In this document: positions 1-64,000 of the stretch, piece after piece
How positions within the stretch are numbered: the first letter of the stretch is position 1
Layout: each line of letters begins with the position of its first letter
Source of the DNA: Utricularia gibba
Taxonomy: Eukaryota; Streptophyta; Magnoliopsida; Lamiales; Lentibulariaceae
Assembly (NCBI GenBank): GCA_002189035.1
Contig: NEEC01000014.1
Coordinates: 932,501 to 996,500, forward strand
DNA length: 64,000 nucleotides
Direction of reading: 5' to 3'
Position numbers and translations under genes: made by a program
The notes under the pieces: model-generated
The model's database searches: none
What the model was told of the DNA's origin: nothing
What the model saw: only the letters and a program-made list of their open reading frames with translations

Positions 1-3000
1 TTGATGAGAATGAGCGCCAAGAATTTTTAAAGAAGATGAGGGTATCTACGTCTGAGCATTTAAAGAAGTTTGGAATATTTAAACAAATTGTGAAGAGGTG
101 TAATTCCAAAGCAGCAAGTAACAAAGCTTCGAAGTGCTCCAGATGCAATTTTATCAATGGTAAGTTCTCTAATTTAAGATGGAAGAATAATATGCAAATC
201 TTGTTTTCTGATTCAAGGACACCAGCTACATGTGTACTTGTAATGAGATGATGGAAGTTATTGGTTTCTCATCGTTGCGTTTATGAGATTTCATAAGCGG
301 TTGCTTCATTAAGTGCTTATTCAACTTCCGTGCTGATATCAATGCATCTTTTGGACTTGAGGGGTTTTCATGTTGTATCATTATATTTCAGGCATGGTTA
401 AAAGGGTTGGTATTAAAATTTTGTATGCTCGGGTTGGAGTCGACAAGTGTCTGGAAGAGTCACCATCAACAATGGAGCCCAGAGGAAAATCTTTTCATAC
501 GCTTGATCCTATGTTTGTTTATCGGCTGTTACTGAGAATGTTGGATAAGGTGTTCTCAACTTGCCTGATTTCTGTTCATATTACTTAAATATATTACTTA
601 GGTTATTTCTTTTGCATTGTCATATCGTCCTTAATTTGCATTGAATTCTTTGTGGTCTGCAGGATTGTGAGCTGCTTTATCTGAATTATAGGCCTGAAAA
701 TCTAATTGTAACAAGTATTCTTGTGCCACCAAATTCAATACGACCTTCAGTATTTGTTGATGGTGGAGCACAAAGGTAGCTATGCTATTTTGTCTTCTGT
801 CTGCTTGCTTTCTTATAGGAGATATTGTGACTATAAAAATAGTTGATGCACGGTTGTTCCCCTTGTTCCCAGAGTTCATACGTGAAAAGCAAGCTTTTTA
901 ACCTTAGTGTTATTGTAGTTTAATATGGTTTTCCTGGTGCAGTTCCTCCACAATTTCCTTCTTTCTTCCAACTTCAGATTTGCTAACGTACAAAATGAAG
1001 TAGTGACATTATTTCAAGTAACTTTGAATGTCACTGCCATCAATGCCTCGTACTCTCACCCATCCTTCAATATGAAGGCATGGAAGCGGCTGTCCCATTA
1101 GTATAATGGATGAATGTATGAGTTATATTGCCATCAGAACAGTGTGAATAACTCTTGTAATCATGTTCGTGGATGCTGTTATGAGAAATTATTTGATTGC
1201 TTGTATTTCTTTAAAATTTATCTTCTCTTTTGAAATTCTTAAACAAAATGACAGTGGTTGTGATCTCTCAGTTGATACTGGTGTAACCACATGTGCATGC
1301 ATACTTGTCATCTAGTTGCTTGGTCTACTTTGGGAAAGCTGCATAGACCATTCATTCAGGATTTTAGTGGTTATCTTGCACTGTTGCAGCAATGAGAATG
1401 ATATAACAGAGAGGTTGAAGTACATTATTGAGGCGAATGCTCGTCTTAGCCAGCAGCTACTTGAAACAAGCCTTTACAGAAATGGTGTGGTATGGCGCTC
1501 ATACTTCTGGTTTCTTTTCATGCTTTTTAGATGAGATAAATTCCTGATAGTTCAGCATGTTTTTTCTTTGAACATCAGTCAGAAGTTTGACGCATTGTAA
1601 AATTATGCTGTGATTGTCACCCCAAGTCAAGTATGGTGGCACTGTTGATTGTATTAATACAGTGCTTTGCAGATCAAGCACACAAAAAAACTAAGTCCTG
1701 TATTTTAGCTATTTCAGTGTCATTCCATGCACTCTATTTCTGTCACTGATATTAAAACTTTGAATCTTGGATATTTTTTATTTTGTAATTTTTTTGAAAA
1801 AATATAGGCACCTTAAACTAGTGTTTCTCTCTGTGGAATATTGCATTAGACTACCTGGGACAATCTACAAATGGAGGTTGCTCAATATATTAATAGTGAA
1901 ACTCGTGGACTGATGATATATGATGGTGGGCCCTCCAAACCATTGAGCGGTTTCGTTCAGCGCCTCAAAGGAAAGCAAGGAAGATTTCGTCAGAACTTGT
2001 CTGGGAAGCGTGTAGAGTTTACTGGGAGGACTGTAATATCACCTGACCCAAATTTGAAGATTACTGAGGTTTGACCATTGACATGCTTCTGCAATCAGCT
2101 TACCATTTTTTTTTTACTTATATCATTTTTTTTCTATATCGATAGGTTGCTGTTCCTATACTAATGGCTAAGATTTTAACTTATCCTGAGCGGGTTTCAC
2201 ACCATAATGTAGAGAAACTGCGTCAATGTGTTCGTAATGGCCCCAACAAGTACCCTGGTGCAAAGTATATAAGACACCCTGATGGTACAGAGATGTAAGG
2301 TTAAATGTTTTGTACTTTTTCTCCAAAAAAGACAATCTTGTGCTATACCAATATGATTAGAATAATTACTGCATTTTTTGAGGCATTTTCTTCGATTTTC
2401 ATCTAATTCGCTTTTATCAAGCAGATCATTAAATTTTTCTGGTCGGAAGCGTCATGCGGATGAGTTGAAGTATGGTTACATTGTGCATCGGCATCTTGAA
2501 GATGGAGATGTCATCTTATTTAATAGACAACCAAGTTTACACCGAATGTCAATCATGTGTCACCGGGTAATGTCAATGATGTGGGAAAACAAAATTATTG
2601 TTGAATGAACTGTATGCACCATTAAATCCATTTTATGTATCCATGAATGTCAACTGTTGTTGTAAAAAGCAATAATGTTACCATTAAATGCCTGCAGATA
2701 CAAGAAGCTAAACCTTTAATGGCTTTTTATTTTATGTATGTAATTTAATGATTGTGTGAATGCTGTTTTCAGGCAAGAATAATGCCCTGGCGCACCCTAC
2801 GGTTCAATGAGTCAGTGTGCAACCCCTACAATGCCGATTTTGATGGTGATGAGATGAATATGCATGTGCCACAGACAGAAGAAGCTCGTACTGAAGCTTT
2901 TACGTTAATGGGGGTATATAAGACCCGTGCAATTTTTTTATCATTCATCCTGATCAGCTCTAACAGCGTGTCTTAATGTCTTCTTCACAGTTTCTACGCC

Positions 3001-6000
3001 AAGTAAAAAAGTGCTTGCTATGACCATTTTGCAATTGCATTATTTAGCTGCTATTGCTTTTTTATGTCTATATTTTTATGTATTTTCTGTTTGTCAATTT
3101 CATCATGTTATCATAAACTTGAACTGGTAATGAAACATGACAAGATGGGATTTTCTTACAGAACTGGTAATGTTTGTAGTATGAGTTTTATGTACTCAGA
3201 CTAAAAAGCCATGATATGTTTGAATGTAGATTTTGCCATTTCATTAGCTTACTGTTGTTGAATGGTTGCAGGTTCAAAACAATTTATGCACCCCAAAGAA
3301 TGGAGAAATTTTGGTTGCTTCAACTCAGGATTTTTTAACATCATCCTTTGTCATAACAAGAAAGGATACCTTTTATGATCGCTCCACCTTTTCTTTTATT
3401 TGTTCATTTATGGGTGATGGGATGGACCTAATAGATATTCCTGAACCTGCTTTAGTTAAGGTGCGTATTGGAAGTTTAGTTGCACTGCTTTTTCTGATTC
3501 ATTCACTATTGTCCCATTAGGTTTTTCTATGCGGATTCAAAACAGTGTTTATAGCTGGGTTGGAGCTTCATGCATCCTACTTGCATCTCAACTTACCATT
3601 AATAATATTTGATGCCCTTACCCTCTTGTGCCCCTCATCTTACTCTCAACTTCTACATATATCTATATCATTACAATGGTGTACATCTTTAACATTTGAA
3701 ATGATGTAGATTGACAATTTAGCACTGTAAGCCTCTCTAGTTGGAGGATATTTTTAGTAGTGGTTTGATGCTCTGATTTGTGATTCACATTTCTCTTAAT
3801 TGCTTAGAAAAGATTATTTGAAAGGGTAGCGTGCCCATAGGAATATCTAGTGCCTGTTTTCTTTTAAGATCATAGTGATTTACATGTAAGAAAAATGGTA
3901 GAAAATATCAAGTATGGGATAGATTTTAAAATTACCATATTTGTAAAAGTTTTTGTTGGATTATGATACTACCTTATGTCATTTTGCCTCATGTATGTGA
4001 AACTGTGCCACTTAAATATACTGAATTAAATTTTGCAGCCAGTGGAGCTATGGACTGGTAAGCAGCTTTTTAGTGTGTTGTTGCGTCCTCGTGCGAATAT
4101 GAGGGTCTATTTAAATCTTACCGTTGCTGAAAAGAGTTATACGAAAACCAGAGAGACAATGTGCCCGCGGGATGGATTTGTTTGTATACGCAACAGTGAG
4201 TTAATATCAGGGCAACTCGGGAAAGCTACATTAGGTCGGCTTCTTCTTTTTCATATAATTTCGTGCTGCAGGTTTCTTCTGGTTGATGATTCTCTTGTTG
4301 AAGATTCTTGCTATCACTGTTGTTTTCAGTCGGTTTTACTGAATTTACTTTAGAGAGTGAAGCTGCCTGTTCATTACCTTGCAGGAAATGGGGGCAAGGA
4401 TGGCCTTTATTCTGTTCTTCTTAGAGATTACAGTTCGTATGCTGCAGCCGCTTGCATGAATCGATTAGCAAAGCTGAGGTAATATTTCAAATTGCACATT
4501 GATTAAGAATCATATTGGTCACTTGCAAATTTGTAAGTTTATTATATTCAAGAATGCCTTGTGGGAACTAATTGCTTTTTTATAAAGTCTGTTTTATGGC
4601 TTCAACACCTTTTTATAAGCATCCTTTTCATTGTTCAGGTGAACCTATATTGATTTACATGAATCTGTTCTCACTGGAAATTTCAACAAATTCTTATTCA
4701 TTTGTTTCATGCATTGTCTTGCATGAGCGATTTTGGATAGAAGGCGAGTATATTCTCAGCCTGATCCTGATGAACACATCCCACAATAAAGTTTTAGCTG
4801 AATATTTGTTCAACATAATCTACAGTTTCTTCTTTTTTCAGACAACAATTTTTTAAATAATAATCTTATCCAGTAGGTGATGTGATGTGGTTGTTTAAGG
4901 CCATACTGTCGGTTCCAATAATCAGGATATGCCCAGGGTTGCCTACGGGGAATTTTTTCTTGATTATTTGGACAGCATATCTCACTCTCTTCTTTACTTC
5001 GGTTTTGCTAGTGCTCGGTGGATTGGAAATCATGGATTTTCAATTGGCATCAATGACGTTCAACCTGGTGCTTTGCTGACGAAGGAGAAGAAAATGACTA
5101 TTGATAAGGAGTATGCCCAATGTAATGACTACATAGAGAGCTTTAAGTCAGGAGTGCTGGAGCTGTTACCAGGCTGCAATAGAGCTGAGACTCTTGAGGC
5201 CAAGATTACTGGAACCTTAAATAACATTAGGGAAACAACTGCAAATGTAAGATATAATTCATAAGCTATATTACATATATGAAGAAATCTCTTATGAAGC
5301 TGGAGAAATTTAAATCTTGATGCTGATTGCATTTTAAATCTTCACTCTTCATATATGAAGAGCTCTCTTATACATTTTAAGACATTTCATTTGAACAGTA
5401 TGAGCTGAGCTAGCATCTGTCATAAGCCCTAGGCCTACTCCTGGAGATTGAGATCATGGACTGGCAATAGTACGAGTGGATCAAACAATTATTTTTTCTT
5501 GTTCTTAGCTAGTCATTTGCTTCAATTCTCTGGATAGAAATATTCTAGACTTTTTATTCCATTCTTTCTAGCCATCATTTAGTTTTCATTGTGCAATATT
5601 TTCACGCTTGCTTTGCACCTTGCTTGTATTTTATTCTCTGGTATCCGTGTAATCATTTTCTCTTTAACTGTTTCCGTAGGTTTGTATGAAGAATTTGCAT
5701 TGGCGGAATAGCCCTCTAATTATGTCACAGTGTGGTTCTAAAGGATCTCCCATCAATATTTGCCAGATGGTTGCATGTGTAGGCCAGCAGTCTGTTGGCG
5801 GTCATAGAGCTCCAAATGGATTTGTTGATCGAACCCTACCTCATTTTGAGAGGGGTTCCAAGGACCCAGATGTATGCAATCATGACCTGGTTACTATTTC
5901 ATTTTTATATGTTTTGGATTGCATTGTCATTAATCAGAAGACGTTGACTGCTACCTTCCTACTGTCGGACTTGATTCCAATTGGCTTGCTGATTTCTAAT

Positions 6001-9000
6001 TACTGCTCATCTATTTTCAGTATCACTTAAAGCAGCCACATACTAACGTTCAGCTTTGTTGGATATGATTTGTTTGATAGAGAGCATCCAATATTTGGAT
6101 GCTAATCATGCTTCTGCCCTCATTTGTCAAATGGAATAACTTTCTAATGTTTGCCATGGTTTCAGGCTAAGGGATTTGTTCAGAATTCATTTTACACTGG
6201 CTTGTCTGCTACTGAATTCTTTTTTCACACCATGGGTGGTAGGGAAGGCCTTGTGGATACAGCTGTAAGTGCACTTTCTTTGTTCGGGGAAACATTATGT
6301 TCCTTTGGTCATTTTCACCTATAAGAAATTGTGGTGATCCTCTAGCATACGTGGTTGGATTCATGGTATTATGCAGAAGCATTGCACACATGATTTGATG
6401 GATGAGTAATGAATTCTTGAAGTCATTTTTTTAGGAAAAAAGTTGGAATACATAATAGTGAATGGAAACTAAGAATAAAGCACACTATAGAAGGTCTGAG
6501 CAATAACTATCTTGTGGAAGTTAAATGTCTGAGGAGCTGGAGTAGTGTGACATCCTATATCATATATGAGATGAATAGTTTTAAGATCCAGATGCTCCCC
6601 TGATGAACAAAAAGGTTTTGGACTTGATTTGATGGTTGTCACTTATCTCCTAGAATTTTCAGACATGGCTTTCGTTGCTATTTTGCCTTACAAGAAGAAG
6701 AAGAAGAAGAAGAAGAAGAAAAAAGAGATTAAATTGCCTTACAAGAATTTGAAATTTCTGATGTTATTTTGCGAAGTTTTCATCAATTTAATAACACAGT
6801 TATTTGAATATTTGATCTTCTGTAGGTTAAAACTGCAGAGACAGGTTATATGTCCCGTAGGCTTATGAAGGCTTTGGAGGATCTTACGGTTCAGTATGAC
6901 AATACAGTTAGAAATGCTAGTGGTTGCATTGTCCAGTTTATTTATGGGAGTGATGGTATGGATCCTGCTCAGATGGAAGAGAAAAGTGGACTTCCTTTGA
7001 ACTTTGAAAGATTATTTATGAAAGCCAAGGTAATGTATTTTTATGGTTTAATCACCTTTTTAGTTTATTAATGACATCTATTCTTTGCAATACTTTGACA
7101 GGCCACTTGCCCTGCTAAAGGGCACCGGTGCTTAAGAGAGGAAGAAATTGAAAGCATTTTGCTTGAAACAATTGACGAAAAACTCTCTGGGTTTAATTCT
7201 GTTTCCATGATGGAGCGCCCACAGGATTATGATAAGTGCGTGGACACTTTTGGCTCCTTGTTATTAAACTACATTAAGAGTATCTATCCTAAGTCAAAGC
7301 TTTTTGATAAATTGGATGCTCAAGATATTTCTTCACAAGATCGGAATTATCTAGAATGCATTTCTTCAAGTGTTTTTGGAATTACTCGTCAGCAACTTAT
7401 GGTAATTCATTACAAGTCTGATGGATCATTTCCTTGTTCGCAAGTTTATGACTTATTTTTGTGAATTCCGAAAATTCAGTCTGTTAGCATAGCATCTTCA
7501 ACGAAGTTATATATCAGCTGAGTTTTATGGAGTTATTGCTTTCTTTTTAAAGGTTTTCTTGGAAACATGCATTTCGCGTTACCGTTCAAAGATAGTTGAA
7601 GCTGGGACTGCTGTGGGTGCTATTGGAGGTCATAGTATTGGAGAGCCTGGAACCCAAATGACACTGAAAACGTTCCACTTTGCTGGGGTTGCCAGCATGA
7701 GTATCCTTATCTTTTTATTTGAAGTTTATAATAATCCAATTTTGTTTTTCAGTTTCATTCTTCTTTGATTTTGAATATGTTTCACCTAACCGGTAATAGA
7801 TGTTACACTTGGGGTTCCCCGCATTAGGGAAATAATTGATGCTGTCAAGAAAATCAAGACCCCTATTATTACTACCGAGCTTGAGTGTAACGATAATGAA
7901 ATACTGGCAAAAATTGTCAAGGGACGTATAGAGAAAACTGTACTTGAACAGGTAACTACGTCGCACCTATGTAGGTGATGCTTTGCACTAAATTTCCGGC
8001 ACTTGTTTTTTGTTCCATAGAACTGGCATACTGTGTTCTTCCAATTTCAGTTCCCATGTATTCATTTTCTATGTTTGACTTCATTCTTTTTTTCTTTAGG
8101 TAGCTAAGAGTGTAAAGACTTCTCAGTCATCAAGGTCGGCGTCCATAGTTATTTCTTTGGACATGAAAAGAATACAAGGTGCACAGCTGTCTGTGGATGC
8201 TTATAATGTGAAAGAATCAATTCTTAGAACCCCTAAAATGAAGTTGAGCGAGCAGGTTCAGTGTTCACATTGTCTTAATTTCTATTTGTTATGGCATGTG
8301 TACTATGTGTGTTCTTGCTGATGGATGATAATACTTGATATCATGCAGCAAATTAAGGTTTTGAGCCCAAGAAAGTTGGAAGTGTTCATCGAGGCTGACA
8401 GAAATAGACTTGAATTTGAAATCCATCGTCTCAAAAATAAACTCTCCAAAGTTGTTGTTAAGGTGAAACTGATTGTGAAATCAGATTTCCTTCATTATTT
8501 TTAATTGATGTATTATTTGTTATCTTCTGTCTCATATCTACTATTTTCAGGGTATCCAATCTGTTGAGCGTGCTATTATTGTAAATGACACAAAAGAAAA
8601 AGATCCGAACTCTAGGAAAAAGTTGAAGTTGCTCGTGGAGGGGTAAGTTTCATTGCAATGAATATCCCCCATCTTAGTAATTGATGCTATCTCCATCTTT
8701 TATTTGTGGTTGCCGAGGACTGTTGTGCGAAGGTTCTATAGTGTCTATCTCCATCTTTCATTTTGATGACACTGGATTTTGAATCCCAATAGCCATAGAT
8801 CAAATTTTTTGGCAACTGACCTGGTGGTGCATTTCTGTAGGACTGGTTTTTTGTCAGTTTTGGGCATTGAAGGAGTGGATGCTCACAACACAAAGTCTAA
8901 TCATATCATGGAAGTCCAGCAAACACTTGGAATTGAAGCTGCCCGAAAGCAAATTATCAATGAGATACGATACACCATGTCAAGTCACGGCATGACAATA

Positions 9001-9471
9001 GACATTCGGCACATGATGCTTCTTGCAGACTTGATGACAGCCAAGGTACTAATATACACTAAAGCCCCTGAACTCATGTTCTTCCATTCCTTCATACAAT
9101 GTTTTGATTCAATCCCTGCTGCAACATCTTCAGGGTGATGTCTTCGGAATCACGAGAAACGGTATACAGAAAATGGATAAAAGCATACTGATGCTTGCCT
9201 CCTTTGAGAAAACAACAGACCACTTGTTCGGCGCTTCTGTGGGTGGAAGGGTGGACAGGATTGAAGGAGTCACTGAGTGTATCATCATGGGCATACCGAT
9301 GCCTGCTGGCACCGGAATGATGAAGATCAGGCAGAAGTGAGTCCCCATTTCTCTCAGTGTTGAAATTGCCGGCCCGTTTTATTCATCAGGCTGACCCTCG
9401 ACGATTCCTTCCTCTTTTGCAGGTCAGAGCCCGTGAAGCTGGACTACGCCCCTGATCCAATCCTGCGCTGA
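1..9471 (+). CDS. NRPC1: DNA-directed RNA polymerase III largest subunit (5' partial)
   Basis: Largest, catalytic subunit of nuclear RNA polymerase III, which makes tRNAs, 5S rRNA and other small RNAs. Twenty-four exons join in frame: 1-159, 392-549, 663-775, 1390-1489, 1850-2068, 2146-2294, 2425-2566, 2773-2913, 3272-3460, 4039-4234, 4385-4478, 5012-5246, 5680-5871, 6166-6264, 6826-7029, 7102-7401, 7553-7700, 7800-7951, 8100-8255, 8349-8462, 8551-8642, 8841-9045, 9134-9336, 9423-9471. They give 1268 residues; about 115 N-terminal residues, including the first zinc site, lie left of the window. The metal-binding loop [10 protein letters not shown] is in the eighth exon. The bridge helix region ([20 protein letters not shown]) spans 6166-7029, and the trigger loop ([18 protein letters not shown]) is at 7553-7700. 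Pol III rather than Pol I or II is inferred from the overall match to plant RPC1, for example [14 protein letters not shown], and from the lack of a heptad-repeat tail. No break was found. The intron at 6265-6825 holds a GAA microsatellite. Confidence 0.97.
6692..6722. repeat. (GAA)n microsatellite in a Pol III subunit intron
   Basis: About nine AAG/GAA units in a row, grading into an A-rich run, within the intron between the exons at 6166-6264 and 6826-7029. It is intronic and likely length-variable between individuals. Confidence 0.9.
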
Positions 9472-9779
9472 ACGTCCTGCTCCCACTTTCTCAGCAGTTT
9501 TGCTCCCAGCACAAAAAATGAACTACTTCTCAGTATATTTAGAATAATTATATAGCATTTGTTAATAGTTGATACAATTTTACATAGTGAGAGTGATTTC
9601 TTCAATAGGTTTTGCCCATGAGGAAGAAAATCAAGTAAAAGCTCCATGTTTACCCGAAAATAATTTATACCATGAACAGCAAGTTCAAATCCAATGGGAA
9701 ACTATAAACTATAAAATAATTTAGTTTTCCCCTTCATACAGCTTGCAGGAAAAGAATGGCGTCGCGTCTTCCTGAGCAG
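9472..9779. other. Convergent 3' UTR region
   Basis: 308 bases between the stop codon of the + strand Pol III subunit gene and the stop codon of the - strand cornichon gene. It is AT-rich, has no coding exon I can support, and must hold both 3' UTRs and polyadenylation regions. Confidence 0.7.
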
Positions 9780-10979
9780 CTAAAAGGAATGCTCGTCCTC
9801 TTCAAGAGCGCTGTATATCATCCTACAAGCAAATCAAACCAACAAGGGAGTCTTGTCAGTGTACCGAATCCTCAAGCCTTCCTTCAAATGTGGTATGTCT
9901 AAGGAGTTACCAGAACAAGCACACGAACACGAGAAGTATGATGTGGCCGAGCTTAATGAACCTCTGCTTCTTCTCCCAGCCGAGTTGGTTGAAAATCTCT
10001 GTCACGTCTACGAGGTGTTTACGGCTAAGGTACCTGAATTTTCATGAAGAAAAGCGCAATCATTCCCAGTTAGTGGAAATGGACCTAAATGGGAAGAGAA
10101 ATGTTTGGGCACTTGCAGGGAGAACACTTGGGAGCAGGGCATAGGTGATCTTACAGTCTCACATTGTAGTAGAGGTATGGAACGCAGAATAGTGACATTG
10201 CCCAATGCCCGGTTACTAGAAAGAGAAAGCATAAAATAGCTTGTGTTATGAACTCTGGCATAACAACTTTATTTATCCGAGAGGCAGAGTCGTAAGGGTT
10301 GATATAATCAAATTCTAGATCCGCCAAGCACATGAGCTGCATAGTAAAACAAGAGAGCTGAATCACCATTACCATGCAGCATACAGGATATGGAGTTGCG
10401 CATAAAACATTGCGTGGAGGAATCCAAAGACCGTGAAAACCAGCATAAGTGGCTGACATTTTTCTTACACAACAACCAAGTTGTACACTAACACATACAG
10501 TAAGGCCATACTGATAGAGAAATCTTCCCAGGTAACAAAATTTTCATAACATTTGCTAATGCCAACATTGCTAAATAGATACATCTGCTCAATATTTTTT
10601 AATAAGATCTGTTTTGAGGTCCAAACGTTTGCTCAAGATGACTCCATTCATTAACCTTCAGTTCCTAATGAATCGGGAACGTGAAAAAGATGCAACTTTT
10701 TTCAAGATTCTGATCATGTTTTCTCGAATGGATTCTTACTACAACAAAGCTTGAGTATATGAAACAAAGCAAAAAAAAAAAAATCACCCCAATTTTTTCA
10801 TAGAACTTCACATTTTGCATATGATACATTCCCAGCGCATCAACAGACCTACGAGTATTCCATGTCATGATACATGAACAATCATATAGTCCAAAAAGCT
10901 GCATTACCTGGAAAACAACCATAACAAGGACAACTAGGAGTATCAAGAAAAACAGAAGCCAAAGCAACACATCTGCCAT
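9780..10979 (-). CDS. Cornichon family ER cargo receptor
   Basis: Small three-pass membrane protein of the Erv14/cornichon family, which loads membrane cargo into COPII vesicles leaving the ER. Four exons, in transcript order 10908-10979, 10155-10336, 9911-10033, 9780-9822, join in consistent phase to 139 residues, the usual family length. The protein starts MADVLLWLLFF with a hydrophobic first segment. It continues with the family signature CLADLEFDYINPYDSASR, a second membrane stretch (ILCFLFLVTGHW), the cytosolic RKHLVDVTEIFNQLGWEKK segment and a last hydrophobic segment ending in a short acidic tail. IFNQL corresponds to the cargo/COPII-binding IFxxL motif known in Erv14. An in-frame ATG five codons upstream is possible; MADVLL was chosen because homologues start there. 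It is divergent from the MLF-like gene and convergent with the Pol III gene. Confidence 0.96.
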
Positions 10980-11682
10980 ATCCCCCCTCTCCAAAACTCG
11001 ACTTCCGCATCAAGGGATTATGATCACAAAGAAACCAACCACACACAGGGCATAAATATACAATTCTCCCAATTGCGATATCGCCGTTATGATTACAAGA
11101 AATTCATACAACAGAAGACTACAGTTAGGTTTCGGAAATAAATCGGATATTTTTGGAATTTTGGGTTTGGATTTTGGATTATTTGAATATCTTTAAATAT
11201 GATTCATATTTTTTTTTAAAAAAGTATTTAATACGCATGTTAGAAATATTTAGGTTTAAATTTTTGAATTTACGAATTTTTCAAAAATAATAAAAATTAA
11301 TATTTTTTTTAAATAATATAGACACGGTATTTCCGAATAAGGACTTGAATATTTTTATTTATTGTATTTTATTTTATTTTTTCGGGTAATACCCTCCCGT
11401 TCATTCGTTGTCCTGTTAAGTAGACCTGTTCAGATTTGCAGGAGCTTCTTGCCTGAAATCTGCCGCCTCCAAGGATCACTGTAGGTATGTATCGTTGAAT
11501 GGTTCTGTCGCGTTGTTGTTCATTTTTATGTCCTCGATTATGCCTTACTTGGTCGTGATGAATACCGTGTTTTCTTTCCTGTTTATGATCTTCTTTGGAT
11601 TCGGTGGATTCTACCCGCTGTGAATTCAGTTCGGTGTTGTTCGTGATGAACCTCACATCTTTAGGAAACTAGGAGATACGAA
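10980..11682. promoter_or_regulatory. Divergent intergenic region, cornichon / MLF-like gene
   Basis: About 700 bases separate the two start codons and must hold both promoters. The central part, about 11130-11390, is very AT-rich. A possible 5' UTR intron of the MLF-like gene runs from a GTATGT donor near 11484 to a TAG acceptor just before the ATG at 11683; this is suggestive only. No well-defined TATA box was assigned. Confidence 0.5.
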
Positions 11683-12673
11683 ATGCAGGGAGGCGGAGAT
11701 CCGTTTTCTGGTTTTGGGCGCCACCCTTTTGGCGTTTTTGGTGATTTCAATGGTTTTGGCGGCTTTGGAGGGAGGAGTTTAATGTCTGGGTTTTATGGTG
11801 GACATGATCCATTTGATGATCCATTTTTCGGGTCTTCTTTTGGGACGATAGCCGGGTCAGGTTTTTCCCATTCTGGTGGTTCTTTATACCCAGATGTGGC
11901 AGGAACTGCTGCAGATCAGTCTCATCGGGTTCGTCATCTGCGGGGACCAGTGATTGAGGAGTTGAACTCGGATGATGAGGAAATCTGGAGGGGGGAATTA
12001 AATCATGTAAAGGAGGATCCAAGGAAATATATGAAATCCAATAAAGATCCCGTTGTCGAGGATCCTGATGATGAAATTGCTGGTGCATTTCCATCAACTT
12101 CCTGGTCCTGTTTGGTTAAGTTTTTAGTTTGTGGATATTGACGCTCCCATCAATTGTTTTTCAGAAGAAAAGATCAAGCACATTTCAAGCTCAATGTCTG
12201 GAAAATATATGCGCCGTGTACCATCTCAACCACGGTCACAAAGCTTTACTTTTCAAAGCTCCACTGTGTCGTATGGTTGTTCAAATGGTGAATACTACAC
12301 TTCTTCAAGGACAAGGAGATCTGGAAGCGATGGAGTAATGCCAGTTCTTGGAATTTGAGTTAGTTGCAGCGTTTTAGGTACTCTGATACGTACTGATTGG
12401 GCTATTTGTTGCTCTTATAGTTATTGTTTGACGAATTCAAAGAAGCTGATTCATCAACGGGTGAAGCGACTCACAGAGTAACCCGAGACATCCAAGATAA
12501 GGTTGTATTCTTACACTTCCCTTTTAGTATCCACAAAATTCAACTTTACTTTCTTATCTCATAGGCCATGCCATTTTATTCGTTTCGTGGTATAGGGTCA
12601 TTCTGTCACTCGGAAACTGACATCATCTGGCCATGTGAATAGTATGCAGACTTTTCATAATTTGAATGAAGGT

Positions 12674-12713
<40 letters not shown>

Positions 12714-13257
12714 TGTGCTGGGAATCGGTGTAGCTTTTTCAATGACAGTTCTCCTGCCATTACAATCTTTTTGTGTGTTTTGAAGATGAGCTTTTGGGCT
12801 TCAACGAGGCGTGGAGGGGAAATGCACCAAATCATCTTCCTCGGTACACGAACCACGGTAACAGAGCAATACTTTTCGTCATTGTGTGTGCTGCATATAC
12901 AAGTTTTCTATCCGAAGAAGATTTATCTTCCAAATCATAAATTTTTTCCACAAGCTCCTTGCTTTCTGGTAATGCTGGTCACTGACCCCGGATTTCCTTG
13001 GCATCCTTCGCATTTAGTGTTCTGATAACCGGGTTGAACAGATATGCCAACCCAGAGCAAAGAATCTCCTCTAACTACAGTTTGATCCTCGAAATCTTCT
13101 AGGTTCTGGAAGCATCAGCCAGCAACAGCGTTACGATATGGGCAGATATGCACTTCCTTCCAGCAAAGAATCATACAAACCTGATCCTGCTAATCATAGA
13201 ATTGGAACTGGCCCTTCCCATTCCCAGTCCTGGTCTGGCTTTCAGCGCCATGGCTAG
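11683..13257 (+). CDS. Myeloid leukemia factor (MLF)-like protein
   Basis: Plant member of the MLF1/MLF1-interacting family. The plant proteins are poorly characterised; animal MLFs act in proteostasis and transcriptional control. Six exons (11683-12082, 12165-12334, 12421-12501, 12596-12671, 12786-12857, 13103-13257) join in phase to 317 residues. The N-terminus is Gly/Phe/Asp-rich (DPFSGFGRHPFG, HDPFDDPFFG) and is followed by an acidic stretch. The family core covers the third to fifth exons: FKEADSSTGEATHRVTRDIQ, GHSVTRKL, then NLNEDELLGFNEAWRGNAP. The C-terminal tail is polar (SGSISQQQRYDMGRYALPSS). The junction of exons 1 and 2 was set by phase (GAE-EKIKH); longer readings of exon 1 run into a stop. 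The fourth intron carries a 37-base T run. Which of several short candidate exons in 12858-13102 is used, if any, is uncertain; direct splicing keeps the frame. Confidence 0.92.
12676..12712. repeat. 37-base poly-T tract in an MLF-like gene intron
   Basis: Uninterrupted T run starting four bases after the splice donor at 12672. It merges with the 5' part of the intron 12672-12785. Such runs are prone to slippage and to sequencing error. Confidence 0.95.
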
Positions 13258-13576
13258 TTAAGGTTACTGAAGGGGCAGTCAGTTTCATAACCATGATTAG
13301 CTCTTACTGTAGTTTGAATTGCTGGATTGATTCAGTCTTAGTACTAAGATAGTTGATATGCTATACTGCTGTTACAGAAAATCACCGACACAAATGTAAG
13401 CAAAATTATCGAAGAATATAACATGGATTTGCATGTGTTTTTGTCTGTACTGAAACTGACTTTATTTTTGTCTCGCTATTTGCTTTTTTTTTTTTTGGAT
13501 GGAAAACCGGTGGATCAAACGAGAGGACATCCCTATCTGAGTTAGCATGCAAAACCATGTATTCTTCTGCATAGAG
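13258..13576. other. Convergent 3' UTR region
   Basis: 319 bases between the stop codons of the MLF-like gene (+) and the DUF1442 gene (-). Apart from a T-rich run near 13486, I see nothing but presumed 3' UTRs. Confidence 0.65.
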
Positions 13577-14152
13577 TTAGGCGCTCTTGTCGCAGGCAGC
13601 ACCAACATACGCAATATTTAGCCCCTTACCCACCGGCAGGAGCACCGTTCTCTTGATCGGAAACTTCCAACCAAGTACGCTTCTCCACCGGAAATCACGC
13701 GCCACCGCGGTGTTGGCGTTCTTGCATATCAAAACTGCCCCCCGTTTCGACAGCTTAGCCGCCTTCAACACTCTCATGAAGTCTTTCCGGCAGCAATCCA
13801 CCACCATGAAATCCACCCCTTCTATCCCGGTCATCGCTGTCTCCGCCTGCCCGACGATCACTTCCGCTTCCTGACCGGCTTCTGCGATCGCCGTCTTATA
13901 CTCCGACGATGTGTTTTCATCGGGGACGACGCAAATGTGTCTCCCTCCAGTATGACGTGTCGCAACGGAAAGTCCGGCGCTGGTTGCCGTCGCCCCGCCG
14001 CGGCGCCATGCTTCGACGATAAGTTTAGCGTTCCACCCGGCGGCCATGGCGGAGATAAGCTCGGCTCCCGTCGGCTCCTGGAAATTCCCTACCGATTTCA
14101 CGGTGTCGATGTACGCTTCCATGGCTGATTCCGGTGACCAAACCATCTTCAT
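13577..14152 (-). CDS. DUF1442 family protein
   Basis: Single-exon gene for 191 residues. It matches the plant-specific DUF1442 family, whose fold resembles S-adenosylmethionine-dependent methyltransferases but whose reaction is not established. Typical features are the start MKMVWSPESAMEAYIDTVKS, the segment ELISAMAAGWNAKLIVEAW, the GGRHICVVPDE strand-turn, the VDFMVVDCCRKDFMRVL segment and the C-terminal TVLLPVGKGLNIAYVGA. Length is normal for the family. Codons are markedly more GC-rich at third positions than in the intron-rich neighbours, which is common for intronless plant genes and is not evidence of transfer. It is convergent with the MLF-like gene and lies downstream of the aspartic protease on the same strand, probably with its own promoter. 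Confidence 0.93.
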   Translation of the reverse strand: MKMVWSPESAMEAYIDTVKSVGNFQEPTGAELISAMAAGWNAKLIVEAWRRGGATATSAGLSVATRHTGGRHICVVPDENTSSEYKTAIAEAGQEAEVIVGQAETAMTGIEGVDFMVVDCCRKDFMRVLKAAKLSKRGAVLICKNANTAVARDFRWRSVLGWKFPIKRTVLLPVGKGLNIAYVGAACDKSA

Positions 14153-14816
14153 TTCCCTTCCGTATCCTTTTCCGGGCTCCTGTACAATCCTCTAAACAAA
14201 AATATATATATGCCCACATAGACCAAGGTACCCTAATTAAAAAACGTGGCCTATTAAGGGTTGACTTTTGGCCTGTAAAGAAAAATGATAAATAATAAAA
14301 TATCGCTATATTTTTAATAAAATTATTAAAGCAAAACAGTTGGTCACTTTCTACTGCATCTCAGCCGTTGATAACGTCAACGATGCACTAGAGAAATCCT
14401 GATTGGCTTTGTGCTTGACACACATCAGATGGGATAAACCAAAAGGGCTGTCTTGCTACTGAGGATGGGGACAGCCAGTCGCCATTTGGGGGAACTGGGT
14501 ACCCTCTGTCTCAAGCAATTGAATTTGTTGACTTAGCATTAAAGCAGTAGGTCAAATTCATTGAGCCAAGTCCCTTTTCTGTGGAGGTGAGATGGTAAAT
14601 ACTCTGAATTCTGCTTTATTACAACTAATGAAGGAATCTGCTAGTTAAGATGAAGGATGATCCAATATACGAAGTACAGGGAGCAAGCTTCAAGCCGCCT
14701 TGAAGCATGCTAGCCTATGTCTGTACACAGGGGAGGAACCATCTGTGCTGTTCCTTGATGCCCTGCTTCTTCAAAACCTGGGGAGGCAAACGAAGGTGAT
14801 GACTGATGGGGTTTGG
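14153..14816. other. Intergenic: promoter of the DUF1442 gene and 3' UTR of the aspartic protease
   Basis: 664 bases. The left part (to about 14350) is AT-rich and upstream of the DUF1442 start. The right part is presumably the protease 3' UTR. Short open frames here show no recognisable protein. Confidence 0.6.
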
Positions 14817-16714
14817 TCAGGATCTGGGAAGCCTGTTGCAGTTTGCTGTGGCGAATCCGATGCGGTGTTTCTCGTTGTCATAGATTACAAGCTTATCCAG
14901 GAAGGAAATGTCTGCATGGAAGAGAACTGAGGCGTTCAGTTTTGTGGACTGAGAATCTGGAGGTGTGGAAATTGTTACCTCCGATCACATTGGTGTTGCC
15001 AAGTCCTGCTTCACTGCCATTCAAGATGCCTAAACAGACGTTGCCACGTTCCTGCGTAACAAGTTTCAAGTGGGGGTGAAAAACTAAACTACGATTCTTT
15101 TGGTTCACTACACAATCTAAACCACGTTGCTCACAGTGATGATCAGATACGAATGGGGGTGCAGCTGAAACTGTGCATTGTTTGCATGGGTGAAACTCAG
15201 AGTCAGAGTCTTGAAGAAACTCGATACATCAGAGACCGATTTGAAGGGCCTTGTACCCTTCCAGCAGACAGGAAGGGAGCCATCTTCTGCTGCATCTTTT
15301 AGTTGCTTCCCTTTTAAGTTCTCTTTGATCTGAAAGCATATAAAAATACATACATGACAAGTTTGTCAAGCGTAAAAGCTTCTGGGAAACTCCCCCGAAC
15401 AGTTTATTCTCACCAGAGATACAAGGGAATTATACGGTTGAGAGCTGAAGTAGGTATACGTGCTTCCACTGTCGAAAACCACTGAGAGGCCCCTGATTTT
15501 TGTTGCTTTGCCATCAAACAGAACATTTGCTGGGCCAGGCGAATAGTGATTCCTGATAACAATTTGAACATAACAAAGCAAAACCATAACATCAGGTAGC
15601 TGCATTATGTTTGGTCGAGAAGTAAGACATAAAACTCACGATTGGCTCTGCATCGACATCCATGTGATCCCAGATTTAGGAAGAAAGGCTTCTCCAAAAA
15701 CTAGAAACCCATCACCCTGCGTGCTAAAGCAATGACCAAGAACGTTTCTTGTAAGGCCTAAACCTTTCAGCTGGGCCATAATGCTAGAGTTGCCCAAGCC
15801 AAGACCAAGTACTCCATCAGTAAAAGGTAGGTGAGATGAATCTTGAACTTGTTGGTTGTACCCACAACTAGAAATTGAGAGAGGAACCTTGTAAGTTGTG
15901 ATGAATAACTATTTAAAAGATATCTCATCAAAAAAACTCCTTACCCAAATCCCAGTTGTGGTGCAGATGACTTGCCATTTGTGAATCTAATATGGAAATA
16001 ATCTTTGAGCAATACACCCATTGACGAGCCTGAGTCGGCATATTCCACTTCATAATCACACTGCTGTTGGGGTGCTTTACAATTAACATCACCAGACCCT
16101 TGAATAGAAGCACACAATGGATCTTTACAGCTAATAAGGTTCCTCCTAGGCTTGTAATGCGGGTGAGGAGCCTAGACAACAAATATCACTAAAAAGAAAT
16201 CAGCATGATGCTGGAAATCATTTCATTGCACTTGAAACATCAAAATGAATTTGCAAATTCACCGGATGGCAGCTAGAACAAGGTGCATCACACTGGAGCC
16301 AAGTGAGATCACTGCCAGTATCTATGTCAAGAAAGTATGGCTTTGGAGGCTGGCCAATGTTGATGGTGACATGATAGTACCTGAAACAAACTCACGAGAA
16401 TCAAGACAATAAACCCAGAAACTGACAATTCGATATCAGTGCACAGAAAGAAATAACAGCAATTCACGGGATTCCATCCTCAAACATTAAGTCAACTACA
16501 AGATCAAATCTTTCAACATTTTCATCATAATCGAGACGCACCCTTTAGGGTAAACGTTTCCAGAAACAGGGAAAACCAGCGAAGACGCAGAAATCGTGGA
16601 CTGGTCCTTGGAGATGACATTAGGAAGAAAAGAAGGTGCCCCAAGCCAAGGCAAGAAGATCAAAACTACCACCACCACTACCACCCGCCTGGAACACAAG
16701 CTCCGATTCGCCAT
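14817..16714 (-). CDS. Aspartic protease, pepsin-like A1 family, nucellin/ASP1 type
   Basis: Secretory-pathway aspartyl endopeptidase. Eight exons in transcript order: 16542-16714, 16263-16380, 15945-16171, 15640-15867, 15414-15552, 15135-15329, 14979-15051, 14817-14911. They join in phase to 415 residues. An N-terminal signal peptide or anchor is visible (RRVVVVVVVLIFLPWLGAP). The first catalytic motif is DTGSDLTWLQCDAPC in exon 2 and the second is VVFDSGSTYTYF in exon 5, so both catalytic Asp residues are present. Cysteine-rich nucellin-type segments (CDAPCSSCHP, CKAPQQQCDYEVEYADSGSS) and the C-terminal CLGILNG...DKLVIYDNEKHRIGF block support the subfamily. An upstream in-frame ATG at 16933 would add 73 residues without a clear function; the start at 16714 puts the signal peptide at the N-terminus and was preferred. 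Substrate unknown. Confidence 0.95.
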
Positions 16715-17310
16715 CGATGAAAGAAAAACACCGTCTCTTAACCAGAAAACACGCACACCCACAAACAAAGAATAGCTAAAATAGGAACCAGGTACGTTCA
16801 AATGCAGTAGCTGCAGCGGTGGTGGGCTGGCAGTACCTGGTCTTCTTGGAAGCTTCCTTCCATTTCCACGCGCAAAGCTACAGAACTTTTCTACGCGAAG
16901 ACAAGACGCCGAACTGAAGTCCAACGCATCCATAAATGAAACTTGCTCTGTTCACACAACGAACAAAAAAATCAAAAATTGAATAATGACTTTTTTCTTA
17001 AACAAATAAAGAAATAAAAGTGTAAATAAAATGAAAAACCCAATTTTTTTTGAAAAATATTTCAAACATGATTTATCATTTTCGAATTATAGTATTATTT
17101 TGTAACCCTTAAAAAAAATATAATTCACTAAATGAGAATAGAAAATAAGAATTAAATATTAAAAAAACGTGGTCTACTATGCTGGTACAATAGAGTAAGC
17201 ATAGAGTACAACATCAACCATCCTCGGCATTGCAGAGGCAACAGTAAGTAGTCACTTGTCCATTTTCCCTGCAAACAACCAGAGAGAAGAGATTTCCAGA
17301 CCTGGGAGGA
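16715..17310. promoter_or_regulatory. Intergenic: aspartic protease promoter and methyltransferase 3' UTR
   Basis: 596 bases. The first 220 hold the upstream in-frame extension of the protease and its likely 5' UTR. 16970-17170 is strongly AT-rich. The right end should be the 3' UTR of the - strand methyltransferase gene. No other gene is visible. Confidence 0.55.
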
Positions 17311-20300
17311 TCATAGCAGCCTTTGTTGGCGAGTGTACTCCCAGAGCGCAATGGCACCACTGACATGAACATTAAGGGACCTCACAACTCCCAGCTGCGG
17401 GATTTCGATGCAAGAATCCAAAGAATGAATGATCTCTACTGGTATGCCTTCCTTCTCACGACCAAGAACCAGCACCTGTGGGGTGGCGATACTCAAACAC
17501 ATCGTTCATTTACACGAGTTGCGTGATTCGAAGAGCTTGGTGATATCAGGTTTGGAAACTGTTTTTGGATTTTGGAATCTGGGAGAGAACATTTAAAGAG
17601 AGGATGGAGTATGTGACTCACACTCTTGGTGGGGAATTTGTACTGGTCTAGAGATGTGCTGTTTGCTGTTTGTTCCAGACCAAGAATAGCAAAGCCCTCT
17701 TGCCTTTTCTTCTCCAGAAATCTCTTCATGGCTGCCTCAGGAACTTCAAGAATGGGAACCCACTTCTCTGCAGTGACACTAACGGAAAGAAGGAATTGTT
17801 AGAAGGACAAATTTCAACTGAGAAGGATTGAAATGCAAACGATACTGGGAACTGAGTTTCACATTTGATAACTTGAGAAAAGATTATATGATTCTGCTAA
17901 TCATAGTGATTTTCAATAGATAAAGCTGCCTTCAGCTCCAATACAAGTTCTAAGTATGCGTTAGTACCTGATAAGCTGAAATTGCTTGTCATTCAGTACA
18001 CCTTTGTTGGAAATGGCAAGCCCAGCTGCTCTAAATACCTAGAGAAAACAACAAAGAAACCAAATCAGATGTCAAAACTGCCACTAAAACAAAACGTTTC
18101 AGCAGGCTGGAAAGTAATCCAGGCGAAGAACCTCGCAAGTTCGTGCCAATCCAGCAAGATTAGGGATCCGATCGATTAGCGATGCGACAAGGATGATTTG
18201 CTGTCTGCTAGTTTTCAACTTATCTGCAATGACACCTCTTAAGTGCAGCAACCCATCAAGGAGTCTGTCTTCCTCTTCAATAGCTGCATTCAGAGCAAAT
18301 GGTTTGAATTATGCAAACTTGCTTTCCTGCAAACACATTCACTGCTTGTTCTCGATATGAACAGAAAGTATTGGATATCTCAGCAACGCAAACCAAACAG
18401 ACCAAGTGTTAAATCCGTAATCGTCAAGTACTAAAAGCACGTTTGAATAATGCATATAAACCAGATAAGCCAGAGCCAAGTTATCACCTGAGAGTGATTC
18501 ACAAAATGTTTTATCCTTCAACAAAATTTCAGATGCCGTAGTATGCTGGTCACTGTGGGAGATCCTAAACTTTCTTTGAAAATCTTGTAGTGATTCTTGT
18601 TGATACCTTACTACAGGTAGTTCCCCATCATTTATCTTAAGTTCACTAAATTTTGATGAGTCATCAATGAGAATGGTCTCGTTCTTGATAGCAGCAGCAT
18701 CGTTAGCCATTGAGGACCTAAGGTCTTCCCTTGTGTTCTAAATAAGTTAAAATAAAAAGCATTACCACTTCATTAAAATGGAAAAAAACCAATAAGCAAA
18801 GCAACTTACATTCAGAAAATCGTTTACTTTATCCATAAGAGTTGCAGGAACACATTCAAATTCATGATCCTAGAAGCATCAACAAAATAAAAAGGTGTCA
18901 CGAGGATGTAAAAAGAAAACAGTTTCATATCACCTTTTTTTTTGTGAGACACACAAATAGAGTCTATTGCACATGCCATTGATAAAATGATGTCCCAGAA
19001 CAGGAATTCCAAAAGAACACTACAAATAAGGAAAATAATAATAATACTGATAGCGAACTTGAGCCACCACGGACTCATTTGAATTGGTTTCAAATTCTAG
19101 CATAACGATCAATCTTGCCAACTCATCAAGGCTTTGCATACTGACCTCTACCCTACTGGTAAAAATTCCACCAGGTGATATAGACTTCACAGGATCAAAA
19201 GCATCAAGATGACTCCCCATGCATGATCTTAATCTGCATCAGCAATTCACGAATAAACACACACTGCAACACTGAATAGCATTCAACATCAACAATTGTG
19301 TAGGGACTATGTAGTAGCATGTTCCTTGAATCCGATGTAAAAACTAGGCTCTGTGAATACCAAAAAAAAAAAAAAAAAAAAAAAAAACCAGTAGATAAGG
19401 CCAGTACTTATTTTAATTATGTGATATTATTTACTGCACTTCATGCACTATTACAGCTTATATAGCAGAATCAGAATTGGGGTTCAGTCCTCATTCATGA
19501 TCTCTTTGGTCACCATCTTGAGAATGACATTGGGAAACCAAGTGGCAAACCTTGACTACGAAAAATTTACTGCATTGAGTCAGGCTTACCGTGCACAATC
19601 TGGGTTGCCTGCCAAATGACGCAGTAAGTCTACAAAGCACCTCCTCTCAAGGGGCATGCACGGATAGTCAGAAGCATTTGGACCAGAAAACAGCTTTTGA
19701 AGAACATTGTACACCAGTATCTGTGAATGGGATAGATGCATATAATATCAAATGGACTATATACCACCTTCTAGCCATCACTAGAGACTTACCTGTGTAA
19801 ATCCACGTAAGCTGTGATGATGGGATGTCAGCAATGGGATGATTGGAGGGAGTAGTTCATCTAAATGCGATAGCTGGGAATCTTTTTGACCATGGAGAAT
19901 AACATTGGATGCAATAAATACATATGATGACAACGCCTGTAAAGAAGGGTAAATCATGGAAGTGTTGAAGAAACTGAAGTTTAAGTACTAGAAACATTTG
20001 ACTGAGATGGAGAACAATTTAATCTTAAGTTTCCACCACTGGCTCCCCTTAAAACGCTATGAAAAAATGAAATTCAAGATTAGGAAAAGGAATCTAAAAT
20101 AGGGAACACAGCCAACCGAAACCTGCTAGAAGATTCAGGTCAGGGAAATGGAAAGCCCAGAGTAATTGATATTTAAATGCTGAGAATATCACACTCCAAT
20201 TGACAGACCTAAACAAACTAAGAAAAACATTCTCCTTGGAAATTACAATGCAAAACATCTTCTTTTTTATGGTTCATCACTGCCACCGAGAAATTTCAAA

Positions 20301-23300
20301 TAAACTTGTAAATGAGCACATAGAAACACTAAATTGTCATACAACCCTAATGCATACTTCACAGAATGGAATACCATAATTTCCATGAAAAAGGACGCAA
20401 AAAACATTTCATTTTTTCACACCTGAGGTCGCAAATCAAAATTCCTTAATTGAGGGACGAGCTGTTGGCCAACCTACGCAAAAGGTAAGCCCGAGGATAA
20501 GAATAGCTCAAGAGGAGGGACAAAACGAAGTAGAGAACGCAAAAAATTGCAGTAAACGAATAAATTTTTTGCTAAATGGAAATGAGAAAAAACCCATGGA
20601 TAAAGGAACCAAAATGGAAAAAAAATCAGAAAAAATGTTACCATTGAAGGGAATTTCATATAAATATAGATAGCAAAATTTTCCAAATATTGACGAACCG
20701 AAGGCAAGTTGTTCTTCTGCAAGAAAACAATAATGCACTTTAGCTAAACAATAAGCTTTAACTAAGCATGTGAACAATGGGTCCAGTACTGTTTCCATCT
20801 CAATGTCGACTACAAGCGAGAATGTTTAACCAAATGCTTCACATTATATAATTACATTCAAGTGCCATGAAACCATCATTTTTCAATCTTTCTATGAATC
20901 CCACACTAAATACCTTACAGAAAAAAAAAAAAAGCACTGTAACCCTTATTCATTTTGCAGGAGTTAAATGAGAAACCTATGGCTGGCTAAGCGATGGTTT
21001 AGGGTACTAAGAACAAAGAGGATTTAATAAAATAGTCATTCGCTGGCATAACAACTCACACAAATTGCTTGGTGCAAATTTGATGTTATTTGCTCTAAGA
21101 TATCACTGTCCACAAAGCGTGATAAAGCGCATATCATTTGCCATGCCCGAACTTTCCGCCGGTGGACCTGAAAAGAATTGAAGTAATGAGTTCAATTATT
21201 CAGAAGTTGAAAAATGAAATACTCAAGAGACGCAATTGGCACTAAAATGAAATTGGGTCTCTTGGTTATGACCATATTAGATGAGCTATGAAGAGTTATG
21301 ACCATATAAAATGAGCTCAATTATTCAGATGTTTAAAATAATGTGAACATTTGGAACTTACTGCACTAAACTTTTTATACAGCTCCTTGGAGAGTTCTTT
21401 GTCGCTAACCTGCCATGTAATGGGCAATCAGTCATTTAACAGAACATCACGTTTGAGAAATAAAGCAACTGGGATAAAGACATGCACAAATTCTGCAGAT
21501 GCAAAGTTCCAGAGGTAAGTTCAATGAAGGGTAAGGAACTTAATAATGTCACGAGTCTTCTTTAGTGAAAAAATTTCAGTTCACAAGCCAAGAAGTTAGA
21601 GGAGATTGAAGGCAGTGACAAGACCAAAGAGTTGCAACAAAAAAATTGAAAAAAAAAAGAATGAGAAAGAGAAAGTACCACAGATTTGAGCAGTTCCAGA
21701 AGAAATGATTTCCCAGATGAAATAGCAGCATCTCTATCTCCAGCACTGATGGCTACATTTCTTGTTTCAGCCATGTCTGCAAGTTTGGAGAAAAGAACAG
21801 CAACAGATACACGTGCATACAATTCCGTATTAATAAAGACCTGATCACATGAAGAGTTACATATCATAAGATGACAAAAATGTCAGATGATAGCAATTCA
21901 CTAGGTTATAATAAATAGAAATAAACAGGTTTAACATACAAATGAATGAAACTCACAGAACCAGCAGTTGATGCTGGGGCACAAAATATCAAAAGCACCA
22001 CTTACAGCCGTTAACTCAGGATCTAGGCTCTGAGACAGCATTGATACTTCTGTCCTGGCATCATTATTTTCAGCCAGCTCGGCTTCAAAATCCTCATCAA
22101 ACGCAACTGAAAAATCAATCATTTACAGTAATTAATGTCACATTATGAAACTCATATAAATTGCAAGATGTGATTTATAGCCCACGAGCTCATACAAAAA
22201 TATAGTTTCAGCCATACCCGAGCCATAAAATGTAAGCAACTTCAGCTCTTGAAAGTAATATTTTATTGTTCTTGGATATGCGAGCCAAAGCCCACATAAA
22301 TGTAATGCTGCCAGACGTATGGTTCGTGGACTTTTTGTTCCTTCATCAATAATTCTCTGAACAAGCTGCAGAGATCAGATTTCACATTAATAAAAAAATG
22401 GTGAGAAAAATAATGAAACACTTAATGGTCAAGAGGATACACATACCCACTTCAGAGGACCAGGACCATCGTTAAATTCATGCATGCTTTCATTCCCAAA
22501 TAAAAAATAATGTAGAACAGCAGACAGTAGTGCAGCAATAGGTGCCACCTTTCTCTTGTTGCAGCTTACATGCAATAACCATGAAGACTGAACCAAGCGC
22601 AAGATCATCTGACAATACAACAGGATTACGTTGATGGATCAATAAAAAATATAAAAAAAAAAATGAAGTGATCTCTCTTTGAACTCAAAGACCCGTATCA
22701 ATCAACATACACACATACCAAAGATATCATAAATACAAAAAAAAAAAAAAACATGAAGTGCTCTTTCTTTGGACTCAATTATCCATATGAATCAACATAC
22801 AAATTCATGTATATCCAGGATATCAGACTCAAATTATGTCTTGCAAAATGTATGCTGTATAAATTTAATAAAGATTTATGATAAAAATAACTTAACTTTG
22901 GACGGGCATGGGCACAAAGGACAAAAGTGGGGGACACTAAGAAAAAACGTGTTGAGTCAATTTAAATATGATAAGATGAGAGCAAAAACTGAAAGAGCAG
23001 AATGAAACAATGAACGAAATGTGGACACTGGAGCAGTCCCTAACAGGATATGTTCAGATTATTACTCCTTTCCGATGCTTAAAGCACAAAGAGAATGGAA
23101 TATAGTACTAAACCTCCATGGTCAAGCCTCTTGGTGGTGAAATAACAGTATCAACCGCTTTAGATGCAAACAAATCCATAATTAATCTGACGGATCTTAG
23201 CATTGGCAATGCAGACACTTCGCCAGCATTTTCAAGGCTGCAAGCTCATTTAAAAAGTAACATGCTCAGAACAAAAAAAAAAAAAAAAAAAAAGAACTAA

Positions 23301-26300
23301 ATGCAAAAAGGAATAAGACAATACAATCTTGTTTCTCAACACTTACTGAAGCTTACCATCCAACAACATCAATAAAAATTTGTGTCGCAACTCTTTCTGA
23401 GTAATATTCAAATACCCTTGGAAAGGCTTCACTTTGGCGGGGATAAGTTGGTACAGACAATAATGATTCAAGACAGGTCCACTGAAAAATTCAAGACAAA
23501 AAAGGTATAGTCAGTTTTATGACCCTACAAGAAAAATAGTTTCCTCTATCTATATAAGAAAAAAAAAAGGAATAAAGAGTCACAACAGCAATGAGGGGCT
23601 CAATACTTCGCCTGCATTCTTATATCAAGAGTACTTGGGAGAAGTCTAGGTAAAAAAACCTTAAAAAGACTTATAAAAACTAACCTTCCAGTTCATCAGA
23701 ACTGCACGCCTTGATCTTACCAACTTCCCACAATCAATAACCTCATTTATATTGTCCAAGAAAGCAGTAATGAATGCATCAAATGGAGCTTCACCATTAA
23801 CTCTCATGGGTGCTGTGTTCTTAACACCGGAAACAAGATCCAATGGTATAGGAGCAACAAGAACAACCAATTTTCTTAGCACATGAGAACATGTTTCATA
23901 GGCAGCTAAGCGCATTTCAGCCTCAACCTGCTTTCCAGAAGCAACCTCAAGTGACACACATAATTCCATTAAGTAAATAGAAAAATGCTTTGAACATACC
24001 TCTGATGTAGGTGTAGAAGACATTATAATTTTCCAGCATAATTTCCAAAGGAAAGTTTGGGCTGTGTCATTTTGAACATTGGTTATAAAGCACCACCTCA
24101 ACATTGATGCCAGAACCCTTGTGGATGTCATCTGATGAAAAGTAATTAAAGCCGCAGAACCAGCATTGATTAACAGAATCAAATGACTCATGTACAAAAA
24201 AAAAAAAAAGTTTTGAGGTACCAATGATGATGGAGAAAAACATGAGTTCTCATGCAATTTTTGTTTTCAGTCCTGTCAAATTTAGAAATTCGCACTCACT
24301 TTTAAAGGTTTCCTATACCCTCGTCATTCTTTGTTTAAAAGGCTCATTCAATTTCCACGAAAATGCATACTTCATAAAATGATAGTGAAGACCCCCCTTT
24401 TTTTAGCAAGAAAAACGAAGTTACACATATATATAAAATCAAATGCACTACGTCCTTGACATGAGCACAATACTTCAATAAAGATGCTTTTCCAACAATC
24501 CAAATTAGTTTTTCTCGTCATGAATAACATAAGGGTCTTACGGCTTCCAAAACAGAAGTACATAGAGGAGGAGGCAGGCGCCGTTGACTTGGACCCCCTA
24601 GTTTCCCCTTAACTGAACCAGGAAGGACAACATTCTGTGGCACCTCTGACCAAAAAATGGAGCATAATGATTCAGAAAATGACACCAGTTCCTCCTGTCA
24701 AAAAAACTAAAAGAATTAAAGAGGCCATATGATGAGAGACCCTACTACAAAAGTCATCCATACCATAAACGAGAATAGTATTTCTGAAGTCTGGTAAGAA
24801 AAATTTGATTTTTCAACACAACTTATGCCATCAACAATCATTGGAAAATCTTGTTCTCTCATTTGTTGCCCTCCACTTGGCAATCGTTCATTGCCTCATG
24901 GGCGATTTCAAGTTCTTCAATAAAACAAGAGACAAGAATGAGAAATTTCACGGGCACCAACTTGGAAGAGTTCTTCTGTCGCAAGAGATCACCACCATAG
25001 CACCTGACAATCTAGACTGTACCACATTATGAAATGAACACAAAGGTGCATGGAAATGGGCAGAAGAGTGATAAGGTCAACAAATTGTGTATACGATAAA
25101 TAGTACATCTGACACTAAAAGTTCTTACAGTATTGAAATACACAACTCCATGCAATGAAGAAATAGGTATAATGTAGCAATTTCTGATGAATTTGGCTGT
25201 TGCACCAACTTAATACTCCCTTCTATTATACAGGAGTTATCATACAATATTCATACAAAAATTTGACACTTCTTTTGGGAGGCAGCTAAAACTGGTTTCA
25301 AGGAGCATGCAGAGTACAATCAAGAATGAAAATAGACAAGCAGTTCCGCACATGAAGACAAACATCTACATCTAATTAAGGAGTTGAACCTTGCAAATCT
25401 GGTCAATTTGCTCATCTTTGTTGCCTACAAGAAATAACACTCGAGCCCAACGTTTTGCTTCTGACCCCCATGCATCTAATTCTTCATCATCATAAAAAAA
25501 TTGACCTTCTTGATGGGGAAGATTGATAAAGCACCTAGTAAATTCACTAACTTCCTTTAAAACCTGGAATTTGGAACCATCTAGCCAAGATTTAACTCCA
25601 TTTCTCAATAAACCTAGATCAATACATGCAAGGTAAGTACATTGAGAACTAATCCTCAAAAAGTTTAACAACGAAGCTTACAAGTAAATTGTAATCTTAC
25701 CACCAAGATCTGTACACTCATGTGGAAAACCAGAAATGAAGTTCAGAAGGGACTCCAGAGGAACATAAGCAGCAGTTATCATCGACGAAGCAGCCAATAA
25801 AATCTTTTCACAAACTATGATTAATATGAACGTCAGCTTTAGTTTCAAGAATCATGCCAGTACTACAATAACTAAGTGGACTACCTTGATAACGATATTT
25901 AGCATTAAAATGCTGTTTGCTACAGTCAAGAATAAACCGAAGAATCTCCAAAAAATTAGCTCTATCATTTAGAAATGAAGCTTGAACAGGTTTCTCATCA
26001 GTGTCTGCACTGTTAAATTGCTTGTGCATATGACCATCAGGTTTTGAAAACCCACAAGCAGCAGCAGAAATGCATTCCACAAAACACATCAAGCCAGCTC
26101 TTCCAAAAGAATAAGTTTTCACAACGGATGCCATATCCACCAAGAATGGAATGCCCTCACTGTGAATAAATACAACATTTTCATAAATGCAGAAAATTTC
26201 TTGGCGTTCGCCGAAAGTATATGTAATAAAAACCTATAAAAAAAACATAACCAGACAAAATAATACAGTTTCAAATTTTGATAGCACGAAGGAAAAATGG

Positions 26301-29300
26301 AAAAATGTTCATTCTGGATTCTGCAGTGAAAGCTCAAGAATCAGAATAATGGGAAATTTATATTTTAAACAACTTCACTGTGCAAAAGATAGAGATCAGC
26401 GTGACAGAAAAAAATGGTTTGAATGAAACTCCAGTAAATAAGCATTGTCTTTGGAAAATGACCCAAAGCCACATGATTTTTTCCCAGTGGCCTACCTATC
26501 ATCCAAAATGCTAGTATATTGGCAGAAAAACCTAGATGCAGATTCAGTTGTCGATGACGTGTATGATGCTTTCAAACCTTCAACAGATAACGGAAAATGT
26601 AAGGAGGAGAATGATAGACAGTAGTGTTTTTTTTTTTTTTTAATTCAAGATCTCACAACCTAACTAATAAGGTTTTGAATGTGTTCACTTCTTGACTACA
26701 AACTGAATTAGTTTCCATAATACATCAACAAATACTGGCGCAAAAAAAAAGTTTTAGGAAAAATTTCAATTTATTGTTAGTACTGTAATCATTTTGATAA
26801 GCCCCTAGAACCTCTAGGAAGCTTTAAAATACATGTAACCTAGCCGTGAATATATAGCATAACATGCAGAGAGCAAACCAAATTCACTGTGGTGCACAGG
26901 ATCATCAAGCCCACGTAAGAGTGGGCCAAGTACAAAATCCTTTGGCACTAGCTTCATACAGCCTCTGAAATTGTCCCATTGAATTCCCAGAAATGAGTCC
27001 ATGATGAGACATCGCACTGTAGAAACACATTTAAATATTACTATGCCCTGCAGGATGCCTGCAAGCCTGACCATTAGATACCACCCGGGACAGTGAAAAT
27101 CATTACCTTGAGGATTACCGTGGAAAAAGCCATGCTCCCATAGGACTGACACCCATTCAAAAATTTGAGCAGAAGTATCCATGCGATTTTGATTATGATT
27201 TTCATTTGCAGAATAAACCAGATTCTCCGATTCCAGTGCAGAATGAAGCAAACGCATCATCTTTCCTCGAAAAGAGAAGGAACATGGTGTTAAACAGGGA
27301 AGTACCCACAATATTTTCTGATGTTAAACAGGTGTTAAGTCTAAATTACAGGATCTTATATCAGTATATTACTTCAAACATGTTGAAAAAGAGGGAAAAC
27401 TCTTTGAATATCAGCAATCAAGATAAATGCATTTGAAAACCACACTATAAAGGAAAAGGCAAACAAGTATGACTTGCACTCAGAAACCTAACTCACGCAA
27501 TAGCTTTGTACCTGATAATCCCAGGCTGCTTCAACCAAATGAGAGCCATATTCTTCAAGCATTTCATAAAGAAAAAGAAACGATTCCCACCTATGTTGCC
27601 CATTAAAAGTTGGTACACTGTTTTGGCATAATCTCCCAACACCCAATGACTTAGCTTCCTTGTCTGCCCATCTCCCTCGTTTGTCCATCAGTCTGGTATC
27701 AGGGGCTTCATCTCTACATCCTTCATTTACAATCTGCTTCTTGCCCAAGTTCAAAGCTTTTCTGAGTATATGAGCTGACTGCTTCCTCACCAACTTCTCT
27801 TTGTCAAGCTTTGGAAACAGTTTTGTGCAATTATCAGAGAAGCATATAGAGGCAACAGTTTGCACATAAAATCAGAAGAGCAGCCTATTACCAATCCTCT
27901 TTTTATTTCATCCCAAAATTCCTGATCAGCTTTTAAATAAAAAACCAGCTCATTTGAACCAGCATTCAAATCTTCACCAGTCCCCAGTGACATTGATAAA
28001 CAAAGAGAGAGTACATCATAAGAATCCCTTCTCTCACAAGAGCCTTGAGAGAACAGCAGCTTACAACAGTTCCATGTATTCCTCAAGAATTTAACCCTGT
28101 TGAAGCAGAATTCCTTGAATCAAATTGAACAGGGAAAAAAAAAAGAGGAAAGGGCTGTACTTTGATCACTGGGGGCAACTGAAGTACCTTTTTAACAGAT
28201 GTCGTGTCCCAGATGCAAATACTTCAAATGTACAATGACATGTAAATGCTTTACATATACATGGAAGAAGAAATCTTATAGCAGTAGCCCGATGCTCCAC
28301 ACTCTGTGAAAGCATTTGAATAGCGAGTTTCGATAGGTCCCAGACCAATTTTCCAGCAAAATCTTTTGTCCTGGACTCATACTCTAATGCTGATGCAGGT
28401 TTGGCCATTTCAGATTGATTTGGAATTGCAGCGTTTAATATCAAAGTTAATATATTACATGACACAGATAATGGAAAGTCATGATCGCTAAATACCAAAA
28501 AATCTTCATTTGTTCTGGTCAATTTACTCTGAGAATCATCATAAATGCCAGAGTTTATTTCATCATCACTTTGGAGCTTATAAGCTAAACTTTCATCCCA
28601 CTGGTAAATCAGCTCTTCAGTTTGCAGCACTGCTGAAACCGAAATTGCCTTCAAAAGTAACGGCACTACAGTAGTTTCAAGAACTTCCCAGTTGTTAGTT
28701 CGGGATACAACATGAAGAAACAAACTTGTAACCTACGAACATGTAAAATTTTAAGGTATGTTAAGATGCATAAATGTCTAAAATGATTAGAAGAAGACCA
28801 TATAGTATATTGCCTCATAAAGCAGCCCTTCGCTGTGCATGTGTACTGATTTCAATGAGGGAATCAACACTCTCCAAATAAAGAAGTGCACGTGACAAGT
28901 ACCTGCAGAATAATACCTCAAAATAATCAAAAGAAACCCCTCCCTTGGGAAGCAACAGTTTTCCGATACTGGGCAGAGTATAAAGAAGATGAACACGAGA
29001 AAGTACTGAAAATTAGGACAACAGTTTCGCTTACTGGACTTATTAAGTAGAAAACAGAGTGCTGAAAAATAGGACAGCGCGTGGTTACGCCATTCTTGAT
29101 CCAAGGTTTCGGTTTGTTGTACTTGCACGTGGCACTGCAACAACACACATCTCACTTATCTTCTTGCAATACAGGAGCTGCTTATCCAACAACCACAATT
29201 CTACATGCACTGAGAAAACAAAAAAGAAAGTTGCGTGCTCAAGCGCAGATAAACTGGAGAAAAATCATGCCTTCGTAATACTTGCAGACTCATTGAGCAG

Positions 29301-29423
29301 ACTACAGAAAAGAGAGGACGGCGATGCTGATGTCGACGCCAATATACATTCCACTAACGCCGGTACCCCATCAGGCGGGATGTGCCGAAAACTGCCGAGC
29401 AGTGAAGCGACGATAGGGTCCAT
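17311..29423 (-). CDS. TARBP1/Trm3-type tRNA (guanosine-2'-O)-methyltransferase, SpoU family
   Basis: Large SPOUT-class enzyme; yeast Trm3 and human TARBP1 methylate the ribose of G18 in tRNA. Thirty-four exons join in phase to 1783 residues (transcript order): 29271-29423, 29035-29134, 28814-28902, 28188-28732, 27892-28096, 27512-27808, 27107-27260, 26840-27016, 26496-26577, 25885-26159, 25701-25814, 25390-25613, 24542-24694, 24000-24131, 23685-23927, 23357-23481, 23114-23237, 22447-22608, 22218-22365, 22006-22106, 21679-21840, 21362-21409, 21060-21167, 20642-20716, 20423-20473, 19793-19936, 19590-19720, 19059-19233, 18810-18869, 18488-18737, 18132-18283, 17968-18038, 17622-17778, 17311-17475. 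Most of the protein is a helical repeat scaffold. The SpoU fold is C-terminal: [20 protein letters not shown] (motif 1), [11 protein letters not shown] (motif 2), [20 protein letters not shown] (knot motif 3). The first intron needs a GC donor. The start [12 protein letters not shown] was preferred over an ATG 21 codons upstream. Confidence 0.95.
19362..19387. repeat. 26-base poly-A tract in a methyltransferase intron
   Basis: Uninterrupted A run (+ strand; T in the transcript) in the intron between the exons at 19590-19720 and 19059-19233. No flanking element body or target-site duplication was recognised. Confidence 0.9.
22649..22802. repeat. Diverged tandem duplication of about 60 bases in a methyltransferase intron
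   Basis: Two copies, about 22653-22710 and 22739-22800. Each consists of an A run, then TGAAGTG, CTCT(T)TCTTTG, ACTCAA and ATCAACATAC, with several mismatches. Both lie within intron 22609-23113. It is non-coding and probably arose by local duplication. Confidence 0.8.
23273..23293. repeat. 21-base poly-A tract in a methyltransferase intron
   Basis: Uninterrupted A run in the intron between the exons at 23357-23481 and 23114-23237. It is T-rich in the sense strand and about 35 bases upstream of the acceptor, so it may act as part of the polypyrimidine region. Confidence 0.85.
29135..29270 (-). other. Candidate GC-AG intron (intron 1 of the methyltransferase gene)
   Basis: The first exon reads in frame through SASITK, with the exon end AAG followed by GCATGA. 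The next exon begins after TTGCAG at 29134 with a phase-0 TGC codon. The only nearby GT site gives the wrong phase and hits a stop, so a GC donor is the simplest solution. No transcript evidence was available. Confidence 0.7.
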
Positions 29424-30143
29424 TCCAGAGGCCCCCCAGAGTGCTGCTCGTGCAGACAAAACCCTAAGGCTTTTTTGACAACACAACGGTCAAATAATGA
29501 TAGCGCATAATATGGAAAGAATATTCATACCATGATTGGACAGCGTCATATATTCGTACATTTCAACAACTAAAAATAACGACAGTCCAATCACATGGAA
29601 GATGACCAATGTCTCGTTCTTCGTGGTCCATAATTTTCTAGCTGCGAAGGGCGCAGAGATTTCCGGAACCGCTATATTTTACGCGTCCTCGTTCACATTT
29701 GGCGGTGGTTTCCGTCGTGATATCATCGCCTCGTTTCCGTCTGGTACTTGTCTCATCGCACATTTTCTTGAAATTTATTGTGCGTTACACTCAAGTTTTG
29801 TGATGTATGAATGGGGTTGTTGTGTTATTCTTTATTTTTTCTTTTCTAATGAAACTAATGAAATTGTTGTTTGTTGGCTGGTCAGGCGAGGGGTTTTAGT
29901 TCCCTCCATGTACATCTCTGTGGATTTGATGTGGGTTTTTTACCTCTGCGTTGAAGATGCGTTCTTTTTGGAATTTCAATGTGCTATTTCAATGGAAACT
30001 CTGAGGGCATTTCCGCGGGTCTTCTTTTATGCGAATAGGTTGCTTACTCCTCAACAAGCATGTGATTTTGTGTTTCTGATGTCTTTAGTGAGGCGGAAGA
30101 ACGAGGCTCCAGGAATATTGTGAGGGGAGTTTTCTTCCCTCAA
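29424..30143. promoter_or_regulatory. Bidirectional promoter region, methyltransferase / CBL
   Basis: 720 bases separate the divergent start codons of the - strand methyltransferase gene and the + strand CBL gene. It must hold both promoters and 5' leaders. A 195-codon open frame on the + strand (29536-30123) ends just before the CBL ATG, but shows no recognisable domain and is probably chance. Confidence 0.65.
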
Positions 30144-31751
30144 ATGGGGTGCATGTGTTCTACTACAAGAAAGCAGCTTTATGGCTACGAAGATCCCATT
30201 GAACTTGCATCTCAAACTTATTGTAAGTTGGCTGCAGTTTCACCTACCGATGGTTATGATTGATCATGTGTATTGCATGACGAACCTCTCGTGCTTGCAG
30301 TTACAGTTAGTGAAGTTGAAGCATTATTTGAGTTGTTTAAGAGCATCAGCAAATCAATTGTAGATGATGGTCTCATAAACAAGGTTGTTACTCATAAATG
30401 TAACACGGGCATAATTGTGATTCTCAGCGTGATAAACACTTTTTATTCTGCTACCTCACCTGGTAAAGCCTTCTCGACCTAACTTTTGTGTAATTGCTGT
30501 TTAACATGCAGGAAGAATTTCAACTTGCTTTGTTCAATAATGGGAAAAAGGATAATCTTTTCGCTAATCGTGTAGGTACCCATAGCCCATCTGGTATTTT
30601 GAAATATTTTTCACTCTCTAGATAGTGGAAGTCTGCAAGTCTGGTGTTTAATGTTCTGAAATATTTTGTGTTAAAGCGAACAAAAAAATGATCATTCCTT
30701 TTAAATATAGTGGCAAGCATGGCTCAATCATGGTGTTTTGTTGTATAGGAAGGTTTACCATTGGGTCATAGAACTTTCCAATGTTAACTACGCTTTTTCG
30801 CTGCAGATATTCTATCTATTCGATGTAAAGCAAAAGGGAGTTATTGACTTCAGCGATTTTGTTAAATCACTAAACGTTTTCCATCCAAAGGCTCCACTTG
30901 AAGATAAAATTAACTGTGAGCTTGCAAGATACTTGTGTCCTTACTGAAGGTTTTTCCATTTGTTTCGTTGTATCACCCTGCATAACAATGTTTACTCTTG
31001 GCATTTTCAATGTAACAGTTTCTTTTAAGTTGTATGATTTGGATGGAACTGGATACATTGAGCGTGAAGAGGTAATATATTTTCTCTTGGCTTTCCATGC
31101 TCAATGTTGAAAGAAACTGCATGCGCATCCATCTCTACTTAATCTATTTATGGCTTGTACAAGTGACTTGATTTGCGTTCTCTTGTTGGATACTCCATGA
31201 AAATCTTATACTCTGTTCTTTTGTTGGAAAACAACTTCGGCCATGATTCTTGTTGTGATTATGCTAAATTTCATGAATATTAATATCAGCTGGTGATGGA
31301 CTTCGCTGCTGCTGATTTTATGCAGGTTAAGCATATGTTGATTGAACTTTTATTTGAAACTGAAGTAAAGCTTGCTGATGAAACCATAGAGATGATTCTT
31401 GACAAGGTAGGTACATGGAGAGCACATATTCAGCATCTGTTACTCACATCATTTTCCCCCAATCCAATTCATGAGTTCCATCCAACAGACATTTGTGGAA
31501 GCTGACGGAGATGGAGATGGGAAAATAGACAAGGCAGAGTGGTATGACTTTGTCTCTCGAAATCCATCACTCATGAAGATAATGACTCTCCCATATCTGA
31601 GGTAGAGTAACTGACCCCCATTGTTCTTGGCCAAAGATCAGCATCTCTAATTTGCTGTCTTTCTAAAGTGTCGGGGATTCTTTCCAGGGACATAACCACA
31701 ACATTTCCTAGCTTTATTTTCCACTCGAAGGTTGATGAAGCTGCTACCTGA
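30144..31751 (+). CDS. CBL1: Calcineurin B-like calcium sensor, CBL1/CBL9 type
   Basis: Calcium sensor that binds and recruits CIPK kinases in potassium, sodium and stress signalling. Eight exons (30144-30222, 30301-30383, 30512-30571, 30807-30915, 31019-31071, 31326-31406, 31489-31601, 31688-31751) join in phase to 213 residues, the length of Arabidopsis CBL1. The N-terminus [11 protein letters not shown] has a myristoylation Gly2 and a palmitoylation-type Cys3, with a second Cys at position 5, predicting plasma-membrane anchoring. Four EF-hands follow: a divergent first one around [11 protein letters not shown], then [28 protein letters not shown] and the well-conserved [14 protein letters not shown]. 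The C-terminal FPSF motif ([15 protein letters not shown]) carries the serine that CIPKs phosphorylate in this family. Assignment to CBL1/9 rather than another CBL rests on length and on the C-terminus, so the exact orthologue is inferred. Confidence 0.95.
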
Positions 31752-32816
31752 TTTGAGCCCCAGCAGCAGCAGCAGCTTGTTCATTCGTTCCCATGGCTAT
31801 AAAAGAAGCCATAGTTTTGAGTACATTTTGAAGAGCATTAATGTAGCTGTCTCAGCCTGGACAAGTTGTAAGGAAAGAGAGTATTCCCCATGCAAGCTAA
31901 CTGAGATGACAGACACCTCAACAAACAGAAAAAAAAAAAGACACTGCTTTTTATTTAAAAACCAAGATAAATGGAACATAATGTCATGGAAATACACATT
32001 TATCCTATTTAAGTATTGGTTTTACTTGCATGACCTAATAGCCCATGAACACGGAATAATGGCGCCAAAATGTTTGGAACCCTAATTCATTTGCTACGTT
32101 ATTCACGAAACCCTAGATCTTCTCTCGGGTTTTTGTTCACCTCTTGTTGTTGTGCATAGCATATTTGGGAGTAAGGGCCTGCCATCGGCGTCCATCTAGG
32201 AACTACGCAGTCCTGCTTCGATGGGTGGCGCAACATGATCGCGTTGAATCATCTCCAATGACCAGGGAAACGAGAAGCGTATAGGTGATGCTGATAAATG
32301 TGAAGTGACTGTGCATCTGCCCAACACCGTTTTTGTAAGATGCCCGATGTTCTTCTCTTGTTTATTTTGGTTTGATTTCTTTCTTATTTTTGGCTCCGTG
32401 GATTCAGCTGTCGTGCAGAATGACATCAAGTTGTGGCCTTTCAAGCTTGTATACCAACCAGCTGACGACCCATTGATTGTGGCGAAATGCAAAGATAAAG
32501 AAAAGAAATTTGAAGATGAAGAAATTTGATCCTGTGTTCGAATCTGCTTGTTTCTGTCATATGGTTGAATCTCCTTCGCTTGAGAGGATAGTAAAACCTG
32601 TTGTGATATCATTGATAAATCTCTTGATACATGCTTTGCCAGAATTCTGTAAAGATTAAGGTGTTCAGGGAAGCAATCTGCATACACCAAAACATTTCAT
32701 TTTTACACAGGAAATGAATTTGTGATCCCCGATACCTACATAAGAACATGCTCGCTTGGTTTTCTAAGCTTCCTTGATCTCATCATGCTAATTATTTGCA
32801 CATGAAGATCATTGCT
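31752..32816. other. Convergent intergenic region with a gene fragment
   Basis: Between the CBL stop (+) and the beta-amylase stop (-). 31752-32090 is probably CBL 3' UTR. 32177-32529 holds an HSP70 fragment, described separately. 32530-32816 shows nothing I can name and should include the beta-amylase 3' UTR. Confidence 0.6.
32177..32529 (+). pseudogene. Decayed fragment of a cytosolic HSP70 gene, intron retained
   Basis: Remnant of the ATPase-domain start of a plant cytosolic HSP70. The first part reads GPAIGVHLGTTQSC, matching the phosphate-binding loop region. After a one-base frame change comes QHDRVE, then in another frame NDQGN fused to RIGDADK...PNTVF, with the stretch normally between them missing. 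Right after NTVF there is GTAAG at 32335, exactly where plant HSP70 genes carry their single intron. About 66 bases later similarity resumes (from about 32401) with DSAVVQNDIKLWPFKL and runs to FEDEEI followed by a stop. The first part of the second exon (DAKRLIGRRF) is lost. Frameshifts, deletions and a stop make it non-functional. The intron remnant argues for a DNA-level copy rather than a retrocopy. Later HSP70 sequence is absent. Confidence 0.85.
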
Positions 32817-34734
<1,918 letters not shown>

Positions 34735-35783
34735 GTGTAACGAGTGGCGGTGCAGAGGACCTGGCTATTTATAAACAGGAAGGGAGCGGCTCGGTAAACG
34801 TCGTGCCGGTTAAAGGCATACCATACTTTTCCAAAGTCGCCCCTACGCGCTTCCACATTCACCTGAACCCCACTTCCGAGAAACAGGCGGTAATTCTCGA
34901 TCTCATTCTCTTCACCTGCCCAAGTTACCAAATCGTGAAGTAATTAAGGAAATCACCGGCAGTAAATGCGGTGTCTTGTGGATGCTTCCTCATATGAAAA
35001 ATAATGATTTAGAGTATGTTTGATAGAAAGTATAAAGGTAGATAATTAAATGGAAAAAGAAAAACATGATATTTGATAGATATAATAAATTATATTTTGG
35101 ATAATTTATATCATGAATATGGGATAAAATAATGAAACATGAAAGATTGTGATAAAATTATCTTGTTATATATTTCTTTTCATATCAAGTATAACTTATA
35201 CATATACCAAACACAATATTAATGTATAAAATTTTAGTTTTTGGACATGTGAGGGTAAAAGGAGACATTAGTTGTGGTTCTGGGGAGGCTGATTCGGTGC
35301 TGACGGTGCAGTTGCCTGTCAGCCCCGCAGGAGTGGACAGGACAAGAGGCACAAAAACGATTGGCTCACATTCATTCGCGGCGGTTATAATCTCTGGTTC
35401 ATGGGTGGACAAAAGTATCGTGTTGCTGATATTTTACTGGGGGATAGATATTTGTGAGGGGTGGGAACGGATATTTTGGAATGGTATTCATAATACTCTT
35501 TTTCCTTTGAATGAACACGTAGGTGGGTCAGAGAGGAGGAAGATCCTTTTGGGGCTGCGGCAGATGCCGTCCACGCATCCTTGCGTGGCTGTGAATCGAA
35601 GTTGCCTAATCCATGGGTCTACCTTATCCCATGTGGGTGTGGGTGTTTTCCACTTGTGTTGGATTGGCCGTGCAAGATGGAAACAGGCAAAAGGTTTGGA
35701 CCATCATGTTCTAGTTCTCGGTTTGGGTACAGATTATACTGCTCCAGAGGTGGAATGAATATGAAGGGAGGGGGTGGGGGAAG
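34735..35783. other. Intergenic: BAM3 promoter and endoribonuclease 3' side
   Basis: About 1050 bases upstream of BAM3 and downstream of the XendoU-type gene. 34980-35220 is AT-rich. 35222-35758 is less AT-rich and carries a 178-codon open frame on the + strand and a 75-codon one on the - strand; neither resembles a protein I know. Confidence 0.55.
34766..34773 (-). promoter_or_regulatory. TATA-box-like element of BAM3
   Basis: On the - strand this reads TATAAATA, about 32 bases upstream of the BAM3 ATG at 34734. It is the only strong TATA match close to the gene. If used, the 5' UTR would be only a few bases long. Confidence 0.5.
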
Positions 35784-37643
35784 TTAGTCTGCTGCAATTG
35801 GGAAGGCTGATCCCAATCTGTTTCCGAATCGGTAGCACTTGATGTTGACGCAGTAGGGGCCGAGTTCAAGGTAGTTGTCTTCCCCTCCCAGGTAGAAGCA
35901 GAGAGTGTACATGGCTATTTCGAACTCGGGGCTTACTCCAACGAGGGTGCTTGATACGGACTTGAGGACTCCGTTCCATCTGAACTGGACGGTCAGCAGC
36001 TGCGACTCTGAGTCCGGCTGCCAGAGATTGGACATTGGTTATGGAGGAAAACAGCAGAAGCTCTACAACATGAATCATATAGTTCATCATCCTTTCTACT
36101 TGGATCGTTTTAGTTTTCCACTCCTTGTGAATTATGAAGGATCAGGAAAAAAATGTTACCAGTTGGCGTTGCCTTCTGGGAAAAATGTAGCCTTGATAAT
36201 CCACTCTTCCTTTCGCCTCTTCAAGATAAAACTGTGAACAAAAAAGAATTAAACTTTCATACCATGATGTGAAAATAAAATTTGCTGATGAGGAAATGAA
36301 ATGAAGCTAGGACCTGAATCCAGTTATGAAAGCCTGTGACTTCTTGTTCTTCCCTTTGTTTGATTTCTCCAACAAACACATGTTCAAAAGCAGAAGAAGA
36401 ATGAGACGTACCACCACGGCCATAAAGATCGAACCAAAGGCTCATCAGCATGTTCTTAAAATCTCGAAAATTCTCAGGAGCTACACCCTTGGCCAGTAGA
36501 TACTTGTGGAGGTAGAGAATTGGTGCGGTTCTACTAATCTCTTCTATAAATGCTTCTTGTTCTTGCCTTTCTTCGCATGTCACGTTTTCTTTGTACCCTT
36601 CATGAGGATTATAATTGTCAAGAAGGGAGCAAAAACGGGAATAGGTCGGCCTCACGAGCACTTCTTCGCTCAGCCACGAAAAAAGGCTCCCTTGTGCCAT
36701 GTCTCCTGTTTGGTAAACCTTCTTCCCTTCACCGCAATCAATTTCATAATCTTTTCCAGGTGATAAACGGTTTAGATCGAGTTCCCATAATCTGTTCAAT
36801 GCCTTCAACAGATCTGCTAACTCGTCTTCTGAGGGTTCAATGTCGATGCCAGTTTCGATGCCACATGAGTAGTTTTGCTCATCAACAGGACGCTTGTACT
36901 GATCCCACTTGTGCTTATTCACCTAAAGCAGCATAGAGTTCAGTCATCTGAACATTCAAACTCAAAAGCAATGATAAAGCTAACAGATGAAAAGTGCAAG
37001 AGGCAGTCGATGGTAAGCAATGTAATGATTCTCAACCTTATGAGGCTTATGTGTAGCTGTTTCCCAGCCATCATTTTTTGTGTCATCATCCTCCTATCAC
37101 AACGAAAAACGAAATTCAGAACCCAGGGAATGTGAACCCATCATCACTCAAAAAGCATCAGTAATCATGATAAGTTTTTACACTTATAACTACCCAAAAA
37201 ACTGATCTTTCTTATCTCATCTGCAGCAACAGCAAAAGGGAACGGGCAAGGATACTCAGAATCTTCTCCTATTGCAGAAGATTCTGATCCTCAAAGTTCA
37301 CTATTGAGAAAGAACAATAGACCACCCTACACAAAATCACTTGCCACAAAGAATCTAAAAATCCACAGGAAAAGAGGATCTGATTCATGCCTTTATTCTG
37401 GTTCCATGAGAAATCTGGGAATCATGACGGGTCTCCGTATCCGCCGACACCACCTGCAACAAAGTTCAAAAAATCTGGAACAATCAATCACTGAAGTACC
37501 AAAATACTTGTGTTTGAGTAACCCAGAACCTCCGCCCACGTAGATCTGGATCGATGGTCGTCGCTATGACGTCGATCATCAGCATCGCCACCGCGAATGT
37601 GATCCAGAGCTACATTCACCAGTCCCTTCACCAGATCATCCAT
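35784..37643 (-). CDS. Poly(U)-specific endoribonuclease, XendoU family
   Basis: EndoU-type RNase; animal members cut at uridylates using manganese and process snoRNAs and other RNAs. Six exons in transcript order: 37530-37643, 37391-37453, 37037-37093, 36314-36922, 36160-36231, 35784-36017. They join in phase to 382 residues. The N-terminal part is acidic and polar and begins MDDLVKGLVNVALDHIRGGD. The catalytic domain carries FEHVFVGEIK and GFHNWIQ (two catalytic His), then FYLEEAKGRVDYQGYIFPRR and WNGVLKSVSSTLVG (catalytic Lys). It ends with the strand-rich SPEFEIAMYTLCFYLGG block. The second exon (VVSADTETRHDSQISHGTRI) is supported by WAE-VVS resembling family members I remember, but its donor would be GC; skipping it also keeps the frame and gives 361 residues. 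The gene starts only 262 bases downstream of the VPS13 stop codon on the same strand. Confidence 0.93.
37094..37390 (-). other. Candidate GC-AG intron (intron 2 of the XendoU-type gene)
   Basis: The 63-base exon 37391-37453 ends AAG followed by GCATGA, the same exon end and donor hexamer as in the methyltransferase gene. No in-phase GT donor follows before the stop. The alternative is that this exon is skipped. Confidence 0.55.
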
Positions 37644-37905
37644 ATCGCGCCCAACTGCTACTAACAACTAAACCGAGAGAAACAAAAAGAAACAACTGAT
37701 ACAAAAATCAACCCTTGTCGACATTGCGATAAGGCAATTAAAATAAATCAGAAAAAAAAACGCCCAGTTTCATTGTGTTTGACTTTTCTGGCCTTCTTTG
37801 TATACAGTTTCTTGATGGCGTTGACGGTTACAGATTTTATTCCATGTACAAAAACAGAGTGCTCTGTTGACGGTTACAGGGAAGGGTCTTTCTGGTTGGA
37901 GCTGC
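37644..37905 (-). promoter_or_regulatory. Short VPS13-to-endoribonuclease spacer
   Basis: Only 262 bases lie between the VPS13 stop codon and the start codon of the next gene on the same strand. They must serve as VPS13 3' UTR plus the promoter and 5' UTR of the XendoU-type gene. Confidence 0.55.
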
Positions 37906-40900
37906 TCACCGGAGACTGTCGACGATTCTTTTCGGCAGCCAATCGGATTCTTGTCGAGTTACTCGCAGAGCCACCAATGGAAGAGCATCACTGTTCGTTT
38001 GATAAACGTGGCACGACCAAGGGTAGGATTCAGGTGCGGTCCACATCTTCTGCTCCTCGAAGGTTGTTTCTTCAACAACAGATTCCGCAACGCAGTACAC
38101 GGTGTCCTTCTCCGGCTCTTCGAAGCCCGCCACGGCGACACATCCGAGCGAGACGTATCCCCGAGGAGCGCGGGGAAGCCATATGGACACCGGCGTCTTG
38201 TAGTCGTCTAAGCAGTTTCTCCAGACCTGAAAAGCATCATAACATTTAACAAGGCAGCACGAAAGAAGAAGCATGTGAATGATTCAGTGTGTTACCAGGT
38301 CATAGCTAATTGGCAAGGCGAAGATTTCGTCTGATAGGCGATAAACAGATGCGACATTTGGAGGATGGTTGCTAGCGCGAGCTATATCGCCGATGATAAC
38401 ATACCTGAAAGGCAGTGTACACATATGAGTACGAGGAAGACAATCTCCATTTCCAGGTGCTTGTTTGGAGAAAGAACGCCTCAGAGAAGTAAAGGAACAC
38501 ATCTCTTGATATAACAAAAAGGTGAAAAGGATGAGATACAAGATCTTACCCATCAGGGCAAACAGGTCGCCAAATGCTACAATATTCGTTGTTGTCCACG
38601 CTCTGCATACAAAAGACTGATGAAAAACCAAATCTTGGTAGCTGATCAAGGTAAAGTGTACGTGCCTGCTTTCTGCATAAGCTGCACCGGCTTTTTGTTT
38701 CTCGTTCACTGCTCCAGATTTTTGAGAAGTTGATGCAGTGTTCAGTGAATCTATGGTCAACAGAAGCAGATCCCGAGGAAGAAGGTCCTCTAGACCGCAC
38801 AATGGGTCCAAGGTATTTATGGTGATCCTTTGAATCATGCCGTCTTTTTCTCAAAGGATCCTGCAGGAATGTTGAAAAATCAATGTGACAAAACAACAGG
38901 CGCACGGCCAAAAGGGTGCAGTAACCTGGTGATCATCATCAAAATACCTGATGTCTCTCATGCTGATGTGCCTTCCAGGCCCTCCGCACAACAGCACGGA
39001 TTCTTAAGACCTGTGGCTCTGTTTCGTCTGGTGATTGCTCTGTATTGCACTTCAAAACCCGAACAAAGCTCTCACCTCTCTTGAAGCTTTTCAAATGGAT
39101 AATCAAATGACATGGGATGGCGTATCCAGCTTTGGCCGACTCCAGTGCCATAACCTCTTCCCATGGCACATCCCACATTATCTTGCAAGGTTTTTTGTCC
39201 ATCTGATGTGGGGCTACAATCTGTTTGTAAGGAAACCATTGAGAAAATAAGAGTCAAATATATTACGCAACAGAAGCCATTGGTGAAGAAAAAGTGATAA
39301 ATCCTACAGATGATTTACCTGCAAAAGCATCACTCGCTTGTTTGTGACTAAAACAATACGCTGATAAGGTACCATGAAGTGCTCCTCATAACAGTCTGAC
39401 CAAGCATATTTTGAAGGCTCCTTGAAAATGTCGGTACAACCAAAGTTTCGGCTTGTTTCAGCCAGGTACAATATCATCTGAAGATGGAAAAAAGACCAAT
39501 TTATTCAGTCACTAAAGGATTTCAGAGAAATGGCTTCTGCAATTTATATATAACAATAACACTAAACAAAAACAACCAAGCGACACAATAAGCAATGGCT
39601 ACCACTGGTTCACAAATTCAGAATTTGGGAAAAATGTGAGGCTAATAAATAGTGTAATGACAAATTTACCTGACCAAGTGCTTCTCTCTCTGAGTACTCC
39701 CTCAGTTTATTGTCAGCACGAAATGCCTTGGTATTCTTATACGATCAACCATTTTCTTATTACTGAGAACTTCTAGGCACCTCGTGCAACTTGCACCAAT
39801 ACCATCCACTGTCAGAGAGAAAAAGTCTAAAGCCCCGCTCATTGGCTGTACGAAAAATCCCAAAAAAGCTTGCCCAATTCCATGGGCAAGACCAAGAAGG
39901 CCATTTTCCCGAGCACTCTCAATAGGTTTCCTTACAACCCCAGAAACTCCAAAGGCGACACCTTGTGCTAGAGCTTCGGTTCCTTGAACAATTCCATCAC
40001 CAACACCTGTGATTCGTCTGGACCACACCTGCCCCACTACAGCGTCATTTTAAATTCGCTGTATGAGCACAAGGATAATAAAGTCTTACTTGTTTCGAAC
40101 GAAGATGAAGAAATTGTCCATCAGTGGAAAGCTGTGCAAAACCTTTGCTCAGAGAGGCTAAAGTGGAGCTTGTCATACCAAGCACATCAACGGAAGAAAT
40201 TAAATGCAAGGGGTTATGTATCAAGTCTCTCCAGATGCGGTTTCCAATTGCAGAAATCACAGAGCTCTTTCTGAGAAATCTGTCTTTGTGAGTTATTTTC
40301 CGGAGGTGAACCTGGTATGTAGGAATTAACTTAAACCTGGATGCTAATCTCCGAAAACAAAAAACTCAACAGCATAAGAATGAACTAGATATTCCATACA
40401 TAAGCAAGTAAATTTTACAAACCTGGAACTTAAATGCATTTCCAACTGCTGAAAGAACAGGACCCCACACACCAAGAAGCCCACGCGGTCGTAGAGCTGG
40501 TTCTGCCTCCAAAGAGACTTTGAATTTTACAGCGGAGAGGTCAATCAGGCTGACATAGTAGATTAGAATAATTAATACACTGACAAATGCCTTTTCTCCA
40601 TATATGCAAGAATAACGACAGAGCGACTATCTTGCAGATACATCAGCTAAAATGGAAAACAACTTATCCTAAAATGCATACATCCAGAAATTCTGCAACT
40701 ATCAGTACTGATGGGACCAGAAATAAAAAAGCGCCAAAAAAACAGCATTCAGGCATACATAACTGTTAACATGGAAAGTGGAATTTCATAATGGTATAAA
40801 ATTATAGATCTTCAGATGATGTTTTTCTAGGAAAATGCGAGAGAAAGAGGATCAGGAATTTAATATTAAGTCATCAAATACTCACTCCACTCGCATTTCA

Positions 40901-43900
40901 GGATCAACTTGAGTGACACTAGTATTTTGAGGAATGCGATCTAACTGAAGGTTATTGTAGAAGTCTACCAAAGCCCATATCACTGGCTCATGGATGTTAA
41001 GCCTCCAAACAGTATCAGTCACCTACAAATTGGAAAAAGAACAACGATGACATTCTCCTGCATGTCAAAAAGTGCAAAAACTGAGTTTTTTTTTTTTTTT
41101 TATGGCACAACCTTTATGTAAACATATGGGTAGATCTCTAGACCATCAGGGCTGTCGTTTCGTGCAGTTATGGTCATCTTGAACACTGAATTATTCACAT
41201 CTGGAACATGTTCAGGTGCAAGAAGCACAGGCATGACCGAAAGAGGAAGCTGATTATCCAGTTGCAAGTAACCAAGTATAAGTTTGAACCTGGAAAACCA
41301 GAATTTGCAGAGATATTATACACTCAATTTATCATGCAGTGAAGCATGAATGGAAGTACGAAAATGAATATTTATCAATAAAATGAAAAGAGCCAAAGGC
41401 TCTGCACGAAACTGAAACAAGTGGGCAGTGAGCATGCTGGCCCATAGACTATATACCGCTGAGCTAGCATTGGATTTTGGAAACTCATATGTGACTTGCT
41501 GCAACAAAAAAATATGCAAAAAAAAAAAAAAAAAAAAAAAAAAAACGAGTGTTGCATTAAAGGATATGTGATGAGATACCGAACCTGCTTGTTGTTCCCC
41601 CGTCATAGCCTGTTGAATAGGATATCAAGAATTTTTCCATGTACAAGTAGGAAACCTCTCGTGGTCTCTGATCCACAACAGATATGCCAACACTGCCCAG
41701 TTCAAATGTCACTTCGAGAGGAGACCCTTGCTCTGGAAAATTAGCCTGGGGATTTGAAGTTCTCGAGTTTCTAAGGATCAGTGGATACTGACTTACTTCT
41801 TCCCTGGAATATGCAGATGTATCTAAGAACCTAACAACCTTGAGGCCACCTACGTCAACAACATGGAGAGACAAGCCTGGGTAACTATCTACTGCAAAGA
41901 GCCCAGACTTATCCAAATCAAAATTGCACATTCTATTATAGGTGCCAGTATCAATCTCAGCATCGATAGTTTTTTGTCCATACGGATTCTCCCAGGAAAA
42001 GTTCTTCGTTGAAAGTGGAAGTAACTGAATCCACGAATCATCACCAAATCCAGATTGCCGAAATCTAATTTTATTATTTTTTGCCCTATTTTCAATCCTG
42101 AAAAAACAACAAAAGAAACTCAGCATCTTTTCAAACCAGCTTCTATAAATTATATAGGGTCTCTAAGAAAATGAGCATGGAGGGAAAAATGAGATTGGAG
42201 AACACCAAATATCCTACCATGCGGCACAAAGAAAGTAGGTTCACAACTAGTGCTCTCATGAAACAAACCTACCATCCTCACCCTAAAAGGCTGCAACAGA
42301 ATCCATTAGACTAGCGTAGTGAACACTTAAAAAATTCTTACCTAACAGGCCCCCTGGATGATCCAAGACGAAAAACAACTGTAAAGCGAGATCCCTCTTC
42401 ATAACCTCGAATTTCAGTACGTAAGAATCTCTGTGTACCATCATGTTCTCTCAAACTTAATATGATTGTATCCTCCTTCAGTATCTGAATTGGAAATGAC
42501 CAGTCTGTATCTAGCATCCGTACCTGTTGTAATCAATTAATGAAATCACTGTACGTAAACAATACTGCAAACATGAACGTCCATTAAAAATTATCATTAT
42601 CATGTGTAATGCCACAGTTCCAGCATTCAAGGTTTGAATATAAACTATGTGGCAAAATACTACACAAACATCAAGACCCACCTGAATATGATTAGGTTCA
42701 CCTGTTCCACGATGCACGAAGGACACTCTTGTGTCAAAAACCTGCAAACTCTTTGGTTCATCCCCGATCCCAAACATGATCAACATTCTCTGGCCAGCTC
42801 TATTTGTAAATGTCATGAATGGTCGAATGGAGATAATCTAACAGTTGCAACATATGTTAGATGCAGAAAAAGAAAACTGAATTTGGCTCCAGAATGATAA
42901 CATCACGCAGAATACAGGTACCTTTGTTGGGATAGATTGATAGGGACAAGGTTTTGAAGACACAAAGAGCTGCATGTAATTTCCTTCGGAATCATGAGCA
43001 TAAAGATCCAAAGAGCCATCCTAGAAAATGAGCGAAATGATGGCATAAACCATGTAGGAAAACGTTGGTTCCATTAAAATGTTCATAGTATTCCTAGACT
43101 GTACTAACTAATGATGTCAACGGAAATAGTCTTGGTCCTTCAAGAAATGAATTCTAAACATGTATAGCAAATGACAAAACTCATGTTATTTACCATGTCA
43201 CCAAGTGAAGAAAGGTCCGTCACTGGACCAAATTCTTTTCCTCCAGATTGCTCTATGGAAGCAGAGATACCCAGTGATTTGAAATTCAGCGCTGAAACAA
43301 CTGTACAGTTTTCATGCATCTCCTCCTCAGTGATTTCTTCATGGATATTTTCTTTGAGCCTCCTGGTCTTATAAGACAATGGATTCTTCTTCAACTTCTG
43401 AGCCCCAAAATCAATAAACCTAAGACTAAGAGGTGGACATCTTGCAATTGAAACCCAATAAGGTGAATATATTTTGATACTTAGGGGCTCCAGAGGCTTC
43501 CCTATGATGTGGTTATGTTCAACAATAATTTGCACGATCCTGCTTGCCATAAGTATCAAGCTGTCAAAATTGAAAACTAGAAAAGCAAGCTCGACCCAGA
43601 GTATTAAAACACAAACCTTCCAGAGACTGAGCTCCTTAAGCTGATTGTGTTTGATGTCATGTTGGAAGGATGAGACAGCAATACAGCTTCCTAGAAATAA
43701 CATCAAAACATAAAGACAAATTGATTAACTTAATAAGTAATCATTGCTTGAAAAGGGACTTCTGAAACTAACATGTACGGGTAGCCATCCTCCTTGAGAC
43801 AGCAGGGAGATGTATATAGGCTTTCTAATGTCAGAATTGTACACCTTTACACTCTCTCCAGGACCAAACACACCCCTGTAACAGCAAAGAAAACGCCCAC

Positions 43901-46900
43901 TATCCTGGATACCAAGGAGTGAAATTTCAGCCGCAAGAGGAAGATAGTTGGCAACTGATATAGGTGACCTGACAGAAATTGTCCAATCAAGTATTGGATT
44001 GGAGTGCACATCTTTGTAGATTTCAGTTCCTTGTACGTCCAAAAAAAACCATAAATCCTGTGAGCTACTAGATGAGCTCCCAGTCGTTTTGGAGCAACAT
44101 AAGAGATACACAGATTCTCTCAGACAGGAGACATAAACATCTGAAATTCCCTTTGACCCCTCCAACTCCTGAGAATGGTTAGTAGTATCCATAATGGAAC
44201 TCCATGCATACTCATTATTTTTTCCAACTTCCAAATTTGAAGGCCTTATATGGATCACATATAAGGAGGACTGGGAAAGGTAAGGCAAAGGAAGAGGAAC
44301 AGTTTCACCGGGATTTAGGGGTCCAATTATCAGAGGATCAACACCATGAAGTGCAACCTTCTTTTCCTTGGCATTTAATGCTTGTGTATCCGCACCTGCA
44401 CTCTTATGTTTGAGACATATTTCAATTGTACGGTCAGTGCTATTAAGAACAGATACTAGAGATCTGATATTGATATATCTATTCCCATCTATTACAGACA
44501 CCTCACTAGCAACAAAATCATTGCCCAATTTCCAACAGGCAGCAGGTGCACTATAATTTAATCTCAGCGTGGTCCATGGCCCCTGTCTGATTGGACTAAT
44601 TTGTATTAAACCAGTTCTTTTCAATCCATTAACAGATTCATCAACGTCTCCTGTAAAAGTCTTAGGAGGCAGGAGCACACGACATCTGATTCTACCACAT
44701 TTTGTACAATTTCCATCAACCTGCATTACAATGTAAAGCTAGAGCATCAAATAAAATGAGATTTGTTGTATTCAGTTTCAACAAGCAATGAATACTTTTT
44801 TTTTTCTAAATATGCTGCAGTTAACAATTAGTGCTGTTAAGGAATGGAATGGGAGCAGAGTGACTGATTAAATAAAAAAAAAAGACACAATAATGATCTG
44901 ATAAAATTCCTTGAAGTAAAAAAAAAAGACCAAAAAGGGAAGTGATGTAAAAGTCATAAAAAAACCTTAGATTCGCCATCTGTCAGCTCTAGCCACTTAA
45001 ATTCAGAAGTTTGGTCATCAAAAGTACTGTCCTGAGGAGCAACCAGGTTCATCAAAGAAGACGTACAGCTGCCCAGAGATTCACCTGAAAAATAACACGA
45101 GTAAATCTTATGAGAATCATGGCACTGTGAAATGGTATATCTAGAAAATTGGATTGCGTTTTTAATACAGATTAGACAACAAAGGAAACTGATATCCCTG
45201 TTGCACTTCCTATCAGGACATGGCCCATTCTGTTTAGGTGCAGTTTAGACTTCTAATTGGAAATGGTTCATTCTGTTTGGTTACAGTCAAAAAAGAAACA
45301 CATGCAAGTATGGATATACTATTTAGCAACTTGTAGCATGATTTCAAAATGCAGCTGAAATACCTCTCTCTGTGTCACTAAGTGTGAGCTCCAGCATACA
45401 GTTATCCTGATAAATAGAAAATTAACAGAAGCATGATGGGGGTGAATATCATAGGCTCAATGAGAATTCCAAGATCCATTCAGCATGCCATGAAAATTTT
45501 CGCAATATGAACAGTACTAAGAAAGATAGCTTGAGCTTGAAAGTACATGAAACTACATCATAGGAGTATATCTTATCATATCATAACAAAAAAATAACAG
45601 AGCAATGACAAAAAAAGCGATTCAAATAAGAACTGACCATTGAATTAACTCTGAAAAAAAACACTTCATTCCACATAATATATCCTACATCAGAAGACTC
45701 ACGGACACCTCGCTCAACCCCCCTAGTCCGTGCTCTTTGTTGACCAATTTGTGTTTGTATTGGGTGGTTATGATTTTCTAGAAGGCGCAACTGAACACTG
45801 TACTGATGAGAACACAGCCCCCCATTCTTCATAATCTGAGAATTCAACCATAAGATACAAATGCAGGATAAAAAAATAGTAAGATTCATGAACATGATCT
45901 GTTGTTTTATTTTCCATTTTAAATGTATGCAATCAAAGAACTGGTTATCACATCATCAACCTTATTAAAACATCAGTCATTCTCACCATTAGTTACATCT
46001 ATTAAGACGTTGAAGGAAATATTTTCAGCCATTTTCACACTAGAACAAAGAGCAAGGATTAAAAAAAAAAAACAATTAAAAACAATCGGAGAAAATGGAA
46101 AAACAAACCTCAGCATCAGCTACAATGACGGTCAACATAATTCGGTGTTTTGTACAAAGAGACCTTTTCAGATGAGAATCAGTCATGTTCCTCGAAAATG
46201 GAACTTTCAGTGCCTTTTTATCTCCAGGAGGCATTGCAATAGTCTGTGCAAAATCACTTACTCCAGAGGTCCGGACAAATATTTCCATCCCGAGCTTATT
46301 CTGAGGGATAATGTAATAGTTCTGCTTCTGGTGTACATGAGTTATAGATGTGCTATCATGAGCAGTCGGAGAATTCACCACTGGAAGAACCTAGACAAGA
46401 GTGTCCATGGTCAACAAGAAGTTGTAATCTTTGAAATCTTTCTCCATCATCAAGAAGTGAACTAGAAAGTATTAAATTTTACAATTCAAAGCATGGTACA
46501 CATACCTGGGTATTGCTAAGTTTATTCCAGCTCCTATATGCTTGTAAAACCATATTGACATTAGAAACAGAGACATTCATATTAAGATCTTTAGAAGTAG
46601 TTCGTATTTGAGAAGCTGCACCAGGGGCATTCGGATTATATTGATACCTATACAGAGAAAAAATAATGGAAAAGATAAATGATTGAAAAATACTGAGAAA
46701 GAAATTATTATCAAACTGCGAGTTTAATTCCACCAAGGCAGATTAACGAAAGCATGTGCTCAAAACTTGTTCTTCAGGCCTTGAGCAGGTTAGTGTTGAA
46801 ATACAGAATTAGTAACAAGTTCCTCGAGCTTATTCAAAGAAATTATGAGAAATTTCGTCCACACACGCAAACTTTTTTTTCTGGAATTTAATCTTTTTGA

Positions 46901-49900
46901 CATATATGAGGAACTGAACCAGACGACATCCAAGTCACAGCACAAGAATTTATTTGGTTATCTGATGCTCAAGAGAAACATTTAAAGGATTACCTCAAAG
47001 AGCCATCAACTGGTTCGACAAGAGGCTCCCATGAGTCATACTTGTCATTATAAGACATTGCAGCCAATGAGAAGTTTACACTGGAATGCATGCAGTCGGG
47101 TATTCCATGTAAGCTGAATCCAATACCACTCAAAGATACATTGCACAAAGGGATCATCTACACATTGAAGAATTATTTAACACAATTGCTCACAATGTAA
47201 TGTAATCAAGAAGAGCATCTAGAGCATTGTGTAGATGTGCTTGGTAAGTGAAACTTCTAAGCAATGGCAACTTGATAAAGAAGAACGAATGTGATGATTC
47301 TTAAAACTAAGCTATAAAAATCGTCAGGAAACTTCATTTGGTAAGTAGAAGCATTTCATCAGGGTTTCAGGGTGCGAGGTGCAATTTGATGAGTTTTGGC
47401 ACGAATGTCATCTTAAAGAGCGATAAATGAAATATTTGAAAATAAATTTGACATAAAAAATTACCAGGCCACCATAGTCATCAAAAAGTGCTGCAGAGAA
47501 AGTTCTAACTTCTGCATCAATCACAGTACTGTCTTCACCATTAGTTATGTCAGGACCACTAAGCTTCAAAGCAAACCTTCTGGAAGGTTTCTTAAAACCC
47601 TTCCAAACAATGAAGGTTCCATCCTCACTACCAACTCTCCAAATACTAAATGGTTCTCGGTTAAACACCAGGTCAGAAGAATCCCAAATACTTTCATCAG
47701 AATATTGATCCGAAGAGACCATGTCAGCACGAATGCATCTTAAAGAGCTGAAATCAGCTTGATTCGGAGTCCCTCTGCAAGCGATACATCCTAATGAAAC
47801 AAATCCTAGAGGAGCCTCAGGCCACCAAAATGAAATACTTTCCAGACCCCGTTGTTTCTTCAAAGAAGCAATATGCAGAAAATTAGAAGGGCTTTTATAC
47901 AGTTCACAGTCTTCTGAATCTTGAACAACAATACAATTATTTGGAGGTTCATACCTGCAAAAAGGTAAAACATACAGTGAAAGACATACGAACGTACTGC
48001 AAGATTCGAGTAACCAAAATAAGAAAACAAAGTAGATGGAGAATCTCATTTCCTACCCCAGGACCGCAATGTCACCAAAATACACCACTCCATCAGAAGT
48101 AACTGGACGCCATATTGATATCTTCTTTCGTGATCTGGAGCCCTGATTCCACCATATCAACCGGAAAGTAGCAACTGCTTCATACCTCCGTCTTGAGTTC
48201 ACCATGGACGACCTTTCAGATTGCACAGCATCATTGCCCATGGAAGCAGGAGATACATTGTCCGATCTTTGCAAGTGTTCAGGAGAATGGTGCCAGAAAT
48301 CAAGATAAAAATGTCTAATTTCATATGCTCTCCTAGTTAGATTTAAAGTTGCAGGATCAGCAGGGAGAAAAGTTCCAATAGCATTGTCTACCCGCCAAAA
48401 TGCCAAATTGGAATGTCTGGAAAGAAACAATTAAGAAATTAGAATAACTCAATAAAAATAAATGCAATAAAAGAACCAAGCAGAAAATCAAAACAAGGAA
48501 CAAACAACATTCATGTAACATCAAGCATCAGTACATGTGATACTGAAGGACGGCAGATAGAGAAAGATTTCATACTCAGAGCTGGCATCGATGCAGACAC
48601 AATCTCTCAGGCCACATGAGGAAACCAAAGATTCCAATATACAAAAGACAGAGGAAATTGGAGGCGGTGCCATCCCTGAAGATGTCACGCAACCCAAGGC
48701 CACATATCCATTTGGGGCTTCAGGGAACCAAACAGAGCAAATTGTATTTTCCACAGGGCTATGTTTTTCCAAACCACTATAAGCTATTTCATGAGTGAGG
48801 TTACTATTTGATGAAGAAGGCCAAACCAAGGTGAAGGATTTAGGTCTCTTAACTCTGATTAGCCTTGTGTTAACAGCAATTACACCCTTTGTTGGTGGTT
48901 TGTCACTATAAAAAAGAAAAAAAAGTTAAATTCAATGCCAGCCAAGAAGGAAAAAGAAGCAGGAGGGAACGGCAATGCATATACTGACACTGGTGTAAGA
49001 TAGTCACCAAGAATGGCAAAACCCATTGGTGCTCGAGGTCTCCAAAAACAGTATAATTGAGCATTTTGATTTTGACCTAAAAATAGAAATTGAAAAACCA
49101 TCGCATATGTAATTTGGGAAATCATACATCAAAATACGTAACAACGTTCAACATAATGTGCAGAACATAATATCACAAATTTACTCTTAATTGTCCCAAT
49201 TCGATCGAACTCTGAGCAAAGAGCAGTTGGCTTCGTTGATCTTGAACTCAAAAAGGACAGAATATCCTCTTCAACATCCAAAAATAATTTTAAAATACTG
49301 AACGAGAAATTCATGAATATATCTGAAGCTTTCAAGCATAGGCTTGTCTTCTTTGGTGTACTACAAAATTCCACAGAAGAATCAAAGGGCTCCAAAATTT
49401 TGATTCCACTGCTTTCCAGGGTCAAACCATCAGCCTTAGCACTCATTTGAATGGTATCACCATTCATAACAAGCCTGTGTGTTCATTCAAGCAGAAAGAC
49501 AGATTGTTAGATGAATGTTTCCCAGAATGTCGAATCATCATTAAACATTATAACCCACTAAAAGAATCACAATTTTCCATGGCTCTAGCATGTGAAACCT
49601 CTCAAAGCGTGGTATGAATGCTTAATCCCTTTAATCAGTGTATCAAATAAAGTTGCAAAGGGCAGTTCCCTTGACAGAATATGCAGTGCCTAGCACCTAA
49701 AATACAGTTTAAGTGGCATTCCGAGAAATTGCTGTGATTTATGCGTTATGCTACAGACTCAGAAACCTTAATTCAGCTTTAGCTGTTCTTAATCATTTGG
49801 TTGGGCTTGAGTTCCATGTTTTTTCCGTTTGCAACATTATAATACTAATTTACACCATTCAAAATTTTTTATAGCTGGGAGCAGAGCATTAAGTTCATGC

Positions 49901-52900
49901 CACATCAAAAACAATAAAACAGAAAACCAGGATATGGTATGTGTTTGAAAATTCACCTGCAAAATACATCCATTTGTGCATGTAACAATTTGTTAGAGAG
50001 AAGCTGAGGGGAGTTTCTTGATTTATTGTAGAAAGTAAACTCAGGACCGATAGCCTGCAGACAAGAACACAATTTATGAATCACAACAAGGACTTGCATC
50101 AATTTCAAAAATAAAGCGCTAGACACTAAAGGGGTTCAGTTTTAAAGTATGAAGTGAATTCAGTGTAACTCAAAGAGGATTCACTAGATATGATTTACAT
50201 GATGAAAAACCATACAGTATGGGTCATCATTTGGAGTGAGTGTACGAGCGCAGATGATCAGATCATATGAACAAGGAATGTGAAACATGCATATGAAGCA
50301 TTTTAAGGCAAAATTCAGTAGACTGCGTTAGAGACAAACCAATCATATAGTATATCCAAAAAACTAGAGTGGCACACCTGCATTTCAAAAACCAACTCTT
50401 TGGATGCACCAGGTGCAGCACCATGTGATGGCATTGCTGGATGGTCTGCAGAAGGTTGGTGCGAATTATTATTTTCTTCCTCCAGTATGACACTATCAAT
50501 CTGATTTGCCGAATAACTACTGTTCACTCCCAACAAAATGCTTGAGTCCAAGTACCTTCCACCCTGGAAAAATACATAAATGATAAAAGTTCTTGCATTG
50601 CTTACCATAAGTAAAGCCGAAAACAGTTCTAATCGTGCTTACCCTAACTATCACATTTCTGAACTGCAATTTTTTTGCATTCCCAACAAAAATTAAAGGT
50701 TCCTGACTTGGACCACTGAGAACTACTCCATGTCTATCTTTCAGAAACAAAGTTCCACCTCTTCCATCATATATAAAATTCTCAAACTTTTCATCATCGA
50801 CAACCAATGGATTTTGAGGTGAAATTGAGAATTCAGAAGATGGTTGAGAAAAAATTGACTGGTGAAGTATTATTGGGTCAAGAAAATGTGAAGAGTTTGA
50901 ATTCTCATCGTATAAAGGCTCAGCACGAATTGCTGGAACAAAAAACTCAGCAATGGCAAGCAAAAAATCCAGTGTGACAAGCATTTGTGGTCTCTGGATG
51001 CATAGAGATAGAGTTGTTGTATTTTCATTATAAGTGGCATCAAACATTACAACTGCTGGAGTGAATTGTCTATGCAAAGATTGGGAACTGGTGTACTCAT
51101 CCAAATCAAGTTTTCCAATGGCCAATCTAAGCTCCGTTTCAGTGCCCACACGATTATCGAGAACAATCAATTCCTTCAATGTAGATGATAGGAAACCTCC
51201 ACCCACTGTATTAGATTTATATGAAAGCCACAATCCAGACACCTGAATCATATACTCATGTTAAACCTACAATGCAATAGCCAAATAACACCACCAGGTA
51301 CTTAAACATATCATAAAGTTTCATAATGCATGTACAAAACTTCTCTAATAAACCCTAATTTGAAAGATCAGCAAAAATATATCTTGCAGTAAAGAAAAAT
51401 GCAAGATTACAAGATGGGCAGTAAATTCATTCTTCTCATACAAATGATATCATAAAATACGGTGTCTGGAACTAAGTGAAATAATGCAACCACACTAAGC
51501 AATGCCATCATATCAAAGGCATAGCTTCAATTCAAGGTTCGGTTGTATTGCTTAAATGTGTAAAGTGTAACGGGTAAGTAGAGGAACCACCTGGAGAGAA
51601 GCAAGAGAAGCATCCCTTGAATTGCCATAATGCAGAGAGAGTTCAATCGTATTAATGCTGACAGAAACCTTAGTTGCAATCCAAGATGGACTTTCTCTGG
51701 CCTCGGTTTCTGCATTATCTAAATCTCGTTTATTAACATTCAATGGGGAGTAGGATTCAACTTTTGGAGGAGTCATGATATTTGGAGTTTCTGATATATT
51801 ATCTTGAGCGCATTCAATTATTATTTCGTACTCCTTATTGGATAATGCTCCTTTTAGACCATCAATCTGAAAATAAAGCATATTAGAACACCCGAGTCAA
51901 AGCAAATTTCCACATTGTAAGTACCCAAATATAAAAGGGCAATGCAATGGAGGAATCAAAACACAAATAACTTATCCAAACGCAATGTTTGATAAAAGAT
52001 AAGCAAAACTTAGAAGTTCGAGAGAATACCATAATAGCAATTTCAATGTTTGGGCAATGATGGAACAAATCACGGAGGGTCCTCCTCATCAGAATGTTAA
52101 CACCCTTGACATCATGAATTATGCTTTCACTTAACTCAGAACCTGAACCAACATTTAATTTGATATCATCGACCTGAAAACAGTAACAAATGTTTTTAGA
52201 TGGAATGATGACAGCAAAGGGCAAGGAAGTTGATTTTTACGCCAACCATAAAATTCTAGGAGGGGGAACCTTTGATCTTGAGGATGTAAGGGAAAAACAT
52301 GGAAATAATGCATGGAAGAGCTGATGTAATGTGTTTTTATTCCCATCGTGTGTTAATGCATCAAAATCACATGGCGTCATTTGAACATCAAGGAAAACAA
52401 CTATTAGAAATCTCGCATTAACTTCTGATTAAAACAAAGAGCTATAACTATACCACAATTTTTGTCATTTCCATGTGTACTGCCTTGATTTCAGTTTTTC
52501 TTCCACCAATCCATCTGAATGTGTTCTCAACAGTTATTTGAACAACATCAAGCTTCAAGTAACTGCAAGACAATAGCATACAAGCATCAAGCTTAAAATA
52601 AAGGATTCAATAATCCTCAAGTTGCAGGTAGCTCTGCAAACTGCAAAACTCAGTCAAAATTTTACTCACTCCACACTATCTGTTCTCTTGGGCATTATTA
52701 TGATCGGATTCTTAAGCAAAATATCCAATTTCACAGCAGGTGATCCTTCAATCTCACTCTTTGAAAGCAATTTTTTTGCATTTGTCACTTGATCTCTTAT
52801 CTGGACAATCTCTTTAGAACTTCCGGGAACAAGGCCCATAAAGTAACTTGTAACCTACCTCAACAAGATTAGATTTCTGATTATAATCCATAATAGATGG

Positions 52901-55900
52901 TAAAGCAAAATAAGGTGCAATGTAGTTGACCTCCTGAAGAAAGCGGTTCAAATAGATGATCCGAACTTCTGACAGCTGCCCAGTGAGGCTGTAATCAAAA
53001 CTCTCATAGTCCTCATCATCAGTACTAAATGAACTGAACTCGACCTGGATTAGTTCCCAAAATGTTTTATCAAAAAAATGGCAAAAGATGTGCAGATGTC
53101 AATAAAAAACTTTAAAAATGGCAAGATATTACATTTCTATGCATCTCATTTCTGAAGCTGGTTCCAGTAGTACGTAGGATATGATAATATATAGTGAAGA
53201 AACTGTTATTCAAACACTTACAAGGGAACAGGGACTCCACAAGCACAAAATACCAGATAACTCTGCATTTTTCAGCCCCGTAGTTTACAAGTACAGTAGA
53301 AATTATATTACTCTAATTAGGTTGCTGAGACAAGAAAACGAGGTGGATACAGCATTCAGGCTCACTCGAACCCGAAGATGAATAAAGAGAACTAAACTAG
53401 GTCCCAGCCACACTGTGGCATGTGATTCATAAGGCCTCTTTATGAACACCTCCAGTGTTAATAATTGTAGTAAATAAAAAGTTTGACGACTAAAGAAATA
53501 GAGGATGGTGAGGTTTTTTCTCAAGGTTATTGGTAAGTTGACAGTTCAAACTACATTATTTAGCTCTACCAATGAGTTATCCTGAACAGATTTATCACAA
53601 TGAACCACATATGTACATTAACGCTATTTAATTATGAAAGTTGCAGGATAGTAAGGATCTAGGAACGTAGCAACAACTTTCAAAAAGCAATTAGCCGACT
53701 AAAAATTAACGTGATAAGAGAAATTGAACTTGCATGCATATTGAACAATCAGATTACCTCCACAAATGATTTTCCACCAGGGTTCCTCATGTCACAAGCC
53801 CAGAAGTACATGTGACTCATGTGAAGGCTATCATCGCTTATTTTAAGATTCCCCAGCGAAGCCTTTATGCTAAATGAAGCAGGAAAAACCTGTAAAATAA
53901 AAGTTGATAATAATAGAAATTTCATGTCACATCAAGCAGAATTTTTCCATAACCAATGTATGTAATATGGACCTTAATATCAGTGAGAAAATTATCTTGA
54001 GTCAAAGTGGCAAGTTTACTGTCATTTTCGGTCATCAGTAATATCTCAGCCCGAGTCATATCCAACTGCAGGCAAAAAACAACTCGGGATTTCCCCTTTC
54101 CCAGCAAAGATTGAACTACGGGCTCTTCAACTTCACTGGACACTGGACCAGAATTCTTCATACCCGTGGGAATGGGATGAGCTGCAGCAGCATCTGAAGA
54201 AACATCACTATGCACTTCATGGTTATCTTCCTGTAAATTTATGGCATTTGCAAACTCCATGATAGCAATAACTGTAGGCCTACGACAGTAGAAAGACAAG
54301 GTGGAGACTGTGATTGACACCTGAAATAGAAAAGATACTCATAAAAGGGCATTCAAATGCACAACAATTCGAAACAGAATTAGAGACTATCGCGTTACAT
54401 CAGATAACAACTAAAAACAACTTCATTTCAGATAAAGCACATGCCACATATCCAGTTTTTTGTCCAGTTCTGTTCAAGGACTACATGAAAGTCATCAGCG
54501 CATGCATATTCAGTAATTTCAAACCTTAATCAAATAACATACCACACACAACTACAGATCTTCTGCTTAGACAATTAGAGAGTGAAAATAATGAAATTGA
54601 AAAGCCCTGCCACGGACAAACCAGCTTATCAATATTGGAATAATGTGCCGAGTTCTGGTCAAGCATAACTATCTGAGCCTTCACGAAACTGTCTTCACTG
54701 CTATTACTCGGCTCACAAGATTCTATGTGATTAATGCTAAAAGGCAGCAAAGCAGCAGAGCGCGTAAAAACAGGGGCCTCCAAGTCAGTACTCTCATATG
54801 GGGAGATAAACCGAGAACTTGTAAGCTCCAATTCACGACCAGGTGACATTGTACTTGAAGTAGAATCATTCAGACTCTCAGATGCTTCATAAAACTCTTC
54901 ATCGCCTTCACTTTGCCTAAAGTCTCCCATGACTTGATCAAGACTGCCATTACTGTTTCTAAAAAGTGAGGGTGTCTCTGCACTCATGATGAATGATCTC
55001 GCTAGGTAACAAATCTTCAGCGAGTCTCTATTGCAGAACATATCTTCTATTTCCAGTGATTTAAGAACTGTGCCAATGAAAATATCATTTCCTCTAATTG
55101 AAAACTCAATCTGTAGGAAGAAAGGATGTTAAATTGTGAAGCAATAAAGCGCCAATAATAAAACAACAGATTAACTTACCTGACCACCTATAGCTCGAAA
55201 CTCCAGTAAGCTTTTCTCCTCAGCAAGAAGCAGCTTAGTAAAACTTTGATCGTGCTAGAAAATAAAAAAATAAATAAAATAAACATATATAGATAGCAGT
55301 GTTATATTCCTCCTCAAAACCTACTTACCAAACTCGAGTAACTAAAAGTTATCTTCAACTCATCAAGCACACCAGTCAGAAAGAACTTTTCAGATATTGA
55401 CAAATCATTTGAATCACGATTTCCAATTTCAGATTCCTCTGAATCCGATGTACTTTCCAGAAGTCCAACTATAGGGGCTGTTCCCTGCACACATTCAAGA
55501 ACTTTTCATGAGCCATGCATTCTTATACCTACAAGGTACTTGTGCAACAAAAAGAATTACACACAGAAGTGAAAAAATCTGATAGTATTAAGTGCTTCTA
55601 CTAAGGGCAACAATGATGCCAAGTATCTGATGATAGCGATATTCACTCAACCATTCTAACGAGCAGAAGCACTTCCTAAATTCAGCACAAGAATAACTAA
55701 AGCTTTTAGGTTTATCACTCATTATAACTAGACATAATCACAAGCATTTAAAAGCCGAGCTACCTTAAGGATATATGTAATATCTTTCTCATCATGCTGT
55801 TAACATGAAAAACAAATGTTAAATAATTAAAATAAATACCGATGCCCGATAGATGGCTCGTTGGATGTACATTTGCCATGTTTTCCTTGAGTTCTCTGAA

Positions 55901-58900
55901 TCACAACGCAAAATGAGAGCATTTGAATCTTCCAAAACCTATGGAGTTGAGATTCACCACAAAAAAGAACATAATTATTCAATGGGTAATGATCAAAGAG
56001 TAAACCAGGTGATCATAGCTTATTGTTTCTAAAATACCTTGCCAATGAGTTGCTCTGAATCAAAAACAGCAAATACATTCTCCACATTTCCAAAAATATC
56101 AGAAGGAAGTTGATGTAGCTGTTTACCTCTCAAGCTACCATTAAAAACATCATGTAACACAAGAATGAGAAGAATTTCTCAGAGTGAAATTCATTAAAAA
56201 TTTTATTTATCACACGAGACTCTGGGTTTAATGATGAATTGGGTTCTGAAGGAGTTTCAGAGCATATACACACATGCAACACAGAATTCCATAAGAAGAA
56301 GTGTGTGTTTGCACAGGATTAAGCAGCTTAGAACTTGAACTCTGAGTGAAATGGTGACCACTAATACCATGTTAGAAGAGAAATATCCCGAAGTTGAGAG
56401 GCCACTTGGAGAAGGAAATCTCCTAATAACACAAGTTAAGAAAACATGTGATCTTATACAAACCTGAAATAATGCTTATAACTTCTGGCCTCAGGGTTTT
56501 CTAGTAAATAGACAGAAGACCCAACTATGCACAAATATCTACGTTGCCATACAGCTTCTCTTCCTCCAACCCCCTGAAAGAAAAGAGAGCAAACTTTCGT
56601 TATGACTCAAAAAATGGGAAAAAAAAATTTCAGGTCATAGAATAATGGGAAAAAAAAATAAATAGATCAGCACCCTTCGGGTGAGATGATATAACCAATC
56701 AGCAAAATCAGGTTCATCCCAAGGCTGTGCGATATCTTGACGTTCAGCATTATTATCTTGAAAAAGCTTAGCTATTTGCATTAAACGATGATAACGAGAT
56801 GGGGAAAAAGAAAATCCCATTGAAGGCAATCGCATGGCCAGTCTTGTTGATGGCAGGTTTGGAGTTGGTGACCTAATCTGAGGACACCAAAAGAATACAT
56901 GAAATGGCCCATACAAACTCAAACCAACCAAGCAAATGAATGTTTCAATAAAAAAGAAGAGGAAATGGCAATCACCTGCTGAAGCTTTAGAAATACTCCA
57001 CATTTGTCAATAACAGGGAGAACATTCATAAAGTTGCACTTCGTTAAATCATGATCCCTAACCACATAATCTCGACTCCAACTATAATCACCATCAACCA
57101 GAAAAGCTGATACATCTCTTAACACCAGATTAAACTGGGTATACATATTCATCTCGTCAAGAGAAGCATATTCTGCAATGTCCTGAGTTTCACAAAATCA
57201 AATGTTAGTTATGATGAAAATATTTGTATTCAGATAGAAACTTAACCTGAGAAGATATTGCCAATTTCCCCAAGTCAATCAAAAGCTTGGTGGAATGGAC
57301 ACCATCTGGAGAAAACTCAGTGGGGATAGTAATTTTGGGTGCTGCTATATCCAGATCCAAGAGAAATCTGAACCAACACATAGTAACAATCAATCCATGC
57401 AGTTGGGAAATCCTAGAAAAATATTCATTATAGCTGGATAAGGATCGATAAGCACAGTGGCATGCAACATTTGGTTTGAATATTTGCTATCGTTCTTTCT
57501 GTCATACTGACGCAAAATTTAAAACCAACTAAAAGTTTTAGAAAGCAATGCTTGGGCATCTGCATCCCCAGGTTTCATAACTCCTATGCAACTTTTTACC
57601 ATTCGATGTTACAGGTTAGCAAGTTTCATGTAGTTCCACCTAACCCAGAGACGCATTCCAACACAGAAGCATTATTTCAATTTTTTTAATTGATCCAAAA
57701 AAAGGTGGACATGGCTTTCCACTTTATGGATAATTTACTCCATTCCATGTAAGGGATGCTCCTATTTCAAAGATCACTAGAAAACCTGGTTCGCTGTTTT
57801 AATGCTTTGTTCACTTGTCTGGCCGTTGTACGCTTAACCTCATCAAGTGTCATCTGTAGGAGAAGACATGAAATTAATTTCACGAAAAGATAGTTGAGAC
57901 ATTCAACAAATGATTCAAGGGCGAAAGGCAATTTGAATGGACAAAAATAGATAGCAGTTGTTCTTGTGTAAACAGTATTTTCTACAAGAGAAAGAGTCCA
58001 TGTATATAACAGAAACAGGGAAATGATTATGTGAATTTTTTTAGGGATTCTTCCATAAACCGTGGCAAAAATGCTGGGAATATAACTTTTTTTACAAACT
58101 GTAAAACAGCTAACTTTAAAAGAACTAGTAAAATGAAAGCTTGAATGAAAAAATAACTTCAAAGATAAACGGATATTAAACCTGAACTGCAGAAGCAGTC
58201 TCTCGAGCTAGTGTTTGACTAACAGTGGCACTGTTTTGAAAAAAGTCAATGATTGCATTGACACAATCCTTCAAATACTGTGAAGAAAGAAAATCCTCAG
58301 AACAATAAAAGCTGGAATCAAATTTGAGAACTCATTCTGAGGTATACTTACAGTCACATAACAAGGTGATGCCTTAGCAACAAGGCTCCAATCCACGTTT
58401 ACATCAAATGGCTTGTAGCAGAAGGCACCAACTAAGGAATCAGAAGCACTTCCACTCTGCACTTAAAGGCAAGATAAATCACTCGGCAACACTCACAACC
58501 AGACACATGCAATGTGATGCTTAAAGAGTATAAACAATTAAGAAAGACAAAAGAAGCGAAAAAATAAAGACTACTAGATGCCTTACCACAGCAAGAAGAC
58601 CATTTGGGGATCGTAATCTGTAGGAACCTAATCTTATCTCCACAACTTTGCTCTCGGAAAAAATCTTTATGGAACTTTCAAGATTATCACAAGACAATTC
58701 AGCTAGGCAAACATCTGCGTCAATTAGTTTTGAAGCATTATGCTTCATTCTAAGGTTCAACAAAATATTAGGAAGATCCCTGTTATTCTGGATCATAAGT
58801 TCTTCATGCCCCTTGTACCCAATGATATCATTCAATCTCTTCCAATCTTCCTCAGTTAGCGTGCCAGGTTCAGCATCCTCTGTGCTAGAATTATTGTTCC

Positions 58901-61900
58901 TTCACAAGAAACACAATTAGAAAGCTGCTCATCTAAAGAGGAGATGAGCAGTCAAGAGAAGGCAAATTTACCTTCCAAATAGCCACCATGATTTCTTAGA
59001 TTTTTGTTTTTTTAGGGATGACTCTGATCCTGTTGACTGCTCAACAAACTTATGGGCCATCATCCTGCTCAAAAGGAGTGATGTAATACAAAACTATCAG
59101 AATCCTAAAGGGCATAGATTTTTGAGCAGGGGTAAAATTTCAGCAAGCCTACAGGAGAACCTTCTACGAGGTAAGAAAAACCTTAAAATGCCATTGTATT
59201 GCATGCATGACACGAAGTGGAAATAACCTGAGGCTACTGTTCTATAGAAATAAATTATAAAAAGAAGACAGAACCGATGATCTTCTATGAACAAGCACTT
59301 CTGACTCCTCAGCGATTAATCATGCTCCATGCATGTGTTCGCTAAGCATTTAAAAGTAAAAATGAAAGGAGTCACGTAGTAATATACACCTCCATTGAAG
59401 AATAACTTCAGCATCTAGTTCAAGATCAATTTCCTCTATCTCTTTGTTGTCATCAACTATGGCACGCTCACCATCGGACATGAGAAGTGATGCATATAGT
59501 GAGATATACTTCTTGCGCAATCTTGCATGTCGCAAAACTTGTTCCCATGACAATTTTCCTCTAGTAGTAAGCAACAGCGAATTAGAAACTAACAAAAATG
59601 CATACTATATAAAACCATAAATAGACAACAGAACAAATCAAACTAAGAAGATAAATTTCATAACTCCAAAAGGCAATTCTTGCTGACTTTAAGACTCTTT
59701 GAAATTAAAAAGGAGAAATAAGGAGGTTTTCCAATCAAAATGTATTTCCCAATCATCTTGCTATACTGCATCACAACACAGAGTTTTCCAAAATTTAAAT
59801 AAAAATATTTAGGGAACCTGGCCTTCTTCATTTGGTCTGAAACAGCTCTATAAGCATATTTCCACCAAGACAGTGGATTATCATTAACCGAAACATGTGG
59901 GCGATAGTGCACATATTTTACTTTCAGATTGAAGGATGCAAAGTTATCAGCTAACTTTAACAAATCCCGATAACCATCCTGATCAAAATACAAGGAATAT
60001 CACGAAACCATCGTTTAACAAGAGTGAAGACAAGCAAGGAGCCAGGCAAACCTTGGACAGACACAGAACTACATCATCAAGATTAACTGAAGCTTGCTGC
60101 AAGGGTTGACCTTTCATTCCAGAACTAATATGGCGATCTTTGAAATACTTAGCACTTCCACTCACTGGTTGTAAAACATAGGAGTGCTGACCAGTTTTAA
60201 TAACCTCTGGTCTCCCATTTCTTGTGCCAAACTTAAAAATCTGAAGCTCATAAATTTGGTTGAGGATACAATATCAGTAAATCGACACAATGAACAAAAA
60301 GACTGAAAAACTGAAAAAAAAACCTGTTCCCATTCAGACGGTAGCAAATCCTCCCACGGCTTTATGCTGTGCCATGGTGTGATGTCAGAATCCAAATATA
60401 CAGCCATGCGCTCCAGCTCCACAGACTAAAAATTATGGATTCAAAAAAAAATTAAATAAATAGATAAATAGATGACATCAAAGAAATGGACCATCATAGC
60501 ACACAGCATGTGGTATTTTATCACGACATTCTATGGTTTCCGTGACAAATATTAAGAGTGTGCCTTGTAAAGACCTGGATCCTCTTCTCCACAATTTTCC
60601 TAAGATTTGCTTCTACATTATGCTTCACTAAAACATTGACATGTTGAATACCAGTTACACCAAAATAAGGACCAGCAATCAATCAGGTCTGGAACTGAAA
60701 TGCTAAGGAAAGATTGCATCAGGGATTAGTGTTTAAACCTTCTGAGTTTTCTCCAATGCACCTTCAGTAATAAAAGTTTCCTCTCCATTGTCATCAATTG
60801 TGAATGCTGATAGCTTATCTAAAGTCACTCCTGCTGCAAAAGGATGTCCTGGATTACTGGATTCCAACGAGACAAGTCAAGGCATTGAGCATATACGGAA
60901 TAAAAAGAAGAAAGAATAAATGCAAAGAGAGGATATGAATATGGATATATGAACGGTACATACCTCTCAAGATCTTCATACCGGATATGAATATTTGATA
61001 TTGAAAGCTTCAAATTCCCGATCACTGTACCAATTAAAGATCCAAGCCACGACTTATCCTTGAAGAAAAGAAGAAAATGTAAATTAAAGACCAATATACA
61101 CAGGAATCTTTGATCCAGCGCAACTCAAGTTATGGAACCGTTTCAATCAATGGAGATAGCTTTTCTACAACATCTCAGAGTTCAAGACATACCATTTCAT
61201 TTTTAAGCATTTGGCGACTCTCCAACAGCTTCATTTCCATTTCCTGTTCAGAGAATCAGAAATTCTTTCATTGTACATAGCCTAGATGTTAGATGAATGC
61301 TGCGACATCCAAATGGGTAGAATAATATACCCTTATCTGAGTCCTTTTAGCTTCTCGGACAGCATCCTCACTAGACCCCTCGACCACTGTTGCAGGCTCA
61401 GCCAGTACATATATTCTGTCCAGGGAAACAAGGACCGGATCATGCCCAAGTCTGCTCCATGGGACCTGTACTCATGACAGCATAATTACCGTGGCTAAAC
61501 AAGGAAGATAATATAATCCTCCAGGAAAAAGAGAGAATCATAACATGCATATCAAGTTGTAAATGCACATCCCATGAAAAAGCAGACTCAAACCAGTTTT
61601 CCTTGAGCTTTAAAAACCAAACTTCCAATAATGATGGCATGAAACAAACACGTGCATCACTTTTAAACCAAAGTAGCCAAAAGTAAACATGAAACGTGGA
61701 GGGATGGGGTCAATGTTGCATAAAAATATAAGCAGGGCATCCAATCCGTATAGAAAACAAATTTTGAACTCCAAACGAGTACCCTGCATCGAATTTACAA
61801 ATTCTTATATGGAAACAGGAATAAAATTTCTGCCAACGAGACACACACATTCCAAAAAAGGAACATACGGAACCACAAACCTTAAGTCGAATGGATCCAA

Positions 61901-62359
61901 GAAACCCAGCTTTAACTCTAACAGGCAACTTCAAGGCGTTAAGTGCCTCGGGTTTCAGTTGCATGTTCGTTAGTTCTACATCGCCTGTTGAATAAACTCA
62001 GTAAGTAGGCACAATGTTGTCAAAAGAAAGACTCAAAACAACTCAACATCTCCAAATGCTCATAACTATGCTCATAAAAAAATGCAGATTCTAAAAACAA
62101 GTTGACGGCGATCATATTATTTAAGCAACATCATATCAGTTTAAATACTAAAAAACGTGACTTTTAGCAATTCGGTACATCATTCCTTACTTGAAACTGT
62201 TCAACTGGAGCATGATAAGTTTCGAACACAAATAAGGAGACCAAATAAGAAACATGGGTTACCTTGCCAAACACTTATCTTGAGTGCTTCTTTATTAAGC
62301 CCCCGAACATAATTCCCCAAGTATCTTTGCAACAGAAACGCAACTTGGTCCTCCAACAT
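37906..62359 (-). CDS. VPS13-type bridge-like lipid transfer protein with PH domain (apparent frameshift)
   Basis: Giant rod-shaped lipid-transfer protein acting at membrane contact sites. I followed about 63 exons in frame, roughly 4,200 residues (estimated). Exon 1 (62263-62359) starts MLEDQVAFLLQRYLGNYVRG and exon 2 (61881-61984) reads NMQLKPEALNALKLPVRVKA: the chorein/VPS13_N domain. Exons 56464-56573, 56038-56134 and 55840-55938 form a pleckstrin-homology domain (WQRRYLCIVGSSVYLLENPE to SRKTWQMYIQRAIYR), typical of the plant VPS13M group. A C2-like and hydrophilic region follows. Vps62/DUF946-type repeats lie around 47466-49090 (IWRPVTSDGVVYFGDIAVLG, FWWPEAPLGFVSLGCIACRG). The SHR-BD/adaptor-binding domain includes exon 43773-44720. 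The conserved C-terminal exon is 39670-40028, followed by 39319-39477, 38948-39220, 38666-38860, 38550-38602, 38296-38404 and 37906-38226. Exon 39670-40028 is one base short of the expected frame. An optional 33-base exon lies at 55764-55796. Confidence 0.94.
38603..38665 (-). other. Candidate GC-AG intron near the VPS13 3' end
   Basis: Exon 38666-38860 ends RCSLCRKQ with CAG followed by GCACGT, and the next exon starts after TATGCAG with SVDNNEYCSIWRPVCPDG. Both sides match the homologous region (CTLC.KQ...CSIWRPVCPDG) and keep phase 0. The nearby GT gives the wrong phase. Confidence 0.75.
39670..40028 (-). other. VPS13 exon with an apparent 1-base deletion
   Basis: The exon enters in phase 0 (VWSRRITGVGDGIV) and should leave in phase 0, because the next exon begins MILYLAETSRNFGCT, but it is 359 bases long. 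The reading frame is clear up to DRIRIPR. After that the conserved continuation AFRADNKLREYSEREALGQ is in the next frame. One G is missing (one C on the + strand) at the CC pair 39726-39727. Read as given, the protein stops at 39702. Confidence 0.85.
41518..41545. repeat. 28-base poly-A tract in a VPS13 intron
   Basis: Uninterrupted A run in the intron just after the exon covering 41588-42100. It reads as T in the transcript and lies near the splice donor side of the intron. Confidence 0.9.
55764..55796 (-). other. Possible 33-base optional exon of VPS13
   Basis: Between the PH-domain exon 55840-55938 and exon 55329-55484, a segment flanked by AACAG and GTAGCT reads HDEKDITYILK in phase 0. 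Both inclusion and exclusion keep the frame. Homologues I remember run directly from YRAS to G.AP, so it may be alternative or not used. Confidence 0.35.
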
Positions 62360-63023
62360 CTTCACAAAATCCTCGAAAAAACCCTCAAGAATGGGCGACT
62401 AAAAGAGTCCCGCTCATATACATGGCGTGTGATGAAATGGCCAAAAAAGACTTAACATCCAAAGATCAAGAATTACACAGTAGAATCTAGAAGTTTGACA
62501 TCATGCTAGGTAAGTGAACGCAACACGTTTTCCAGTATTCGGACACGTGTTCTTCCCCAACGGCCCAATCGAGGGAGGGAGGAGGCTGATCATCACCATT
62601 TTCACACGAACACACCCAGGTCTCCTCGCTAACCGAATCGTAACCGTTCACGTGGCGACAAGGTCCAGGTACGCATTGGGCCCACGGTACTAAATTAGAA
62701 TAAACGTAATGTTTACGGGGTACAAAATGCCAATATCAGAAGTTCCAGGGGATAAAACTCATATCTGCAAACCAAATGGACCGAATTGAAAATACCTCTA
62801 AATTTTAAAAGGAGCTTGAAGAAAAATGCATCAATATATTTCATAATTTTAATAGCTATATAAAATAAATATCATTTAAATTTTTATTTTTATCAAAAAA
62901 AAAAAAAAAATACTTACGAATAAAAAAAAAACAATCTGTTGGTTGAATGGATGCAAACGTCACATTTCATAAGCACTATTCTTACACACAAGCTGCCGCT
63001 ACACATCTCTGGTTCATGGGCTC
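62360..63023. promoter_or_regulatory. VPS13 promoter and 3' UTR of the right-hand gene
   Basis: 664 bases between the VPS13 start codon and the stop codon of the next - strand gene. The half next to VPS13 contains two CACGTG boxes. 62810-62940 is AT-rich with A runs and probably belongs to the 3' UTR or terminator region of the right-hand gene. Confidence 0.6.
62544..62654. promoter_or_regulatory. Pair of G-boxes (CACGTG) upstream of VPS13
   Basis: CACGTG at 62544-62549 and again at 62649-62654, about 185 and 290 bases upstream of the VPS13 ATG. G-boxes bind bHLH and bZIP factors such as PIF, HY5 and ABF types. Function here is inferred from position only. Confidence 0.5.
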
Positions 63024-63897
63024 CTACAGATCCTCTATCTCCTCGAGGGAAGAAAACTTGGCATCAATTTTACAAATGGTGTCTTGGTCAACAGTCACGG
63101 TGGTGTACCACTTCGGGAGCAAGCTCACCTCAGGCTGCGGGATGCAACCCTTTTCCTCAGGCGTTGGGAGCCCCTCGGGTTCTGTTTGGCTGCTCTGGGG
63201 CTTTGATTTAAACACTTGGAAGGCCATTGCCCGGCATTCGTTGAAGTCATCATCATTTCTTGCTTTCTGTAACTTGTCAGAGAGTTCACTTAGAGCAGTT
63301 TCCCACTCACTTTGGGAAGATTTCATCTTCTTCTCCGGTCTCTCTGTTCCTGCGCCAGTGAACTCATCGGTGGGATCATTCGCATCCTTTTGAAGATTTC
63401 TCAGGCCTTGGTCGACGATGTCTTTTATCCTCTTCCTGAAGCTCTCGGATCTTCTTATATCAGATCGGAGTTTCAGACTCAAACCGCTGACCATGTTTTC
63501 GGTATTCTTGTCATCAGAACTCAATGACTCCGTACCAGGAGACTGGTGTTGCTCGGTCAGAAGGTGATCCTCGGGTACTACTGATTCTGAGTGTACTGCA
63601 AAAACTTCTTCCAACAAGGAAACATTTTGCACGTACCGGTCAAAAGCTTCACTTTCTACAAGGGCTTTTCCGTCTTTAAATTCTTTCAGCTTCATGAACC
63701 TCCACTCATTTATAACTTGAGCATCCTAAAGAAATTTCAAAGAACGAGTTTTAGAAATGATAATGTAAAGAACGGGAGAGTAAATTAAGACGCAGCTTGT
63801 TCCCACCTTTTTCGTCAGTGGCTTCCTAGGCCTTGAAGTCTGCAAGCTACTAAACTGAGCAAAGTTGCTGGAAAGGTGCCGAAGACGATGCGAATTC
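63024..63897 (-). CDS. Unrecognised plant protein, C-terminal part (5' partial)
   Basis: Two exons are visible: 63807-63897 and the last exon 63024-63725, with 5' exons beyond the right edge. The first reads NSHRLRHLSSNFAQFSSLQT followed by a basic stretch (SRPRKPLTKK). The last begins DAQVINEWRFMKLKEFKDGK, is hydrophilic and rich in Ser, Glu, Asp and Lys, and ends FSSLEEIEDL. A charged, probably helical segment (SESFRKRIKDIVDQGLRNLQ) and a second one (WETALSELSDKLQKA) are visible. There is no membrane segment or catalytic motif. I do not recognise the family. Phase is consistent at the one junction (AAAAAG to GAT), and the upstream exon enters in phase 2, so at least one more exon lies outside. 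If synteny with Arabidopsis holds, the neighbour of VPS13 there could suggest an identity, but I cannot confirm it. Confidence 0.75.
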
Positions 63898-64000
63898 CTG
63901 TACATAATGTACATGCATTCAAACACCATACATGATTGTAAGCATGTCGAGTTCATGACTTTGATCTGAACAAACTGACAAGCGAATTTTTGAAAGTGTA
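63898..64000 (-). other. Intron of the right-hand gene, running out of the window
   Basis: The segment before the acceptor at 63898 has no open frame that continues the protein. It is taken as intron, with the upstream exons beyond 64000. Confidence 0.5.

Follow-up and report, generated by a model that had tools for sequence, protein, structure and literature searches.

The window analyzed here is a stretch of 64,000 nucleotides from Utricularia gibba, and the main feature considered is a coding region on its minus strand with an approximate extent, according to an exon model, of 37909..62389. The gene, named VPS13 in the preliminary description, is, from the similarity of its predicted protein, a land-plant member of this family of giant genes for lipid transfer. 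More specifically, the N-terminal part of the exon that is the subject of this report matches PDB sequences of human VPS13C (E 2.6e-09) and VPS13A (E 9.9e-09), another exon of the same gene (43728..44720, minus strand) encodes the VPS13 adaptor-binding (VAB) domain (PF25036, E 4.4e-08), and the last exon (37909..38226, minus strand) encodes a Vps62-like block (PF06101, E 3.2e-07). The splice-aware exon model comprises 12.6 kb of coding sequence in 61 exons, and the exons near 62.4 kb are plausible in this model as the N-terminal part of VPS13 (putative chorein region). The C2 domain marks the VPS13a subtype in Arabidopsis (PMC11712023); the sole exon tried for this domain (45835..45638) gave no Pfam match.

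Downstream of VPS13, and likewise on the minus strand, are genes for a beta-amylase (GH14; called from a scan of exon 33644..32823 alone) and an XendoU-type endoribonuclease, at 32823-34764 and 36260-36922 of the window. An AT-rich element of about 200-220 bp at 35007-35230, with ends TGTGTTTGGTA and TACCAAACACA, is present in at least 39 copies of 72-85% identity on many contigs. These copies often adjoin TTA/TAA, and by its sequence features the element looks like a Tourist-type MITE.

The preliminary description claimed a single-base frameshift in one conserved exon of VPS13, and this claim holds to the base. The exon (39670..40028, minus strand) is flanked by canonical AG and GT dinucleotides and has phase 0 at both ends. 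Its acceptor side reads ...gtagtggggcag followed by GTGTGG as the first exonic bases, and its donor side reads ...CTTGGTCAG followed by intronic gtaaat. Between these splice sites 359 nt were measured where 360 are needed, a length of 2 mod 3 that is one base short of whole codons. The upstream exon (40090..40311, minus strand, 222 nt) enters in phase 0, and the 5' part of the broken exon, VWSRRITGVGDGIVQG...DRIRIPR, is read in the frame inherited from it, while the 3' part, FRADNKLREYSEREALGQ, is in the frame passed to the next exon. These two conserved frames meet at 39726..39727, where the minus strand reads GG (CC on the plus strand); this is the CC pair after DRIRIPR at which the break had been placed. 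When read from its 5' side the exon yields ...KKMVDRIRIPRHFVLTIN and then a stop: seven off-frame residues (HFVLTIN) follow the break, and translation ends at a premature TGA at 39702..39704 (minus strand), which is the protein end originally proposed.

The coding sequence beyond this stop is intact and conserved, also as described. The next exon (39319..39477, minus strand, 159 nt), the probable start of the VPS13_C / PH-like region, is open and begins in phase 0 at M-I-L-Y; its match to the VPS13_C model (PF25037) is near-threshold, scoring 20.7 bits where the cut-off is 21. The exon at 38948..39220 (minus strand, 273 nt) is open, and the last exon is open to the natural stop. Summed over the exon translations, the C-terminal loss amounts to about 386 codons, all still open and recognizable and including the Vps62-like block, which compares with the loss of about 390 residues first suggested. 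The statement that the other exons keep phase agrees with the exon model, in which no frameshift was needed elsewhere in VPS13, although the model is not fully sensitive. This home-made model, built with a frameshift penalty, dodged the true break by a splice detour and called zero frameshifts, and its verdict on the other exons therefore carries little weight.

When the genome was searched for another copy or haplotype of the broken exon, only the locus itself was returned, and the exon is thus single-copy at the DNA level. Diverged VPS13 paralogs (35% identity) on three other contigs, C304, C451 and C66, hold one frame across the equivalent of the break (...RRRLPRAISGDHLLRPYDE...). The paralog copy on C66 and C451 (L007/L008) is ~97% identical to that on C304 (L006). 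It is without the codons that follow LRPYDE (WKAQGQ in C304), and both of its versions break at the same spot; it is possibly a pseudogene of recent origin. In the paralog exon around GVLGFWASLMTALGN, C66 and C304 have GGGCAAGC and C451 has GGTAAGC, through a 1-bp loss and a C-to-T change that together make a donor-like GTAAGC out of coding sequence.

Rescue of the reading frame by splicing or by ribosomal frameshifting is poorly supported. Splice sites that would restore the frame were listed, as were slippery sites, and none was accepted, given weak donors, lost residues and the lack of a usable heptamer. Alternative splicing, through a donor at 39719 or an exitron at 39802..39690, is very unlikely to restore the frame. 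In-frame options exist on paper, the donor at 39719 (TTC followed by GTGCTG) dropping 17 codons, but this donor scores -3.75, whereas 39 reference donors of VPS13 score 0.54 to 7.06 and the annotated donor 5.74, and exitrons in the exon would need weak sites and would remove conserved residues. Programmed -1 ribosomal frameshifting could in principle repair a single missing base with a -1 slip; however, in a scan of the exon, the interval from the break to the stop contained no slippery heptamer. In-frame hits were limited to TTTTTTG at 39867 and TTTGGGA at 39864, about 140 nt upstream of the break, where a slip would ruin a conserved part of the exon. To our knowledge VPS13 does not use ribosomal frameshifting, and the chance that it crosses the break in this way is close to nil.

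The assembly searched contains 100.09 Mb in 516 contigs, one of 6,822,880 bases. Two papers (PMC5793159, PMC8333044) describe the U. gibba genome as ca. 100 Mb in size and as having passed through two recent whole-genome duplications; its assembly, made with HGAP from PacBio reads at 88x, has an N50 of 3.4 Mb and includes a Unitig_8 of 6.8 Mb. We infer that the assembly analyzed is this PacBio/HGAP one. Single-base deletions are expected to persist in a consensus of that age built from PacBio reads only. Long-read errors are described in PMC12007338 as a source of frameshifts and premature stops.

The frequency of comparable breaks elsewhere in the assembly was gauged from adjacent same-strand HMM matches without room for an intron, tabulated for HSP70, trehalose-phosphate synthase (TPS) and ketoacyl-CoA synthase (KCS), and also found in glucosyltransferases (UDPGT). 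Across about 76 kb of matched sequence in HSP70, TPS and KCS, 12 distinct breaks were counted, and the UDPGT genes added 2; contig C241 duplicates C304 and was counted once. The PRP8 family, with too little sequence recovered, is outside this count. In 14 of 14 breaks the shift was 2 mod 3, as one missing base would give, and the opposite sign was found in none (0/14). Both halves were stop-free in 8 of the 12 breaks in HSP70, TPS and KCS. With about 73 kb as the base, these 8 clean events correspond to roughly one per 9 kb, and all 12 to one per 6 kb. The clean events alone would predict about 1.4 breaks, that is one or two, in the 12.6 kb of VPS13 coding sequence, which has one. Some of the 14, namely those with internal stops, may be real pseudogenes.

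Base-level alignment covered two otherwise well-conserved HSP70 genes (on C451 and C496) that appear in the family table as overlapping matches whose frames differ; the TPS, KCS and UDPGT breaks are known from HMM matches. Each of the two, aligned with an intact HSP70 over about 1.7 kb, has one 1-nt deletion in a conserved coding part. A shift of 2 mod 3 is also compatible with two extra bases, but single missing bases are preferred, since single losses are what is seen both in the HSP70 alignments and between the duplicate contigs. Regarding the latter, the small contigs C66 and C241 repeat sequence found in C451 near 3.41 Mb and in C304 near 2.236 Mb, respectively; their sequences suggest redundant or haplotype contigs, which may serve as a gauge of assembly error. 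Over 13.46 kb of the same locus, C66 (44 kb) and C451 differ by 14 substitutions and 18 indels, 15 of them of 1 bp. In natural polymorphism, substitutions normally far outnumber indels. With the third, 97%-identical copy on C304 as arbiter, private 1-bp indels were found in both C66 and C451, and the 1-nt losses private to C451 include CCC to CC. Nonetheless, C66 and C451 could in part be true haplotypes.

The suggestion that the break is either an error or a very recent allele is supported, with the assembly-wide evidence strongly on the side of error. If the deletion of 1 bp were instead real and recent, whether fixed or heterozygous in the clone that was sequenced, the allele would truncate VPS13 ahead of its C-terminal PH-like and Vps62-like part. 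The base is indeed absent from the assembled sequence and no second copy contradicts this. Moreover, a VPS13a-type gene in Arabidopsis is important mainly in pollen (PMC11712023), and a largely clonal plant might tolerate the loss of such a gene. However, the exon model, with its limited sensitivity, reveals no further disabling change across the roughly 12.6 kb that are coding, the codons downstream remain open, and breaks that look identical are frequent enough genome-wide for one to be predicted here by error. Such an allele is therefore improbable. Slightly less probable still is the reading that, in the carnivorous and mainly clonal U. gibba, the sole VPS13a/b-type gene has very recently acquired a truncating allele; if so, this species would be beginning to lose a lipid bridge of pollen germination. 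Because a lone disabling change is expected under error and allele alike, it is the prior from the assembly error rate that decides.

Thus, the break is very likely a residual single-base deletion in the long-read assembly consensus, since similar one-base losses occur every 6-9 kb in other conserved genes; it is real in the sequence file and probably not in the plant. The excess of one-base-missing shifts and the indel-rich differences between duplicate contigs strongly favor error, and the single-copy locus and the open, conserved downstream exons are in keeping with it, while the run of just three bases, not a long homopolymer, counts against it. The plant's real exon would be one base longer and would lead in frame into the intact downstream exons, and reads over 39715-39735 would carry the extra base. 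The VPS13 frame break is an ordinary finding. Breaks of this kind every 6-9 kb of coding sequence are a warning for users of the assembly, and claims of gene loss based on a single frameshift therefore require read support.

Among known systems, the gene is comparable by domain content to AtVPS13a (At1g48090) and AtVPS13b (At4g17140) (PMC11712023), which are also very long multi-exon genes that encode a VAB domain and, towards the C-terminus, Vps62-like blocks and VPS13_C, the last being a near-threshold match here; it differs from them in that exon 40028..39670 is, as assembled, one base short. With plant pseudogenes and recent null alleles it shares a premature stop that truncates the protein. 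Pseudogenes are marked by several disabling changes or relaxed constraint, whereas this gene has a single break by the exon model, within the limited sensitivity of that model, and preserves the downstream coding frame. It also resembles the residual single-base indels of long-read assemblies that mimic frameshifts, as treated in PMC12007338: one base is missing in isolation from an otherwise intact and conserved exon, and breaks of the same sign recur in unrelated genes of the Utricularia assembly, at a rate that predicts one here.
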